Shown here piece by piece: positions 1-64,000 of a DNA stretch of 64,000 bases. Position 1 is the first letter of the stretch. Each line of letters opens with the position of its first letter. The stretch comes from Candidatus Poribacteria bacterium (lineage in GTDB: Bacteria > Poribacteria > WGA-4E > PCPOR2b). A program made the position numbers and the translations under genes. The stretch is from the NCBI GenBank assembly GCA_028819845.1, contig JAPPKS010000032.1, positions 124,001-188,000 of the forward strand, given 5' to 3'. Under the pieces are notes generated by a model. It searched no databases. It was not told the origin of the DNA and worked only from the letters and a program-made list of their open reading frames with translations.

Positions 1-223
1 TTAAATCGAGGGCGACATACCGATAGCCGATTGCTTTAAGCCGATTTACAATTGATTCGCGCAGCTGAATAGTTCGATTAAAATCCGATTCTGGCACTTG
101 GATGCGCACAATCGCGCCGTGATGGGAGACGGAAGCCCCTTTGATGCCCAGTTCAATCAAATTCCTCTCTGCAAGTTCGATCAATTCATCTACGTTTGGT
201 GTCTGGCCGGTGTTTGATACCAT
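1..223 (-). CDS. LarE C-terminal-domain-like protein (partial, runs off left end)
   Basis: The frame runs 74 codons from an ATG at 221-223 and leaves the window at base 1 without a stop. A purine-rich GGGGAGGAT ribosome site lies just upstream, so this looks like a real start and not the middle of a longer gene. The peptide has SHHGAIVRIQVPE near residues 33-45 and ends in GYRYVALDL. That pattern (HHG-x-x-x-R-I-x-V-P, then GYRYVTLDL) is what I know from the C-terminal end of LarE, the ATP-dependent sacrificial sulfur transferase that makes the nickel-pincer cofactor. The ATP pyrophosphatase half of LarE would need about 200 more residues upstream, and none are encoded there. It is either a stand-alone LarE C-terminal domain or a remnant. 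The family call is from memory and moderate. Confidence 0.5.
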   Translation of the reverse strand, partial: MVSNTGQTPNVDELIELAERNLIELGIKGASVSHHGAIVRIQVPESDFNRTIQLRESIVNRLKAIGYRYVALDL

Positions 224-489
224 CCCTATCCTCCCCTTTAGACACTGCGTGAGTGTAGCATACAATACGCCGTATCACAATGCAAATAATCTCCCCAAGA
301 GGCACGTGTTTGTGCGATGGGTTTAAGCCGGTTGGAACGGTAATCCCGAAACGAGCATGCCGCGCGCACAATCGAAGAAGCCGAGATGTGACGCCGCGAT
401 TCGGAGATCGCTCCTACAGTGATTTGGATGCTTTGCACGTAAACCAACAATAAACAGTATCGTCTAGTTTAGTATAGGAGGAAACAAAC
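224..489. other. Divergent intergenic region
   Basis: This separates the leftward LarE-like gene from the rightward alpha-2-macroglobulin gene. It holds one short palindromic repeat (396-418) and, at its right end, a strong AGGAGGA ribosome site seven bases before the ATG at 490. I see no convincing promoter with both boxes and no RNA gene. Confidence 0.6.
396..418. repeat. Short intergenic palindromic repeat
   Basis: The sequence has GCGAT and ATCGC arms around a six-base loop, followed by TCCTACA. It resembles the small intergenic hairpins seen elsewhere in this window (8305, 10547, 10595, 11761, 32670), all outside or at the very edge of genes. Copy number elsewhere in the genome cannot be seen from here. 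Confidence 0.4.
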
Positions 490-3400
490 ATGAAACTCAC
501 CAACAGACAACTGCTCGCCATCATCGGTGTCCTCTCCTTCATTATCATTGCCGGGGCAATCTATATTGGAATCCATAACGCAAGAGAAATGGATCAAGTC
601 TACGTTGAGACGTTTTCGCCGGAGGGTCAAGTAAAACCGCACGGGAATTTTACCATTGCATTCTCTCGCCCGGTTGTTGAGAGCACCGACATTAACCAAG
701 ATTTGGACGAAATACCAGTCAAGTTCACTCCTCAAATTCCGGGCAAATTCCGCTGGATTGCACTGAACACGCTTCGTTTCTTCCCTATAGTTTCCCTTTC
801 CCCGTCCACCGAATACACTGCAGAAGTATCCCCGAAAATACCTTCATCGCCAAAATTTACGATTACCGGGAAACGCAAGTTTGCTTTTTTCACCGAGCGA
901 TTTCAGGTTCGGAGTTCTCGACTTGCGTTTGAATACAGCACCATAAAAAAGAGCCATGCGAAGATTATCGGCACGGTCGAATTCAACTATCGTGTCAGCG
1001 CCATATCGTTGAGGGAACGGCTTTCGATTTCACACGAAGGCGGTGCGAAAATCCCCTATCATATACGCACGCGTGCACCGGAGACGTACATTGTAGAATT
1101 AGAGACAGAGGAAGTTGTACGGGGTGACGGAGATCAGCGCATTCAGATGAAAATCGATAAGGGTTTCACGCCGATTGACGGCCATCTCGGTCTTAAGAAG
1201 GCTCATATCACGCCAATTGTTTTGAAGCGGCACGATGATTTGCTCATCACCCGTATATCTCCCCGTAGCAGCGGCGATGGACGTTATATTGAGGTTGAGG
1301 TGAGTTCAAGTATTGATATCAAGGATGCCAAACCTTATATAGTGGTGGAACCCGAGATTGATTTTCGACTCGCCAGCCGATACCGCTATCTGAGAATTTT
1401 AGGTGATTTCAAGCCTGCTGAACGCTATACCGTAACAGTTAAGCAAGGATTGCGTTCGGAAGACAACGCGGTACTCCGTAAAGAGTTTTCCACAACAGTG
1501 GCAATTCCAAATCTGAGACCGAACCTCCGTTTTATCGGTGAGGGGCGTTATCTACCCAGAGACGGTGAATTAAACCTCGGTTTGGCGACAATTAACGTCA
1601 ACAAGGTGCAGGTTGAAATCGAGAAAGTATTTGCAAATAACCTTGTTTTTCTCGCTAGTGCGCAGGGCTGGTCGGATTATGCGCGAAACCTAGGTGAGTC
1701 CCTGCACACTGAAGAGGTTGAAATTCAGTCTGTACTTAATGACGAGGTGACAACGCCTATCCCTTTGAAGGATTACCTGTCAGCCGATCACATCGGCATT
1801 TTTAAGGTGACAGCGCGTGATATCGACCGCCGTTGGCGGAGCGCTACGCAGTGGGTTATGCTCACCGACCTCGGCATCATGGCGAAAAAGTCAGCGGATG
1901 TGTTGTGGGTATGGGTCAATTCGCTCTCATCGCTGCGTCCTGTGCCTAATGCAAAGATTGAACTAATGAGCGATAACAACCAGACCTTGTTGAGCGGTAC
2001 GACCGATGAAAATGGTTGGGTCAAGTTTACGTCTATCGTGGAGAAGATTAAGGATTTCACGCCGTTCATGGTCACTGCTGCCAAGGGGAGCGATCTCGCG
2101 TTCATTCAATTGAATCAACATAAACTTGCTACTACCGATTTCGATGTCACGGGTGCACCGTACCTGAGTCGGGGATATGAGGCGTTTATCTACACCGACC
2201 GCGGTGTGTACCGTCCCGGAGAGGTCGCCAACGTGGTGGGGATTGTACGTGCAGTAAATCGTGCGACACCGCCGCGATTTCCGGTGCTGATGCGGGTGCT
2301 GGGGCCAAACCGGCGGATAATGCGAGAGTTCCGGGCTCAAACCGATACGGAAGGGGCGTGCGAATTTCAGATTGCACTGCCACCCTATGTGAAGACGGGA
2401 AGATATACTGCCAAGTTGTTAGTTGCCGACCAGGAAATTGGACGTTCGCATTTTCAAGTTGAGGAATTTGTGCCGGATAGGATTAAGGTCAAGCTCAACA
2501 CAGATAAACCGGTCTATGCCCTTGGCGATGAAGCGGAAATCAGTGTTGCGGCGGTGAACTTGTTTGGGCCGCCGGCGGTAGGGAGAAGGGCGCAAGCGGC
2601 ATGCGATATTGAGGCGGACATTTTTGCTCCGGCGGAATGGCGTTCGTTTACCTTCAACGACGCCGAGATTGGGTTCCAGAAACAACGCATCGATTTGGGC
2701 GAAACGCAGACGGACGAAAACGGCCAAACGACCTATCAGCTGAAAATTCCTGCGGGTCTGAAATCCCCGTCCGCTTTGCGCGGCGTTGTCGCGGCGACGG
2801 TCAGCGAACCGGGCGGCAGAGCTGTGAGTGCTTACCACCGCATTACTATTCACCCCTACTCTCATTACCCCGGTATCCGTAGGGTATCGGAATGGCATGT
2901 GAAAATCAACGCGGAGACCCGGTTTGAATACATCGCCCTCGACAAGGAGGGAATTCCTGCGCCGGGACGGGATTTGGAGTTGACACTTTTCAAACTTCAG
3001 TGGAACACAATTTTAAAACGCGATAATCGCGGACGCTATAAATATGTTTCAGAAAAGCAGGGGATTGAAGTCGAGTCTTATCCGCTGGTATCGTCTGGCA
3101 GCATCAAACCCATCGTCTTTTCACCGGGCGAATACGGGGAATACCGAGTTCAGCTTCGAGACTTGGCATCCGGTGCGTCAACATCGACAAACTTCACCGT
3201 CACCGGATGGGGCTACGCACCTTGGGCGATGGACCAACCCGGCCGTATAGAGATTGACCTTGATAAAGCGGCGTACCAACCAGGCGAAATCGCTAAGGCA
3301 CAGATTAAAGCGCCCTTCTCAGGGAAACTTATTTTAACAATTGAGCGGGACAACCCATTAAGTTATCGGACAGTTATGCTACGCGAGAATACAGCCGTAA

Positions 3401-5871
3401 TTGACATCCCGGTTCGCGCCGAATACGCACCGAACGTTTACATCTCTGCTAATCTCATCCGTTCGACGAAGTCGTTGGAACGACACGCCCCGGCGCGTGC
3501 ATTTGGCGTTGCGCCGCTAAAGATTGATAGCGAGGCGAAGCGGTTAGCAGTTCAACTCAATGCACCCGAGAAGATTCGTCCAAACCGGACGGTTGAGATT
3601 GGGTTCCGTGTTAAAGGCGGTTCCGGTGCGAGGCATGTCACGATTGCGGCAGTGGACGAGGGCATACTCCAGTTGACCGATTTTCGGACGCCCGACCCGC
3701 ACGGCTTTTTCTTCCAACAGCGCGGGCTAAACACCGCGTCCTATGACCTGTATTCCGCAATTTTGCCGGAGATAGAAGCTGCAAAAGGGGATTTGAGCAC
3801 GGGCGGCGGCGATGGCATCGAAGCGGGGCGCAAAAAGCGTCTAAGCACTATTAGCGTGACACGGATTAAGCCGGTTTCGCTGTGGTCTGGCCTGCTCAAA
3901 ACGGATGCCGCCGGAAAGGGCGTGGTTCGGTTTGATGTGCCGACCTTTAACGGGCAGTTACGTTTGATGGCAGTTGCGTTCGACGGCGATCGATTCGGTT
4001 CGGCGCAAGCGTTTGTCAGCGTGCGCGAGCCGATTGTGATGACGCCGACTTTTCCCCGGTTTATCTCAGGCGGCGACCGGTTCCAAGTTCCCGTTACTAT
4101 TTATAACGGCACCGGCAAGCCGGGGGACTTTGAACTCCAATTGAGTGCTACATCGTTTGTTGACATCACCGGCGGCCGCTCGCAGTCGGTTCATCTTGAC
4201 CTTGAAACAGAAAAGCAGGTCTTATTCAATCTTGAGGCGTCAGATGCGATGGGCGAAGTCAGGTTCAATCTCTCCGCAGCGGGCAACGATGAGCGCGCGC
4301 AGATTGCGACCCACCTCCCGCTACGTCCGGCGGCGCCGCCGGTGACACTGACAGGATACGGAGTGGTTTCTGCGGGGCAACCGGCGGACTTTACCTTCCC
4401 GTCGAACTTCATCGAAGGAACAGCGGCGTATACGCTCACTATTTCGCCATTCCCGGCGGTGCAATTCGCGGGCGGACTTCAATATCTATTGAGCTATCCG
4501 CACGGTTGTATCGAACAGACGACCTCAATGGTCTTTCCGCTGCTCCATTTCGACGAGTTTGCACGTTTGGTTGAACCAGAACTGTTCCAGAGCGGCGGTT
4601 CAGACTATTTTATCATGGAGGGCATTGCAAAGCTTGAAAGTATGCTCCTGCCCTCCAATTATTTTGCGTATTGGCCCGGCGAGACACACACGCACCATTG
4701 GGGAAGCATCTACGCCGCACACTTTTTGGTTGAAGCGCGGAAGGCTGGGTATCAGGTTTCTGACCGCGTCTACGATGCGATGTTGAAGGGGCTGAAGCAT
4801 GAGGCAAAACAGAGCGGCGGCGATGTCAGACATGAAATGGAGCGCGTTGCGTACGCCTGCTATGTGTTAGCCGCGGCGGGGCACCCAGAAAAGAGCACGA
4901 TGGTCTACCTGAAGAACAACCGTCTGGATTCACTCAGCGATTACAGCCAGTTTCAGCTTGCCGGCGCTTTTGCACTTTCAGGTGACCTTAACACCGCCCT
5001 ATCCATGCTTCCCACCACCGTCGCCCCGCGAACTGATGATGATGTGCGCGAATCGGGAGGCAACTTAAACTCGTCCGTCCGTGCGCAAGCCATAATGCTA
5101 GATGTATTGGCAGAGGTGAATCCAAATCACCCTTCAATTCCGAACCTTGTCAAGCGTCTCGCCGATTCCGCTTCGAACAACAATCGCTGGTACACGACGC
5201 AGGAGAACGCTTTCGCATTTCTCGCACTTGGCAAAATCTTCAAAACACAGATGCAGAGCGACTACATCGGTACAGTGGCGCTGAACGGCGAGCAATTCGC
5301 GGACTTCGACGCCGCGGAGCAGCAATTTGCGAACGAAAACTGGGGCGGGGCGCAGGTTCAGGTGAACGTCGAGGGCGCCGGGAATTGTTACTATTATTGG
5401 ACAGCATTCGGTGTTCAGACCGATTCAACTATTCAGGAGTTTGACAATGAACTGCAGGTGAGGCGCGGCTATTTCTCTGAAAACGGTGTACCGATAGAAG
5501 ACGGGAATTTTCAGCATGGCAGTCTGCTCGTTGCGGAGATTACGATTAAGGCGTTGACCGATACGCTGGAAAACGTCGCCGTGGTAGATGTCTTGCCGGC
5601 GGGTTTTGAGATTGAGAATCCGCGCTTGGAGTCGCGTGCCGGGGTGCCGTGGATCTCCAAGAGTGGATTTCAACCGGACTACATGGATATCCGCGATGAC
5701 CGCCTTATCTTTTTCGGTAAATTCCCGCGCCAGAAGAAGCAGAAGTTTTTCTACGCCCTTCGAGCCGTGACCCGCGGCGATTTTGCACTGCCGCCGGTAG
5801 CTGCCGAAGCCATGTACGATCCAACGAAATCTTCGGCGGCATCAAGCGGGAGGATACGTGTTGTCGAGTGA
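490..5871 (+). CDS. Bacterial alpha-2-macroglobulin (ECAM-type protease trap)
   Basis: This 1793-residue envelope protein starts with a membrane segment (about residues 8-28) and has no lipobox cysteine, so it is probably anchored by an uncleaved N-terminal helix facing the periplasm. Repeated macroglobulin domains fill the N-terminal two thirds, including the segments GYEAFIYTDRGVYRPGE and KPVYALGDE typical of the family. The thioester motif Cys-Ile-Glu-Gln lies at residues 1340-1343 (PHGCIEQTTS), followed by the alpha-alpha-toroid region and a receptor-binding-like tail. Known relatives trap invading proteases by a conformational change that exposes the thioester. The start follows a strong AGGAGGA site. 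The next gene encodes PBP1C, the usual partner, which supports a role in envelope defence or repair. E. coli YfhM is slightly shorter (about 1650 residues). Confidence 0.93.
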   Translation: MKLTNRQLLAIIGVLSFIIIAGAIYIGIHNAREMDQVYVETFSPEGQVKPHGNFTIAFSRPVVESTDINQDLDEIPVKFTPQIPGKFRWIALNTLRFFPIVSLSPSTEYTAEVSPKIPSSPKFTITGKRKFAFFTERFQVRSSRLAFEYSTIKKSHAKIIGTVEFNYRVSAISLRERLSISHEGGAKIPYHIRTRAPETYIVELETEEVVRGDGDQRIQMKIDKGFTPIDGHLGLKKAHITPIVLKRHDDLLITRISPRSSGDGRYIEVEVSSSIDIKDAKPYIVVEPEIDFRLASRYRYLRILGDFKPAERYTVTVKQGLRSEDNAVLRKEFSTTVAIPNLRPNLRFIGEGRYLPRDGELNLGLATINVNKVQVEIEKVFANNLVFLASAQGWSDYARNLGESLHTEEVEIQSVLNDEVTTPIPLKDYLSADHIGIFKVTARDIDRRWRSATQWVMLTDLGIMAKKSADVLWVWVNSLSSLRPVPNAKIELMSDNNQTLLSGTTDENGWVKFTSIVEKIKDFTPFMVTAAKGSDLAFIQLNQHKLATTDFDVTGAPYLSRGYEAFIYTDRGVYRPGEVANVVGIVRAVNRATPPRFPVLMRVLGPNRRIMREFRAQTDTEGACEFQIALPPYVKTGRYTAKLLVADQEIGRSHFQVEEFVPDRIKVKLNTDKPVYALGDEAEISVAAVNLFGPPAVGRRAQAACDIEADIFAPAEWRSFTFNDAEIGFQKQRIDLGETQTDENGQTTYQLKIPAGLKSPSALRGVVAATVSEPGGRAVSAYHRITIHPYSHYPGIRRVSEWHVKINAETRFEYIALDKEGIPAPGRDLELTLFKLQWNTILKRDNRGRYKYVSEKQGIEVESYPLVSSGSIKPIVFSPGEYGEYRVQLRDLASGASTSTNFTVTGWGYAPWAMDQPGRIEIDLDKAAYQPGEIAKAQIKAPFSGKLILTIERDNPLSYRTVMLRENTAVIDIPVRAEYAPNVYISANLIRSTKSLERHAPARAFGVAPLKIDSEAKRLAVQLNAPEKIRPNRTVEIGFRVKGGSGARHVTIAAVDEGILQLTDFRTPDPHGFFFQQRGLNTASYDLYSAILPEIEAAKGDLSTGGGDGIEAGRKKRLSTISVTRIKPVSLWSGLLKTDAAGKGVVRFDVPTFNGQLRLMAVAFDGDRFGSAQAFVSVREPIVMTPTFPRFISGGDRFQVPVTIYNGTGKPGDFELQLSATSFVDITGGRSQSVHLDLETEKQVLFNLEASDAMGEVRFNLSAAGNDERAQIATHLPLRPAAPPVTLTGYGVVSAGQPADFTFPSNFIEGTAAYTLTISPFPAVQFAGGLQYLLSYPHGCIEQTTSMVFPLLHFDEFARLVEPELFQSGGSDYFIMEGIAKLESMLLPSNYFAYWPGETHTHHWGSIYAAHFLVEARKAGYQVSDRVYDAMLKGLKHEAKQSGGDVRHEMERVAYACYVLAAAGHPEKSTMVYLKNNRLDSLSDYSQFQLAGAFALSGDLNTALSMLPTTVAPRTDDDVRESGGNLNSSVRAQAIMLDVLAEVNPNHPSIPNLVKRLADSASNNNRWYTTQENAFAFLALGKIFKTQMQSDYIGTVALNGEQFADFDAAEQQFANENWGGAQVQVNVEGAGNCYYYWTAFGVQTDSTIQEFDNELQVRRGYFSENGVPIEDGNFQHGSLLVAEITIKALTDTLENVAVVDVLPAGFEIENPRLESRAGVPWISKSGFQPDYMDIRDDRLIFFGKFPRQKKQKFFYALRAVTRGDFALPPVAAEAMYDPTKSSAASSGRIRVVE

Positions 5872-5943
5872 GTTTTGAACGAACGTGGAGTCACATTGAT
5901 ATCGTTCGACCGTGATTGTCAAGCAACCTAATCAGAGGCGAAA

Positions 5944-8298
5944 ATGCGCAAATACCTACATTCAAAACGGGTGCGGTTGTGCCTCTATCTGATATCAGGA
6001 ATCGTGCTCGTTCCATTAGTGCTGTTCCAGTTGGCGAATCGGCTGTTCCCGCTGCCTGTGGAGAAGCTGCATCTGCCGGCTTCAACCATAGTTTTCGACC
6101 GCAGCGGCGAATGGCTCCGAGTTTTCATCGCGACCGACGAGTCGTGGCACATCCCCGAACCCTCCTTGGATGAGATTTCGCCAAAGCTGAAAAGCGCGGT
6201 TTTGACCTACGAAGACCGCTGGTTTTACCGCCACTTTGGGATTAATCCCTTCTCAATGTTGCAAGCGGCGATCGACAACATCAAGGCGGGGAAAATCGTC
6301 CGAGGCGGATCGACCATAACAATGCAGGTTGCCCGTATGATGGAGCCGAAAGCGCGTACGGTTCCGAACAAGTTGGTTGAGATGTTCCGCGCCCTCCAGC
6401 TTGAACTTGCCTACACTAAAGACGAAATTTTGACCATTTACTTCAACATGGCGCCCTACGGCGGCAATATCGTTGGGTCTGCGGCGGCGTCTCGCGTCTA
6501 CTTCAATAAACCCCAGAGCCGCCTCAGTTTAGGGGAAGCCGCGCTGCTGGCTGCTATTCCGAACTCGCCGACGTATCTGCGTCCGGATGTTTATCCGGAT
6601 AACGCGCGGGCAGCGCGAACGAAGGTGCTGCGGCAGATGCGTAAATTTGGGAAAATCGGTCTGAGCGAGATGCAAGGAGCCGCCAGTGAGTCAATTCCGA
6701 CGAATCGTTACCCGATGCCGTTTAAGGCACCCCACTTAGCCAGGCTGCTGGCGAAAACAGAGTCTTCCAGAGGACACCTAATCAATTCGACGATCGATTC
6801 CGAAGTCCAGGAACTGTCGGCGCGCGTACTTCGTGAACATCTCGCGCCCGTGAGGCGGGCGGACATTTCAACCGGTGCGGTTGTGGTGATGGATACGAAA
6901 AGCCGCGAAGTGCTGGCGATGGTCGGCTCGCACGATTTCTTCGATTACAGTAGCGGGGGGCAGGTCAACGGTGCAATGGCTCCGCGTTCGCCAGGTTCAG
7001 CGCTCAAGCCGTTCATCTATGGGATCGCCTTAGAGCGGGGATTAATTACGCCCGAAAGCCTTTTGCACGATGTTCCCGTCGATTACGCGGGCTTCAGCCC
7101 AGTCAACTATGATGGGGATTACCGCGGTTATGTGACGGCGCGGGACGCGCTCGCCTATTCGCTCAACGTGCCCGCGGTTAACCTATACGCGCAACTCGGA
7201 AATGACGGCATCTACGATTTTCTCAAACGGGCTGGAGTTTCTACGCTGTCAGAGCCTAAGCCACACTACGGATTGTCGTTAATCTTGGGCAGTTGCGAGG
7301 TTACGTTGCTGGAGTTGACAACACTCTACGCCGGACTCGCCAATCTTGGGGAGTTTGGGCAGCATCAATTGATTAAATCGAGCGGAGACACGGCACCCGG
7401 TTTTTCCACGAAACGGCTTTTGAGCAGGGGCGCAAGTTTCATTCTTACAGAGATGTTGACGGAAGTACGCCGCCCGGATTTGCCTACGGCGTATGAAGCG
7501 TCAATAAACCTCCCCAAAGTCGCATGGAAGACGGGCACTTCTTATGGACATAGAGATGCTTGGAGCGTCGGGTATACACCGTCATACACAATCGGGGTTT
7601 GGGTGGGAAACTTCGACGGGCACGGTGCACCGTCGCTCGTGGGGTCCGAAGTTGCAGCGCCGATACTATTTGCGCTGTTCAATGCGCTGACGAACTCCGC
7701 TGCCAACCGATGGTATACGCGCCCATATCAGGTCAGCACGCGAGAGGTATGCGCCTTAAGCGGGATGCTGGAGTCGGGTAACTGTCCGACTACCAAAGCC
7801 GGCGATTACATCGCTAACCGCTCTACCAACATGCCGTGCCGCGTTCACAAGCAGATAACAATCGATAATGAAACCGGAGCGTCGCTCTGCTCACACTGCC
7901 GAATCGGGAGATCTTACCACCACGCGGTCTTTGAGGAGTGGCATCCAGCGGTCGGGACATGGTTGAGCAAAAACGGCTACGCGATTCAACCGATACCGCC
8001 GCACAATCCATATTGCGTTGGAGTCGTTGCCGGACAAGGACCCGTCATTCGATCGCCGTCAGAGGACAGCGAATACCTCATTCGGTCGGGCGTGGAACTT
8101 GAATATCAAAAACTGCTTTTAGCTGCGTCCGTGTCCAATCGAACGAAACAGATTTTCTGGTTTGTGAATGGAGAGTTGGTTTTTAAGGGGACGCCCGATG
8201 AGCCGGTTTTTTTAACGCCCGACGTGGGGAGGCATCAACTGACCTGCGTTGACGACGAGGGGCGTTCGTCGAGCAGAACGCTGATTGTTAGGGATTAG
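5944..8298 (+). CDS. pbpC: Penicillin-binding protein 1C (bifunctional peptidoglycan synthase)
   Basis: The 784-residue protein has an N-terminal membrane helix (about residues 12-30). A family 51 glycosyltransferase follows, with EDRWFYRHFG near residue 90 and GGSTITMQVARM near residue 120. The transpeptidase domain has all three catalytic boxes: S352-x-x-K355 (SALK), S406-L-N408 and K529-T-G-T-S. The C-terminal 90 residues look like the BiPBP_C immunoglobulin-like domain typical of PBP1C. It polymerises and crosslinks glycan strands on the outer face of the inner membrane. The gene starts 72 bp after the alpha-2-macroglobulin gene, behind an AGAGGCG ribosome site. The two are probably co-transcribed, as in many Proteobacteria where the trap is thought to protect the periplasm when the wall is breached. 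Confidence 0.95.
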   Translation: MRKYLHSKRVRLCLYLISGIVLVPLVLFQLANRLFPLPVEKLHLPASTIVFDRSGEWLRVFIATDESWHIPEPSLDEISPKLKSAVLTYEDRWFYRHFGINPFSMLQAAIDNIKAGKIVRGGSTITMQVARMMEPKARTVPNKLVEMFRALQLELAYTKDEILTIYFNMAPYGGNIVGSAAASRVYFNKPQSRLSLGEAALLAAIPNSPTYLRPDVYPDNARAARTKVLRQMRKFGKIGLSEMQGAASESIPTNRYPMPFKAPHLARLLAKTESSRGHLINSTIDSEVQELSARVLREHLAPVRRADISTGAVVVMDTKSREVLAMVGSHDFFDYSSGGQVNGAMAPRSPGSALKPFIYGIALERGLITPESLLHDVPVDYAGFSPVNYDGDYRGYVTARDALAYSLNVPAVNLYAQLGNDGIYDFLKRAGVSTLSEPKPHYGLSLILGSCEVTLLELTTLYAGLANLGEFGQHQLIKSSGDTAPGFSTKRLLSRGASFILTEMLTEVRRPDLPTAYEASINLPKVAWKTGTSYGHRDAWSVGYTPSYTIGVWVGNFDGHGAPSLVGSEVAAPILFALFNALTNSAANRWYTRPYQVSTREVCALSGMLESGNCPTTKAGDYIANRSTNMPCRVHKQITIDNETGASLCSHCRIGRSYHHAVFEEWHPAVGTWLSKNGYAIQPIPPHNPYCVGVVAGQGPVIRSPSEDSEYLIRSGVELEYQKLLLAASVSNRTKQIFWFVNGELVFKGTPDEPVFLTPDVGRHQLTCVDDEGRSSSRTLIVRD

Positions 8299-8304
8299 CG
8301 TTTT

Positions 8305-8330
8305 GGGCAGGCACAAGACCTGCCCCTACA
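8305..8330. repeat. Palindromic repeat after pbpC
   Basis: GGGCAGG and CCTGCCC form a perfect 7-bp stem around a seven-base loop, just seven bases after the pbpC stop. No T-run follows, so it is not a classical intrinsic terminator, though it could stabilise the 3' end. It resembles the other intergenic hairpins of this window. Confidence 0.5.
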
Positions 8331-8532
8331 TTGAGGTAAGTTGTTTGAAATTCGGAAGTTTGTCGTTGGGTGGAGGTGGTTTGGTTATACGAAAAGCGTT
8401 GGTTTACCGTTGATAATTTTTGGAGCAATCCGCTTAACCCAACCTACAAAAGCTAGTGGGTGTCAGATTACATTCTCCCCCTTGCTAATGGGGAGTTAAA
8501 AGGAAGTCAGGTGCTTTGCACCCGCGCCAAAT

Positions 8533-10449
8533 TCAATGCGACGACGGCGCACCGACCGTTGGCTCTACCGCCCATAGCAGAATTGTTCCGTCCGAACTCC
8601 CGCTTGCTAGTATCTTGCCATCTGCGGAATATGCCACGGAATTGACCGCATTCGTATGTCCCACAAGGGTAGCCTTGTGCCTGCCGGTCGCGGCGTCCCA
8701 CAACCGAATCGTGTTGTCATCATTTCTGTAACCACTCCGACTTCCACTAGCAACGGTGCCACCATCTGGAGAATACGACAAGGAGTTAATAGGACCTGTA
8801 TGTCCTTCAAGGGTCCGCATGTGTTGTCCCGTGACGGTATCCCACAGCCGAATCGTCTTGTCCCAACTCCCACTCGCCAGCGTCCGACCATCTGGAGAAT
8901 ACGCAACGCACGCAATCTTCTCCGTATGGCTAGAAAACCGTCCGACAATCGCCTTAGGGCGTCCCGTCACGGCATCCCATAGCCTTATCGTATCGTCATC
9001 GCCCCCGCTCGCAAGCATTCTTCCATCTGGAGAATATGCTACAGACTTGACCCAACTCGTATGCCCCACAAGGGACCACCTGAGTCGTCCTGTCGTTGTA
9101 TCCCACAACCGAATCGTTCCGTCCTTACTCCCACTCGCCAGCGTGTTTCCGTCCGGGGAGAAAGCAACAGATTCAATTGGCCATTTATGCCCTTCAAGCG
9201 TGGCCATGTGTTGACCCGTCACAGTATCCCACAATCGAACGGTATCGTCCTCGCTTCCACTCGCCAGTGTTCTGCCACCCGGAGAATACGTTACAGAACC
9301 AATCCGATACGTATGTCCCTCAAGAATCTGCTTGAGTAGTCCTGTGGTGGCGTCCCACAGTCGAATGGTCGTGTCATCGCCCCCACTCGCCAGCGTCTTT
9401 CCATCTGTGGAATACGCCACCGAATTGACCCCGCCCATATGCGTTACAAGGATCTGCTTGGGGCGTCCGGTGGTGGCACTCCACAACCGAATGGTGCCGC
9501 TGTCTTCCACAATGGCTAGCATCTCACCATACGGTGAAAACGCCACGGAATTGACATGCCCCGTCTCAAGTGTCCACTTGCGTTGCCCGGTGGTATTCCA
9601 CAGTCGAGTTGGTCCGTTCCCAGCTCCACTTGCTAGCGTGCTACCGTCCGGAGAATATGCGATGGAAATGCCCCAGGGGTAACTAGGGCCTTCAATATAC
9701 TGTTTGTGTTGTCCCGTCGCAGCATCCCACAATGAAATAGACGTCTTATCGTCACCAAATTCCCTAAGACCCGCACTGGCGAGAGTCCGACCATCTGGCG
9801 CGTAAACAAGGGAATAGACCGAATATCCTCCGTCATGGCTCCTTTTGTGTTTGCCCGTTTTGGCGACCCATACACGAATCGTACCGTCCCAATCCCCACT
9901 CGCCAGCATGTTGCCATCCGGAGAATACGTCACGGAAGAGACCCGTTTCATATGCCCTATAAGGGTGTGCCTATTTTTGCCCGTCGCGGCGTCCCACAGC
10001 CGAATTGTCTTGTCGTAACTCGCACTCGCCAGTGTCCTGCCATCCGGAGAGAATGCCACAGAAGTGACCGCACCCGTATGCCCTTCAAGGGTGCCCTTAT
10101 ACAGTCCGGTCGCTGTATCCCACAACCGAATTGTATTGTCACCGCTCCCACTCGCAACGGTACATCCATCTGGAGAATACGCCACGGAACTGACGTAATC
10201 TGTATGTCCCGTAAGCAGGGCAATTTCTGTACCGGTGTGTGCATCATAAAGCCAAATCCCAACGCTGCTCACCGCTGCAAGCTGAGCGCCATCGGGTGAA
10301 TACTCGACGTCAAATATATTACCTTTTCCCAGACGTACGATGGCGCCTTGAGGCAAACCCTGGCGCGTGTAATCTTGAGCGAGGCTATTCTGCAGAAAAA
10401 GAATAGCGATGACAAAAAGATTAACTTTGAAACACAGTGTCTTTTTCAT
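8533..10449 (-). CDS. Secreted WD40 double beta-propeller protein without sorting tail
   Basis: I take the start at the ATG followed by KKTLCFKVNL, because it gives a clean signal peptide ending near NSLAQ; an ATG six codons earlier is possible. The mature protein has 14 WD units by my count, each about 42 residues with the pattern SVAFSPDG...TIRLWD..TG...L.GHT. That would make two seven-bladed propellers. The first unit (IWLYDAHTGTEIALLTGHT) matches the first unit of the three paralogues at 40720-47684. Those paralogues go on into an NPFNPETW module, but this protein stops after the last blade with VEPTVGAPSSH. It has no catalytic motif; binding of a protein or glycan is an inference. The gene is isolated, with about 190 bp and 230 bp of non-coding sequence on either side. 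Confidence 0.88.
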   Translation of the reverse strand: MKKTLCFKVNLFVIAILFLQNSLAQDYTRQGLPQGAIVRLGKGNIFDVEYSPDGAQLAAVSSVGIWLYDAHTGTEIALLTGHTDYVSSVAYSPDGCTVASGSGDNTIRLWDTATGLYKGTLEGHTGAVTSVAFSPDGRTLASASYDKTIRLWDAATGKNRHTLIGHMKRVSSVTYSPDGNMLASGDWDGTIRVWVAKTGKHKRSHDGGYSVYSLVYAPDGRTLASAGLREFGDDKTSISLWDAATGQHKQYIEGPSYPWGISIAYSPDGSTLASGAGNGPTRLWNTTGQRKWTLETGHVNSVAFSPYGEMLAIVEDSGTIRLWSATTGRPKQILVTHMGGVNSVAYSTDGKTLASGGDDTTIRLWDATTGLLKQILEGHTYRIGSVTYSPGGRTLASGSEDDTVRLWDTVTGQHMATLEGHKWPIESVAFSPDGNTLASGSKDGTIRLWDTTTGRLRWSLVGHTSWVKSVAYSPDGRMLASGGDDDTIRLWDAVTGRPKAIVGRFSSHTEKIACVAYSPDGRTLASGSWDKTIRLWDTVTGQHMRTLEGHTGPINSLSYSPDGGTVASGSRSGYRNDDNTIRLWDAATGRHKATLVGHTNAVNSVAYSADGKILASGSSDGTILLWAVEPTVGAPSSH

Positions 10450-10546
10450 GAAATTTAACCACCACATTGCCCGTGTAGGGGTATTTCTTATTTTGGATTA
10501 TAGATTGCCAATTTCATCTGTATGGGGCTTGCTGGTATAGATAATC

Positions 10547-10570
10547 GGGGCTAGGAAGCCCCTCCCACAG
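10547..10570. repeat. Palindromic repeat, copy 1
   Basis: GGGGCT and AGCCCC form a six-base stem around AGGA, followed by TCCCACAG. A second copy lies 24 bases further on. The shared core is GGCT-N-GGAAGCCCCTCCCACAG. Both lie between the WD40 gene and the Ldh-type gene. Confidence 0.6.
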
Positions 10571-10594
10571 TATTGTTGGTATTGATTTGATGTC

Positions 10595-10618
10595 GTGGCT
10601 GGGAAGCCCCTCCCACAG
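10595..10618. repeat. Palindromic repeat, copy 2
   Basis: Second copy of the element at 10547, with the same GGAAGCCCCTCCCACAG end and a changed first few bases. It lies 18 bases from the 3' end of the Ldh-type gene on the other side. Confidence 0.6.
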
Positions 10619-10636
10619 ATGTTTTCAAGGTTGATT

Positions 10637-11701
10637 TTACAGCGGATTGGGGCTCGCGAGGTCTAGTCCGTCGGCGATTTCTTGGATTTGGCTCCATGTT
10701 GTCTCATCGACGGAGATGCCGTGTACGGTGCGGTGTTTTTTCTGGCGCGACTCCGGTTCGCCGGGCACGAGCACTTCGCTGAAGCCCGGCGCCGGCGGCG
10801 ACGATTTGACGTGCTCAATCAGTTGCGTGACGCGAGGGTAAAACTCCTCCAACGGCGTGAACTGCTGGATATCAATAGCAATCATGAACACGCCGTCGCT
10901 GTCGGGTTCTTGCGGGGCGTCAGGGCGGCAACAACCGATACCAGAGATGCCTCCCGCCATGATATCGACGATAAGGCCGAGTCCAGTTCCTTTGTAGCCG
11001 AGAGCGCCGCCCAATGGGAGCAAAGCCCCCGCCGGAGGTCCATAGAAATCGGCGGTGTTCGTCGCCGGCTGCCCCTCGTGGTCGATTATCAGCCCCTCGG
11101 GTACTTTTGCGCCTTTGTTGTGCAGGGCGCGAATTTTTCCCTCGGGCGCAGTGCTGGTAGCGATATCCACCACGACTGGATCGCCTTTACCTGTTGGTAC
11201 GCCGATTGAGATTGGGTTGGTGCCGATACGCTTGGCGATGCCGCCGAACGGGGCAACCCACTGTCCGCATCCACCCGCATTCACCATCATCATCCCGATT
11301 AGCCCTTGATTCGCTGCCATCTCCGTATAACTGCCGAGTCGGCCTGTGTGAAAGCAGTTATATACACTGGCAGCGCAGATAGCCGTCTCGCGCGCTTTAC
11401 GAATCGCCAATTCCATCGCCTCATGCGCCACGACCTGACCGAACCCGAAGTTGCCGTTGATTAACAAGCCGGATGGCGTGTCTCGCACGATTTCCAGCTT
11501 GGCGCCCGGCAAGATTTTGCGTTCCACTCGGATTGCGTTCACATATTGGGGGATACGAAGCACGCCGTGGGAATCTAGTCCAGATAAACTCGCGTCAATG
11601 AGATGATCGCTGACAATCTCCGCTTCCGTATGGGGCACCCCGACACCCTCAAATATGTTTATTGAAAATTCTCTAAGATTATCGGCTGCAAATGTTGGCA
11701 T
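10637..11701 (-). CDS. Ldh-family (malate/L-lactate/ureidoglycolate type) dehydrogenase
   Basis: The 354-residue protein matches the NAD(P)-dependent malate/L-lactate dehydrogenase superfamily, which is unrelated to classical Rossmann-fold LDH. Diagnostic segments are SGLDSHGVLRIPQYV near residue 35, GFGQVVAHEAMELAI near residue 80, the PFGG...TNPISIGVPTG stretch in the middle and GYKGTGLGLIVDIMAGG near residue 240. Members reduce or oxidise 2-hydroxy/2-keto acids, and the substrate cannot be read from the sequence. It is the last gene of a five-gene minus-strand run (PhyH, amidohydrolase, M24 peptidase, amidohydrolase, this gene), 78 bp after the previous one. It may carry out the last oxidation step of a catabolic route. 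The start is the ATG behind CAGAGGAAA. Confidence 0.9.
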   Translation of the reverse strand: MPTFAADNLREFSINIFEGVGVPHTEAEIVSDHLIDASLSGLDSHGVLRIPQYVNAIRVERKILPGAKLEIVRDTPSGLLINGNFGFGQVVAHEAMELAIRKARETAICAASVYNCFHTGRLGSYTEMAANQGLIGMMMVNAGGCGQWVAPFGGIAKRIGTNPISIGVPTGKGDPVVVDIATSTAPEGKIRALHNKGAKVPEGLIIDHEGQPATNTADFYGPPAGALLPLGGALGYKGTGLGLIVDIMAGGISGIGCCRPDAPQEPDSDGVFMIAIDIQQFTPLEEFYPRVTQLIEHVKSSPPAPGFSEVLVPGEPESRQKKHRTVHGISVDETTWSQIQEIADGLDLASPNPL

Positions 11702-11760
11702 ATTTTCCTCTGTTGCAAATCAGAAATTTGTTCGATTGACATTTAAGTAATTAGAAGCGT

Positions 11761-11783
11761 GCAAGGCGAGATGCCCCGCCTAC
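11761..11783. repeat. Palindromic repeat containing a gene's stop codon
   Basis: AGGCG and CGCCT form a five-base stem around an eight-base loop. The element reads GTAGGCGGGGCATCTCGCC on the minus strand, and its TAG is the stop codon of the amidohydrolase gene that ends at 11780. Confidence 0.45.
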
Positions 11784-13141
11784 CATAGTGCGTTCGTCTT
11801 ACGTATATTTTTGCGGGTGCCTTCGACATCGAAGCAGGAGAACTGGTTGCTCCGCATGATGCGTGTGGCAATCGCCATGGCGTTTTTTTCGGTCATGTAC
11901 CCTTCGTCAATTTCCGCTTCGAGTGCGCGTTGAATTTCGCGGCGTGCTTGAATGGCGTAAGCCACGGTTGCGGCGGGCCATCCGGTATCCCCGCCGAACG
12001 CGAAGAGCTTATTTGCCGGAACCGCATGGAGGAAGCGCCGCAAAAAGTCTCGTGAGGTATACGGATCGATGCTCCACGCCCAGCAGAGATCCACCCAGAT
12101 GTTGCGGTAGTGCTTCGCGAGCGCAACCAACTCATCGCTGTAGGGATAGGCGATGTGCATCAGGACAAATTTAACCTCAGGATAGCGCGCAAATAGGGCG
12201 CACATGTTCCCGGCGGGAATTCGGCTTATGGGCAAGCGGTCGTTGCCGGCGTAGTAGCCGGTATGGATCTTGAACGGGAGGTTGTGTTCAGTCGACAATT
12301 CGACGCCGCGCGCCCAACACCAATCGCCGAGGCACAGGCGGGTCTCGAGGCTCACGTCTTCAGCGGGTTTGCGCAGCACGGTTTCGATGGCAGCGGCTGC
12401 TTCTGCATCGCTACGTTCGATCCAGTTAAGGGTTCGGCTGTAGGCGTGCTGGGATTTTACGGCGATTGCGCACGGCGCCCACTTCTCGAAAATCGCCTCC
12501 ATCGCCTGTCTCAGCGACGCCAAGCCACTCACTTCGACACCGGTTTCGGCGTGGATTTGCTCGGCATTAACCTGTCCCTCGCAGAACCCTACCCAGGACA
12601 AATCGTACAGGAAAAAGTCGGGTCCGGAGTGATCGGGCAGGCACGCCCAACAGAAGTCGTCAATTTGGACATGATCGAGGTTAGCCAAGTCATACAGCAA
12701 CCGATAGCGTTCACCCGGCCGCCGCAACGCCTGAAGTTTTTCTTGCGCGGCTGCGAGGTTTTCGCCCGTGATTTCTTCAATTCCGTAAACTTCCGTTGCA
12801 ATCAACCGAACCGCCTCGCCGTATCCAGTGAATTGCGAGGCTTCCCACGCCTCTCGTATATCCTCGAATCGCGCTGCAATTCCGCCGCCGGACGGGTTCA
12901 TCAATTCTGGCGTACCGCCCGTTGAAGGGTTTGCATAAGAATAATGCCCGTTGATGCTCAACAGGCGTTGCATGGCTTCGGGCGATGCGCCAGCCGTGTG
13001 TAAATCTGCGGCAACATAGTTCCCAAAGAGGTCTTGCAGGATATCGGGTCCATTCTCCACCCACTCGTTTTCCTTCTGCAGGTGTTCATGGGTGTCCACG
13101 AGAGATATACCTTGAATGTGATGGGCAAGATCAGTTGCCAT
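11780..13141 (-). CDS. Amidohydrolase-superfamily protein (uronate-isomerase-like)
   Basis: The 453-residue protein has the metal-binding landmarks of the amidohydrolase TIM barrel: VDTHEHL with H18 and H20, a barrel histidine in KIHTGYYAG, another in LMHIAYPYSDE and the final aspartate in FGGDTGWP. Length and layout resemble the amidohydrolase 2 and uronate isomerase branch better than dihydroorotase or urease. Substrate unknown. It is the fourth gene of the operon that starts with the PhyH gene, only 21 bp after the M24 peptidase gene, and has a good AAAAGGATAA ribosome site. The final TAG stop lies inside a short palindromic repeat, which suggests the repeat shaped or replaced the original gene end. 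Confidence 0.85.
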   Translation of the reverse strand: MATDLAHHIQGISLVDTHEHLQKENEWVENGPDILQDLFGNYVAADLHTAGASPEAMQRLLSINGHYSYANPSTGGTPELMNPSGGGIAARFEDIREAWEASQFTGYGEAVRLIATEVYGIEEITGENLAAAQEKLQALRRPGERYRLLYDLANLDHVQIDDFCWACLPDHSGPDFFLYDLSWVGFCEGQVNAEQIHAETGVEVSGLASLRQAMEAIFEKWAPCAIAVKSQHAYSRTLNWIERSDAEAAAAIETVLRKPAEDVSLETRLCLGDWCWARGVELSTEHNLPFKIHTGYYAGNDRLPISRIPAGNMCALFARYPEVKFVLMHIAYPYSDELVALAKHYRNIWVDLCWAWSIDPYTSRDFLRRFLHAVPANKLFAFGGDTGWPAATVAYAIQARREIQRALEAEIDEGYMTEKNAMAIATRIMRSNQFSCFDVEGTRKNIRKTNALW

Positions 13142-13162
13142 AGCGTTATCCTTTTCGCGTCT

Positions 13163-14284
13163 TTACGCGTGCGGAACAATTTCCATCGGATACTCGGATA
13201 GGTTCTCAGCGCCCGACTCGGTGATGAGGTACATATTTTCGATGCGCACGCCGTAGTTCAGGGCGTCCGCGTACCCCCCGGGTTCCACGGAGACAACGTT
13301 GCCGACTTCGAGCGTGCCGCCGCGGTCGCGGTTGAGGTCTGGCATTTCATGGGCGCGCAGGCCGATGGCGTGCCCTCCATGATGAACTAAACCGGAATCC
13401 GCCAGCACCGGGTGTTCGCGGATTTGCGCGTCGAGTGCGCGCCACACTTCTGTGCCGTCGGTTCCCGGCGTTAAGAGTGCAGGTACTTCTCGCTGAACGG
13501 ATGCAATGTGGTCGTACACGGACTGCTGGAGGTCGGTCGGCGTACCTCCGACGACGAAGGCGCGCGAGAGGTCAGACCAGTACCCTCGATAGCAGGTCCA
13601 CGCATCAACGATGTAGATTTCGCCCTGCTCAATGTTTCGGTTTCGGGCGGGACCGTTAAACACCCCGCATTGGTAGTCGCCGTCGTGAAAGACCTTCTCG
13701 CCGGCTCCAATCATGGCGCCGCGTTGGCCGGCTGCCAGCACGGCGAGTTCATTTTCGCCCGGTAAAATCGCCTTCTGCACTGCGGTATACGCTGCCAAAT
13801 CGGCTTGAATACTCTTTCGAATTAGCGCTACCTCATCGGGATCTTTTCGCGATTGCATCGTCCTGAGCAGGTTGTCAACGGCTACCCATTCATCAGGCTG
13901 CAATCCGCTGTCAACGGTCTGCCTGAGCAGGTGCGGCATCGCCTCCGGTTGCCAACCCAGCCGTTTGATTGCCCCCGCACCCTGGATTCGTCTCGCTACC
14001 ACCTCATTCATGCCGTCCAATATGTTGGGATTCATCGTGCCCAGTTTGTTCCATTCGTAGGTGGTACAATCGTCCACGCACGACACGCCGTCATCCGTGT
14101 TCGCCGCGAGCCAACAACCGCCGCCGGTTTCCAGGAACAAGAATATGGGAAATTGAGCGGAGAGCATCCCCGTGAAATAATAGACGTCGCGGTAATCTGT
14201 CAGCACGGCTGCGTCAATGTTCTCTGCAGCAAGCCGCTCTCGGAATCTGTGTTGCCTATTGAGACAACCCGATTGTGTCAACAT
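13163..14284 (-). CDS. M24-family metallopeptidase (Xaa-Pro dipeptidase/creatinase-like)
   Basis: The 373-residue protein has the two-domain creatinase/prolidase layout: an N-terminal substrate-side domain (residues 1-150) and a pita-bread catalytic domain. All five dinuclear-metal ligands of the peptidase branch can be placed: D227, D238 (VDAWTCYRGYWSD), H305 (HGGHAIGLRAHE), E334 (VSVEPGGY) and E349 (GVRIENMY). True creatinases lack these ligands, so a metal-dependent peptidase or a related C-N hydrolase is more likely. It lies in the middle of the catabolic run between two amidohydrolases. The start ATG follows a strong GGAGG site. Confidence 0.9.
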   Translation of the reverse strand: MLTQSGCLNRQHRFRERLAAENIDAAVLTDYRDVYYFTGMLSAQFPIFLFLETGGGCWLAANTDDGVSCVDDCTTYEWNKLGTMNPNILDGMNEVVARRIQGAGAIKRLGWQPEAMPHLLRQTVDSGLQPDEWVAVDNLLRTMQSRKDPDEVALIRKSIQADLAAYTAVQKAILPGENELAVLAAGQRGAMIGAGEKVFHDGDYQCGVFNGPARNRNIEQGEIYIVDAWTCYRGYWSDLSRAFVVGGTPTDLQQSVYDHIASVQREVPALLTPGTDGTEVWRALDAQIREHPVLADSGLVHHGGHAIGLRAHEMPDLNRDRGGTLEVGNVVSVEPGGYADALNYGVRIENMYLITESGAENLSEYPMEIVPHA

Positions 14285-14332
14285 CAGTTCTGCCTCCTGT
14301 GATATAACTAGAAATTCGGTATCTTGGATGCT

Positions 14333-15223
14333 TCAATCTGCAAATTGGAAAAATCGCGCCGCCGTTCCACCCATGATGTCATCGTATTCATCGTCCGACA
14401 GATTGGGCAATAGTTCCTTAATGATATTTTTGAGTTGACCGTAACCGGGGTCTTTCTGAATCCATGGGAAATCGCTCGCCCACATGAGTCGCGCCGCACC
14501 GTAGATGCCCATGATATGTTGATGCCATCCGGTAAGGTCTCGATAGGGGTAGGCTTCCGCGCTGAAGGCGTATTGGCCGGATAACTGGAGCATCACGTTT
14601 TCATATCGGGCAAGCCTGTGGGTGCTATGAAATGCCGGATTGTACATCGGTGTTTCGACGTGGGGGCGTCCTTTTGCGTCAATGGAGAATTTCCCTTTGC
14701 CGGGACAAACCCCGAGGTGGTTTATGGCGATTCTAAGCTGGGGAAACGCTTCCAGTAAATAGGGGATTAGATGCGCGTCAACTGCTCGTGCGTAAAGCGA
14801 GATTAGGTAGCCCTGCGCTGCCGCATGTTCCCAGATACGATAGGATTTAAAATTCCGGACATCTATTTGGGCAAAAGGGTCCTTAGGTCCTCCAATCGAG
14901 AAGAGCCGAAAGCCGATAATCCCTGTCTCCTGACACAATTTGTCCATATGCGGCGCCGGGTCAGAGATGTCCGCGGGAATCGTGCCGATGCCAAGAAAAC
15001 GGTCGGGGTAGGTCTTTAAGCAGTGAAGCAGGTATGCGTGGTGTTCAATTTCCTCGCCGCCCAACTGTACAAGGATTGCTCGGTCAATCCGGTGCGCGTC
15101 CATCTCGGCGAGCAGGTTCTCGACCGGCGCTTCCAACTCCGCCGGCGCCAGCGCATCGGTTTCTCGCGGAAACTCGGCGGATGGCTTGGCAAAAACGTGA
15201 ACGTGTGAGTCAATTCGCGGCAT
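14333..15223 (-). CDS. Amidohydrolase family 2 protein
   Basis: The protein starts PRIDSHVHVFAK, with the HxH metal pair at H7 and H9. A third histidine follows in INHLGVCPGK and the catalytic aspartate in MWASDFPW. This is the compact 2-pyrone-4,6-dicarboxylate lactonase/ACMSD-like branch of the superfamily. I chose the ATG at 15223, which shares one base with the TGA of the PhyH gene (TGATG); a GTG one codon earlier is possible. The overlap implies translational coupling. Likely a lactone or amide hydrolase or a decarboxylase acting on the product of the oxygenase upstream; this last point is inference from gene order. Confidence 0.87.
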   Translation of the reverse strand: MPRIDSHVHVFAKPSAEFPRETDALAPAELEAPVENLLAEMDAHRIDRAILVQLGGEEIEHHAYLLHCLKTYPDRFLGIGTIPADISDPAPHMDKLCQETGIIGFRLFSIGGPKDPFAQIDVRNFKSYRIWEHAAAQGYLISLYARAVDAHLIPYLLEAFPQLRIAINHLGVCPGKGKFSIDAKGRPHVETPMYNPAFHSTHRLARYENVMLQLSGQYAFSAEAYPYRDLTGWHQHIMGIYGAARLMWASDFPWIQKDPGYGQLKNIIKELLPNLSDDEYDDIMGGTAARFFQFAD

Positions 15224-15939
15224 CACTCCCCCAGGCTGAAGAGTCTTCGACGCTCCGGTGTAGTACAGTAGTGAGCGATGGAGGCGTGGGCACCCGATGG
15301 CACACGGTTCGGGGTGTATTTCTCATAAATCAGTATGACGGATTTTCTGGGCGTGCCTGTAGGGTTATCCATAGCGGCATGCCATCCGTAGGAGTTAAAC
15401 ATGATGGCGGTACCCGCGCCGCCGGGAAAGGTTTTGTGACTGGGCATGCTTTCCAACCGGTTCACTTTGGAATAGGGCCCTGCGTCCGGTTTGTGGCTGC
15501 CCGGTACGAAAGCAAATTCGCCGCATCTGGGATCTACGTCGTTCACATAGACTTGAACCTTGATGTGCAGCGGATGGGTGTGGGGTACATCGGGGTGCCA
15601 ACCGGAATAAGTCACCGGCCATGCCGGGACGGTTCGGGCTTGCGGTGACATGAAAATCACCTCCCCGTCCGTGACCGCCTTTAGAGTGGGGTAGTAGCTG
15701 GGATGGTCAACCAGGTCTACGAAGATTTCGTCCTTTTCGAAAACCCCCGGTATGTCATAAAATGTGCTCACGGCTTCGCCAGCTTCGACGCGCATTAGCC
15801 AGTCGGATTTGCACTGATCCGCCCAGTAGTCGAAGGCGCGTTGAAGCCGCGCCAATTCCTCACCTTGAATAGCGTTATCAAATACAAGATAGCCGTCTTC
15901 TTCCCATTGCGTGCGTTGTGATTCGATAGATTTAGACAT
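15223..15939 (-). CDS. Phytanoyl-CoA dioxygenase (PhyH) family oxygenase
   Basis: The 238-residue protein has the Fe(II)/2-oxoglutarate facial triad typical of PhyH proteins: H115-x-D117 (YSGWHPDVPH) and the distal H187 (SYGWHAAMDN), plus R198 (GTPRKS) placed to bind 2-oxoglutarate. VPGSHK is another family signature. It hydroxylates a small substrate at the expense of 2-oxoglutarate and oxygen; the substrate is unknown. It is the first gene of the minus-strand operon that continues with amidohydrolase, M24 peptidase, amidohydrolase and Ldh-type dehydrogenase, so it may start the pathway. Confidence 0.9.
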   Translation of the reverse strand: MSKSIESQRTQWEEDGYLVFDNAIQGEELARLQRAFDYWADQCKSDWLMRVEAGEAVSTFYDIPGVFEKDEIFVDLVDHPSYYPTLKAVTDGEVIFMSPQARTVPAWPVTYSGWHPDVPHTHPLHIKVQVYVNDVDPRCGEFAFVPGSHKPDAGPYSKVNRLESMPSHKTFPGGAGTAIMFNSYGWHAAMDNPTGTPRKSVILIYEKYTPNRVPSGAHASIAHYCTTPERRRLFSLGE

Positions 15940-16246
15940 AGCGAAATCCGGTTAAAGAATGGAATTAGACTAGCTGTTGCGGCAATTCAGTATTAAGTGC
16001 ACTTTTGTTACTTAAAAGCCTGTTTGAATATTAGGTGAGAAAGTCATATTTGGGCGTTAGAGTTGCCGTGATGTGTGGAACTTCTATCGCGCGGGATTTA
16101 CTATCGCCTTCGCTATTTGCCCAGTTGAACCCACGCTGGGGCTATGGCTTAACGTAATTAGTGCTGAAAAAATTTTCAATCAGGTTCTAAAGATTTTCAA
16201 ACGTTAATGATCATGATGCTGTCTACGGAAGATTGTGCAAGAGTTT
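15940..16246. other. Intergenic region without clear gene
   Basis: About 300 bp between the PhyH gene and the Mrr-like gene, both on the minus strand. It must contain the promoter of the catabolic operon, but I could not identify boxes with good spacing. I see no ORF of worth, no RNA gene and no repeat shared with the rest of the window. Confidence 0.5.
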
Positions 16247-17254
16247 CTATTCGGCCGGGAAAAAGACTTTGACTAACGGTATCAACACCCTACCCTCAAT
16301 ATCAAAACTCTCATAGTGGCTAACTACTAAGTCTGCAAGTTCGTCAAGTGCCAATAGCGTTAGAGGAATAATTGAGCGATCTGCTTCATATTTGGCTTCC
16401 CGTGTAAAGCCTCCGCTACTGACATATAATGCTTTGTCACCTTCCCGCAATCCACCGAGAAAACAACGTATATCGTCAGAACCAATGGATGTTCTTGGAC
16501 GGTGTTTAACCTGCACTTTGATTCTCGGTTCTTCAAGCGCAAGCCCGTCAGGAGAAGCAATAACGTCAACTCCCCGATCTGGCCCCTTAGGCATAACCCG
16601 AGTTTTGTATCCCATAGCGCGTAAGATAGCTGCTGAAAGTTGCTCCATTTCATCAGCGGATATTTTCAATAGCTTGTCTTTGATAAGTTCGTGGGCTCGC
16701 GCAACGGTGTCCTCCCTAATTTCGTCAAGGCCGTCATCGTCCATCTCGGAATTTTCTAACGCCGCAGGAGCTCCCAAATGAGATAATAACTCTGTCGATA
16801 CTTCCTCATTTACTGAAAAGAGTGTCTGAATACCGCCCAATGAATTTCGTGAGGAAGTGGATAGCAAATCTCGGTTCACACGGTCCGACAACCAGTCAAC
16901 TCTTCGCAAATGAGCGTAGTCGGAAATTTCGTCGGCAATTTCATTAGTATCGTGATAGTAATCACCCGTAATACTACCGATATGGTATTCGCGATTCTCA
17001 GGATCGTAAGTTACAACCTTTTGTCCCACCTCAAATGCAAAACGAAATTTGTAAATCATGGACACATTCTGCCTCGCCCTACCCGGTCTTTCGCCGGGAT
17101 ATGCACGATTATATCGATCTCTGATTTCGTCTTGAGAGGTTGCCGGGCGTAAATCACCGAGTTCATGCCAGCCAATGGCGATAAATCCACGGGAAAATTC
17201 TTCAATCAAGTGTCCACCGCGCCCGGCGCGAACCAACCATTTAATTTCTGACAT
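16247..17254 (-). CDS. Mrr-type restriction endonuclease with N-terminal PUA/EVE-like domain
   Basis: Residues 195-300 form an Mrr_cat nuclease domain of the PD-(D/E)xK fold. E204 (ADEMEQLSAAILRAMGY), D230 (GPDRGVDVIA) and Q248-x-K250 (IKVQVKH) can be read as catalytic residues, followed by ALYVSSGGFTREA. The first 120 residues (IKWLVRAGRGGHL..., FEVGQKVVTYDPENREY) look like a small beta-barrel of the PUA/EVE or SRA-like kind, which in related enzymes reads modified bases. This assignment is from pattern only. The protein would then be a type IV modification-dependent enzyme. No methyltransferase lies nearby. It begins 22 bp after a Gfo/Idh gene and may share its transcript. Confidence 0.82.
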   Translation of the reverse strand: MSEIKWLVRAGRGGHLIEEFSRGFIAIGWHELGDLRPATSQDEIRDRYNRAYPGERPGRARQNVSMIYKFRFAFEVGQKVVTYDPENREYHIGSITGDYYHDTNEIADEISDYAHLRRVDWLSDRVNRDLLSTSSRNSLGGIQTLFSVNEEVSTELLSHLGAPAALENSEMDDDGLDEIREDTVARAHELIKDKLLKISADEMEQLSAAILRAMGYKTRVMPKGPDRGVDVIASPDGLALEEPRIKVQVKHRPRTSIGSDDIRCFLGGLREGDKALYVSSGGFTREAKYEADRSIIPLTLLALDELADLVVSHYESFDIEGRVLIPLVKVFFPAE

Positions 17255-17276
17255 GATCTTTTACCCAGCTCATCCG

Positions 17277-18242
17277 TTACCAACCCCGCGCCTGTTCGAT
17301 AATCTTTACATTTTCAAGACCGTCTTCTGCGGAGACGAAAAGTTCTTCTTCTCCTCTGACTGCGCGGCTGAAAGCTTCAGCTTGATTCTGGTAGAGCGGC
17401 GCCATCGGGGCTTCGGAAACAACCGCATCTGCGCCAGCCCGGCTTTGGGTTACGGTACCTCCGCCGCCGAATAGGGTTCCGTCCAAGATGCAGTAGCCTT
17501 CGCTGCCGTAGAGTTCCAACCGGGGCGCGGGGGCGCCTACTGCTGTAGAGGCATCCGCAACACCGACCGCACCGTTCTGGAAACGTATCGTAACAACGGC
17601 GTGGTCATCAGTCTCCAAGCCGAAACGCAGACTGGACAGTTCGCCATTCACGGCAGCAGCATCGCCTAAGAACCAACGGAGGAGATCGATGCCGTGCGTC
17701 CCGACATCGTTAATCGCCCAACCGCCGCTTGTCTCCTTTTTCGCGCGCCAGGTCGTGGGCGCTTCTCCGTACGGGAAATAAATTTGTGTTCGCGCGTAGA
17801 TTGGGGTTCCGAATTGTCCGTTATTCCAATCCTGCTGCAATTCCTGGTGAAGCGGATGATGCCGCATATGATACCCGATGCTAAGGAGGTTGCCTGTCCG
17901 TTCGGCGGCGTGGATCATCAATACGCACTCGTCGGCGGTGACAGCCATTGTCTTCTCGCACAGGACATGTTTGCCGTGTTCGAGCGCTGCAATTGTCTGT
18001 TCAGCGTGGAGGTTTTGCGGCGTGGCAATCCAGATGGCTTCTATTTCATCGTCTGCGAGGAACGCCTCAAGATTACTGTAGCCACATTCGACGCTGTGTT
18101 TCGCACAAAATGCGTCCGCATTTGCCTGACTGCTGCTCAACACGGCGTGGAGCCGAGCATTGCTTGCCCCCTGAATTGCTGGACCGAACATCGTATCCGC
18201 CCATGCCGTTGAACCCATAATTCCCCAAACAACCTGTTCCAT
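17277..18242 (-). CDS. Gfo/Idh/MocA-family oxidoreductase
   Basis: The 321-residue protein starts with a Rossmann fold (VVWGIMGSTAWADTMFGPA) and contains ATPQNLHAEQ and HGKHVLCEKTMA, the family motif whose EK lysine contacts substrate and cofactor. The C-terminal half has the GGWAINDVGTHGIDLLRWFLG segment with the conserved histidine of the alpha/beta domain. Family members oxidise or reduce sugars, inositols or related polyols with NAD(P). The exact substrate cannot be told. Its start is behind GGGAGAATC. A second, different member of the family lies at 53983. Confidence 0.92.
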   Translation of the reverse strand: MEQVVWGIMGSTAWADTMFGPAIQGASNARLHAVLSSSQANADAFCAKHSVECGYSNLEAFLADDEIEAIWIATPQNLHAEQTIAALEHGKHVLCEKTMAVTADECVLMIHAAERTGNLLSIGYHMRHHPLHQELQQDWNNGQFGTPIYARTQIYFPYGEAPTTWRAKKETSGGWAINDVGTHGIDLLRWFLGDAAAVNGELSSLRFGLETDDHAVVTIRFQNGAVGVADASTAVGAPAPRLELYGSEGYCILDGTLFGGGGTVTQSRAGADAVVSEAPMAPLYQNQAEAFSRAVRGEEELFVSAEDGLENVKIIEQARGW

Positions 18243-18316
18243 GAATGATTCTCCCTGATTAGCGCGTTTTATGTTGTGTGCTATTAGATTTCAATTGGTA
18301 AAGGCTATCGCCATCG

Positions 18317-19333
18317 CTATTCGATTACCTGAACGCCTCCGGCTTCATCTATGGGCGCTGGGTTGTTTACTGCGTCAAATTCTGCGGCGGGCGCCTCTTG
18401 CTTCAAATCTGTGGACTTCTTGAGCAGCGAGTCTAGGTTAGAACTATACAACATAAAGATCTGATCTTTGTCCGTGCGTTTGACGGGGTTCCTGTCGTTG
18501 CCTTCCTCTTGTTTCCCAATTAACAGTACCCGTGTTGAACCGTCGTTCAACCTCGCCGTAACCGTTGCGCGCGGGTCATCCAGCTCATGTTCGGCGGGGT
18601 CTTGCTCTTCTTCAAAATCGTCTGTTTTAAGTGAACTGAGCGTGTCCAGGAGACTATCGACTTCTGTCGGATTAACGGCGGAGGCGACCGGCTTGAGCAT
18701 TTGCCATTTGCCCTCGGCGTCAACCTGAAGCTCAATGTCCTCTTCTTCCGAGTTTATGGTGAGATTGGTAGCGTCTCCCTTATTGAAGTTAAAGATTGTC
18801 CGATCCTTCCAGGTCCGGTACCCTCTGTCGAAAGTTGCTTTGAGATAACCTTCGCCGGTGTAGACGTTATTGGAATCAGCCGCGCGAATGTAGCTGCTGA
18901 AGACACCTGGGGTTGTCTTTCCGACGAAGAGGTGAGCGAGTATATTGTCGTTTGCATCCAAGAGTTTTGCTTCAGCTCCAGAGGCATCAACTTGAAATAC
19001 CGATTGTTTTTCGGGATTAGTGGACACAAGATCGACAGTCTTGAATTCGGCGACTTTGTCGAACATCTCATCAACGGCTTCCGGGTCCGCGGGATAGTTG
19101 TCCATTGACGCCACCAACCACTGATCGGCTTCTTTGACAAGCGTGGTGGTTTGACCTAATGCCGTAATCTTAACTCGCGCCACGCTCTCACGATTGAAGT
19201 TCGGGAATAGCGGTAATGCCGCTTCGACTTTCTTCTCGCGTTCGCTCTTACCGAAGGGGTTCTCCAGCGTCAAGACGAGTAACCCTAACACTACCATAAC
19301 GCCAACTAATACTAGGAGTTGCTTCGTTTTCAT
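18317..19333 (-). CDS. DUF4340-type membrane-anchored protein of a Gld-like ABC exporter
   Basis: The 338-residue protein has one N-terminal membrane segment (about residues 5-22) and a periplasmic domain of repeated beta-rich units (VARVKITALGQTTTLVKEADQW, then FNKGDATNLTINSEEEDIELQ) typical of DUF4340. Such proteins usually stand next to GldA/GldF/GldG-like ABC transporter genes, as here: permease, GldG-like and DUF4340 genes follow one another within 30 bp. Its role is unknown; it may be a periplasmic accessory of the exporter. The acidic C-terminus is probably disordered. Confidence 0.85.
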   Translation of the reverse strand: MKTKQLLVLVGVMVVLGLLVLTLENPFGKSEREKKVEAALPLFPNFNRESVARVKITALGQTTTLVKEADQWLVASMDNYPADPEAVDEMFDKVAEFKTVDLVSTNPEKQSVFQVDASGAEAKLLDANDNILAHLFVGKTTPGVFSSYIRAADSNNVYTGEGYLKATFDRGYRTWKDRTIFNFNKGDATNLTINSEEEDIELQVDAEGKWQMLKPVASAVNPTEVDSLLDTLSSLKTDDFEEEQDPAEHELDDPRATVTARLNDGSTRVLLIGKQEEGNDRNPVKRTDKDQIFMLYSSNLDSLLKKSTDLKQEAPAAEFDAVNNPAPIDEAGGVQVIE

Positions 19334-19361
19334 GATTCAATACGGGTTGGTGTGAGACACT

Positions 19362-21020
19362 CTATAGCGTGCCATAGGTTTCAACCAACCGTTTTGCCCT
19401 CCTTCTCAAAAGGTAACGAATTAAACCAAAGACGACAACGACTATCGGAACGCCGGCGATATTTGCGTATTTCAGGAACAGTTTCTGTCCTTCCGAAACC
19501 TCTTTTAGCGGGCGGTCAGTTACGCCGTGGGATCGGATGTGGATAAGATCTTCGCCGAGCGTAAGCCAATCAATTGTGTTATAGAAAAAGGTCAACTCAT
19601 CTCGCCCGCCAAATTGTAGGAACGAAGAATTTCCGACCACAACAATCTGTGTCGGCTGGCTCTCCGTAATTGTGGTTCGATCGCCGCTTGTTTCTGATTC
19701 CACTTGGACTTCACCTTCTGGCTCATCCGATGAAGTTGTTTCGTTAGATGGGATGTCTTTATCCGTATAGAAACTCTTGAAAACCCCTGAAAGCGATGCC
19801 GCGACCGTATGACTTTTTCGTACAGAGGATGGCGGCTGAAGTTGGGCGTTCGGGGCGATGTCGTAAGGGCTTTGCACCGTCCAGCTTCGATCGGTTGTTT
19901 TCGCAAGCGCAATCGTCTCAATGGCGTTATCTTCTTTCTGCAACAGTTCGAGCGAACTTGCCCAATTCAACGTCAGGCTTTCCAATTGGCTGGTGACAAT
20001 GCTCTCATCGGATAGCCCCCTAGAAATCTCACCCGAAAGATTTCGGTATTGATTTAGTACCTTGACGAAGTACGGATAGTCGCTTCTGACTGTGAAATAC
20101 CCCTGTGTATAGGTGAGTTGCCCCGGGGAGGCATTGTCAAGCACGAGATTGTTGCCGTGTTTAACGCCGTAATGTTCAAGAAGATCATTCAATCCGGTCG
20201 TCAGCGGCGTTGCTTGTAGTGTCCCTTGCGGTATATGAATTGTGTCCACCAAAAAAATCGCCCGCCCGCCGCGCATAATGAACTGATCGATTTCATACTT
20301 TTCACTCTCAGTAATTTCTTGTTTCGGACCAGCGACGACAAGCGTGGCGACATCCTTTTCGATTTCTCTTCCGGCATCAATTGACACCTTTTTGACATTA
20401 AACTGCTTGCTCAATTCTTGCTTCAGTCCGCCCAAGCCCCGCTCGTCATCGATATCGAGTTCGTCGTGCCCTGAAAGGAATCCAATCGTCTTGACTTCCG
20501 TTCTGGTCACCTTGAGAATGGCGGAGGTCAGGTCGTACTCCAGCGTGAATGTGTTTTGGACGACAGGAAGGATTTCCTTTTTGTCTTCATAAATCACGGC
20601 AAGCCCCATATAGACGTTTGCGACTTGTGCTTTGTCCTTCTCGATTACGTTCATCTGTACTTCAGGAATGCCCATGAACCGTAGTTTGTTCTTTTCTGCC
20701 TCGTCATCGCCAGGATCGATAAAGTCAATCTGCAGCTTGTTTGAGATGGCACGGTATTCGTCAAGTACATCGCGGACATCGCGGCGAATTTGGGCGACTC
20801 GTGCCGGTTCGCGCGAAAAATAGGCGTTAATTGTCACAACGTCGTCCAGTCGCTTGAGTACATTCTTCGTGGAAGATGAAATTGTGTATCGTTTGTCGTC
20901 GGAGAAATCCGCCCTTACGAATCGGCGGCTCGACAGAAAGCTGATTGCTGCAAGAATAGCCAATACGACAAGGATAAAGACAAGCGTATTGCTTCCGTAT
21001 TTTAGTGTTCTGGTTGCCAC
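19362..21020 (-). CDS. GldG-like ABC transporter auxiliary protein
   Basis: I start the protein at the GTG at 21018-21020, because a GGAGGTAG ribosome site lies directly before it and overlaps the end of the permease gene. An in-frame ATG nine codons earlier would lie inside that gene. The product (552 residues) has an N-terminal membrane helix (about 12-30), the ABC_transp_aux/DUF4350-like periplasmic domain (ISSSTKNVLKRLDDVVTINAYFS, IGFLSGHDELD, GGRAIFLVD) and a C-terminal helix followed by RYLLRRRAKR. This is the GldG layout. In Flavobacterium GldA-GldF-GldG is an ABC complex needed for gliding; most homologues elsewhere have no known substrate. Confidence 0.88.
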   Translation of the reverse strand: MATRTLKYGSNTLVFILVVLAILAAISFLSSRRFVRADFSDDKRYTISSSTKNVLKRLDDVVTINAYFSREPARVAQIRRDVRDVLDEYRAISNKLQIDFIDPGDDEAEKNKLRFMGIPEVQMNVIEKDKAQVANVYMGLAVIYEDKKEILPVVQNTFTLEYDLTSAILKVTRTEVKTIGFLSGHDELDIDDERGLGGLKQELSKQFNVKKVSIDAGREIEKDVATLVVAGPKQEITESEKYEIDQFIMRGGRAIFLVDTIHIPQGTLQATPLTTGLNDLLEHYGVKHGNNLVLDNASPGQLTYTQGYFTVRSDYPYFVKVLNQYRNLSGEISRGLSDESIVTSQLESLTLNWASSLELLQKEDNAIETIALAKTTDRSWTVQSPYDIAPNAQLQPPSSVRKSHTVAASLSGVFKSFYTDKDIPSNETTSSDEPEGEVQVESETSGDRTTITESQPTQIVVVGNSSFLQFGGRDELTFFYNTIDWLTLGEDLIHIRSHGVTDRPLKEVSEGQKLFLKYANIAGVPIVVVVFGLIRYLLRRRAKRLVETYGTL

Positions 21021-21024
21021 AATA

Positions 21025-21741
21025 CTACCTCCATTTACGACTTTCAAGAGATAAAACGCTCAGGTAGAGAAAAAACCCGATAACGGATAGATAGTAGATG
21101 AGATCCCGGGAATCGATTACGCCTCTGAGAATGCTGCTAAAATGCGCGCCTAATCCGAGATAGCTGAAAATCGGGACAACCCAATTCGGCGCGTTGAACA
21201 GTACGATGTCCTCGCCGATGATGAGCAGTACAAAGGACATTACGATGCCGAGAATAAAAGCGATAATCTGGTTTTCCGTCAATGTAGAGGCTAGGAGCCC
21301 AATTGAGAGGTAAGCGCCGCCCATGAGAATGAGCCCAATGTAGCCGCCTACGATGGGACCGCTATCGGGATCACCTAAGTATGCAACCGTCAACGGCAAA
21401 GAAAATGAAAAGATTACGGTGACGGCAAGCAGGGCAAAACTCGCAAGATATTTACCGATGACGACTTCGTAATCCTTGATCGGTAGGGTCATCAAAATTT
21501 CAACTGTACCTATCTTCTTCTCTTCCGCCCAGAGTTTCATCGTCACGGCTGGGATAAAGAGGAGAAATAGCCAAGGCATTAGCGCAAAATAGCCTCGCAA
21601 TTCAGCTTGGTTGACGAGGAAAAAGCTACGAAAGAAAAACCAAGCGGAAATTCCCAAGAAGAATGTGATAAAAATGTACGCGATTGGAGAATTAAAGTAG
21701 CTTCTAAACTCCTTCTTGAAAATGGCTGCGATGTTGTTCAT
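21025..21741 (-). CDS. ABC-2 type exporter permease (GldF-like)
   Basis: The 238-residue protein has six hydrophobic segments, begins with IFKKEFRSYFNSPIAYIF (the elbow helix typical of ABC-2/GldF permeases) and contains the LWAEEKKIGTVEILMTLPI coupling segment between helices 2 and 3. It pairs with the ATPase at 21865 and the GldG-like protein that starts five bases after its stop. An AAGGAGG motif lies about 16 bases upstream of the ATG. Confidence 0.92.
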   Translation of the reverse strand: MNNIAAIFKKEFRSYFNSPIAYIFITFFLGISAWFFFRSFFLVNQAELRGYFALMPWLFLLFIPAVTMKLWAEEKKIGTVEILMTLPIKDYEVVIGKYLASFALLAVTVIFSFSLPLTVAYLGDPDSGPIVGGYIGLILMGGAYLSIGLLASTLTENQIIAFILGIVMSFVLLIIGEDIVLFNAPNWVVPIFSYLGLGAHFSSILRGVIDSRDLIYYLSVIGFFLYLSVLSLESRKWR

Positions 21742-21864
21742 GAGCCTTCGTGTCCAACCTCCTTAAATCGTTATCATTTGCCGCTTTTGGTGTGCTGCCG
21801 CAAGAAATTTTATAAGCTGCGCGATGGAAGTATCCATATTTAAGTCGAAGATACCCATTACTCA

Positions 21865-22821
21865 TTATTCATTACTTAAATTATCCGCTGGTTCGCTGCC
21901 AGTCAACTGCAAGAACACATCCTCCAGACTAACCGTTTCTTGACGTAACTCAGATAAGCTCCAGTGATTATCGACGACAAATTGAAAGATTTCCTCTGCC
22001 GCGTTATTGCCTTGCTGAGACGAAATCCGGTATCCGAGAATTGCGTCATCGGATTTCACGCACTTGTAGTCGGATACAAAACTTAGGTCGTTGAGTTTCG
22101 CCTCAATCTCTTCCCGGTGACCGCGAATCGAGATATGGACAACTTCCTGTCCCTTTGCACGTCCCGCTAATTCTTCCGGCGTGCCGTTTGCGACAAGGCG
22201 CCCTTCATTGATAATCAAAATTCGGCTGCATGTCGCGGAGACCTCCGGCAAGATATGCGAACTAAAAATAATCATCTTCTCTTTGCCGATTTCTTTAATC
22301 AGATTGCGAATTTCTATGATTTGGCTGGGGTCGAGTCCAGAGGTGGCTTCGTCTAGGATGAGTATTGATGGTGCGTGGATGAGGGCTTGTGACAAGCCGA
22401 GGCGTTGCCGGTAACCTTTGGAGAGTTCCCCGACATCTTTTTGGATAACTTTTTCAAGCCCGCAAATGTCAATGACCTCTCTAATCCGTTCTTTTCGTTG
22501 ACTCTTTGGAATGTTGCGGATCTGCGCGATAAAGTTGAGATAATCGAGGACGCCCATATCGGTGTAGAGTGGCGCGCTTTCGGGTAGATACCCAATCTGC
22601 TTTCGGACTTCAATGGACTCCTCAAAGACATCGTATCCGGCGACTTTAGCTGTACCTGCGTCTGCCGAAAGATAGCAGGTCAAGATACGCATGGTTGTGG
22701 TTTTACCAGCGCCGTTTGGGCCAAGGAAGCCCAATACTTCGCCAGCTTTTGCATCGAACGAAACATCGTTTACAGCGACGGTTGCGCCGTAGCGTTTTGT
22801 CAGATTTTTGACTTGAATCAT
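21865..22821 (-). CDS. ABC transporter ATP-binding protein (GldA-like)
   Basis: The 318-residue ATPase has Walker A (GPNGAGKTTT, near residue 35), the signature LSKGYRQRLGLSQAL, Walker B ILILDEATSGLDP and the switch histidine in FSSHILPE. The C-terminal 90 residues are the extension common in ABC-2 exporters. It would power the permease at 21025. A sigma-70-like promoter 64-93 bp upstream (22885-22914) and a GAGGTGATAA ribosome site make it the first gene of the exporter operon. Confidence 0.94.
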   Translation of the reverse strand: MIQVKNLTKRYGATVAVNDVSFDAKAGEVLGFLGPNGAGKTTTMRILTCYLSADAGTAKVAGYDVFEESIEVRKQIGYLPESAPLYTDMGVLDYLNFIAQIRNIPKSQRKERIREVIDICGLEKVIQKDVGELSKGYRQRLGLSQALIHAPSILILDEATSGLDPSQIIEIRNLIKEIGKEKMIIFSSHILPEVSATCSRILIINEGRLVANGTPEELAGRAKGQEVVHISIRGHREEIEAKLNDLSFVSDYKCVKSDDAILGYRISSQQGNNAAEEIFQFVVDNHWSLSELRQETVSLEDVFLQLTGSEPADNLSNE

Positions 22822-22884
22822 ATAGGTTTATCACCTCGATTATGGATTTTCGAGAACCGAAGTTTAATGACGAAACGACAGAAA

Positions 22885-22914
22885 ATAATATCACGTTGAC
22901 AAAAATCTCGTCAA
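22885..22914 (-). promoter_or_regulatory. Sigma-70-like promoter of the Gld-like exporter operon
   Basis: Read on the minus strand: TTGACG (22914-22909), an 18-base spacer, then TATTAT (22890-22885). Each box differs from consensus at one base. The ABC ATPase gene starts 64 bp downstream. Confidence 0.6.
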
Positions 22915-23007
22915 GAAAATAATGTATCAGTTTGCTGGTTTAGCCATCTTCCTATAGAGATCTACCGCGTCGAATTTTTACGGTGTCCGTTTATGCGGAG
23001 CGAACCG

Positions 23008-23760
23008 CTATCCCAGACTCCAGCCCCCGTCTACCCAGAGTTCATGACCCGTGATATAGGTGCTGCGATCGGAGACTAAGAACAACACGGCGTCAGCCAC
23101 CTCCTTTGCCGATGCGTGACGCTTGAGTAGGGGGCGTTCCTCCTGCGAATCCCAAAAGTCCTGCCCGAAAGAGCGCGAGAGCGGTGTATCTATCGGACCC
23201 GGAAGGATGGCGTTCGCCAAGATACCGTGCTTTGCAAAGCCCTTCGCCACCGATTTCATCAATGCCAAGCAGCCGCCTTTGCTCACGCCGTAAGCAACGT
23301 TTGCGATAATACTGCCGACGCGGCCCGCGGGCGAGGACACATAGACAATGCGCCCGTGTTTCTGAAGTTTCATGTGAGGAATGACTGCCTTTGTGCAGAG
23401 AAACATGCCGGTCACATTGACTGCCAGGATTCGATTCCAGTCTTCAAGCGTTACGCTGTTCCAGTCTGCGATTGGACACATGCCGGCGTTGTTGACCAAG
23501 ATGTCAATTCGCCCGAAACGGCTGGCTGCAGCCTGAACCATTGCCTCGACCTGCGAGGGATTGCACACATCGGTTGGCAGCGCTACCACTTGCCCTTTTT
23601 GAGCATGCATTATTTCTTGGGCAGTTGCCTCCGCCTGGTCAGCTTGCAGGTCGGCGATAATGACGCCGAGTGCGTCCGCTGCGACAAAGGCTTCCACGGT
23701 TGCCCGTCCAAGCCCCTGGGCACCCCCGGTGACAATCGCCACTTTGCCTGCCAGATTCAT
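23008..23760 (-). CDS. SDR-family oxidoreductase
   Basis: Classical short-chain dehydrogenase of 250 residues. It has the cofactor motif TGGAQGLG near residues 11-18, VNNAG near residue 90, the catalytic serine in VYVSSPAG and YGVSK (catalytic Y-x-x-x-K) near residue 155, and a C-terminal ITGHELWVDGGWSLG. Similar enzymes reduce 3-oxoacyl groups or oxidise sugar alcohols; which one is unknown. The gene stands alone on the minus strand and is divergent from the LamG gene. Its ribosome site is GGAGACAACG. Confidence 0.92.
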   Translation of the reverse strand: MNLAGKVAIVTGGAQGLGRATVEAFVAADALGVIIADLQADQAEATAQEIMHAQKGQVVALPTDVCNPSQVEAMVQAAASRFGRIDILVNNAGMCPIADWNSVTLEDWNRILAVNVTGMFLCTKAVIPHMKLQKHGRIVYVSSPAGRVGSIIANVAYGVSKGGCLALMKSVAKGFAKHGILANAILPGPIDTPLSRSFGQDFWDSQEERPLLKRHASAKEVADAVLFLVSDRSTYITGHELWVDGGWSLG

Positions 23761-23781
23761 CGTTGTCTCCTTTCAATGATA

Positions 23782-23810
23782 TTGTTTTCCAATATCGGTT
23801 GTGCTATGAT
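23782..23810 (+). promoter_or_regulatory. Sigma-70-like promoter of the LamG gene
   Basis: TTGTTT (23782-23787), a 17-base spacer and TATGAT (23805-23810). The gene starts 95 bp further on. Confidence 0.5.
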
Positions 23811-23904
23811 AATACTAACGCTTGTGCGAGAACGCAGTTACTTAAAGGGTGAGCGAAATTGCAAGCAATCCGCCACACGCAAAATTAAGAAAGGACGGGT
23901 ACGG

Positions 23905-24741
23905 ATGATTTCAGATAAAATTGTACGGTTGGCCTATGTTGTGGCAGTTGCCGCGGCCGCAGCGGCGTACACGAGTACGGCGGACGGCCAAGTGATTGAA
24001 AAGGGGTTAGTTCACTACTGGTCATTTGATAAAATTGACAAAGACATCGTTCCAGACCTTGTCGGCAAGAACGATGTGGAAATTATACGCGGCAAATCAC
24101 CGCCGTTGTTAGCTGGCGGAAGAAGTGATCCAAAGGTTGTCAAAGGGAAACTGGGTACTGCATTGGAGTTTGACGGCGACGGCGATTATGCGCAATCGAT
24201 AGAAGAGATTGGAATTACCGGTTCCGACCCCCGGACACTGAGCGCTTGGGTCAAATGGAACACAAAGAGCGACCAGTTTCACGTACTCGTTGGGTGGGGG
24301 TGGGAAGGCGAATCCGGTCAAGCCTGTAAAGGGGAGTTGTTTTGCATTACAACTTGGCATTCAAACCAGATTACCATGTGGGGCGTATGCAACGATCATG
24401 AATCGCGTTTCGGTGCAAAAGTAGGCCGTTGGTACCATGTAACCGTGACCTACGACAATAAAACGGAGCTTAAGATTTATGTCGACGGCGATGATGTGGT
24501 TTATAATAACGCGAAGGTGCAACCGTTCCAGACCGGTGATGGGACACGAGCGACGTTCGGCAAAAAGATATTCACCTTCGCGGATCGAGCCTGGGCGGAC
24601 GGCGCCGTCGATGAGGTTGCCATCTATAATCGTGCCTTGGACAAAGGAGAAGTCCTAGCGAATTTTAAGTCTAAAGGATTTGCCGTCAATCCTTCGGCGA
24701 AACTTGCCGTGACGTGGGGTTCAATTAAGGATTTCAGATAA
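23905..24741 (+). CDS. Secreted LamG/concanavalin-A-like protein
   Basis: I start at the ATG at 23905, since it gives a signal peptide (VRLAYVVAVAAAAAAYTSTADGQ). The open frame extends upstream over the SDR gene, where it is only a shadow. The mature protein (about 250 residues) is one LamG jelly-roll: GLVHYWSFDK at the start, LEFDGDGDY, LSAWVKWNT, GRWYHVTVTYDN, LKIYVDGDDV and AVDEVAIYNRALDKGEV at the end. Such domains bind carbohydrates or proteins, often outside the cell. No enzyme domain is attached. A sigma-70-like promoter lies about 95 bp upstream. Confidence 0.9.
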   Translation: MISDKIVRLAYVVAVAAAAAAYTSTADGQVIEKGLVHYWSFDKIDKDIVPDLVGKNDVEIIRGKSPPLLAGGRSDPKVVKGKLGTALEFDGDGDYAQSIEEIGITGSDPRTLSAWVKWNTKSDQFHVLVGWGWEGESGQACKGELFCITTWHSNQITMWGVCNDHESRFGAKVGRWYHVTVTYDNKTELKIYVDGDDVVYNNAKVQPFQTGDGTRATFGKKIFTFADRAWADGAVDEVAIYNRALDKGEVLANFKSKGFAVNPSAKLAVTWGSIKDFR

Positions 24742-24805
24742 ACCTTGACGCTGTTGCACACAGTCTCGAAGTGAGCGACGCATTGCAGAATCGGCGGTTT
24801 AACCC

Positions 24806-25078
24806 CTATTCACCTTCGATTAGCTCTCCGCCCTTCTTCAGGAAAGCAATACAGCCGCGTGAAACCTCGACCTTTACGTTCTCGGCAATTGCGAGCACAA
24901 CAATTTCTTTGTCAACGCCGATGACTTTCCCGTGTAACCCTCCCGTCGTAACGACGAGATTTCCCTTCGCAAGATTATCTAACATGGCTTGATGTTTTTT
25001 CCGTTTAAGCTGTTCAGGACGCCATATGAGGAAATAAAGAATTGCCAGCATCGGAATAAACATAAAAAACATTTCCAT
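24806..25078 (-). CDS. yajC: Preprotein translocase subunit YajC
   Basis: A 90-residue protein with one N-terminal membrane helix (FFMFIPMLAILYFLIWRPEQ) and the cytoplasmic beta-domain with LVVTTGGLHGKVIGVD, the YajC signature. It assists SecDF with the SecYEG translocon. It lies 20 bp after queA, the usual neighbour; the tgt gene that often stands between them is absent. Confidence 0.93.
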   Translation of the reverse strand: MEMFFMFIPMLAILYFLIWRPEQLKRKKHQAMLDNLAKGNLVVTTGGLHGKVIGVDKEIVVLAIAENVKVEVSRGCIAFLKKGGELIEGE

Positions 25079-25097
25079 ATTTAAGTCTCCTCTAGAG

Positions 25098-26126
25098 TTA
25101 AAGAATTAGCATTGCATCACCGTAGCTATAGAAACGATATTCCCGAGCGATACCCTGCCGGTAAGCTTCGAGAATAAATTCGCGGTCAGCGAATGCGCTG
25201 ACAAGCATCAGCAGCGTGGAGCGCGGCAGATGAAAGTTGGTAATCAAAGCGTCAACGGCTTTGAATTGATAGCCGGGATAAATAAAAATGTTTGTGAATC
25301 CGCGATAAGGGCGGATCCCCCCATTCGAAGCAACCGCTTCGAGGGCTCGAACCGAGGTAGTTCCGACAGCTACCACCTTTCTCCCTTCCTCGATTATGGA
25401 ATTGATTTGGTCGGCAGATGATTGAGAGATGTCAAAATACTCTTCATGCAATTTATGGTTTTCAATGTCCTCGACTTTGACCGGTTGAAACGTGCCAAGC
25501 CCGACGTGCAGCGTTAGCGTAACCCAGTCGAACCCATCCCGCTTGAGTTGATTCAGCAAGGATTGGGTGAAGTGGAGCCCTGCTGTTGGGGCGGCAACGG
25601 CGCCTTCGGACGAAGCGTAGACACATTGATACCGCTCTCGATCTTCCGCGTCGGGTTCTCGTTTGATGTAAGGCGGCAGCGGTATTTGACCGACTCGCGC
25701 GAGTATCGAGTGGAATTCGCCGTCATATGTGAAACGGACGATGCAAATGCCACCCTCATTTTTTTGGCGTATTTGCGCGGTTAAAACGCCCTGACCAAAC
25801 ACCAAGCGGGTGCCTCGGCTGACGCGCCGGCTAGGCCTAACCAGCGTTTCCCAAATTCTCTCCCCTTTTGGACGGATTAACAGTAATTCAATCTTACCGC
25901 CTGTCGGCAACTTTTCGCCAATCAGCCGCGCCGGAATGACTTTGGTGTCGTTGAGCACGAGGAGTGACCGAGGGGGTAGAAACTCGCCAATTTGCGAGAA
26001 CTGCGCGTGGCGTATTTCCCGAGTTCGCCGATTGATGACCATTAAGCGGGATGCGTCTCTGCGTTGCAGCGGAAACTGCGGGATAAGGGCCTGGGGCAGA
26101 TTATAGTCGTAATCGGCGAGCTTCAT
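25098..26126 (-). CDS. queA: S-adenosylmethionine:tRNA ribosyltransferase-isomerase
   Basis: The 342-residue QueA converts preQ1 in tRNA to epoxyqueuosine with SAM as ribosyl donor. Typical segments are YNLPQALIPQFPL at the start, LLVLNDTKVIPARL near residue 60, APTAGLHFTQSLL near residue 180, TLHVGLGTFQPV, VGTTSVRALE and NFHLPRSTLLMLVSAF near the C-terminus. It lies between the HicBA pair and yajC, in the order ruvB-(hicBA)-queA-yajC. Confidence 0.96.
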   Translation of the reverse strand: MKLADYDYNLPQALIPQFPLQRRDASRLMVINRRTREIRHAQFSQIGEFLPPRSLLVLNDTKVIPARLIGEKLPTGGKIELLLIRPKGERIWETLVRPSRRVSRGTRLVFGQGVLTAQIRQKNEGGICIVRFTYDGEFHSILARVGQIPLPPYIKREPDAEDRERYQCVYASSEGAVAAPTAGLHFTQSLLNQLKRDGFDWVTLTLHVGLGTFQPVKVEDIENHKLHEEYFDISQSSADQINSIIEEGRKVVAVGTTSVRALEAVASNGGIRPYRGFTNIFIYPGYQFKAVDALITNFHLPRSTLLMLVSAFADREFILEAYRQGIAREYRFYSYGDAMLIL

Positions 26127-26275
26127 ATTTCTAAAGACTTACACAATTCAACGCCTACGGTAAATATGAACAGTCTTTCTTAGAAGGAGGTGAAAAACGC
26201 AGTTTCCCTAGTGCACCTTCTATTTGGATTCACCTGAATTCTCGGATTTACTAGTCAGCTGCTTAGGAATGAAAG

Positions 26276-26467
26276 TTATCGAAACGGAGAAGGCATGCCT
26301 AAGTCTTTACATATTTTCTTTACCAGTGTATTGGTAATTTCGGTGTGACGCGGCACTGATGACCGTTGCCCTGTGGAGTTATTCTTCCATATTGAGTGTT
26401 TAGCTCCTTCTCTATACAAGTAACCTTCATTCTGTTTTAGATGTCTTTTTAGGGAACGTAAGGTCAC
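26276..26467 (-). CDS. HicA-type mRNA interferase toxin
   Basis: A 63-residue basic protein with the HicA double-stranded-RNA-binding fold. LKRHLKQNEGYLYREGAKHS carries the conserved histidine (H24), though the usual GGSH is changed to GAKH. TEITNTLVKKICKDLG forms the second helix, as in the usual pattern of HicA C-termini. It overlaps the antitoxin gene by 4 bases (ATGA), which gives the order antitoxin-toxin. Active HicA cuts mRNA and stops growth. It sits inside an otherwise conserved repair/queuosine gene block. Confidence 0.75.
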   Translation of the reverse strand: MTLRSLKRHLKQNEGYLYREGAKHSIWKNNSTGQRSSVPRHTEITNTLVKKICKDLGMPSPFR

Positions 26468-26673
26468 AATTTAATAGGAACTTTTTCGTATTCACCTAGC
26501 GCTGATAGAGCTGCAAGGTCGTCCTCTATGAACTCTCTCAGTGTAGTTTGAAGCGTATCAATTAACTCCTCTCGAGTTGCTTCTTGACAGTTTACACCTG
26601 GTATTTCCTGAACCCAACCGATCCACCAATTGCCTTCATTCTTAATAACAGCAGTATAGACAGGCGATGACAT
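26464..26673 (-). CDS. HicB-type antitoxin
   Basis: A 69-residue acidic protein with the HicB partial RNase-H-like fold: YTAVIKNEGNWWIGWVQEIPGVNCQEAT and TREELIDTLQTTLREFIED. HicB normally blocks the HicA active site. No helix-turn-helix or ribbon-helix-helix follows, so it may bind DNA weakly or not at all. It is the first gene of the pair and lies 90 bp after ruvB. Confidence 0.75.
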   Translation of the reverse strand: MSSPVYTAVIKNEGNWWIGWVQEIPGVNCQEATREELIDTLQTTLREFIEDDLAALSALGEYEKVPIKL

Positions 26674-26706
26674 CGTAAAACCTTCCTCTTGGGTTAATTT
26701 ATTATG

Positions 26707-26716
26707 TTATGCATAA
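26707..26716. promoter_or_regulatory. Palindrome upstream of hicB
   Basis: TTATGCATAA is a perfect ten-base palindrome 34 bp before the hicB start. It could be an operator for the toxin-antitoxin pair. The weak point is that the HicB here lacks an obvious DNA-binding domain. Confidence 0.3.
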
Positions 26717-26762
26717 AAGGCGAGTTATTGATGGTTGCAACATCTCATGAGGAAGACAGCGC

Positions 26763-27776
26763 CTAGAAAAACGTGGGTTGGGCGTCTTGCGGCGAGGGAA
26801 AACCCAAATGTGCATAAGCCGGGTCCGCCGCGACGCGTCCAGTCGGCGTGAGTGACAGAAATCCGATTTTGAGTAGATAAGGCTCGATCACTTCCTCAAT
26901 CGTCCGTTCATCTTCGCTGACAGCGACAGCTAGCGACTTAAGCCCTGCACGCCCGCTGAATTTTTCAATCAATGTGCTCAAATAATCCCTATCGCCTTTG
27001 TCTAAACCGAGTTCGTCAATACTGAAGAATTCTAAGGCTTCCTGTGCAACTGCATGGGTGATAACACCGGTAGATTTCACAGTTGCATAATCCCGTACGT
27101 TTAGCAGCAGGTTTTTGGCGATTCGCATCGTACCGCGTGAGCGGCAAGCAAGCTCGCGTTCCGCCTTTTCCTCGATCTCGACTGGAGGTTGCAGCCGATT
27201 GCTGTATTGGTTGATAGCAATCTGAATTTCATCGTCGGTGTAATAACCGAGATGAATACGGATACCAAATCGATTTTGGAAAGGTCCCGATAACAGACCC
27301 TCGCGCGTCGTCGCCCCTACTAGCGTGAAACGGGAAAGTGGTACCGTAATGATATCCGCCGAAGGCCCCTGTCCGACTGGCAAATCAATCTTATAATCCT
27401 CCATTGCAGGATACATAGATTCCTGAACATATCCCTTCATGCGATGAATTTCATCGACAAATAAAATATCGCCCGCTTCAAGATTTGTTAGAATTGTTGC
27501 CAGGTCAAGCCGTTCCATGGTTGGACCGACCGCAGACTTAAAGCCGCCTCCCATTTCGTTGGAGATTATCTTTGCAAGCGTAGTTTTTCCGAGTCCGGGA
27601 GGGCCAACCAGGAGAATGTGCTCTAATGCCTGTTTCCTCTGTTTCGCTGCATTGATGTGAATGTGCAATCGTTCTTTAATTGTCTCTTGACCGATAAACT
27701 CCTTCAGAGTTTGAGGTCTAAGGCTATATTGGGTTTCGTCGTATGCCTCCAACAATTCCTGTACCTGTTTGCTCAT
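26763..27776 (-). CDS. ruvB: Holliday junction branch-migration ATPase RuvB
   Basis: I use the ATG at 27776; a TTG two codons earlier is possible. The 337-residue AAA+ motor has LRPQTLKEFIGQ near the start, Walker A GPPGLGKTT near residue 60, Walker B with DEIH near residue 109, sensor 1 LVGATTREGLLSGPFQNRFG and the C-terminal winged helix with GFLSLTPTGRVAADPAYAHLG. It pumps DNA through RuvA-bound junctions. It lies 72 bp after ruvA, in the order yebC-ruvC-ruvA-ruvB. Confidence 0.97.
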   Translation of the reverse strand: MSKQVQELLEAYDETQYSLRPQTLKEFIGQETIKERLHIHINAAKQRKQALEHILLVGPPGLGKTTLAKIISNEMGGGFKSAVGPTMERLDLATILTNLEAGDILFVDEIHRMKGYVQESMYPAMEDYKIDLPVGQGPSADIITVPLSRFTLVGATTREGLLSGPFQNRFGIRIHLGYYTDDEIQIAINQYSNRLQPPVEIEEKAERELACRSRGTMRIAKNLLLNVRDYATVKSTGVITHAVAQEALEFFSIDELGLDKGDRDYLSTLIEKFSGRAGLKSLAVAVSEDERTIEEVIEPYLLKIGFLSLTPTGRVAADPAYAHLGFPSPQDAQPTFF

Positions 27777-27848
27777 TTTCAACTCTTACCGACCTGCGGC
27801 AACGAACGTTCCCGATCGAAGTTAAAATTGTTGAAGCACCCAATTCCT

Positions 27849-28457
27849 TTAAATTCTTGAAGGCCTCTTAGATATATATCGGAGTGCGAGCCGAATCAAT
27901 TCTTCTAATTCTGCGGCTTTTCCCAACGCCTTCTGCGCCTCCGCCATCGCCCATTCTGCGGTATTTTCAGAAGCGCCTAAGCCGACAATCGCTTTAATTC
28001 CTTCCTCTGCACGCCGCTGCGGCGCGGTGCCATCTGATTTTTCATCAAAGTGAATTTTGCCGATGGCGTTTTTCAGCTTAATAATAATGAGTTGCGCCAT
28101 CTCTTCATTCAGCCGTGGCACTGCCGTCAACGTTTCATGGTCGCCATCGCGGACAGCCCGTTGAAATTCGACAGGCGATAGCTTAGAAACAATATTTTGC
28201 GCAAGGGATGGGCCGATACCCTTTACGGTAAGGGCTATTTCGAAGACTTTTAATTCATCCCTTGTGGTAAAGCCAAAAAGTTTGATTTCATTCTCTCGAC
28301 AGTGGTGGTAGGTGTAAAACTTGACTTCCGATCCAATATCGGGCAATTTTGCCGCAGCGTTCGATGGGATTTCAATGCTGTAACCGATGTCATTGACTTC
28401 GACGACTGCTCGTTGGGGGGAGCTAAACTCCAAAATTCCCTTGACAAACGCAATCAT
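27849..28457 (-). CDS. ruvA: Holliday junction-binding protein RuvA
   Basis: I start at the ATG at 28457, which gives the canonical MIAFVKGILE and a length of 202 residues (E. coli: 203). It shares one base with the ruvC stop (TGATG). Domain I (FSSPQRAVVEVNDIGYSIEIP, YTYHHCRENEIKLFGF), a helix-hairpin-helix region (VKGIGPSLAQNIVSKLSP) and the RuvB-contacting domain III near the C-terminus can all be seen. The tetramer binds four-way junctions and loads RuvB. Confidence 0.96.
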   Translation of the reverse strand: MIAFVKGILEFSSPQRAVVEVNDIGYSIEIPSNAAAKLPDIGSEVKFYTYHHCRENEIKLFGFTTRDELKVFEIALTVKGIGPSLAQNIVSKLSPVEFQRAVRDGDHETLTAVPRLNEEMAQLIIIKLKNAIGKIHFDEKSDGTAPQRRAEEGIKAIVGLGASENTAEWAMAEAQKALGKAAELEELIRLALRYISKRPSRI

Positions 28458-28954
28458 CAACTCAACCTTTCTTGCAGCTGCAGCATTTTGTGGGAACGGG
28501 CATGACAAATCGCAACGGCAAGTGCATCGGCGGCGTGATCCGGGTGCGGGATTGTATCCAATCTTAGTAAGGTTTTGACCATCTCCTGAATTTGGCGTTT
28601 ACTGGCTTTGCCAAATCCAACAACAGATTGTTTTACATGCGCGGGCGTGTAGCTGAATACCTCCCGATTCATATTTGCAGCTACCAATTTCGCGATGCCT
28701 CTAGCTTCGCCAACCGCTAGCGCACTGCTGACATTTTTGCTAAAAAATAGATCTTCGAAAACAAAATAATCGGGGTGGTGTTCACAAGCGAGGCGGTTGA
28801 GCCGGTCGTAGATGGATTTCAAGCGATGAGGGGATTCGGTTTGGGAGCTCGTGGTGATTGTTCCAAAATCGATGAGCCTGAGCGGGGTTCTATCGGCTTC
28901 TATGAGTCCGTAGCCGGTATTTGCAATTCCCGGATCGATGCCGAGGACAACCAT
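28457..28954 (-). CDS. ruvC: Holliday junction resolvase RuvC
   Basis: The 165-residue RuvC has the acidic residues of the RNase-H-like active site: GIDPGIANTGYG (first Asp, residue 6), FEDLFF (Glu, near residue 70), then HPDHAADALAVAICHA with the last two Asp. It cuts junctions migrated by RuvAB. It overlaps yebC by one base (TAATG) and ruvA by one base, so translation of the three genes is coupled. Confidence 0.96.
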   Translation of the reverse strand: MVVLGIDPGIANTGYGLIEADRTPLRLIDFGTITTSSQTESPHRLKSIYDRLNRLACEHHPDYFVFEDLFFSKNVSSALAVGEARGIAKLVAANMNREVFSYTPAHVKQSVVGFGKASKRQIQEMVKTLLRLDTIPHPDHAADALAVAICHARSHKMLQLQERLS

Positions 28955-29700
28955 TAGGCGGCCGCTTCCAATATTTCATCGGGGATGTCAAAATTCGCAT
29001 GCACTTTCTGAACATCGTCATTTTCTTCGAGCGATTCCATCAAGCGCAGCATTCGTTCCGCTGCTTTGCCTTCTAATTTCACGGTAGTCTGAGGAATCAT
29101 GCTGAGATCGGCTGCAAGAATGGCCGCACCGGATTCTTCCACTGCCGTTCTCACCTGATCGAATTGCTCAACGGAAGAAACAATCTCAATCTGGTCATCT
29201 GAAGGTATGAGGTCGTCCGCCCCGGAATCGAGGGCGAGCATGAAAAGTTCATCTTCATCCACACTTTGATTTGTGACAACGATTAGCCCGCGCTTTTCAA
29301 AAAGCCAAGACACGCAGCCCCGCTCCCCAATACTTCCGCCGTGTTTGTTTAAGATGTGCCTCACAGCGGCAATTGCCCGATTTTTATTGTCCGTTAAGAC
29401 TTCAATCATAAATGCGACGCCGTCTGGTCCATATCCTTCATATGTTACCTCTTCGTAATCAACCCCTTCGAGTTCGCCGGTTCCGCGTAGAATTGCCTTT
29501 TCAATGTTGTCGTTCGGTACATTGTTTGATTTCGCAGTTGACACCGCAGTCCTCAAGCGGGGATTCATGTCAATATCGGAGCCGTCAAGACGCGCCGCAA
29601 CGGTAATTTCCTTAATGAGTCTTGAGAAAAGTTTTCCGCGCTTGGAATCAACTGCGGCTTTACGGTGTTTGATTTGCGCCCACTTAGAGTGACCGGACAT
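28954..29700 (-). CDS. yebC: YebC/PmpR-family protein
   Basis: A 248-residue protein that begins with SGHSKWAQIKHRKAAVDSKR, the invariant YebC start, and has GPDGVAFMIEVLTDNKNRA and GCVSWLFEKRG in the middle. Members are described as transcriptional regulators or, more recently, as translation factors that relieve ribosome stalling at proline-rich stretches. It heads the ruv block, with a promoter 36-64 bp upstream. Confidence 0.96.
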   Translation of the reverse strand: MSGHSKWAQIKHRKAAVDSKRGKLFSRLIKEITVAARLDGSDIDMNPRLRTAVSTAKSNNVPNDNIEKAILRGTGELEGVDYEEVTYEGYGPDGVAFMIEVLTDNKNRAIAAVRHILNKHGGSIGERGCVSWLFEKRGLIVVTNQSVDEDELFMLALDSGADDLIPSDDQIEIVSSVEQFDQVRTAVEESGAAILAADLSMIPQTTVKLEGKAAERMLRLMESLEENDDVQKVHANFDIPDEILEAAA

Positions 29701-29735
29701 TTGATTTTTCCTTTATTGTTTGTAGAGTCAAAACT

Positions 29736-29764
29736 ATTTTAGCATACAGCCACAGTTGGCGCAA
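29736..29764 (-). promoter_or_regulatory. Sigma-70-like promoter of the yebC-ruv block
   Basis: On the minus strand: TTGCGC (29764-29759), a 17-base spacer, TAAAAT (29741-29736). The yebC ATG is 36 bp downstream, behind AAAGGAA. Confidence 0.55.
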
Positions 29765-29871
29765 GCAAATTGTGTTGAGTCTTGCATTGTCTGAACTGTG
29801 ATTTATGTGCTTCAGTGATTTGCGGGATTTGAGGCAGGTGTTGATTGTGAATTGTGATTTTGGGAGTTTAA

Positions 29872-29902
29872 TTTGTCTGAATCAGGATTTACAGGATAAA
29901 AG
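29872..29902. repeat. Dispersed-repeat-like motif
   Basis: The motif TGTCTGAATCAGGATTTAC continues with AGGATAAAAG. As I recall, near-identical stretches recur in intergenic regions of many unrelated bacteria, often next to small four-helix-bundle genes. There is only one copy in this window, between the yebC promoter and the 3' end of the cytochrome b gene. No such gene is present here. Confidence 0.35.
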
Positions 29903-29937
29903 ACAATAGTGATTGGGAGTTGTGGGAGGGCAAAGCG

Positions 29938-31110
29938 TCAATTGAAATCGAATACTGGGGTGTCGTCTGCATCTTCCTCGGGAGTCGCATCCTCGCTCTG
30001 ATTTGCGTCGTTGGACGGGGATTCAGATTGCTTAATTGAGGGTTCCGATGGGGTTTCCAGTTTTGGAGAACGCCCACCGAGGATGGTGAGTGTGACAATG
30101 GCAAGCACGGATAGGCTGGTGACAGCAAGTGCGACCGGTCGTTTTCGCAGGGGTACTCGCTCGCGCTTATCCAAAAAGGGCAGGAGTAGAAGGAGGACGA
30201 TGGCAGCTGTAGGAATCACGAAAGTGCCGATTACTTCAAGCGGTCCCTCGAAATATCTGAGCAATTGAAACAGAAACAGGAAATACCACTCCGGACGCGG
30301 GTCGTAACTGGCGTCTGTCGGATTGGCGAGTTCTTCGAGCGGTACAGGAATAAAAATCGCTGCTGCAGCGAGCAAAATGAACAGCACCAAAATGGCGACA
30401 GCATCTTCAAAGAGCTGATCCGGATAGAAGGGTTTGCCGCCCTGCATTTCTTCGGGTCTGTTTTGGGGCAATCCGGCAGAGCCGTAGTAGCGCACGAAAA
30501 ACAGATGGAGCCCGACGAGCACAAAAACGAGCCACGGCAGCCAGATGGTATGGAGGGTGTAAAATCGTGTCAGGGTGACAGCGCCGACTTCCGCGCCGCC
30601 GCGAAGAATCTTTGCGATGAAGTCGCCTATTAACGGTACTGTGCCTGCAATCTCCACACCGACCACCGTTGCCCAGTACGCCTTTTGGTCCCATGGCAGC
30701 AGATAGCCTGTGAAACCAAATCCCAACACGACCAAAAAAAGAATAACGCCGACCATCCACGTCAGTTCCCTTGGGGCTTTGTAGGAACCGTAAAGTACGA
30801 CCCGCAGGAGATGCAAGAACACGACAATCACCAACGCGCTGGAGCCCCAGTGGTGTAGGCCTCGGACAAAAACGCCGAAGGGGACTTCGTGACTGATGTA
30901 TTTCACCGAATTATAGGCGTGATCGGGCGAAGGCGAATAATAGAGCGCCAAAAACGCACCCGTGACGGCTTGAAGAATCAGAAGGAAAGCCGCCATACTC
31001 CCCAAAGAGAAAAGCCAGTTGATATGTTTCGGGAGCGGTTTTTTGAGATGATTTACTACATCGCTTAAAGGAAGGCGAGATTCAAAAAATGCGGCAATCC
31101 TACGTCTCAA
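29938..31110 (-). CDS. Cytochrome b of a quinol:acceptor (bc/b6f-type) complex
   Basis: A 390-residue membrane protein with eight or so helices. Heme-ligand pairs fall at H86/H100 (RGLHHWGSSALVIVVFLH) and H187/H202 (LHTIWLPWLVFVLVGLH). The 15-residue step of the second pair is that of cytochrome b6, not of bc1 cytochrome b (14). The subunit-IV half is fused, with PEWYF near residue 268. Position 35, a cysteine in b6 that holds the extra heme c, is serine here. The charged last 60 residues look disordered. The start is a TTG behind GGGAGG, which itself lies in the last codons of the Rieske gene. It oxidises quinol together with the Rieske protein. Confidence 0.93.
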   Translation of the reverse strand: MRRRIAAFFESRLPLSDVVNHLKKPLPKHINWLFSLGSMAAFLLILQAVTGAFLALYYSPSPDHAYNSVKYISHEVPFGVFVRGLHHWGSSALVIVVFLHLLRVVLYGSYKAPRELTWMVGVILFLVVLGFGFTGYLLPWDQKAYWATVVGVEIAGTVPLIGDFIAKILRGGAEVGAVTLTRFYTLHTIWLPWLVFVLVGLHLFFVRYYGSAGLPQNRPEEMQGGKPFYPDQLFEDAVAILVLFILLAAAAIFIPVPLEELANPTDASYDPRPEWYFLFLFQLLRYFEGPLEVIGTFVIPTAAIVLLLLLPFLDKRERVPLRKRPVALAVTSLSVLAIVTLTILGGRSPKLETPSEPSIKQSESPSNDANQSEDATPEEDADDTPVFDFN

Positions 31111-31113
31111 CTG

Positions 31114-31599
31114 CTATACCTCCCTGACGTACAGAATGCCGTTTTCCACCTTGACCGACGGCCGCTCCAAAGGACGCGGCGGCGGTCCGGCGATGACATT
31201 CCCAGTTTCGTCAAAGATACCGCCGTGGCAGGGGCAGTGGTAGTGCCTTTTCTTTTCGTCCCATCGGACGAGGCAACCGAGGTGTGTGCAGACGCGCGAA
31301 AAAACCACAAAACGTCCGCCGCCTTCATCCGTCACATAAACGGAGCGTTCTCTAGTCGCTTGGACCCAGCCATCTTTGGCTTGAAAAGTGTAGTTAATCT
31401 TCTTGTGGCGGGCGCCTTTAAGCAGCTCGACGAGCCCCAGATCCACCCATTTTTTTTGCCCTTTTTTGAACGCAGGAGCTATCGCAGCACCGATTAGCGG
31501 CACCGCCATCGCCAAGCTAATGACACCGCTGATGAAGGCGATGCCGGATTTAAAGAAGGTGCGCCGTTTAGATTGTTCGAAATGCGTTTCAGAAGTCAT
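31114..31599 (-). CDS. Rieske iron-sulfur protein
   Basis: A 161-residue protein with a twin-arginine-like start (SKRRTFFKSG), one membrane helix and a Rieske domain. The 2Fe-2S ligands are C104 and H106 in CTHLGC and C122 and H125 in CPCH, with the disulfide pair at C109/C124. GPPPRPLERPSV is the usual proline-rich loop after the cluster. The Tat-type signal fits with tatA-tatC at 58.2 kb. It overlaps the gene before it by four bases (ATGA) and ends four bases before the TTG start of cytochrome b. Confidence 0.95.
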   Translation of the reverse strand: MTSETHFEQSKRRTFFKSGIAFISGVISLAMAVPLIGAAIAPAFKKGQKKWVDLGLVELLKGARHKKINYTFQAKDGWVQATRERSVYVTDEGGGRFVVFSRVCTHLGCLVRWDEKKRHYHCPCHGGIFDETGNVIAGPPPRPLERPSVKVENGILYVREV

Positions 31600-32570
31600 T
31601 TTTCTTCCTCTCCATTATCCTCCTTTAAATCTTCGTCAAGGTCAATCTCCTCCACGCTAAATCGAAGATGCGCCTGGTTAACCACATCAAGGAGCTGCTG
31701 CCACTGTTTGCGAGTCTTTTCTGTAACCCCATCTTTTTCGAGCGATTCGGCGAATTCAAGAAGTGCATCTTGGGTCTTTTTCTGCAAATGGAGGTATTCT
31801 TCCTGGTTATTCGGATTCTTCGGAGGTTCAAAATCGGCGATTAAATTTGCATATTCCCAAAGCTGATTTGCTGCCTTAACCGCATCGGCTTGATTTTCGC
31901 CGGTCTTGAAATATTCCCGTATCAAGATGTAAGATTCGTGCATCTCGTGCATTAGCGCATGTAGGTCTTCGATTTTATAATCTTCATCACCTACCGGTTT
32001 TGGCTTCTCTTTCTTTTTGAAGAAGAGTGCGTAGCTCATCACGAGCGTTTTTTTGGGGATCATCGCAACGGCTTGAGAGGCTTCCGACTCCCCTTCGACG
32101 GGCTTAATGTCCTTCCCAAGCTTAAACTTGTCATCGATTCCCTTGCCGATGAATTGTGAAAGGAACGCTTCCTCGCCGATTTTGGAGGATTCCTTGTGCT
32201 TGTAAACGTCGACCTTGACTACTTTTCCGCTCATATTTAAGGCAACCCCACCGCTTATGATACCGTGCGGTCCTTTGACCTTGACGAATCGTACTAATCC
32301 CATCGGCTTCTTTTTTTCGTTGTACGCGATGTAAAATATTGGGTTGCGGTCCTCGTCGAGTAACGCTGCGCCAATCTTCTTTTCGACGGATGCGGCTTTA
32401 TCTTCGGACAACGTTACATGCTTCTCCTCAAAATTCTTCGCCTTCTGAAACATGGAAGCCAATCTGCTATTGATTAAAGCCTCCTCATCTGCCCGAGCGG
32501 TGTTGGCACGGACGAATGGAAATACGCCCCAAAGCGCGATGAGGCAGAACATAACATTGTTCACTCTCAT
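31596..32570 (-). CDS. Periplasmic FMN-binding-domain-like protein with helical tail
   Basis: The start is the ATG behind AAAGGAGGAGAAA. The 324-residue product has a signal peptide (residues 1-27) and an RnfG/NosR-like FMN_bind domain at about 65-185: GPHGIISGGVALNMSGKVVKV, then VYKHKESSKIGEEAFLSQFIGK. At the flavinylation site, where the family has (S/D)GAT-x-(S/T)S, it has G160-E-S162-E-A-S, so the usual acceptor threonine is a serine. The C-terminal 120 residues are helical and recall a cytochrome c'-like bundle but have no CXXCH, so no heme c. It heads the Rieske/cytochrome b operon and may be an electron-transfer or assembly partner. The function is not known. Confidence 0.7.
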   Translation of the reverse strand: MRVNNVMFCLIALWGVFPFVRANTARADEEALINSRLASMFQKAKNFEEKHVTLSEDKAASVEKKIGAALLDEDRNPIFYIAYNEKKKPMGLVRFVKVKGPHGIISGGVALNMSGKVVKVDVYKHKESSKIGEEAFLSQFIGKGIDDKFKLGKDIKPVEGESEASQAVAMIPKKTLVMSYALFFKKKEKPKPVGDEDYKIEDLHALMHEMHESYILIREYFKTGENQADAVKAANQLWEYANLIADFEPPKNPNNQEEYLHLQKKTQDALLEFAESLEKDGVTEKTRKQWQQLLDVVNQAHLRFSVEEIDLDEDLKEDNGEEEK

Positions 32571-32623
32571 TTTCTCCTCCTTTAGTTCGTTGAAAACGTG
32601 AATCTGAGACGCTGCAACTAGAT

Positions 32624-32653
32624 ATTGTAACAATGTTTGCTTTGATTTCTCAA
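32624..32653 (-). promoter_or_regulatory. Sigma-70-like promoter of the cytochrome bc operon
   Basis: On the minus strand: TTGAGA (32653-32648), an 18-base spacer, TACAAT (32629-32624). The first gene starts 54 bp downstream. Confidence 0.55.
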
Positions 32654-32669
32654 CCCAAATCCTAGCTCA

Positions 32670-32684
32670 GCACACGGAGTGTGC
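32670..32684. repeat. Intergenic hairpin repeat
   Basis: GCACAC and GTGTGC form a perfect six-base stem around GGA. On the right it is flanked by CTGCTACT. It lies between the cytochrome operon promoter and the 3' end of the propeller gene at 32725. No T-run follows on either strand. Confidence 0.45.
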
Positions 32685-32724
32685 CTGCTACTATGCCATG
32701 AGCTTGGAACTGCTTTAGTCCTAA

Positions 32725-35031
32725 CTATTTCTGGATGAGCATTTTACGGGTCGCCGAAAATTCACTTGCGTTGATGTTGTATAAGTATATTCCGCTGCTT
32801 ACTGACTCGCCCGATTCATTGCGTCCGTCCCAATAGACCGCACGCGAGGGAGAGCGATACTCGCCCGCGGGCAGTAAACCCGGCGATAGGATGCGAATAA
32901 ATCGACCCGTTGAGGTGTAGATACGAATCGTGACGTTGCTCTCATTTGCTAGGCGGAATGGAATCCACGTTTCAGGGTTGAATGGGTTGGGGTAGTTTTG
33001 CAGCAGCCGGTTCTGTTTTACTTGACCAAAGGTGACGAATTCCCTGCCGCGCGGCTCAACAGCGACAGGTTCGGAAGGAAGTAGTGCCGTTCCGTCCCAA
33101 ATTTGGATTTTACCTGTCTTGTCCCACGAAAGTAGAACGGTTCCGTCTCGACTCAATGCGAAATAGTTTGGTATAGGTGGATGGTCGATAGGTGTGTTTG
33201 TTTGCCAATCCCAAATCTGGAGGCGATTGTTGCGGCTGCCGAAGAGATAGCGTCCGTCCGAAATAAAGTGTGTCGGTGAGTCTACCTCCAACGTCGCGCG
33301 AAGACGCGGGTAGTTTGGGTTAAGTTCCCAGATTTGTACGAATTTCCTGATATCGGGTCGAACTCCTTCGCGAATAGGTATTGCAAGCAAAACTGAACCA
33401 TCCCTTAGCGTGTGGAAGGAAAGTCCCGAACGGGGATTCTGCTCCTCCTCCAACTCCCAAGCAAATTGAAACGTGAAGGCATTGCCATCGTGTTTCCATA
33501 ACAGAATGCGTCGCCTCAGTGTTGCTGTCAGGTACTGGTCATTTTCGCTGAATGTGATGTTATAAACTGGTGGGTACGATGTCAGATTGGGCGAATCCTC
33601 CGACATGGCAGTTTGGTTGTGTTCCTGTTCCTCGACGTTTAACAGTAGAATGTTACCTTGTCCATAGCCATTCGCAGCAACCCACTTCCCCGACGAACTG
33701 TAGGCGATATCAGAATGCCCAGAAGTATACCAGAGTTGAGTTTCAACTTCACCAGTCTGGAGGCTGTGTATCTGGATCCATGGGTCGCGCCCGACTGCGA
33801 GTTTCTGCCCGTCCGACGAGATTGCGAATCTTCGGAAAAGCCCGCCTTCGGCAGAAACCATGCGGCGCAATTCCCCCGAAGGTAGGTTCCATATCTTGAT
33901 ATAAAAGCGGGATGCCGAGACGAAGGTTTTTCCGTCGGGGCTCAATGCGGGGATTCCCGCGACAAAATCCGCCCACACGTTGCCCCGTTGCATGGTTTCA
34001 ATGTCCCATAATACGACCGCGTCCCGATAATGCAATAGCATGGTGTCCTCGTCCGGGGACAGTGTTATGGAATTTAACTCGCGAAACTCATCGCTAAACT
34101 CACCTATTTGCTGTCCCGACTCGACATTCCATATGCGTACCATGTCGTCCCAACCTTTCCGCGTTCCGTCGGCGTCCGAAGAGGTGAGACCGCTAGTTGA
34201 CGTCGCCACGTACAAGCGTTGGCTGTCTGGACTGAAAGCCAATCCTGATACACTGCCAATGCCGCTCTTTTCTCGCCACACGCGTGCTTGGGCAGCCACA
34301 CTCCATAGATTGACGTAATTTGAATACCTTGTGAATGTCGCGGCGAACCTTCCGTCCGGACTAATGGCCACATCTTCAACCCATCCCTCGTGCCCTTCAA
34401 GCTTTCCTACTAGGCGTCGATTCTCGACATTCCATATTTCGACATGTGAACGTTGCGAGACAGCCATGAGATGGCGGCCATCCGGTGTAAAAACCAGGAC
34501 GTTACCCGGTGGAAATGACGAACAGGTGTTTCGGTCTAATCGCAGCCATGGGTTGCGCTCACCTACCATTCCGCCAATTGACTTGCCAGTTTGCCAGTTC
34601 CAGAGGTGAATTTCACCGCCGAAAGCGGTTGCAAACAGTACCGCTGTAGGGCTGAATGCCGCTGCATCAATGCGGCCTTCTATCTGCCATTGGTTTATCA
34701 GCGCACGTTTCTTGACACTCCAAATCTCTACTACAGTCGTTGTTCGATCAGCGTGACAGTCCAATATCGCTAGATGATCAGAAGTTGGGCTAAAAACGAC
34801 TTCACGGATGCGCGTACGTTCGCCGAATTCGTCAAGGACAGCACCAGTATTTGGATGAACGACTTGAATGTGCGACTGGCTAACACGTAGGATTGTCCCA
34901 TCGGAGTGGAAAGCGTGCCGCAGTGGATACGGGTGCCCGATAGTACCGACTGGTTCGATAGCCAAGACTACCACAGGAACACGTACAAAACTGAATAAAA
35001 CGCTAATGATCATCTTCATGTTGTGTCTCAT
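32725..35031 (-). CDS. Secreted beta-propeller protein with T9SS/FlgD-like C-terminal module
   Basis: A 768-residue protein with a signal peptide; the start may be the second ATG four codons in. It has divergent WD40/quinoprotein-type repeats (AAFSPTAVLFATAFGGEIHLWNWQ is one long unit; FTPDGRHLMAVSQRSHVEIWN and SPDGRFAATFTRYSNYVNLWS are others). They make one or two propellers, followed by a link and a roughly 90-residue C-terminal module. The module begins QNYPNPFNPETWIPFRL and ends in AVYWDGRNESGESVSSGIYLY plus a short basic tail (ATRKMLIQK). This resembles type IX sorting domains mixed with the FlgD-Ig fold. It is the last gene of the propeller island. Binding function is inferred. Confidence 0.85.
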   Translation of the reverse strand: MRHNMKMIISVLFSFVRVPVVVLAIEPVGTIGHPYPLRHAFHSDGTILRVSQSHIQVVHPNTGAVLDEFGERTRIREVVFSPTSDHLAILDCHADRTTTVVEIWSVKKRALINQWQIEGRIDAAAFSPTAVLFATAFGGEIHLWNWQTGKSIGGMVGERNPWLRLDRNTCSSFPPGNVLVFTPDGRHLMAVSQRSHVEIWNVENRRLVGKLEGHEGWVEDVAISPDGRFAATFTRYSNYVNLWSVAAQARVWREKSGIGSVSGLAFSPDSQRLYVATSTSGLTSSDADGTRKGWDDMVRIWNVESGQQIGEFSDEFRELNSITLSPDEDTMLLHYRDAVVLWDIETMQRGNVWADFVAGIPALSPDGKTFVSASRFYIKIWNLPSGELRRMVSAEGGLFRRFAISSDGQKLAVGRDPWIQIHSLQTGEVETQLWYTSGHSDIAYSSSGKWVAANGYGQGNILLLNVEEQEHNQTAMSEDSPNLTSYPPVYNITFSENDQYLTATLRRRILLWKHDGNAFTFQFAWELEEEQNPRSGLSFHTLRDGSVLLAIPIREGVRPDIRKFVQIWELNPNYPRLRATLEVDSPTHFISDGRYLFGSRNNRLQIWDWQTNTPIDHPPIPNYFALSRDGTVLLSWDKTGKIQIWDGTALLPSEPVAVEPRGREFVTFGQVKQNRLLQNYPNPFNPETWIPFRLANESNVTIRIYTSTGRFIRILSPGLLPAGEYRSPSRAVYWDGRNESGESVSSGIYLYNINASEFSATRKMLIQK

Positions 35032-35238
35032 GTTTTACGGCGCGATGCGGAGTGACCTCGGGTCGGTGGTGGAAGCATCGCACGGCTCCATATTTTCCAC
35101 AAGGAAGCCGATTTCACGACGCCTTAAATTTTTTACCGGACTTTGGTTTGAATTTCGAAAGGCGTGTATTACAAAGGTTGTTTCCTTAGCAAGGGGATGT
35201 ATTAGGGGTGCGTCCCATATCACGCAAGCGAAGTCACG

Positions 35239-36294
35239 CTATTCTTGGTGCCTCAGTTCTTTTTGAATCCTATACTGGGAAATTGCATTATTTTTTTTGA
35301 CTCCACCCCAGTTGTCGATATGCTTGCCAGTGGGGGACACTGAGAGCGCAAAGGCAGGGTCAAACCAAGATGCGCTACGGAAACCGTCTGACGCTGGGTG
35401 ATTTGTGAGGTTCCGCTGATTGTTCCCATTTGCATCCATTACATAAATCTCACCACTTTGACCGTCCCTTTCCGAATAAAATATGATGTTTTGGCTGTCA
35501 GGCGACCACGCCGGATAGCGGTCATGCTCCGGATGCTTTGTCAGGCGGCGTCGATTCGTCCCATCAGCGTTCATCACAAAGATGTCGGTTTTTTGGTTCT
35601 CTCGTGAAGATTCAAAGGCAATCGTCTTCCCATCAGGAGACCACGCGGGGTAACGGTTTCCTGAATTGACTGGTGTCAGCCGGTGTTGATTGTGTCCATC
35701 GCTATCCATCACGAAGATACTAACCCCGTCTCGAGTCGAGGTAAATGCAATCTGTCTGCCGTCAGGCGACCATGTGGGGGAATGATCTCCGAAAGGGTTA
35801 ATTGTCAGGACTCTTGGAATTCCACCTTCGGCATCTATGACGGCAATCTCAGACTGCTTGCCATCGCCAAACCCTTCAAAACCAAATTCTGCAAAGTCTA
35901 TCCCCTCTACCTCCCAAGTAAAGGCAATCTGTTTTCCATCAGGAGACCACGCGGGATTTGCGCTTTGATTCATTGATGCCAGGTAACGCTGATTTTTTCC
36001 ATCGGCGCCCATCAAGTAGAGTCCGGTGCCCTCTGGTCGTGAAGAATAAAAGGCGATTCGCCGGCCGTCGGGCGACCATGTTGGCATCATGTCACTACTG
36101 CGATGGTTGGTTAGATTGTGTGGATTTTTCCCATCGGCGTCCATCACGTAGATTTCATTGTTGCCACCTCTAAATGAGGTGAAGGCAATTTTAGCGGTTC
36201 TGGGCGCCTGTCCCCACCCATCAGCGGGTAATATTGCACTGCCAAAAATGACTAAGAAAATAATAACGATGTTAAACCGACGCGCTCGGGTCAT
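35239..36294 (-). CDS. TolB-like PD40 beta-propeller protein
   Basis: A 351-residue protein with a signal peptide (to about ADGWGQ). It has six PD40 units of about 45 residues with the pattern P.WSPDGRQIAF.S.RDG...I.VMDADG.N...LT.H, as in the C-terminal propeller of TolB. TolB's N-terminal domain is absent, so it is not TolB itself. Such proteins bind partner peptides or act as surface receptors. It lies 33 bp after the TonB-dependent receptor at 36328 and probably shares its transcript. Confidence 0.88.
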   Translation of the reverse strand: MTRARRFNIVIIFLVIFGSAILPADGWGQAPRTAKIAFTSFRGGNNEIYVMDADGKNPHNLTNHRSSDMMPTWSPDGRRIAFYSSRPEGTGLYLMGADGKNQRYLASMNQSANPAWSPDGKQIAFTWEVEGIDFAEFGFEGFGDGKQSEIAVIDAEGGIPRVLTINPFGDHSPTWSPDGRQIAFTSTRDGVSIFVMDSDGHNQHRLTPVNSGNRYPAWSPDGKTIAFESSRENQKTDIFVMNADGTNRRRLTKHPEHDRYPAWSPDSQNIIFYSERDGQSGEIYVMDANGNNQRNLTNHPASDGFRSASWFDPAFALSVSPTGKHIDNWGGVKKNNAISQYRIQKELRHQE

Positions 36295-36327
36295 CTCTCT
36301 GTTTAGTTGGTAATCGAAAAGGACGTA

Positions 36328-38379
36328 TTAAAACGCGACCATAACGCCCAATGTCGGCAGAATCGGCAGCATCGGCTCTTCATCAATATCACATCTGATG
36401 AGCGCTCCCGTTTGCTCGTCTCGCACCTCACTGAACGCATACTGGTCAAGGTTAGTTCGATTGTAAAGATTTAAAATTTGGAAATACCAGGTGAGTTCCC
36501 ACCGGCTGTATGGATTCCGATCCGTGAACCGAAAATCGAGACTGTGATAGGGCGGCATCCGCTCTGAATGCGTCGCCCCGAACTGCCGGTCGCAGGCGAT
36601 GTCTCCTCCCGGCAGAGAGACCAGCGTATGCGTCAACGCCGTTCTCGGTTCGCCGGAATGGAAACGCCACGTCAAATAGAGATGCCGCCCGCGCGAAAGT
36701 TGATGACTGCTGCTGACAGCGATAGAATGCCGCCGGTCAGACTGACGAAAAAACGTCTCGCCGCCTGCACTTTCTTTGGCGACCGTGTATGCATAGCCGA
36801 TGCTCCACGTGAACCGGTTTGAAACCGCATGCGTGACAAATATATCTACCCCTTTTGCCGCCCCGGATTCCGGAGGCGTGAAAATCTGTGCCTGCCGGCC
36901 AAATTCCCTGAGCCGACCCGCAAGATTGTCCAATGTTTTTGAATACGACTCCAAACGGAACAGGAAATTATCGCTTGGACGGTATTCGCCGCCGAGAATG
37001 TAATGAACCGCTTGTTCAGCGCGCCCGACAGTCTGAACACCGTCCTCGACAGGGATATTCATCAAACGGATGGGTTGGTGATAAAACCCCCACGCCCCGC
37101 GCAACACTAGCTTCTCTGTTGGGCGAACGGCAAGCGCCGCGCGGGGTCCTAATTCGTAGTTTTGGATACCCGCAGCGCGATAGTCTTGGAATATATACCG
37201 CCCGCCAAAGTTGAACGCGAGTTTCGGGTGGAGCTGCCACTCATCTTGAATGTATGCCTTCAGTTCGCCGCCGCTGCCTTCCAGGTCCGCAACTACCCTT
37301 GCATAATTATTGACACCGGGTTGCCGCTCGCGGACATCGTACTCGTATTGCGCTGTCATCCTGCGCCATTCAATTCCGCTGCGAAACAGGTGTTTGTCCA
37401 GAAATCCGGCTGTAAATTCGGTTTTGGCTCCGAAGAAACCGAACGAGCGTACATCGAAGTCCTCGGCTCCGGTGCGCCGGTCTTGCGCTGCGTTTCCCCC
37501 AAAAACAAACACATCTGACCAGTTCGCATTTCCAAAGCGATGCCGCCACCGCGTCCAAACGGTCAAGTTGTCATATCTCGAATCTAAGTTATTTTCGATG
37601 TCTTCTTGCCGAATCCGGTTCTTGTCCCAACCGTATAGACCGTTTAGAGTGATTGTGTCCGTCTGTGTCGGCGAATAGGTAAGTTTGGCGTAGGCATCAG
37701 CATATTGCGGCTTGTAGTCCTCATCAAGATCGATTAGCGCAAGAATCAGGTCAACGTAGCCGCGGCGTGCAGATAGGCGCCACGACCCTTTCTCTGATAA
37801 GGGGCCTTCCACCATCGCGGTTGTATTGATAAGGTCAACTCCGAAATTCGCGGAAACCTTGTCGATTTTCTTGGACTTTGTTGTCATGTCGAACACGCCA
37901 GACATTTTGTCCCCGTATTCCACGGGGAAGCCGCCCATCAACAGTTCGACGCGTTGAATTAAATCTAGCCCAACGAGTGAAACTGCGCCGCCAAAGTCTT
38001 GCAGGTGGTACGGATTGAAGAGCTCCATGCCGTCCAACCTCACCAGAACGTCGTCCTTTTCGCCGCCTCGCACGCTGAATCGCGCACTGTAATCGCTTGC
38101 AACGACCCCCGGGAAAACATGTGCAGCCCGCATCACGTCGTTATCAACCAGCGGAAAGCGTTCAATGAGCCGTTTTGAGAGGGATATCCTTGACGGCGTT
38201 TCGTCATCAATCGCAAACCGGCCGGGTGTCACGACAATCTCGTCGAGTTCAACAGGTTTCGCATCGGTCAGTTCTGAATCGGGCTGATCGCCTAGGGCAT
38301 TTCCGAGAAAAACCGGCGGCAATGGATTGCTGATGCAGATTACGGCAAGCGCGAACAGCAAAAAGTATCGCTTTAACAT
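36328..38379 (-). CDS. TonB-dependent outer-membrane receptor
   Basis: A 683-residue protein with a signal peptide, then LDEIVVTPGRF as a TonB-box-like start. The plug domain follows (VFPGVVASDYSARFSVRGG, VRLDGMELFNPYHLQDFGG, VELLMGGFPVEYGDKMSGV), then a beta-barrel that ends in aromatic residues (TLGVMVAF). Such receptors import siderophores, vitamin B12 or oligosaccharides using energy from TonB. It follows the WD40 gene at 38434 by 54 bp on the same strand. Its substrate cannot be read from the sequence. Confidence 0.92.
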   Translation of the reverse strand: MLKRYFLLFALAVICISNPLPPVFLGNALGDQPDSELTDAKPVELDEIVVTPGRFAIDDETPSRISLSKRLIERFPLVDNDVMRAAHVFPGVVASDYSARFSVRGGEKDDVLVRLDGMELFNPYHLQDFGGAVSLVGLDLIQRVELLMGGFPVEYGDKMSGVFDMTTKSKKIDKVSANFGVDLINTTAMVEGPLSEKGSWRLSARRGYVDLILALIDLDEDYKPQYADAYAKLTYSPTQTDTITLNGLYGWDKNRIRQEDIENNLDSRYDNLTVWTRWRHRFGNANWSDVFVFGGNAAQDRRTGAEDFDVRSFGFFGAKTEFTAGFLDKHLFRSGIEWRRMTAQYEYDVRERQPGVNNYARVVADLEGSGGELKAYIQDEWQLHPKLAFNFGGRYIFQDYRAAGIQNYELGPRAALAVRPTEKLVLRGAWGFYHQPIRLMNIPVEDGVQTVGRAEQAVHYILGGEYRPSDNFLFRLESYSKTLDNLAGRLREFGRQAQIFTPPESGAAKGVDIFVTHAVSNRFTWSIGYAYTVAKESAGGETFFRQSDRRHSIAVSSSHQLSRGRHLYLTWRFHSGEPRTALTHTLVSLPGGDIACDRQFGATHSERMPPYHSLDFRFTDRNPYSRWELTWYFQILNLYNRTNLDQYAFSEVRDEQTGALIRCDIDEEPMLPILPTLGVMVAF

Positions 38380-38433
38380 AACGGCATAAAGGTCAATTGA
38401 TGTTTATTGGCGGCGGCGATTTGAGGAGCAATC

Positions 38434-40653
38434 CTATTTCACAACAGTCACGCGTCTCGTGGTCCGAAAATCACCGGTCTCCAGCGTGTAGAAGTAGGTA
38501 CCGCTGCCGACCGCCTCGCCCATATTATTGCGGCCGTCCCAATAGGCCGCACTCTCTCGTGAGAGATAACTCCCCTCGAGTTTCGTGCCTAAATCTAACG
38601 TTTGTACCAGCTGTCCCGCAACATCATAAATATGGATTTGCACATTAGCCGATTCTGCAAGTTGGTAGGGAATCCATGTTTCAGGGTTGAGTGGATTCGG
38701 GAAATTTGCCAAGAGCGCTGTCCGTCTAACTTCGCCCAAAAGTATCGGTTTGGGAAAGATTAGTTGTCGGACGTTCCAGATTCGCGTTTGGTCGGAAACA
38801 TAATCCCGGGCTACCACGACTGAACCATCCCGATTTGCAGCAAAGTAGCGTGGGATGTCAGGTGCCGTGACGGGTGTTTTGATTGCCCAATCCCAAATCT
38901 GAAGTCTTCCCCCGTGATTAACAAACAGGTAATCCCTTTGCAGATGGAGAGACTCAGCACCGCCGTGCACAAAATGGATTGGAGCGGAGGCATTGAAACG
39001 CATTGATTGCTTCGGGGCGGTGTCTCCAAGTTCCCACACCTGTAACTCATCCCCATTTCCGATAACAACTAGCGCAGGATTCGTCGGTTTCGGCTCAAAT
39101 TCGATGTCGTCGATCTGAGATGCCGGAATTTGCCACGAATAGCGATGGACATATCTGTCCATGTTATTTTCCCACAGATGCACCTCGTTGTCCCAATCCG
39201 ATACTGCCAGATAGCGGTCGTCCGGGCTGAAAACGATATGACGTTCTGAGATGTAAGCTTGTTCCTTTGGCAACAGTTCTTCCCGTTTATCGGGGTTGTG
39301 AAGATTGTAAATGACTACACTGCTATGCTGGCCTACGGCAAGCCGCCTCCCGTCGTTACTGAAAACGTAGGGTGTCGATCCAACTTCATTCGGGACTTTT
39401 AAAAGAACTTTACCGCTGCGTGTCTCTCGAATTTCTATCCACGGGTCCCGATCTACCGCAAAGGTTTGTCCGTGCGGCGACATGGAAATATGACGGAAAA
39501 AATAATCGTCGGGGGAGATTATTTCCTGGAGCTTTTGCGAACGGAGATTCCAGATTGTGAGGGCAGGCCCCGACAGACTAACAAGGTAATGCCCGTCAGG
39601 GGTAACAGCCCCCCATCTAGGGAAAACGTAATCGGTTTGGAGTGCGAGACGGCGGCGTTGTTGGATGTCCCATAGCGAGACAAATCCATTGTAATACCAG
39701 AGCACCGCATGTGTCTCATCGGGCGAAATAGTAAGCCCCTTAATGCCAAGTGTCTCGTCGCCCAATTCCTTGAGTTGTTCACCGGTTTCGATATCCCAGA
39801 TGCTTACCCGATTGGGTTGCCTTGGGTAACCGCCTGTGCCGGATGCAATATAAATCCTCTTGCTATCGGGACTGATTCGCATTTTTTGCACATTACCTGT
39901 GACGTGCAAAACAAGCTGTTGCGTCCCTAGCTTCGCGTCCCAAAACTGAATCCGATCATTGGTGTCAGCCATAACAATCCAACGACCATCAGGACTGTAT
40001 ATCGCACGTATTGCCCTAAAAGATCTCGTGTGGCTCCACAAGCGTTGATGAGAAGCGATATCCCAAACGTCGACGATCGTCTCCCAATGGTCGTCGCCAC
40101 CGGGAAGCTCACGGGAGATATAAGAATTGATGGAGAGTAGTTGCCGCCCATCTGGGTTGAACGCTAACCGGACAAAGCTGGGCTGATCCGTCCATTTAAT
40201 CTCGCCGAGGGATTCGCCCGTTTCGACACGCCAGAGGCGAATTATTCCCTCATCGTGTCCAGCAAAAACCATTAGATTTGGGCTCAATGCTGTGTGATAA
40301 AGGGTCAGCGGGATCGTGCGTTGAAGGATTTTTCGTTGTGATGCCAACTCCCATATTTCAATCGCAGTTTGCAATGCGGAGCGCTTTGTCCGTACAATTG
40401 CTAACCTCAAACTGTCTCTGCTGACCGTGACATTCCCCATAGACACTGTTCTGTCAGCAAATCGTTCTATAGTTTCCCCAGTATTTGGGTCGGCTAACTC
40501 AATACGGTTAGAAAGGACGCGCAGAATTCTCCCATCTGGCAGGAAGGTAATATTCCGGAGTTCACCCTTTCCCAATGAACCGATGGGCCGAAGTTCGGCA
40601 AAAACAACTGAAGTTAACGTCAGACAGAAAATTAACGTGGAGACTGTTTTCAT
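38434..40653 (-). CDS. Secreted beta-propeller protein with T9SS/FlgD-like C-terminal module
   Basis: I start at the ATG followed by KTVSTLIFCLTLTSVVFAE, a signal peptide; the frame is open 19 codons more. The 739-residue product has divergent WD40-like units (FSPDDRYLAVSDWDNEVHLWE, ISPDETHAVLWYYNGFVSLWD, TPDGHYLVSLSGPALTIWN) and ends with the sorting-like module: TALLANFPNPLNPETWIPYQL, a beta strand pair, AAYWDGRNNMGEAVGSGTYFY and a basic tail. In the module's signature NPLNPETW replaces NPFNPETW. Its blades are less regular than those of the next three genes, so it is more like the protein at 32725. Confidence 0.87.
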   Translation of the reverse strand: MKTVSTLIFCLTLTSVVFAELRPIGSLGKGELRNITFLPDGRILRVLSNRIELADPNTGETIERFADRTVSMGNVTVSRDSLRLAIVRTKRSALQTAIEIWELASQRKILQRTIPLTLYHTALSPNLMVFAGHDEGIIRLWRVETGESLGEIKWTDQPSFVRLAFNPDGRQLLSINSYISRELPGGDDHWETIVDVWDIASHQRLWSHTRSFRAIRAIYSPDGRWIVMADTNDRIQFWDAKLGTQQLVLHVTGNVQKMRISPDSKRIYIASGTGGYPRQPNRVSIWDIETGEQLKELGDETLGIKGLTISPDETHAVLWYYNGFVSLWDIQQRRRLALQTDYVFPRWGAVTPDGHYLVSLSGPALTIWNLRSQKLQEIISPDDYFFRHISMSPHGQTFAVDRDPWIEIRETRSGKVLLKVPNEVGSTPYVFSNDGRRLAVGQHSSVVIYNLHNPDKREELLPKEQAYISERHIVFSPDDRYLAVSDWDNEVHLWENNMDRYVHRYSWQIPASQIDDIEFEPKPTNPALVVIGNGDELQVWELGDTAPKQSMRFNASAPIHFVHGGAESLHLQRDYLFVNHGGRLQIWDWAIKTPVTAPDIPRYFAANRDGSVVVARDYVSDQTRIWNVRQLIFPKPILLGEVRRTALLANFPNPLNPETWIPYQLAESANVQIHIYDVAGQLVQTLDLGTKLEGSYLSRESAAYWDGRNNMGEAVGSGTYFYTLETGDFRTTRRVTVVK

Positions 40654-40719
40654 TATAGTTCTGTAAACTGCGTCATTAATAACGTAATCCGCAGAATAGT
40701 CAGTGAACACGTCGTTCTC

Positions 40720-41034
40720 CTACTTGACGATTACCATATGCCGTAACTCGGTGTAATCATCTGCCCGGAGTTGATAGTAATAGGCGCCGCTGGTGACGTG
40801 TTCTCCGTTTTGATTGCGGCCGTCCCAATACGAGGCGTTCTCTTTGTCTTGGTAAACCCCCGATCTTTGATGCCCAACGTCGAGGGTGCGGACGATATGA
40901 CCGCTCTGGTCATAGATGATTAAGGTGACGTAAGCGTCTTGTTCCAACTGATAAGGTATCCAGGTTTCGGGGTTGAACGGATTCGGGAAATTCTGTAACA
41001 GCGCCGTGCGTTTGATGTTTCCGAGTGTCGTGGT
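40720..41034 (-). repeat. Direct repeat of C-terminal-module DNA, copy 1
   Basis: About 315 bp encoding the NPFNPETW module, closely matched by 43060-43374 and 45438-45750. The three copies share the gene end (TTGACNATNANCAT) and the stretch TTTGATGTTTCC at the other end. Confidence 0.75.
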
Positions 41035-42951
41035 AAGTTTTGCCAACGGTTTCACACCCACCCCAACGCCGCTAGAAGCGGGAAGTTCCCACAGCAACAC
41101 GGTACCGTCCCGATTTCCATCGCCAGTCCAACTTCCGCCGCTAGCGAGTGTTTTGCCGTCGGGACTGAACGCTACACTAAACACCCAATCATAGACCGTT
41201 ACCGTATGTCCGGTGAGTGTCCTCAAGTGTTCGCCAGTATCAGTGTCCCAGAGCCGAATAGTATTGTCCGTACTTCCACTAGCGAGTGTGTTTCCATCTG
41301 GACTGAATGCGACGCTTTCGACCGGAAGTGCATGCCCTGTAAGTGTTCGTCGAAGATTTCCTGTGTTTGAGTCCCACAGACGGATAGTATCGTCGCCGCT
41401 TCCACTAGCGATTGTGTTTCCGTCGGGGCTAAAGGCGACGCAAAAGACCCAATGCGTGTGTCCGGTGAGCGTGCGTCGCGGTCTTCCTGTAACTGCGTTC
41501 CAAAGACGGATGGTGCCATCGCCGCTTCCACTAGCGATTGTTTTTCCATCTGGACTATACGCGACGCTGTAGACCCAATCTGTATGCCCGATGAGCGTAC
41601 GTTGATGTGCTCCCGAATCGGTGTCCCACAGACGGATGGTATCGTCCGCGCTCCCACTAGCGAGTGTTTTGCCATTGGGGCTGAATACGATGCTGTTGAC
41701 AAAACCCGTATGCCCATCAAGTGTACGCAGGTGTTTTCCTGTATCTGCCTCCCACAGACGGATGGTATTGTCCCAACTCCCACTAGCGATTGTGTTACCA
41801 TCGGGACTGAAGGCTACGCTATAGACCCAATCCGAATGTCCGGTGAGTGTACGCTGATAATCCCGTGTATCTGCGTTCCAAAGACGGATGGTGTTATCCC
41901 CGCTCCCACTAGCGAGCGTTTTGCCATCGGGACTGAACGCAATGCTATTGACCGTGCCCGGTCTAGTGAGCGTCTGCCGGTGTTTTCCCGAATCGGTGTC
42001 CCACAGACGGATTGTGCCGTCTGTGCTCGCGCTAGCGATTGTGTTTCCATCGGGACTAAACGCCAGGCTCGTCACTGAACCTGTGTGCCCGGTGAACGTA
42101 AACCGGCGATTACCCGTATCAGCGTCCCGCAGATAGATGATGCCGACGCCGTCCCCACTAGCGATTGTGTTTCCATCGGGACTGAAAGCGACGCTTTCGA
42201 CTCCGGCCGTATGCCCGGTGAGAATTCGCCGCTGATTCCCGGTATTGACGTCCCACAAGCGGATGATGGAGCTTCCCCCGCTGGCGAGTGTGTTTCCATC
42301 GCGATTGAATGCAACGATTCCGACTCCAGATTTATTCTGGGTAATCGTTCTCAGGTGTTTTCCAGTATCCGAGTTCCAGAAACGGACGGTGCCGTCACTA
42401 CTGCCGCTAGCTAGTGTTTTTCCGTCAGGACTGAACGCGATGCTATTGACCGAGCCAGTGTGCCCGCTTAGCGTAAGTAGTTGATTTCCTGTGTCGGCAT
42501 CCCACAGACTGATATTCTTGTCCTCACCTCCGCTTGTGATTGTGCGGCCATCGGGACTGAATACAACGCTCCTGACCAATTTCGTATTCCCGTTGAGCGA
42601 TAGTACGTGTTTACCGGAAGCAGCGTTCCACAAACGGATAGTGTTCTCACCCCCACTCGCAATGGTGTGCCCATTGGGACTGAATGCCACGGTAGTCACA
42701 GGCGTTTGCCCGGTGAGCAGGGCGAGCTCCTGATGGGTCGCGGTATCATATAGCCAAATACCCATACTGCTTGCCACCGCGAGTCGAGTGCCGTCGGGCG
42801 AATATTGGATTTCACTTATCCAGCCTTTACCGATACGTGCAATTGCCCCTTCAGGCGGCCCCCATCGTGGAAAATCTCGGGCGAAGCTATGCGGAATCGA
42901 TAGATTTGAAACGAACAATAAACTAAGCATCAAGATTACCGCTAGCTTCAT
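40720..42951 (-). CDS. Secreted WD40 double beta-propeller with T9SS/FlgD-like C-terminal module
   Basis: A 743-residue protein with a signal peptide (to about HSFARDF), 14 WD units by my count and a C-terminal module (about residues 645-743). The units are nearly identical to one another: TVRFWNSDTGKH, TIRLWDTDSGKH, TIRLWDSNTGN and so on, each after AFSPDGNTIASGS. Fourteen units fit two seven-bladed propellers. The module starts TALLQNFPNPFNPETWIPYQL and includes YWDGRNQNGEHVTSGAYYY. The DNA shows an internal period of about 126 bp: CACTAGCGATTGTGTTTCC recurs with few changes near 41404, 41787, 42030 and 42157. Ribosome site GGAGGGATATTGCA. A recognition role at the cell surface is inference. 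Confidence 0.92.
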   Translation of the reverse strand: MKLAVILMLSLLFVSNLSIPHSFARDFPRWGPPEGAIARIGKGWISEIQYSPDGTRLAVASSMGIWLYDTATHQELALLTGQTPVTTVAFSPNGHTIASGGENTIRLWNAASGKHVLSLNGNTKLVRSVVFSPDGRTITSGGEDKNISLWDADTGNQLLTLSGHTGSVNSIAFSPDGKTLASGSSDGTVRFWNSDTGKHLRTITQNKSGVGIVAFNRDGNTLASGGSSIIRLWDVNTGNQRRILTGHTAGVESVAFSPDGNTIASGDGVGIIYLRDADTGNRRFTFTGHTGSVTSLAFSPDGNTIASASTDGTIRLWDTDSGKHRQTLTRPGTVNSIAFSPDGKTLASGSGDNTIRLWNADTRDYQRTLTGHSDWVYSVAFSPDGNTIASGSWDNTIRLWEADTGKHLRTLDGHTGFVNSIVFSPNGKTLASGSADDTIRLWDTDSGAHQRTLIGHTDWVYSVAYSPDGKTIASGSGDGTIRLWNAVTGRPRRTLTGHTHWVFCVAFSPDGNTIASGSGDDTIRLWDSNTGNLRRTLTGHALPVESVAFSPDGNTLASGSTDNTIRLWDTDTGEHLRTLTGHTVTVYDWVFSVAFSPDGKTLASGGSWTGDGNRDGTVLLWELPASSGVGVGVKPLAKLTTTLGNIKRTALLQNFPNPFNPETWIPYQLEQDAYVTLIIYDQSGHIVRTLDVGHQRSGVYQDKENASYWDGRNQNGEHVTSGAYYYQLRADDYTELRHMVIVK

Positions 42952-43059
42952 TGCAATATCCCTCCATGTTTGTGTGCCGCATCTGATTCATACCGCACGC
43001 AGTAACCATAGAGTCCAGTTTTTTTAAAACGCTTGGTTGCTTGCTTCAATTGTGTGGAG

Positions 43060-43374
43060 TTACTTGACAATCAACATTCGCCGTAACGCGCTGTAATCAC
43101 CCGTCCTGAGTTGACAAAAATACGCGCCACTGGTGACGGGTTCTCCGTTTTGGTTGCATCCATCCCAATACGCCGCTTCTGATTTGTCTAGGTAGGCTCC
43201 CGAACTTTGATGCCCTATGTCAAGTGTGCGGACGATATGGCCGCTTTGGTTGTAGATAATCAAGGTTACCAGTGAATTCTTTTCCAACTGATACGGTATC
43301 CAGGTTTCGGGGTTGAACGGATTCGGGTAATTTTGCAGCAACGCCGTCCGTTTGATGTTTCCCAGGGTCGTGGT
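43060..43374 (-). repeat. Direct repeat of C-terminal-module DNA, copy 2
   Basis: Second copy of the 3' gene-end repeat (see 40720 and 45438). Differences are mostly single bases; GCATCC replaces GCGGCC in the WDGRN codons, giving WDGCN. Confidence 0.75.
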
Positions 43375-45336
43375 GAGCTGCGGCAAATTCTCAACCGCAA
43401 CGTCATCGGAGGTGCTGAGAGTAAAATCCCAAAGGAGTATTGTGCCGTCCAAACCGGCGCTAGCCATCGTACGTCCATTCGGACTAAACGCCACGCTTCG
43501 CACCCCAATCGCATGGCCTTTGAGTGTTTGGTGGAGTTTCCCCGATTTGATGTTCCACAGTCGAATGGTGTCGTCCCAACTCCCTCCGCTGGCGAGGATG
43601 AGTCCATCGGGACTGAACGCAATGCTTTCGACGTCAAATCTATGTCCGGTGAGGGTATGTAGGAGTTCGCCTGAATCGGTATCCCAGAGCAGGACGGTGC
43701 CATCCCAATTACCGGCGTTTGCGAGCGTGCTTCCATCGGCACTTAGGGCAACGCTCGCTCCCAAACCGGTAGTTCCAGTGAACGTACGCAGGAGTTTTCC
43801 CGCATTGGCGTCCCACATACGGATGGTATTGTCTAATCCCGCACAACTTGCGAGCGTGTGTCCGTCGGAGCTGAAGGCAACGCTCGTGACCGAATCGGTA
43901 TGTCCGATGAGCGATTGCCGGAGTTTTCCGGTATCGGCGTCCCAAAGACGGACGACGTTGTCCCAACTCCCTCCAGTAGCAATTGTGCGTCCATTGGGGC
44001 TGAACGCAATAGTATTGACCCAACCTTCATGCTCCCTGAGTGTTCGCAGAAGTTCTCCGGTGTTGGTGTCCCATAATTGGATACTGTTCCAGCCAACACC
44101 AGCGAGAGTGCGCCCATCGGGACTAAACGAAACGTCATCAATTCCATTCTTGTACTCGTTAATTGATAGCCTGAGTTTTCCGGTATCGGCGTTCCACAGC
44201 CGGATAGTTGCGTTGCCGCCCCCACTTCCTGCGCGGCGGTTTGGACTGTGCTCAACGATATAGCTCGAACTCACACTTGCGAGCGTTTGTCCATCGGGAC
44301 TGAATTCAACGGTGTCGACCCAACCCGTATGCCCGGGGATTGATCGCAGGAATTCTCCCGATTCAATGTCCCATAACCGGATAGTACCGTCTCCACTACC
44401 ACTTGCGAGCGTACGTTCATCAGGATTGAACACGACGCTGACTACTCCAGACGTGTGTCCGGTGAGTGTTCGTCGGTGTTCACCCGTATGTGCGTCCCAC
44501 AGTTGGATTGTATTGTCCCAACTAGTACTTGCGATTCTGTCACCATCGGGACTAAACGCGGCGCTCGTGACCCGCCCCGAATGTCCGATGAGCGTGCTCC
44601 GAAGTTGTCCCGTATCGGTGTTCCACAGCCGGATGCCGTCTCCATCACTGATCCCGCTCGCACTTGCAATGGTACGCCCATTTGGACTGAACACGACGCT
44701 TACTACGCCAGACGTGTGTCCGGTGAGTGTTCGCCGGTGTTCGCCCGTAAATGAGTCCCACTGACGGATGGAATTGTCGCTGCTCCCGCTTACGAGCGAG
44801 TTGCCATCAGGACTAAACGCAACGCTGCGAATTTCGTCCGAATGCCCGGTGAGTGTGTGAAGGAGTTTTCCCGTGAGCGCATCCCACAGCCGGACGGTGT
44901 CGTCACTGCTCCCACTTGCGAGTGTGCGTCCGTCAGGGCTGAACGCAACTGTCCTGACCCAACTCGTATGTCCGATGAGTATTCGCCGTTGTTCACCCGT
45001 ATGTGCGTCCCACAGTCGGATGATGTTGTCACTGCTTCCGCCCGCGATGGTGCGCCCATCCGGACTATACGCAACGCTTTCGACATAAATATGCGGGGCG
45101 AGCAGTGTAACCTCTTGATGGGTCGCCGTATCATAGAGCCAAATACCGATGCTGCTCGCTACCGCAAGTCGAGTGCCGTCGGGCGAATACTGTATATCGC
45201 TTATCCTACCCTTTCCAAGGCGAGCTATTGCGCCTTCGGGCAGGCTCCATTGCGGAGATTTTTGAGCGAGGCTATGCGGCAGACAAAGAGCGGAAACGCA
45301 CAGTAAGCTAATTTTGAAAATCAACGCTATCTTCAT
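43060..45336 (-). CDS. Secreted WD40 double beta-propeller with T9SS/FlgD-like C-terminal module
   Basis: I start at the ATG at 45336, where KIALIFKISLLCVSALCLPH gives a signal peptide. The frame is open for 70 more codons upstream, but those overlap the end of the previous gene and match its module in another frame, so they are not coding here. The 758-residue protein has 14 WD units by my count, such as TVRLWDALTGKLLHTLTGHS and TIRLWDIESGEFLRSIPGHT, and the module starting TALLQNYPNPFNPETWIPYQL. One unit carries an insert (about SSYIVEHSPNRRAGSGGGNA), which breaks the strict period. The gap to the neighbouring genes is about 100 bp each. Confidence 0.92.
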   Translation of the reverse strand: MKIALIFKISLLCVSALCLPHSLAQKSPQWSLPEGAIARLGKGRISDIQYSPDGTRLAVASSIGIWLYDTATHQEVTLLAPHIYVESVAYSPDGRTIAGGSSDNIIRLWDAHTGEQRRILIGHTSWVRTVAFSPDGRTLASGSSDDTVRLWDALTGKLLHTLTGHSDEIRSVAFSPDGNSLVSGSSDNSIRQWDSFTGEHRRTLTGHTSGVVSVVFSPNGRTIASASGISDGDGIRLWNTDTGQLRSTLIGHSGRVTSAAFSPDGDRIASTSWDNTIQLWDAHTGEHRRTLTGHTSGVVSVVFNPDERTLASGSGDGTIRLWDIESGEFLRSIPGHTGWVDTVEFSPDGQTLASVSSSYIVEHSPNRRAGSGGGNATIRLWNADTGKLRLSINEYKNGIDDVSFSPDGRTLAGVGWNSIQLWDTNTGELLRTLREHEGWVNTIAFSPNGRTIATGGSWDNVVRLWDADTGKLRQSLIGHTDSVTSVAFSSDGHTLASCAGLDNTIRMWDANAGKLLRTFTGTTGLGASVALSADGSTLANAGNWDGTVLLWDTDSGELLHTLTGHRFDVESIAFSPDGLILASGGSWDDTIRLWNIKSGKLHQTLKGHAIGVRSVAFSPNGRTMASAGLDGTILLWDFTLSTSDDVAVENLPQLTTTLGNIKRTALLQNYPNPFNPETWIPYQLEKNSLVTLIIYNQSGHIVRTLDIGHQSSGAYLDKSEAAYWDGCNQNGEPVTSGAYFCQLRTGDYSALRRMLIVK

Positions 45337-45437
45337 AACAGTTGCCCTGGATGGTTGAGTATCGTAAATCACGTCGTCCTCAGTAATTGCAGAAACGAGG
45401 TTATAAAATAACGCGGAATCGCTGCAACGATTTGCCG

Positions 45438-45750
45438 CTACTTGACAATCACCATCCGCCGTAATGCGGTGTAATCGCCCGCACGGAGTTGGTAGTAATA
45501 CGTGCCGCTGGTGACGGGTTCTCCGTTTTGGTTGCGGCCGTCCCAATACGCCGCTTCTGATTTGTCTCGGTAGACTCCCGGTTTTTGATGTCCAATGTCA
45601 AGGATGCGGACGACATTACCGCTCTGGTCATAGATGGTTAAGGTGACGTAAGCGTCTTGTTCCAACTGATATGGCATCCAGGTTTCAGGGTTGAACGGAT
45701 TTGGATAATTCTGCAGCAGCGCCGTGCGTTTGATGTTTCCCAACGTCGTG
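45438..45750 (-). repeat. Direct repeat of C-terminal-module DNA, copy 3
   Basis: Third copy of the 3' gene-end repeat (see 40720 and 43060). Confidence 0.75.
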
Positions 45751-47684
45751 ATGCGGCTTTCCAAAGGTTCTACCGAAATCCCAACACCGGTTGATGGGGA
45801 AATTTCCCAAAGCAGCACGGTGCCGTCCGAACTTGCACTCGCGAGAGTGTCACCATCATGGTTGAAAGCGACACTACTGACCGACTTCGCATGCCCGGCG
45901 AGTGTTCGCAGGTGGTTGCCTGTGGCGATGTCCCACAGGTGAATCTCTTCCGAGCTTCCGCCCGCGAGCGTATTGCCATTCGGGCTGAAAGCGAGGCTAC
46001 TGGCCGAACTCGTATGCCCGCTGAGTATTTGCAGTAGTTCGCCCGATGCTGTGTCCCACAGAATAATCTCACTCCAGCTTCCACTAGCGAGCATCGCACC
46101 GTCAGGACTGAAAGCGACGTTACCGACGGCACCCGTATGTCCTTCGAGCGTTTTTAATTGCTTGCCCGTGGCGGCGTCCCACAGGCGGATGAGGGTGTCC
46201 CTACCCGCACTGGCGACCGTGCGCCCATTTGGGTGGAATGCGACGGTGTTGACAGAACCCGCATGCTCGTCGAACGTGAACAGGTGGTTTCCTGTGGCAG
46301 CGTCCCAAAGCCGCGCCCGACTGTCATAACCTCCGCTAACGATTCTGTCACCATCTGGGCTGAAGGCTACGCTATGGACACTCAAGCTATGTCCGCTGAG
46401 TGTTCGTAGGAGTTCCCCATCCGCAATGTCTAACAGCCGTACATTACTGTCATCACTCCCGGTAGCGATCGTTGTGCCACCTGGGCTGAAAGCGACGCTA
46501 CTGACACTACGGCTGTTTCCAGTGAGTGTACGCAGGTGTTGGCGAGACGCAATGTCCCACAGCCGTACGGTCCCGGTATCGCTCCCGCCAGCGAGCGTCG
46601 CGCCGTCAGGGGCGAGCGCGATGCTCCTGAGCGAACTCGTATGCCCGTTGAGCGTTCCGAGGTGGTTGCCCGAGGTAACGTCCCACATCCGGATGGCGCC
46701 GTTTCGGCTGTGACTGGTGATAGTGCGCCCATCAGGATTGAACGCAACGCTATTGACCCAACTCGTATGTCCGTTGAGCGTTCGGATGAGTTCGCCCGAA
46801 GCAGTGTCCCACAGATGAATTTCTTCCCAAATCCCACTGGCAAGCGTTGTGCCGTCCGGGCTGAATGCGACGCCATTGACGCCACTTCTTTCCGGCTCGA
46901 ACGTCCGGAGAAGTTCGCCTGTAGCAATGTCCCACAACCGAATGTCGAAAAAGTCCGCGCTGGCAAGCATTGCACCATCGGGGCTGAATGCAATGCTATC
47001 GACACTACCAAAATGCCCGATGAGGGTTTGAAGGATTTCGCCCGTGTCAGCGTTCCACATCCGGACGGTAGCATCCCAACCCCCGCTGGCGACAGTGCGT
47101 CCATCTGGACTAAACGCAACGATTTCAACAATACTAGAATGCCCGGTGAGCGTGTGTAGAAGTTCGCCCGTATCGGCGTCCCAAAGACGGATGGTATCTC
47201 CCCAATCCTCGTCACCGGTATCGCCCCAACTCGCACTACTTACTATAGCGCGCCCATCGGGACTGAACCCAACGCTTTCGACCGAATCCGATACGGTAAC
47301 GGTTCGCATGGGTTCGCCAGTATCGGCGTGCCAGAATCGGATTGAGTCTCCATTTGCGCTTAAAATGGTACGCCCATCCGGACTGAACGCAGCGCTTTCG
47401 GCGGACATATTCCCCGCGAGCAGCGCGACTTCTTGATGGGTCGCCGTATCGTAGAGCCAAATACCGATACCGCTAGCCACCGCAAGCCGTGTACCGTCGG
47501 GCGAATACTGTATTTCATTTATCTCACCCTTGCCGAGGCGGGCTTTAGCGCCATCGGGGAGACTCCATTGCGGAGAACCTTGGGCGGAGCTGTTTGATGC
47601 AAATGTGACCGTTACCAATACGAGAAGTATTAATGTTACAAATTGTGCCATTTTCATGAATTGGTTTTGCTTGTCAGTTTGCAT
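45438..47684 (-). CDS. Secreted WD40 double beta-propeller with T9SS/FlgD-like C-terminal module
   Basis: A 748-residue protein. I keep the first ATG because AGAGGAGAGAGACA before it is a strong ribosome site; an ATG nine codons further gives a shorter signal peptide. It has 14 WD units by my count, among them TIRLWDADTGELLHTLTGHS, TVRMWNADTGEILQTLIGHF and LIRLWDAATGKQLKTLEGHT, and the module TALLQNYPNPFNPETWMPYQL. The first unit is the shared IWLYDTATHQEVALL. It is the first of four propeller genes in a row and lies next to the TonB-dependent receptor at 47977. Two inverted repeats (47732 and 47882) lie between that receptor and this gene. Confidence 0.92.
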   Translation of the reverse strand: MQTDKQNQFMKMAQFVTLILLVLVTVTFASNSSAQGSPQWSLPDGAKARLGKGEINEIQYSPDGTRLAVASGIGIWLYDTATHQEVALLAGNMSAESAAFSPDGRTILSANGDSIRFWHADTGEPMRTVTVSDSVESVGFSPDGRAIVSSASWGDTGDEDWGDTIRLWDADTGELLHTLTGHSSIVEIVAFSPDGRTVASGGWDATVRMWNADTGEILQTLIGHFGSVDSIAFSPDGAMLASADFFDIRLWDIATGELLRTFEPERSGVNGVAFSPDGTTLASGIWEEIHLWDTASGELIRTLNGHTSWVNSVAFNPDGRTITSHSRNGAIRMWDVTSGNHLGTLNGHTSSLRSIALAPDGATLAGGSDTGTVRLWDIASRQHLRTLTGNSRSVSSVAFSPGGTTIATGSDDSNVRLLDIADGELLRTLSGHSLSVHSVAFSPDGDRIVSGGYDSRARLWDAATGNHLFTFDEHAGSVNTVAFHPNGRTVASAGRDTLIRLWDAATGKQLKTLEGHTGAVGNVAFSPDGAMLASGSWSEIILWDTASGELLQILSGHTSSASSLAFSPNGNTLAGGSSEEIHLWDIATGNHLRTLAGHAKSVSSVAFNHDGDTLASASSDGTVLLWEISPSTGVGISVEPLESRITTLGNIKRTALLQNYPNPFNPETWMPYQLEQDAYVTLTIYDQSGNVVRILDIGHQKPGVYRDKSEAAYWDGRNQNGEPVTSGTYYYQLRAGDYTALRRMVIVK

Positions 47685-47731
47685 TGTCTCTCTCCTCTTT
47701 AATCATCACGTGAATACTCACTTCTGAGAAT

Positions 47732-47750
47732 TCTAGTTAACGAAACTAGA
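47732..47750. promoter_or_regulatory. Inverted repeat upstream of the WD40 array
   Basis: TCTAGTT and AACTAGA, seven-base arms around five bases, 48 bp before the start of the first WD40 gene. The position fits an operator. No regulator is known. Confidence 0.35.
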
Positions 47751-47881
47751 TTAGTGTCTTCGAGGTGATTAAATGGACGGGCAAAATGCGTGCCAACGGA
47801 TTCGCCACTTCAATTTCGGCGCGGTATGCGCGTTAAGTCCAGCCGTACGAACAGTATGTGTTTTTTTAGTGTGTCGGCCGT

Positions 47882-47928
47882 TGCACAAAACGGTGCAATT
47901 CAGATGTACGCTTGCTCGGTTTTGTGCA
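47882..47928. promoter_or_regulatory. Long-spaced inverted repeat between receptor and WD40 array
   Basis: TGCACAAAAC and GTTTTGTGCA, perfect ten-base arms 27 bases apart, between the end of the TonB-dependent receptor gene and the first WD40 gene. It could be a stem-loop in a transcript running through, or a paired protein-binding site. Confidence 0.4.
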
Positions 47929-47976
47929 CGTTTCGATATCTCCGGTTCATTTGGACCTCCAGCAAATTCCCTTCGA

Positions 47977-50289
47977 TTAGAATCGATTGTCTAGACTGAC
48001 AATCACATTCAACCCCGGTGCGTTGATGCCGGAGCCGTGCTCGCGATACCGCTCATCCAACAGGTTTTCAAGTGCAACCGTCATTCGATTGTAATCGGTC
48101 AGGTGATAACCGCCTCGCAGATTAAGCGTGACCCAACTCGCCGAACCTTGCCCAACCGCTGCACCGTGTGAATCAAACTCGACCTCACCGGTATCACGGG
48201 TAGTGCCTGGGATTCGCGGGTCTCGTATGTCACTGCGATTCAATCGCCGTTGCTCGGTTGCGCCGCGAACGAAAAATTCTCCCCAGTACCGCTTAGCAGA
48301 CGGGTGCCAGCGGATACCGAACATTCCATTGAGCGGCGGTTCACGGCGAATTCGTCCTTCCCACGGATTATCGGGGTTAGGCGCGGCACCGTTAAGCACC
48401 AACACCTTCCCGCGCGTGTAGGCAGCGTTTCCGTAGAACGACCAACTGTTTTGAATAGGGAGCATTCCCGCAAACTCGATGCCTTGAATCTGTACTTCAT
48501 CAACATTGTCGAACACATAGACATCAATGCCCGGATTGTTTCGCTGGATTTCCGTAATCAGGCTTGGCAGCGCCCTTTCGGCGTAAGCGTCTTCGACTGC
48601 AACACGGGTGACCAAATCGTTAATGCGACTGTGAAAAAGCGTGAGCGAACCGATAAACTTCTGAAAGCGTGCTTTAAGCCCGCCCTCTGCTGTCCACCCG
48701 GTCTCAGATTCGAGGTCAGGAGAAGGCGAATCTATACCTTCGTTGGTGACCTCAACGGCGGTGGTATCATTCAGCGAAGGTGCGCGGAACGATGTCGCGA
48801 AATTGCCGACGAGGTTCAGTCCGTCCGTGACGCTTACCACGACGCCCGCACTGCCGGTCAAAGCGTTTCCGGATTCGTTAAAGTCACTAAATTGATCGGA
48901 ACGCACCGAAAGGTCGGCTTGTGTATTATAGTGGGTGAATCGCCCGCCGAGCGTGAGTTCGAGACGGTCGTGCAGCTCAATTTCATCCTGAACGTAGAGG
49001 TTCGCATCCCAAAATTGCGAGCCGTCAATAAACCTACCTTTTGTGTCGTCTACCGTTTCAGCGCCGGTCGTGACGTCGGTCGTGACGGTTTGGCTGGAAA
49101 GGGTATCGAAGTAAAATTCGACGCCTGTGACAATTCGTTGGTTAGGCAGCGATGCATTGGTTGCCTGTGCACTGAGACCAAACGTGTTGACGTTGTCAAA
49201 CCGCTCTCGCCTTTCCGTGGCATCGCGCAAGAGTTCGTTCCGCCCTTCTTTCTGCCGATGAAAAGAGGCGGTGAATCGAAACTGGTCTATCGCGGAGTTA
49301 GCTGGTTTGTTCAAGTAAGTCGCATAGAGAAGATCTCGGTGTTGCGGTTCGAAAAAGAACTCGTCGAACTCGCGCGGTGCAATCTTGTCGTAGCGCGGGG
49401 TTTTCGGCTGACGCCAGAGTTGGTAGGCGAGGTTTACCGCACTGGTATCGGTGAGTTGGTAAGCGAGTTTGGTGTCGCCGTCGTATGCGCTCCAATCCAG
49501 CGGCGCTTCAGAGTCAATCAGCCAACGCTCCGGCACATCTTTCGGCGGAGCTTCAAAGATTTCAACGCCCGGCGGTTTTTCGCTGACAATTTTAAATTTA
49601 CGGTTCTTGTAGTGCAGGTCGTAACCGCTGCCCGGATTGATGTCGCCGAACCGGCGGGCGGACGCACCGAACGAAAACCCGAGCCGCCTGCGGTTGCCCA
49701 TTACCTCAAAGCGACCTAGCCGTTCTGAAGTTCCGGAAGCGAATCGACCGAAAGTGCGGAACTGGATGTTCCATTTATCCGTTGCATTGTCCAGAATCAC
49801 ATCTTTAGTGAACATGCTGATGACACCACCCATGGCGCCGCTGCCGTATAGCATTGAACCCGCCCCGCGCAACACTTCAATTCGGTCGAGGCTAGCCGGG
49901 CTTATTGTCCCCAAATACTGATTTGGACCGGAGCGAAAGGTAGAGTTGTTGAGTCGGACGCCATCTATAGAAAGAAAAGCTTGATATCCGGTGAGGCCGC
50001 GCAGCATCGGCGAACCTTGCCCGGCAGTCGTCTGCTGCGCCCAGACCCCAACGGTTTCGCTTAGAATTCGGGGTGTGATGTCGGCGTTAATACGTTCAAT
50101 TTGCGTTCGGTCAATGACGGAAATCGAGTTCGGTGTTCGGAAAGTATCTTTTGGGACGCGGGTAATGACGGTGATTTCCTCCAACTCAATGGGGTTCACT
50201 TTCGCCTCGTCCACCGTAGAAAATGCGGGATTGATACTGATTAGAAAAAAACTCAATCCTACCCATAGTTGTTTTCGTCCAATTGTCAT
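47977..50289 (-). CDS. TonB-dependent outer-membrane receptor
   Basis: A 770-residue protein with a signal peptide (VGLSFFLISINPAFS), a TonB-box-like ELEEITVITRV, a plug with QGSPMLRGLTGYQAFLSIDGV and IEVLRGAGSMLYGSGAMGGVI, and a 22-strand-type barrel ending in VIVSLDNRF with the C-terminal phenylalanine. The plug resembles that of heme/hemoglobin and vitamin B12-type receptors more than SusC; the substrate is unknown. It lies 292 bp upstream of the WD40 array on the same strand. The start follows AAGGAGAGTAACTG. Confidence 0.93.
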   Translation of the reverse strand: MTIGRKQLWVGLSFFLISINPAFSTVDEAKVNPIELEEITVITRVPKDTFRTPNSISVIDRTQIERINADITPRILSETVGVWAQQTTAGQGSPMLRGLTGYQAFLSIDGVRLNNSTFRSGPNQYLGTISPASLDRIEVLRGAGSMLYGSGAMGGVISMFTKDVILDNATDKWNIQFRTFGRFASGTSERLGRFEVMGNRRRLGFSFGASARRFGDINPGSGYDLHYKNRKFKIVSEKPPGVEIFEAPPKDVPERWLIDSEAPLDWSAYDGDTKLAYQLTDTSAVNLAYQLWRQPKTPRYDKIAPREFDEFFFEPQHRDLLYATYLNKPANSAIDQFRFTASFHRQKEGRNELLRDATERRERFDNVNTFGLSAQATNASLPNQRIVTGVEFYFDTLSSQTVTTDVTTGAETVDDTKGRFIDGSQFWDANLYVQDEIELHDRLELTLGGRFTHYNTQADLSVRSDQFSDFNESGNALTGSAGVVVSVTDGLNLVGNFATSFRAPSLNDTTAVEVTNEGIDSPSPDLESETGWTAEGGLKARFQKFIGSLTLFHSRINDLVTRVAVEDAYAERALPSLITEIQRNNPGIDVYVFDNVDEVQIQGIEFAGMLPIQNSWSFYGNAAYTRGKVLVLNGAAPNPDNPWEGRIRREPPLNGMFGIRWHPSAKRYWGEFFVRGATEQRRLNRSDIRDPRIPGTTRDTGEVEFDSHGAAVGQGSASWVTLNLRGGYHLTDYNRMTVALENLLDERYREHGSGINAPGLNVIVSLDNRF

Positions 50290-50507
50290 CAGTTACTCTC
50301 CTTCCCAACACCTTTTTTTTAGATTGCAAGATTTTGACATCGTTGTTATTATGCATACGCAATCCTCGTGCCAATGGGATTTAGAACGGATAACACTTCT
50401 ACACACAGAGTTTCTACCGATTTTGTTGTGTAGAGTGATTTTTGCTGTCCAAATTCTGTACAGTAGCGTTAAATCATTGAACACCAAACCTTGCAGCGGA
50501 GCCAGCA

Positions 50508-51698
50508 ATGAAAAGACTCGGCGTTTACGCCCGGATTATCGTATTTAATACCGTTATGTTGCTTCAAATCTCCTCTGCTGATGCGATTTCGGAAACCGAG
50601 ATTCAAAACGCGCAGGTATTAGATGTTCACAGTAATGGATCGCCGACGGTTAAAGACGTGTCTCGGCTAGCACAGCCGATTTGGAAGGAATTCTTCTTTG
50701 CCGATGCAAGATTCCGCCAAGAGAGCATTTTTCAGGGCGATTCTCCGAGCCGCTATCGATACCGAATACGTTTTCGTATGGGCGGCAACTTTCCCGTTCA
50801 TCCGCGCGTGAATCTCGGATTCAGAATGGTCACGGGTGCTACCGACGACCCAACCACAGGCAACGTTGACCTGGACGACTACTTTTCGAAAAAGGGATTC
50901 AATCTCGACCGGCTTTTTCTCCGGTATTCGCCGAATTCGTCATTGACAGCGACCATAGGCAAATTTGCCAACCCGTTTGAACGAGTTGAGTTAGTTTTTC
51001 ACAACGACGTGCAGTTGGAAGGGGCTGCCCAACAGTTCCGCATTGACGAGGTAGGATTCATTTCCCAGGTACAGGCAAATCTGGGGCAATTCATTCTTGC
51101 AGAGACGAGGGGTGGACCGGATACGAACCTTTTCGCGGGGCAACTGTATTTCAAGGGATTTCAACTTAAAGGGTTGTCGTTCGGCGCCATGCTTTATGAA
51201 TATCGAAACGAGGACAACATCGCCCAAGCGGTTGAAGATGGCAGGTTGGGCGGCGGGGATACAAATGCGCGGGTAGGCGCGGGTACGGGCACCTCGGTCT
51301 ATCCGATTGGATTCAGGATAATTGAGGGCCTTGCGAAGTATGAACTAGAAATCGAAACCGTGCCGGCATGGCTTCTCGCGTCGTATGCGCAAAACCGATT
51401 GGCAGATTTGGATGACACGGCTTATTGGTTGGAGGTCGGAGTTGGCCCCGTGCCTGGACTACACAGGCTGCGTGCGCTGTACCACTATGCAAGGGTTGAA
51501 CAACAATCAATGATATCTAACTATAACAACGCCGATATATTTAACCCGAATACACATGGGCATGAACTGAAATTCGCGTTTCCGGTCGAGAAGAATATCG
51601 GTGTGGAATTGCTATATTTCATTGCTAAGAAGATTATTGAGTCTGGAAAAAATCCCTATCAGCACAAGACTCGCATTCAGATTAAAGCGAAATTCTAA
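50508..51698 (+). CDS. Putative porin-like outer-membrane barrel
   Basis: A 396-residue protein with a signal peptide (to about SSADA). It then has alternating amphipathic strands: RYRYRIRFRMGGNFPVHPRV, LNLGFRMVTG-type turns, LTATIGKFANPFERVELVFH and a C-terminal KTRIQIKAKF that ends in phenylalanine, the usual outer-membrane barrel signature. It matches the pattern of putative porins that begin with a 'RLRYRLRFGLE' type strand. It is divergent from the TonB-dependent receptor gene. Substrate and selectivity are unknown. Confidence 0.72.
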   Translation: MKRLGVYARIIVFNTVMLLQISSADAISETEIQNAQVLDVHSNGSPTVKDVSRLAQPIWKEFFFADARFRQESIFQGDSPSRYRYRIRFRMGGNFPVHPRVNLGFRMVTGATDDPTTGNVDLDDYFSKKGFNLDRLFLRYSPNSSLTATIGKFANPFERVELVFHNDVQLEGAAQQFRIDEVGFISQVQANLGQFILAETRGGPDTNLFAGQLYFKGFQLKGLSFGAMLYEYRNEDNIAQAVEDGRLGGGDTNARVGAGTGTSVYPIGFRIIEGLAKYELEIETVPAWLLASYAQNRLADLDDTAYWLEVGVGPVPGLHRLRALYHYARVEQQSMISNYNNADIFNPNTHGHELKFAFPVEKNIGVELLYFIAKKIIESGKNPYQHKTRIQIKAKF

Positions 51699-51969
51699 GC
51701 CGTCGAGATTAGCTTGCCTTTCCGTCAATTGGATGCGGCTACTGCGTTATACTCCAGCGGCGCAAAATGTGACTTCTGGCGGTGGATGTGTTATTATTTC
51801 CGCGTGGCAATTTGGCTGAATTGTGGTTGTCAGTTCGTTTGCATAATGCCTGAAGATTATCAATCCACTATATACGTATCCTCTAATTTGCTCGAACCGG
51901 TCACTATCCTAGGCGTTGTGCCGATTGAAAAATAGGCGACAATATTCGCAATAGAGACGGAGAATTTAC

Positions 51970-53601
51970 ATGGCGTACCGCGACATCTTGGAAAAAATCC
52001 GGCTCGCCTTTCCACAGCCGGTATCGCACCCCATCCATGACTCGTATTTCGTACATTCAATCATGCGCGCCTTAGATCAGGTTGATGCACTGAAAACGCA
52101 ACTGCCGATGCTCGGCAACGTCGTTCCCGGTGATTTCGAGCGTGCAAAGGAGGCAAGGCTGCCGGATGGAATATCGTCCGTTGAGGATGTCACGACTGAA
52201 CTCGTGAATTACTTGCAAGGCATGACAATCTTTGGGCATCCCCGTACGCAGCAAAACGTTATTCCTCCGCCGACGATTCCAAGTCTGATTGGCGTGCTCC
52301 TCGCTTCGCTGTACAATCCGAATATTGCTTGGGATGAATACAGCCGCCTCGTTGCATTGGCTGAAGTTGAGGTGGTTGCTATGACCTCAAAATTGATAGG
52401 ATTTGACCCGGAAGAGTCGAGCGGCGTGTTTACCTTTGGCGGTACCGCAACAACGCTATACGGTGTGAAGCTAGGTTTGGAAAAGGCTTGTCCGGAGACG
52501 ATAGGTAAGGGCGTGCCTGGGAACGCTGTTGTGTTCGTTTCCGATGCGGGCCACTATTGCGCCACAAACGTCGTCGGCTGGCTCGGAATCGGAACGAACA
52601 ATCTTATTACAATCCCGACCACTGTCGAAAACGAAATCGATCTCGTGCAACTTGAACAGCAAGCACGGAGGGTACTAGAAAACGGGAATCGAATTGCGGC
52701 GATTATTGCGACATTGGGTACCACCGATTCGTTTGGGTTGGACGATTTGCAGAGCATTGCAGCGTTACGCGACACACTTATCAAAGAATTTAAACTAGAT
52801 TACAAGCCGCACATTCACGCAGATGCAGTTATCGGGTGGGCATGGTCGGTGTTCAATGACTATGACGTTGAGAAGAACCCGCTCGGGTTCCGTCCACGCA
52901 CCATCCGCGCATTGGCGGGGGCATGCCGGCGAATACGGCATTTGTCCACGGCCGATTCCGTCGGAATCGACTTTCACAAAACTGGTTTTGCGCCTTACAT
53001 TTCTAGTCTCGTCCTCGTCAAGAATCAAGCAGATTTGGAATTGGTGACACGCCACCCGGAACAGATGCCGTATCTTTACCACTTTGGCGACCATCGCCCC
53101 GGAATGTTCACGCTTGAGACTTCCCGATCCGGGACAGGGGTTCTCGCTGCCCTCGCCAATTTTCGATTGTTTGGAGAGCAAGGATTGCGCGTCATCATCG
53201 GACACATCGTTGAAATGACGCAACTCCTGCGGGAACATCTGGAAGGACATGAAGGCACGACCGTGCTGAATCGAGATAACTTCGGCACTGTTACGCTCTT
53301 CCGCACCTACCCGATTGGCGTCGATACGTTTTTAATCAAGCGGCAGGAGTTTGAGGATGCTAATTATCGCGGCAGCTTGCTCTCTCACAACGAATACAAC
53401 CGGAAAATCTTTGAATACGTACATTCGGAGGCGATGGAAGGGCGGGGCGTTGTCATTTCCACTACCGACTGCTATCGGCGAACCGAATACGGCGAACCAA
53501 TCGTTGCGCTAAAGTCATTCATCCTATCCCCGTTTGTCGATGAAGTAGACGTAGAAACCGTGGTTTCAAAGGTGTTGGAGGCGAGGGGAAAGGTGAGTTA
53601 A
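51970..53601 (+). CDS. PLP-dependent group II decarboxylase-like protein
   Basis: A 543-residue protein of the pyridoxal-dependent decarboxylase family (aromatic-L-amino-acid/glutamate/2,4-diaminobutyrate branch). GHPRTQQNVIPPP and FTFGGTATTLYGVKLGLE are the N-terminal signature. HIHADAVIGWAW carries the residues that pair with the PLP ring, and the Schiff-base lysine is K337 in DFHKTGFAP. The amino acid it acts on is not clear. It stands alone with about 270 bp before it and 380 bp behind. The ribosome site is GACGGAGAA. Confidence 0.9.
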   Translation: MAYRDILEKIRLAFPQPVSHPIHDSYFVHSIMRALDQVDALKTQLPMLGNVVPGDFERAKEARLPDGISSVEDVTTELVNYLQGMTIFGHPRTQQNVIPPPTIPSLIGVLLASLYNPNIAWDEYSRLVALAEVEVVAMTSKLIGFDPEESSGVFTFGGTATTLYGVKLGLEKACPETIGKGVPGNAVVFVSDAGHYCATNVVGWLGIGTNNLITIPTTVENEIDLVQLEQQARRVLENGNRIAAIIATLGTTDSFGLDDLQSIAALRDTLIKEFKLDYKPHIHADAVIGWAWSVFNDYDVEKNPLGFRPRTIRALAGACRRIRHLSTADSVGIDFHKTGFAPYISSLVLVKNQADLELVTRHPEQMPYLYHFGDHRPGMFTLETSRSGTGVLAALANFRLFGEQGLRVIIGHIVEMTQLLREHLEGHEGTTVLNRDNFGTVTLFRTYPIGVDTFLIKRQEFEDANYRGSLLSHNEYNRKIFEYVHSEAMEGRGVVISTTDCYRRTEYGEPIVALKSFILSPFVDEVDVETVVSKVLEARGKVS

Positions 53602-53982
53602 CGTGTTTGACGGTATTCAGCGGATGATTCGGTGTTTAGAGTACCACAATTGTTGTGTTTGTAGGAAGGGGCGTGGAATTGACCGGCCAATAACTATATT
53701 TGGTTGCCGCATTGATGGTAGGTTGGGTTGGAATGATTCTGGGTGAATCCCCAATATCAGACAAAGCGAGACATAGCAGCTAGCGACTATTTTCCCTGCG
53801 ATAAAACAGATTTAGCAAAAAAAGTATGACATGATTGGTTCTCGCCAAGATTGGAAGAAAAGCGCTTTTTCGACTTGTATTTGCTTGAATTTCTTAGTTA
53901 AGGGTGCTATGGTATCCTCTAGGGCGTTTTGCGCACGTGTACAAGCGAGTAGGGTAAAAATAAGACGGGGAACGGTAAATTA
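53602..53982 (+). other. Intergenic region with promoter
   Basis: About 380 bp without a gene. It holds a likely promoter at its right end (53885-53913). I see no terminator with a T-run, no RNA gene and no repeat shared with the window. Confidence 0.5.
53885..53913 (+). promoter_or_regulatory. Sigma-70-like promoter of the Gfo/Idh-ligase pair
   Basis: TTGAAT (53885-53890), a 17-base spacer, TATGGT (53908-53913). The gene starts 70 bp downstream, behind ACGGGGAACGG. Confidence 0.45.
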
Positions 53983-54993
53983 ATGACTGTTACACCGAAT
54001 CAGAAGGTACGTTGGGGGATATTGAGCACCGCAAGAATTGCGGATAAGGTGAGTGGCGCGATACGCTTGGCAGAAAACGCTGAATTAGCGGCGGTCGCTA
54101 GCCGGACGGAACAACGCGCTCGCGGATGGGCATTAGAGCATGGAGTTGACCGCACCTACGGAAACTACGATGCTCTACTAGAGGACCCGGAAATAGATGC
54201 AGTCTACATTCCCCTGCCGCCGTCAATGCACGCTGAATGGACCATCAAAGCGGCCGAACGCGGCAAACACGTACTGTGCGAAAAACCGTTTGCCGCAAAT
54301 GCAGAAGAAGCGTCTGCTATGGCGGCTGCGTGCCGCACGCACAATGTGCATTTGATGGACGGCGTCATGTGGGTTCACCACGAACGCACCTTTGCGATGA
54401 AGCAGATCATAGCCAATGGCGTTTTAGGCCGGATGCGCCGGGTGACAGCGGCGTTCACATTTAATTGGGATAAGATTCCCGATGAGAACATACGGTTGAA
54501 AAAGGAGTTTGCCTGCGGCTGCCTTGGCGATTTAGGTTATTACTGTATCCGCGCGATTCTCTGGGCATTTGGCGATCTCCCTGATCAGGTCTTCGCTACT
54601 GCACGCTATTACCGCGGTGTGGATTTCAATGTGACGGGTACCCTCTGGTTTCGGGACGAACGGATGGCTTCGTTTGATTGCGGTTTCGACGTCGGGAGCC
54701 GCATGTGGTTTGAGATTGCGGGAACCCGAGCCGCCTTGATATGCGACGATTTTGTAGACCCTTGGAAAGAGGAATCGTCCCGATTTTGGGTGCACGACGT
54801 TCAGGGCAAAGCCGCAGAGCACAAGTTTAAGTCGTGCATTCAGGAGGTGCGGATGATCGAACGGTTTTCGGAGTGGGTTCAGTTGGGGCAGCCTAATCAC
54901 GACTTGCTAACCGACGCCATCGATACCATGCGCATCTGCGACGCGTTGCATAAATCCGCGCGGTGCCGCGAAATCATCAAGTTCAATCCTTGA
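53983..54993 (+). CDS. Gfo/Idh/MocA-family oxidoreductase
   Basis: A 336-residue enzyme with a Rossmann start (VRWGILSTARIADKVSGAI), YIPLPPSMHAEWTIKA, HVLCEKPFA with the conserved EKP lysine and GCLGDLGYYCIRAI, the histidine position of which is tyrosine/cysteine here. It resembles dihydrodiol/xylose dehydrogenase-like members. It precedes the acyl-CoA ligase gene by 59 bp and the two are probably co-transcribed. Confidence 0.92.
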   Translation: MTVTPNQKVRWGILSTARIADKVSGAIRLAENAELAAVASRTEQRARGWALEHGVDRTYGNYDALLEDPEIDAVYIPLPPSMHAEWTIKAAERGKHVLCEKPFAANAEEASAMAAACRTHNVHLMDGVMWVHHERTFAMKQIIANGVLGRMRRVTAAFTFNWDKIPDENIRLKKEFACGCLGDLGYYCIRAILWAFGDLPDQVFATARYYRGVDFNVTGTLWFRDERMASFDCGFDVGSRMWFEIAGTRAALICDDFVDPWKEESSRFWVHDVQGKAAEHKFKSCIQEVRMIERFSEWVQLGQPNHDLLTDAIDTMRICDALHKSARCREIIKFNP

Positions 54994-55052
54994 AGACGTA
55001 TTGATATCGGTGTCAGGTACATCGCCGGCTAATTAAAGCCGAGTTATTCGAT

Positions 55053-57131
55053 ATGGAACTCTCCCTTCAACAGTTAATCGCAACCGGACTGGAAGAAAAT
55101 GCGGCTGCCGATATACTGCCGCGAGTGCATCAGTTAAAATCTACTCTTCCCGCCCCGGTTTGTTGGACCGAAATTACGCAGAAACTACTCACCCCGGATC
55201 TGCCGTTTGCCCTTCACAAACTTTTGCACGAAACAATCTTTGCCGATTGGGATGCGGCGCAAGGTCCCCCGCCAGCCTGGTTGCCTTCAAAAGACCAGAT
55301 TGAATCCACGAATATCGCCCATGCCATGCGTGCGTTGAACCTGAATTCCTACGAACAATTCCATGATTGGTCGGTAAAACACCGCGCTGAATTCTGGGAA
55401 TATATGATTCAAAGACTGGGGATTCGATTCAAACGCAAATTCTCCCGAGTTGTTGGTTTGTCCGACAGTGTAACGTCGCCGAATTGGCTTCTAGATGCGC
55501 AGTTGAATATTACCGAGAGTTGTTTCAATGCGCCGGACGATTCGCCTGCAATTGTCTTCCAACCTGAAGACGGGGCGCTTTCAACCGTAACCTATTTGGA
55601 GCTTCGTTCATTGACGAACCGCGTCGCCAATGGACTGGTACGCGCCGGATTCTGTCCGGGCGACGCTATTGCAGTTAACATGCCAATGACGGTGGAATCA
55701 GTGGCAATTTACCTCGGCATTGTCGCAGCCGGGTGTGCTGTGGTCTCCATCGCCGACAGCTTTGCACCGGAGGAGATTGCCATCCGCCTCCAACTCGGAA
55801 ATGCCAAAGCCGTTTTCACTCAAGATTATATTGTCCGTGCGCAAAAACAGTTGCCGATATATGCCAAAGTCGTATCCGCAAATGCTCCAAAAGCAATCGT
55901 GCTTACCGGTGAGAGCAAGCAGCCATCCTGTGCGATTCAATTGCGGGACGGCGATTTGACTTGGGGCGAGTTCCTCTGCGAGAATAGTGAGTTTGATGCT
56001 GTGTCCTGTCAGCCCGACGATCATGCCAACATTTTATTCTCGTCGGGTACAACTGGCGTGCCCAAAGCGATTCCTTGGACGCATACTACCCCAATCAAAT
56101 GCGCCGCAGACGGCCAATTGCATCAGGATATTCAATCAAACGACGTTGTAGCTTGGCCAACGTCTATCGGGTGGATGATGGGGCCGTGGTTAATCTTTGC
56201 TAGTTTAATCAATCGAGCGACTATTGGTCTGTATTATGGCGTCCCAACCGGTAGAGGATTTGGCGAGTTTGTTCAGCATGCCGGCGTCAAAGTGCTCGGC
56301 GTGGTTCCTAGTATTGTGAGGACATGGAAAAATACCGGCTGCATGAAAGGGCTTGACTGGAGAGCCATCAAATCATACAGTTCAACTGGCGAATGTTCAA
56401 ACCCTGACGACATGTTGTTTTTGATGTCGCTCGCAGGATACCGCCCGGTCATCGAGTATTGCGGCGGCACAGAGATTGGCGGCGGCTACATCACGGGGAC
56501 CATGGTGCAGCCAGCCGCACCTTCGACATTTACGACACCTACATTGGGATTAGATTTTTTGATTCTTGACGAGGACGGTAAGCAGTCCAATAACGGGGAG
56601 GTCTTTCTAATATCGCCGTCAGTCGGGCTTTCCAAGTCATTGTTAAACCGAGACCATCACCAAGTCTATTTTGAAGGCGCCCCTAAAATGCCGGCCGATA
56701 AAGGCAATATACCGCTGCGGCGCCACGGAGATCAAATTGAGCGATTGAAGGGCAACTTTTATCGCATTCACGGGAGAGTAGACGACACGATGAATCTTGG
56801 GGGGATTAAAGTGAGTTCGACGGAAATTGAACAGACCCTCAATTTAGAGGCGGGTATACGAGAAACTGCAGCGATTGCGGTGTCTCCTCCAGGCGGGGGA
56901 CCTAGTCAACTGGTAATTTACGCTGTCCTTCTGGAAAATGTAGACATGGAAAGGGAACCGCTGAAGGCAGCACTGCGAATGGCGATACGGCAGCATCTCA
57001 ATCCCCTTTTCAGGATTCATGACGTCGTCATCGTTGACGACCTGCCTCGCACTGCTTCCAACAAGGTCATGCGGCGCATCCTACGCGACAATTATCAGGA
57101 CCAAGCGGCGGCGGCCGATGATGTCAACTGA
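55053..57131 (+). CDS. AMP-dependent acyl-CoA ligase, acyl-activating-enzyme 17/18-like
   Basis: A 692-residue ligase. An extra N-terminal stretch (1-100) precedes an acetyl-CoA-synthetase N-domain (EQFHDWSVKHRAEFWEYM). The AMP-binding core has the P-loop FSSGTTGVPKAIPWTHT near residue 330, YCGGTEIGGGYITG near 470 and RIHGRVDDTMNLGGIKVSS near 575. The catalytic lysine is K671 (TASNKVMRR). The closest pattern I recall is the plant peroxisomal acyl-activating enzyme 17/18 group rather than acetyl-CoA synthetase. It makes an acyl-AMP and then an acyl-CoA; the acid is unknown. It follows a Gfo/Idh gene, so it may act on a sugar-acid or aromatic compound. Confidence 0.87.
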   Translation: MELSLQQLIATGLEENAAADILPRVHQLKSTLPAPVCWTEITQKLLTPDLPFALHKLLHETIFADWDAAQGPPPAWLPSKDQIESTNIAHAMRALNLNSYEQFHDWSVKHRAEFWEYMIQRLGIRFKRKFSRVVGLSDSVTSPNWLLDAQLNITESCFNAPDDSPAIVFQPEDGALSTVTYLELRSLTNRVANGLVRAGFCPGDAIAVNMPMTVESVAIYLGIVAAGCAVVSIADSFAPEEIAIRLQLGNAKAVFTQDYIVRAQKQLPIYAKVVSANAPKAIVLTGESKQPSCAIQLRDGDLTWGEFLCENSEFDAVSCQPDDHANILFSSGTTGVPKAIPWTHTTPIKCAADGQLHQDIQSNDVVAWPTSIGWMMGPWLIFASLINRATIGLYYGVPTGRGFGEFVQHAGVKVLGVVPSIVRTWKNTGCMKGLDWRAIKSYSSTGECSNPDDMLFLMSLAGYRPVIEYCGGTEIGGGYITGTMVQPAAPSTFTTPTLGLDFLILDEDGKQSNNGEVFLISPSVGLSKSLLNRDHHQVYFEGAPKMPADKGNIPLRRHGDQIERLKGNFYRIHGRVDDTMNLGGIKVSSTEIEQTLNLEAGIRETAAIAVSPPGGGPSQLVIYAVLLENVDMEREPLKAALRMAIRQHLNPLFRIHDVVIVDDLPRTASNKVMRRILRDNYQDQAAAADDVN

Positions 57132-57167
57132 CAAAACACCTTCTTGACGATAAAGACAAAAATTGGC

Positions 57168-57197
57168 TTGACAGCCTTTATTCGTACATATTACCAT
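57168..57197 (+). promoter_or_regulatory. Possible promoter of the DtxR/MntR-family gene
   Basis: A perfect TTGACA (57168-57173), 18 bases, then TACCAT (57192-57197), which matches the -10 consensus in four of six positions. The DtxR-type operator starts 12 bases downstream, near the expected transcription start. Confidence 0.4.
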
Positions 57198-57209
57198 ACT
57201 CCAACTAAA

Positions 57210-57227
57210 ATTTAGGCGTGCCTAAAT
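57210..57227. promoter_or_regulatory. DtxR/MntR-type operator (palindrome)
   Basis: ATTTAGGCGTGCCTAAAT is a dyad with perfect eight-base arms around GT. The TTAGGC...GCCTAA halves match the DtxR/IdeR/SirR box pattern TTAGG(N)CCTAA. It lies 31 bp before the start of the DtxR-family gene, directly behind the likely promoter, so it almost certainly serves autoregulation. Confidence 0.75.
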
Positions 57228-57258
57228 ATGACCAGTTGGAACTGTTGGATGGTTTAGA

Positions 57259-57930
57259 ATGATAACTCATGCGATGGAAGATTATCTAAAGGCAATCTAT
57301 CTCCTACAAAAGGGAAAAGAGGAGAAAGTGCCTACCTCTGTCATTGCGCAGCATATGCACGTGTCAGCCGCATCTGTGACTGGTATGATTAGAAAGTTGG
57401 CGTCAATGGAACTGCTCAATCACAACTCTTACCACGGCGTTAAGTTGACCGAGGGCGGCGAGAAAATCGCTCAAGAGGTTGTCCGCCACCACCGATTGCT
57501 TGAACTCTATCTGGTTGAAATCATGGGGTTCACCTGGGATAAGGTGCACCATGAAGCGGATAAGCTGGAACATGTCATCTCTGAGGAGTTTGAGGAGAAG
57601 ATGGCTGAAGCGTTGGGCCATCCAACGATAGACCCGCACGGACACACTATTCCAACAAAAGAGGGTAATCTCAAGGAAACCTCCTACGAAATTCTGGCGG
57701 AGATCGATGCCGGGAGTTTTGTCACGGTTCGCCAGGTTAATGATGGCATCCCTGAGATGCTGCGTTACCTTGCCGGATTGGGGCTAATTCCGGGTGCCCG
57801 TGTCCAAGTTGTGGCCAAGGCGCCGTTTAATGGGCCGTTATGTCTGAAGATTAAGGGATGTGAGCACCATGTGGGCCGTGAAGTAGCGCGTAACGTATTC
57901 GTTGAAATGTCCGTTCAGGGCAACGACTGA
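57259..57930 (+). CDS. DtxR/MntR-family metal-dependent transcriptional repressor
   Basis: A 223-residue protein with an N-terminal winged helix (VPTSVIAQHMHVSAASVTGMIRKL), a dimer/metal domain (VRHHRLLELYLVE, VHHEADKLEHVISEEFE) and a C-terminal FeoA/SH3-like domain (GSFVTVRQVNDGIPEMLRYL...). The primary site carries D8 (MEDYLK) as in manganese-specific MntR, while DtxR has M10 in this region. E11 of MntR is lysine here, and the C102 of DtxR is aspartate in ADKLEH. Mn(II) or Fe(II) is therefore possible, with Mn slightly favoured. A clear operator lies 31 bp upstream. No metal transporter gene is in the window. Confidence 0.92.
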   Translation: MITHAMEDYLKAIYLLQKGKEEKVPTSVIAQHMHVSAASVTGMIRKLASMELLNHNSYHGVKLTEGGEKIAQEVVRHHRLLELYLVEIMGFTWDKVHHEADKLEHVISEEFEEKMAEALGHPTIDPHGHTIPTKEGNLKETSYEILAEIDAGSFVTVRQVNDGIPEMLRYLAGLGLIPGARVQVVAKAPFNGPLCLKIKGCEHHVGREVARNVFVEMSVQGND

Positions 57931-58131
57931 AAAAACCTCGTTTACATTACCATTGAAGAAATTCCTGTAATTTTTCCACAGAAATCAAGTGCGGGAATCG
58001 CGATAAGAAGTGTTTTTTAGCGGCGTAAATGACCACGATCAGTAACCGGCGAGTTGGATGAATTGAGGAATGTGTTTAGGATAGATAATGGGATTTCAAG
58101 AAATCAGTTCTGGTAATCTTTGACATAGCGA

Positions 58132-58160
58132 TTGAAATTCATCAGTTTTTAAAGTATAAT
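58132..58160 (+). promoter_or_regulatory. Strong sigma-70-like promoter of the tat block
   Basis: TTGAAA (58132-58137), a 17-base spacer and a perfect TATAAT (58155-58160), 60 bp before tatA. A second TATAAT at 58191-58196 has no matching -35 box. Confidence 0.7.
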
Positions 58161-58219
58161 ATTCCTGCATTTTGCTTGAACAATCTGCTTTATAATCTCT
58201 ATTTGGGAGGAAATCACAG

Positions 58220-58432
58220 ATGCCTGGGTCTTTAGGTGGATGGGAAATTCTCTTGATTCTTTTGGCCATCCTTGTCATCTTTGGACCAAAGCGATTGCCG
58301 GAGATGGGGCGCTCTCTTGGGAAGGCAATACGGGAATTCAAGAGTGCTGGAAAAGATATTCAAAACGATTTGGCTAAATCAATGGACGAAGAGGATGCAA
58401 ATTCGTCCAAACGGACGGATAAAGGGGTCTAG
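58220..58432 (+). CDS. tatA: Sec-independent translocase protein TatA
   Basis: A 70-residue protein with a short membrane helix (ILLILLAILVIF), then the FGPKRLPEMGRSLGKAIREFK hinge-helix signature and an acidic tail. It forms the protein-conducting part of the Tat system, which exports folded proteins. Ribosome site GGGAGGAAATC. It is followed by tatC after 12 bp; the Rieske protein here is a likely substrate. TatA and TatB cannot be told apart with certainty, but a single gene next to tatC usually is the dual-role TatA form. Confidence 0.93.
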   Translation: MPGSLGGWEILLILLAILVIFGPKRLPEMGRSLGKAIREFKSAGKDIQNDLAKSMDEEDANSSKRTDKGV

Positions 58433-58444
58433 CGGTGAAAGGGT

Positions 58445-59275
58445 ATGGCATCTGACGACGGTAAGTCCATGACCTTCTGGGAGCATCTTGAGGAGCTCCG
58501 GCGGCGGATAATCATATCTGCTATTGCGGTTGGTATTTCCGTGGCGGCTAGTCTGACGTTTCATAATTTTTACGCCAAAATTTTGACGTTGCCTTTGAAT
58601 ATGCCGATCAACGTATCATTGGCAACATTGATAGATTGGGTTGGTGCGCCGGACGGGTCATTCTTTGGGTATCTCTCAATTGTTCTGAGGGCTAGCGGTT
58701 CAACCGTTGACGCGAAGATCATTAAGGGCGGCGTTGTCGAAGGCATTATGGCTTACATCAAAATCAGCTTTACCTTTGGCTTCCTGATGGCGTCGCCGGT
58801 GGTGCTGTACCAGATTTGGTCGTTTATCTTCCCCGCATTGACACATCGGGAGAAAAGGTATGCACTTCCCTTGTTTTTTGTCATCGTGTTTTTCTTTGTG
58901 GTTGGCGCGATTTTCGCATATTTTATCGTGGCGCCAGTTGTAATGGAATTTTCCGCAAAGCTCTTAAAAGACTATGATAACTTGTGGGAGTTGGACAGGT
59001 ATGTGAATTTCCTGACGCGCTTGTTAATCGGGTTCGGCATCGCGTTTGAACTTCCGATTGTCATGGCGTTTCTGTCATGGATTGGGGTGATTAATTCTCA
59101 AGGGTTTCGAGAACGACGCAACTATGCGTTCCTCGGAATCTTTGTATTGTCGGCTATGTTGACCCCGGCGGATCCGGCATCAATGCTTCTGATGGCGATT
59201 CCACTCATTGGACTATACCAGTTGGGAATTTTTCTCGCTTTTCTCGTGGAAAGCGAGCCGGAAAGCTATGCTTAA
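58445..59275 (+). CDS. tatC: Sec-independent translocase protein TatC
   Basis: A 276-residue membrane protein with six helices. It begins FWEHLEELRRRIIISAIA (the conserved E-L-R-x-R stretch) and has SFTFGFLMASPVVLYQIWSFIFPALTHREKRY and FGIAFELPIVMAFLSWIGVI. TatC reads twin-arginine signals. It carries an insert of about 50 residues between helices 1 and 2 (VGAPDGSFFGYLS...). Its last 8 bases overlap the start of the zinc-ribbon gene. Confidence 0.95.
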   Translation: MASDDGKSMTFWEHLEELRRRIIISAIAVGISVAASLTFHNFYAKILTLPLNMPINVSLATLIDWVGAPDGSFFGYLSIVLRASGSTVDAKIIKGGVVEGIMAYIKISFTFGFLMASPVVLYQIWSFIFPALTHREKRYALPLFFVIVFFFVVGAIFAYFIVAPVVMEFSAKLLKDYDNLWELDRYVNFLTRLLIGFGIAFELPIVMAFLSWIGVINSQGFRERRNYAFLGIFVLSAMLTPADPASMLLMAIPLIGLYQLGIFLAFLVESEPESYA

Positions 59276-60014
59276 TTTTAACTTACAAGAACAGTTGCCG
59301 CTCTTATTTGAATTGCAGCAGACCGACACCGAAATTCTGGCGGTTCAAGATAAATTGAAGTCGGTTCCAAACAAGATAAAAAGGTTGGAGGAGAGTATTC
59401 ACGTATATCAGCAGAAACTGGAAGAAAAGCAGAAAAAGTTAGCGGACGCGGAAAAGGAGCAACGATCAAAAGCGGGAGCGCTTGAGATGCAGCAAGAACA
59501 GCGCCGAAAATCTCAGGCACGATTACGGGAGGTTAAGACCAACAAAGAGTATCAGGCGGTGGACCAAGAGATTAGTTTTCTCATGGGAAAAGAGGCGGAG
59601 ATTGAAGACGAAATTTTAGAAATCATGCTACTGATAGACCAACTCAAAGAAGAGCTGAATCAACAACAAAAGGCGTTCGACGGGGAGCAAGCGAAAAATA
59701 ATGAGCAGAAAGCCGAATATGAAAAAGAAACGGATGACCTCAAATCACAAATTGCAGACTATCAAGAAAAGCGTCTTAATTTTCAGCCGAAAATCCATCC
59801 CGATTTAATAAACCGTTATCAGGAGTGGTTCAAACGTCAAGGCACAGGGCTGATTTCGTTGGTTGTAGACAATGCGTGCGGCAGTTGCCATCTCAGAGTT
59901 CCGCCTCAGACCTTACAGCAGGCTCGTAAAAACGAACAGATTATTCGATGTGGAAGTTGTCAACGTATTCTCTATGTTCCACCTTCCCTACCTGATGAGG
60001 CGTCCTCTGAATGA
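59268..60014 (+). CDS. Coiled-coil protein with C4 zinc ribbon (DUF164/CT398-like)
   Basis: I start at the ATG at 59268, eight bases inside tatC, since the frame further upstream is only a shadow of tatC. The 248-residue protein is a long coiled coil (residues 10-180: repeated E, K, Q and L heptads) followed by a C4 zinc ribbon: CGSCHLRVPPQTL and IIRCGSCQRILYVP near residues 205-240. Family members such as CT398 and HP0958/FlgZ bind RNA, RpoN or flagellar factors; the role here is unknown. Confidence 0.9.
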   Translation: MLNFNLQEQLPLLFELQQTDTEILAVQDKLKSVPNKIKRLEESIHVYQQKLEEKQKKLADAEKEQRSKAGALEMQQEQRRKSQARLREVKTNKEYQAVDQEISFLMGKEAEIEDEILEIMLLIDQLKEELNQQQKAFDGEQAKNNEQKAEYEKETDDLKSQIADYQEKRLNFQPKIHPDLINRYQEWFKRQGTGLISLVVDNACGSCHLRVPPQTLQQARKNEQIIRCGSCQRILYVPPSLPDEASSE

Positions 60015-60024
60015 TTAAGTTAAT

Positions 60025-60046
60025 AGGGCGGAGAAACTATCGCCCT
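60025..60046. repeat. Hairpin after the zinc-ribbon gene
   Basis: AGGGCG and CGCCCT, perfect six-base arms around ten bases, 10 bp after the stop. No T-run follows, so a terminator role is doubtful. Confidence 0.35.
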
Positions 60047-60200
60047 CCCTATACAGTCGGTTGATCCCTCCCTATTGGGCCGGTCAATGTTTCCTATCTG
60101 TTCGCTGAATCTACCCTTGTGTCAATAGGTGTAACATTGCAGTGGGAATAAGTTCAACTGCCAACATTTAGGTATTGCGGGGCGGAGGGATAGTGATCGT

Positions 60201-60890
60201 TTGGCTTCCATTCATGAAAATTTAAGGCAAGTCCGGGACCGAGTCAATGCTGCGGCCGATCGTGCTGGACGCGACCCCGAAGCGGTACGCCTTGTCGCCG
60301 TGTCCAAAACCAAACCAGCTTCTCTCATTCTAGAAGCGATTGACGCCGGCGTTACGGAGATTGGCGAAAACCAACTTCAAGAAGCCAGAACCAAATATGA
60401 TCAGATTGACCGACCGGTGAAGTGGCATTTTGTTGGGCATTTACAAAGAAACAAGGTCAAAGCGGCATTACAGATTTTCGATTTGATTCACTCGGTGGAT
60501 AGTCTGCGTCTCCTTAATGAAATCAATCGCCGATCCGCTGGGTTGAATTGCCAGACCGACGTGTTGGTTCAGGTCAACACATCGGGCGAGTCGAGTAAGT
60601 ACGGTGTTCAGCCGGAACAGGTACTCAGCTTCATCGAAAGCGCCCTAGATTATAGACATGTCCGGATCAAAGGACTTATGACAATCGGGCCGTTTGCACC
60701 GAATGTGGATGCGGTACGTCCTTCATTTGCATTGTTAGGGCGTCTTCAGGAACAGGTTAAATCGCAGCGGTTTCAGGGGGTTGACATGGCTTACCTTTCG
60801 ATGGGTATGACGCATGATTTTGAAGTTGCTGTCGAAGAAGGAGCGAATGTTATCCGAATCGGCACAGCTATATTCGGCAAACGGGTGTAG
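60201..60890 (+). CDS. yggS: YggS/PLPBP-family PLP homeostasis protein
   Basis: A 229-residue protein of the fold-type III PLP family without catalytic activity. The PLP lysine is K36 in LVAVSKTKPA; GENQLQEA and VKWHFVGHLQRNK are further signatures, and LSMGMTHDFEVAVEEGANVIRIG closes the barrel. It handles free PLP and affects amino-acid pools. The start is a TTG 12 bases after GGAGG; no better start was found. It is followed by proC and yggT, as in many bacteria. Confidence 0.94.
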   Translation: MASIHENLRQVRDRVNAAADRAGRDPEAVRLVAVSKTKPASLILEAIDAGVTEIGENQLQEARTKYDQIDRPVKWHFVGHLQRNKVKAALQIFDLIHSVDSLRLLNEINRRSAGLNCQTDVLVQVNTSGESSKYGVQPEQVLSFIESALDYRHVRIKGLMTIGPFAPNVDAVRPSFALLGRLQEQVKSQRFQGVDMAYLSMGMTHDFEVAVEEGANVIRIGTAIFGKRV

Positions 60891-60906
60891 GAAAGGAATA
60901 TAGGCT

Positions 60907-61716
60907 TTGGATGAGACACTTCGATTGGGCACCATAGGTGTCGGCAGCATGGGATGTGCAATCGTTAGAGGAGTTGCGGGCGATTTACTCCCACCGGAAC
61001 AGATTTGGATTACGGATATTTACACACCACCCGTAGATGAGTTGTGCGAAGAATTGGGCGTTAACCGTGCAGCAGACGTCGCTCAACTTGTTGAGAACGT
61101 TGACTGCATTTTGTATGCAGCCAAGCCGAATAATGTGCCAGAAATTTTTGCGGAAATCGCAGCTTCAATTAGTGCGCATCAATGGTTAATCTCGATCGCA
61201 GCAGGCGTACCCGCAGTTAAATTGGAATCCTATTTTTCTCCTCTCGCACCAATTGTTCGCGTGATGCCAAACATCACGATTTCTGTTGGCGCGGCAGTCT
61301 CGGTCATTGCCGGGGGCAGCGCTGCCACTGACAACCATCTTACGCTAACACAGGCTATTTTTGATACTGTGGGCAAATCGTTTATCAGGGACGACACTTA
61401 TCTAAACGCTGTTACCGGTTTAAGCGGCAGCGGTCCTGCATTTGTCTTCCTGTTTATTGAAGCGCTCGCGGACGCTGGTGTGCAGGTTGGATTAACCCGA
61501 ACGGATGCATTTCAACTTGCAGTGCAAACGGTGCTTGGGGCGAGCAAGATGTTGGAGAAGTCTGAGGAACACCCGGCGGTGCTGAAGAACCTTGTGACTA
61601 CGCCGGGTGGAACTACAGCGGCGGGACTGTACGAATTGGAAAGTGGACGCCTGCGGGCGATAGTTGCTGATGCGGTTATTGCAGCGACCAAGCGTGCAGA
61701 GGCACTAGCGAAATAA
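60907..61716 (+). CDS. proC: Pyrroline-5-carboxylate reductase
   Basis: A 269-residue protein with a Rossmann start (LGTIGVGSMGCAIVRG), LYAAKPNNVPEI, ISIAAGVPAVKLESYF, VRVMPNITISVGAAVSVI and the C-terminal dimer domain AVTGLSGSGPAFVFLFIEALADAGV plus VTTPGGTTAAGLYELE. It reduces P5C to proline with NAD(P)H. The start is a TTG (60907) behind AGGAAAGGAA. Confidence 0.96.
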   Translation: MDETLRLGTIGVGSMGCAIVRGVAGDLLPPEQIWITDIYTPPVDELCEELGVNRAADVAQLVENVDCILYAAKPNNVPEIFAEIAASISAHQWLISIAAGVPAVKLESYFSPLAPIVRVMPNITISVGAAVSVIAGGSAATDNHLTLTQAIFDTVGKSFIRDDTYLNAVTGLSGSGPAFVFLFIEALADAGVQVGLTRTDAFQLAVQTVLGASKMLEKSEEHPAVLKNLVTTPGGTTAAGLYELESGRLRAIVADAVIAATKRAEALAK

Positions 61717-61741
61717 AAACTACCGACAAGGAACCGAGAAT

Positions 61742-62008
61742 ATGGGTTGGATATTGAGCAAATTGATTGGAATCTATACACTGATTGTGGTTGCCAACGT
61801 GATTTTGTCTTGGTTGGTGCATATTGGCAACCCGAATATGACGATTCGGAGATTCTATTGGACAACAGAGCAGTTGGTAGGTCCACTTTTAGATCCAATC
61901 CGCCAGTTACTCAGACCGTTAATGGGCAATGTTCCGTTCGACATCTCGCCAATCGTTCTAATTCTTCTGTTGACCGTACTACAAAATTTCGTGAACGCGG
62001 CATTTTAA
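61742..62008 (+). CDS. YggT-family membrane protein
   Basis: An 88-residue protein with two hydrophobic helices (LIGIYTLIVVANVILSWLVH and the last 20 residues) and the loop LLDPIRQLLRPLMGNVPFDISPI, the YggT signature. It stands directly behind proC as in many genomes. The proposed role is in osmotic response or division-site assembly. Ribosome site AAGGAACCGAGA. Confidence 0.9.
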   Translation: MGWILSKLIGIYTLIVVANVILSWLVHIGNPNMTIRRFYWTTEQLVGPLLDPIRQLLRPLMGNVPFDISPIVLILLLTVLQNFVNAAF

Positions 62009-62180
62009 TACTTGGGATTGATTCAGATCTATCGATTTGCGCGACCCATTAAACCAAGAAAAAAATTAGAAGAATCGTAGGTGCCTTGGATACAGAAGGT
62101 TACACTACGATTGATTTCTGTTGTTGGTTTGTCGGCTGAAATGCCAATCGCCCAATCTATTGCGCGTACGGAGAACTGGG

Positions 62181-62483
62181 ATGAGCGTTACGGTTATCGT
62201 CCGTTACCAAGCTAAGCCGGACAAAATCGATGCCCTATTGGATTTTTTGACCGATTTACAACCTATGTTGCTGGATGCAGGTTGTAAGCGTATTTCACTG
62301 CTTCAAGATCAAACAAAAAAACACCACATATTTGAGATAGAGGAATGGGAATCCGCTGAATCGCACGAGGCAATGGTCAAACAGTCGGAAGAAGCAAGTG
62401 AATTTGACCAGTTAGCGGAGCTATTGGAGACCCCCTATGAGGCATATACTCTCGATACAATTCATGCAATGCGGGGCAGTTAA
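62181..62483 (+). CDS. Small ABM-type (antibiotic biosynthesis monooxygenase-like) protein
   Basis: A 100-residue protein of the dimeric alpha/beta-barrel type. It begins SVTVIVRYQAKPDKIDALLDFL and has CKRISLLQDQTKKHHIFEIE, then EWESAESHEAMVKQSEEASEFD. This is the ABM (YgiN-like) pattern: quinol or phenol monooxygenase, or heme degradation. I start at the ATG at 62181, where the domain starts; the frame is open 20 codons more. No partner gene tells its substrate. Confidence 0.8.
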   Translation: MSVTVIVRYQAKPDKIDALLDFLTDLQPMLLDAGCKRISLLQDQTKKHHIFEIEEWESAESHEAMVKQSEEASEFDQLAELLETPYEAYTLDTIHAMRGS

Positions 62484-62555
62484 TTTTAATCGCGGTGCGT
62501 TTAATGCGCAAACCAACTAGAACCGCAGCAATATGGTACATAGGGAAAGTTAACC

Positions 62556-63065
62556 ATGTTGAAAGATAGAATCAAGCTGTTTCTTCCGTTATTGGGGATT
62601 ACCTCTCTCGTACTCGCCGCAGATCAGTTGACCAAATGGTTGGTCCAAGAAATCATTGTACCGCGCAATCCACAGGTTATTGTTGTCATTGAAGGAATAT
62701 TTGAACTAAGCTATACCACAAACACCGGTGCTGCCTTCGGACTGATGCGCGGGCAAAATTTGATTCTTACGATAATAACAATCGTTGCTATCGGCTTTAT
62801 ATTTGTCTATTACAAGCAATACCTGCACAGTTTGTGGATGAGAATTGCCCTCAGCGTCCTACTAGGCGGGGCGCTCGGAAATTTTTTGGATCGAATTCGC
62901 CACGGCGAGGTTACAGATTTCCTTCGGTTTCGATTGCTGCCGAATTTTTGGTGGCCAACATTTAACCTTGCCGATGTGGCAGTCTGTGTCGGGGCGGGAA
63001 TGCTTATAATTCACCTGCTTCGTCATCGAGGAGATTACGATGATCGCAAACAAAATGAAAGCTAA
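62556..63065 (+). CDS. lspA: Lipoprotein signal peptidase LspA
   Basis: A 169-residue membrane peptidase with four helices. The conserved motifs are ADQLTKWLV (residues 22-30), TNTGAAFG (55-62), LGGALGNFLDRIRHGEVTDF with catalytic D121 and FNLADVAVCVG with catalytic D140. It removes the signal peptide of lipoproteins after lipidation. Its last 26 bases overlap the next gene. Confidence 0.96.
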   Translation: MLKDRIKLFLPLLGITSLVLAADQLTKWLVQEIIVPRNPQVIVVIEGIFELSYTTNTGAAFGLMRGQNLILTIITIVAIGFIFVYYKQYLHSLWMRIALSVLLGGALGNFLDRIRHGEVTDFLRFRLLPNFWWPTFNLADVAVCVGAGMLIIHLLRHRGDYDDRKQNES

Positions 63066-63537
63066 ACTACTGTCTGTTCTAATAATTGCGTTGTTAGCGT
63101 CAGGGAATTCCTATGGCCAATCTCAAAATTCGTCGGGGGAAAGGGCGTCGGTGCGCAGAGGACAGGGCAAAGCCCAAGAAAGAGAAGTATATCAAGAGAG
63201 CGCATTGCGGCGATTTGAGATTGTGACACTCGTTTCACTACCATTTACAGCAATTCACAGTTTTCTTGCTGTGCGCGGCGTTGAAATGATTCGGCAAAAC
63301 CAAGTTGCGCCTGACCTTGACAGCCTGGACTTTAAAATTATGGGTGCGTCAGCCGCGTCACTCGCACTCTTCATTGGTTTCTGGGATTGGCTTCATACAC
63401 GCGATAAAAACTTGTCCGAGCAGCTCATTCCAACGTCTCCACCCTCCGCACCGACCCCGGAAAGAGTCAGTGAGAACGAATGGGAATTGGAAGATTCGCA
63501 GGGTCTTTTTGTTCCGTTGGTCCACATTCGATTTTAG
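63040..63537 (+). CDS. Small membrane protein of unknown function
   Basis: A 165-residue product that I cannot assign. It begins with a signal peptide (LLSVLIIALLASGNSYGQ). A charged stretch follows (GERASVRRGQGKAQEREVYQ), then two hydrophobic segments (IVTLVSLPFTAIHSFLAV and MGASAASLALFIGFWDWL) and a proline- and acid-rich tail. The start at 63040 has a good ribosome site (GAGGAGATTACG) and overlaps lspA by 26 bases, so the two are probably translated together. Confidence 0.65.
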   Translation: MIANKMKAKLLSVLIIALLASGNSYGQSQNSSGERASVRRGQGKAQEREVYQESALRRFEIVTLVSLPFTAIHSFLAVRGVEMIRQNQVAPDLDSLDFKIMGASAASLALFIGFWDWLHTRDKNLSEQLIPTSPPSAPTPERVSENEWELEDSQGLFVPLVHIRF

Positions 63538-63542
63538 CTGTT

Positions 63543-63571
63543 TTGCCAATTATAACCAATAGTGCTATAAT
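63543..63571 (+). promoter_or_regulatory. Sigma-70-like promoter with extended -10 before def
   Basis: TTGCCA (63543-63548), a 17-base spacer and a perfect TATAAT (63566-63571) preceded by TGC, an extended -10. The def start is 44 bp downstream. Confidence 0.65.
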
Positions 63572-63614
63572 CAATTGGAATTGGCTTATCTGCTTATATG
63601 CTACATAACAAGCT

Positions 63615-64000
63615 ATGGCAGTTTTGAATATTGTGGTCGGTGAAAACACACCCATTTTACGTGAGAAGGCCTCGCCCGTCGAACAGATTTCCGCGAATAT
63701 TTCTAAATTGGTTCAGGATATGTTTGAGACCATGCGGTCAGCTCAAGGCATTGGTTTGGCTGCGCCGCAGGTTGGTGTTTCCAATAGGATTATTGCCATC
63801 GACATCAATGACTATCACCCTGAAATTCCGCCAATTGCGTTGATTAATCCTGTAATTACGCGTGCGGAAGGTGAGGAACTGGGAGAGGAAGGGTGCTTGA
63901 GTTTGCCCGGTTACAGGGGCATTGTGAGGCGTGCCATGGATGTAACGGTTAAGGGCCTGCTTCTGAACACGGATGAAGTCGAATTTGAAGCGAGCGGGTT
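63615..64000 (+). CDS. def: Peptide deformylase (partial, runs off right end)
   Basis: 128 codons of an open frame starting at ATG 63615. It has LNIVVGENTPILREKASPV at the start, motif 1 GIGLAAPQ (residues 45-52) and motif 2 EGCLS with C94, the metal ligand; both are diagnostic. The HEXXH motif lies beyond the window edge. The enzyme removes the formyl group from new proteins. It is not in the lspA transcript unit, as it has a promoter of its own. Confidence 0.95.
   Translation, partial: MAVLNIVVGENTPILREKASPVEQISANISKLVQDMFETMRSAQGIGLAAPQVGVSNRIIAIDINDYHPEIPPIALINPVITRAEGEELGEEGCLSLPGYRGIVRRAMDVTVKGLLLNTDEVEFEASG

Follow-up and report, generated by a model that had tools for sequence, protein, structure and literature searches.

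A minus-strand run of secreted-type propellers and two TonB-dependent receptors in a poribacterial genome: probably a local gathering of known kinds of genes

In Poribacteria, proteins in which WD40 repeats are joined to TIGR04183, the T9SS type A sorting domain, were reported to be abundant, and no structural Por genes were found (Kamke et al., 2014; PMC3909097). The text of that study nowhere contains the word TonB and does not treat the neighbourhood of receptors. The WRAP protein from Nostoc punctiforme (PDB 2ymu) has 14 near-identical blades joined to a STAND ATPase, and highly repetitive propellers are recognized by a median blade identity above 60% (PMC9218822). In the WD40 repeats of the Podospora proteins HET-D and HET-E, codons 7, 9, 25 and 27 are under positive selection (PMC1805685). 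On the receptor side, the nearest described systems are the heme/hemoglobin receptors and the SusC/SusD glycan uptake loci, in which an outer-membrane receptor adjoins secreted proteins.

The window analyzed here is a stretch of 64,000 nucleotides on a 303 kb contig from the 4.6 Mb draft genome (35 contigs) of a sponge-symbiont-type bacterium (Poribacteria). It contains a run of eight minus-strand genes (32725-50289) that encode, in transcript order, R1, the propellers a, b, c and d, R2, a PD40 propeller and propeller e. R1 (47977..50289, 770 aa; PF00593, 142 bits; PF07715, 73.4 bits) and R2 (36328..38379, 683 aa; PF00593, 50.6 bits; PF07715, 33.1 bits) are TonB-dependent receptors, with both the plug and the receptor barrel domain scoring over the curated Pfam cut-offs. 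Propellers a (45438..47684; PF00400, 385 bits), b (43060..45336; PF00400, 449 bits) and c (40720..42951; Pfam WD40) contain WD40 repeats and a C-terminal NPFNPETW module, which is also present in d (38434..40653) and e (32725..35031), two divergent WD40-type propellers with weaker matches to Pfam WD40. The PD40 (TolB-like) propeller (35239..36294, 351 aa; PF07676, 192 bits) is without the module. The open reading frames listed for b (from 45546) and d begin too far upstream; translation of b likely starts at an ATG near 45336 and that of d at an ATG near 40653. All eight genes of the original prediction were recovered in the order and at the places that it had given, with Pfam and NCBIfam families that agree with its descriptions.

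The NPFNPETW module corresponds to TIGR04183, for which the cut-off is 23 bits. Propellers a (24.0 bits), b (28.9 bits), d (32.4 bits) and e (28.7 bits) score over this cut-off, and c, which scores 21.7 bits on its own, exceeds it once the neighbours in frame are included, so that the module is carried by five of the six propellers as had been predicted. The same applies to the signal peptides, in that a signal-peptide-like N-terminus was recognized by eye and hydropathy in all eight proteins. WD40 repeats fill a-e between the signal peptide and the module, and no NACHT or STAND domain as in HET-D/HET-E was found among their listed Pfam matches. The pairing of WD40 repeats with a Por/T9SS C-terminal domain is the same as in the proteins described by Kamke et al. 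(2014). The run resembles the SusC/SusD loci in the adjacency of receptors and secreted-type proteins; no SusD-family match or lipobox was identified in the eight proteins, and no glycosidase domain was found in the run by Pfam.

The intergenic gaps are, in transcript order, 292 (R1-a), 101, 108, 66, 54, 33 and 207 bp (PD40-e). Five of the seven thus agree with the predicted range of 30-110 bp, and the first and the last exceed it. Genes a through PD40, separated by 33-108 bp, may be co-transcribed. Scans for promoters and terminators gave signals no higher than in shuffles and, with gaps of 292 and 207 bp, a single long co-transcript is uncertain. No Rfam family was found in the window, and hence there is no riboswitch clue to the substrate of the receptors.

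We consider it probable that the run is a lineage-specific mosaic of two separately evolving units and represents a local gathering of known kinds of genes. One unit would be an old pair of receptors, R1 and R2, acting as energized importers in the outer membrane, and the other a block of secreted propellers taken from a family that is spread through the genome and multiplies in tandem. A local gathering is more likely than a new machine because related genomes keep receptors and propellers apart. If so, the eight-gene layout itself matters little, and the distinction to be made is between a conserved part, the near-universal receptor pair, and a variable part, the multiplying family of secreted propellers.

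The propellers were compared to WRAP at the level of individual blades. Propeller c contains 14 WD40-type repeats with a spacing of 40-46 aa, and its best solved relative is 2ymu (E 5e-168), which has the same number of blades. The AlphaFold2 model of c has a pLDDT of 68, and its best Foldseek match, again 2ymu, has a TM-score of 0.33-0.43; ring closure is therefore not claimed. The mean identity of blades over matched units is 0.66 in c, 0.57 in b and 0.49 in a, as compared to the median above 60% that is used for WRAP-like propellers. Unlike in WRAP, with its near-identical blades and its STAND ATPase, the blades are thus 49-66% alike and old at synonymous sites, and they are joined to a signal peptide and a sorting tail. 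The synonymous difference between blades within proteins is 0.54, as compared to 0.70 expected at random; the few or no synonymous differences that mark recent amplification were not observed between the blades, and the synonymous sites of the framework are far diverged. A PADLOC match to HEAT-ARM_XIII in a-c was rejected as a repeat-driven cross-match to WD40 sequences.

The framework is almost invariant across 83 canonical blades. Variability is highest at positions on either side of the conserved V and D, including the two pairs that match codons 7, 9, 25 and 27 of HET-D/HET-E. This pattern would be expected if the propellers formed a diversified recognition repertoire, in which the top-face residues of the blades differ by analogy to the fungal WD40 allorecognition receptors. 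We regard such a repertoire as unlikely, since nearly the same positions are the most variable in a control set of WD40 proteins without the module, so that the pattern may reflect an exposed face only, and since the far diverged synonymous sites give no sign of recent concerted evolution. The variability of the blades is better taken as the mark of an exposed, varied face than of a rapidly evolving repertoire. A recognition repertoire would concern the role of the propellers and is compatible with the mosaic of two units.

The propellers belong to a large family in the source genome, which contains 46 copies of the module and at least about 30 WD40 genes among the matches listed. Four WD40 genes are clustered on C10 and three on C35, in both cases without a nearby receptor, and PD40 genes are abundant as well. 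Phylogenetic analysis of the module region placed a, b and c inside a clade of 12 paralogs from several contigs of their own genome (support 98/97), within which the local group is less well supported (80/83). This topology fits a genome-wide spread followed by tandem duplication. Propeller d pairs with a gene in G009 (100/99) that adjoins three WD40 genes and no receptor; its closest relative (71%) is located in a cluster of module genes in G006, away from the R1-R2 pair of that genome. The close relatives of e (about 40-58%) occupy a separate conserved locus in a sister family, often as tandem copies. We suggest that the propeller block landed between R1 and R2 in the source genus and multiplied there. 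Two WD40 frames with in-frame stops elsewhere in the source genome (L258:7472-9719, on G000:C10, and G000:C8:28010-28747) point to turnover of genes within this family.

A candidate route of export for these proteins was identified in the source genome. A protein of 2188 aa similar to SprA/Sov, the outer-membrane translocon of the T9SS, is encoded at G000:C12:81438-88001 (L257:7438-14004); it matches TIGR04189 with E 5e-47, but its 159.9 bits do not reach the cut-off of 200. An SprA-like gene was present in all of the 40 Poribacteria genomes searched. In addition, at least eight genes of the PorV family score over the cut-off in the source genome (best score 232.7 bits, cut-off 90), and members of the PorV/PorQ family are located at C30:188447, C11:41801, C10:422059, C31:89577 and other sites. 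The multiplication of this family might provide several cargo shuttles. A type IX-like route and a location outside the cell are plausible for the module proteins because the sorting tail, an SprA-like translocon and PorV-family genes occur together, in contrast to the lack of structural Por genes in Kamke et al. (2014). A literature search, which was not exhaustive, gave no paper naming SprA in Poribacteria. Each propeller, composed of one or two WD40-type rings between a signal peptide and the C-terminal sorting module, would probably cross the inner membrane by Sec and the outer membrane by the T9SS-like SprA/PorV route. At the surface it would then be either retained or released, and its propeller face may bind partners there, such as proteins or glycans. 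We infer the surface location, the export route and the binding function, and also that the receptors can function without the propellers. The SprA-like translocon and the PorV-family proteins are thereby candidate exporters for the WD40 proteins, and the secretion route that was left open in 2014 is now testable.

The receptors differ in how closely they resemble described proteins. R1 matches the receptor models TIGR01785 and TIGR01786 over nearly its full length, and in the PDB it is closest to the colicin I receptor and to heme receptors. Its score against TIGR01785 is 194.1 bits, below the cut-off of 316.85 for this subfamily, and its scores against all of the nearest models, which describe heme/hemoglobin and siderophore receptors (TIGR01785, TIGR01786, TIGR01783), are under the curated cut-offs. 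R2 has weak matches only, and no solved structure was matched in the PDB to E 0.01; its predicted structure has a pLDDT of 49. Relatives were searched in 98 genomes, mostly of the same order as the source, of which 80 contained a match to R1 and 86 a match to R2, and those named genomes that contain a relative of R2 all belong to Candidatus Poribacteria. By this distribution, R1 and R2 are near-universal, old poribacterial receptor genes.

The settings of the two receptor genes were compared across other genomes (33 contexts for R1 and 32 for R2), with the source genus represented by one genome. In genus g2, a sister genus in the family of the source, the order R1-R2-PD40 was found in G008 and G001 and, with 980 bp between R1 and R2, in G006, while in G005 a protein of 447 residues without family matches sits between R1 and R2. 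No WD40 gene lies between the receptors in any of these four genomes. A genome from another family of the same class (G074; L138:8691-12614) has R2-R1 in the reversed order with a gap of 18 bp, which suggests that R1 and R2 form a pair. They are unlinked in the largest sister family, where each has its own conserved setting and neither run contains a propeller. R1 is there usually beside coaD-like and alaS-like genes, and R2 is usually followed downstream by a small gene and faces a kinase-regulator pair (names of these genes from sequence reading). A gene of 147 aa follows closely after R2 in most genomes of other families (L175, L177, L179-L187, L189, L190) and, by inspection of the sequence, also in L133, L135, L139 and L140. 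One of these followers was tested and is a rhodanese-domain protein; the receptor-rhodanese pair is conserved.

The neighbourhoods also bear on the possibility that only the PD40 protein is a true partner of R2, serving as a periplasmic or surface helper, with the WD40 genes as passengers. A PD40 gene was found in the run of R2 in four genomes, all from genus g2, where it is located 17-73 bp downstream of R2, as compared to 33 bp in the source genome. In the phylogenetic tree, the PD40 gene of the source genome groups apart from the R2-adjacent genes of g2, and they are not mutual closest relatives, so that the adjacency arose twice. This excludes the PD40 protein as an inherited partner of R2, and the doubly arisen adjacency remains the best clue that R2 and PD40 are functionally linked. 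On the other hand, no PD40 gene was found in the run of R2 in the contexts from other families, where the rhodanese-domain gene usually follows instead, and with PD40 genes so abundant in the source genome, a placement by chance is not remote. On balance, we think it improbable that the PD40 protein is the sole partner, and prefer the mosaic of a receptor pair and a propeller block.

The original prediction suggested that all eight proteins form one surface capture or recognition system. In such a system, the propellers would bind a ligand and pass it to R1 or R2 for TonB-driven import, much as the lipoprotein partners do for SusC-type receptors. The co-orientation of the eight genes with mostly short gaps, the signal-peptide-like N-termini and the sorting modules are all in line with such a system, of which the secreted nature of the propellers and a plausible location outside the cell could be retained. 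The joining of receptors and propellers into one system was not supported, and we now consider it quite unlikely. The full layout, for which the original prediction had proposed a search in other genomes, was found in no other genome searched, R1 and R2 are retained in genomes without linked propellers, and the relatives of d, e and the WD40 genes are mostly located away from receptors. The source genome has nine other receptor loci. The number of these with a WD40 gene nearby is zero for a distance of 3 kb and one for 5 kb, as compared to 0.44 and 0.53 expected; these expectations are approximate, with some contigs pooled, and adding the PD40 genes alters nothing.

The original prediction was to be abandoned if no other genome kept a receptor and a propeller together and the eight genes were expressed separately; two receptor-propeller adjacencies do exist outside the source genome. 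Besides the R2-PD40 adjacency in g2, a WD40-type propeller was found in the run of a receptor in one of the 33 R1 and 32 R2 contexts, namely in G009, of another family, where R1 is followed by an e-like gene. The background rate in the relatives is 2.1%, this being the share of ordinary genes with a propeller neighbour on the same strand within 400 bp, and two independent adjacencies outside the source genus in about 26-31 genus-by-receptor cases correspond to P ~0.10-0.14. They fit chance, yet are suggestive. A wider reading takes these two adjacencies together with the second occurrence of R2-PD40 and the WD40 block in the source genus. It holds that secreted propellers have been recruited to poribacterial receptor loci again and again. 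Exported through a minimal type IX-like system, surface propellers with variable faces would then serve a conserved TonB receptor pair as interchangeable modules for the capture of ligands. We mention this as a speculative extension with little probability, and retain the local gathering of two units as the explanation of the run. Finally, repetitive WD40 genes in a draft of 35 contigs are hard to assemble, but a misassembled or chimeric contig is very improbable, since the linkage of R1 and R2 is found independently in sister genomes, more than 40% of the amino acids differ among a, b and c, and the contig spans 303 kb.

Propellers were also observed at greater distances from receptors. In some sister-family genomes (L155, L162, L164, L165, L166, L168), one to four divergent WD40-type propellers are located near R1 on the opposite strand, within 5 kb in some genomes and, where coaD is present, mostly beyond it. 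At another receptor locus of the source genome (L103:6924-17970, on G000:C21), two module-bearing WD40 genes are located about 3.4 kb downstream, with a Fic-domain gene between. In G007, a gene upstream of R2 was first taken to encode a propeller; its product, truncated at the end of the contig, carries the module and a dockerin-like domain and was not counted. Outside the run, the window contains an additional secreted-type WD40 protein without the C-terminal module (8533-10467) and a signal-peptide protein without Pfam or NCBIfam matches upstream of Rieske-like and cytochrome b-like proteins (31596-32633). A DtxR-type iron-dependent repressor with a FeoA domain is encoded at 57259-57930, about 7 kb from R1.
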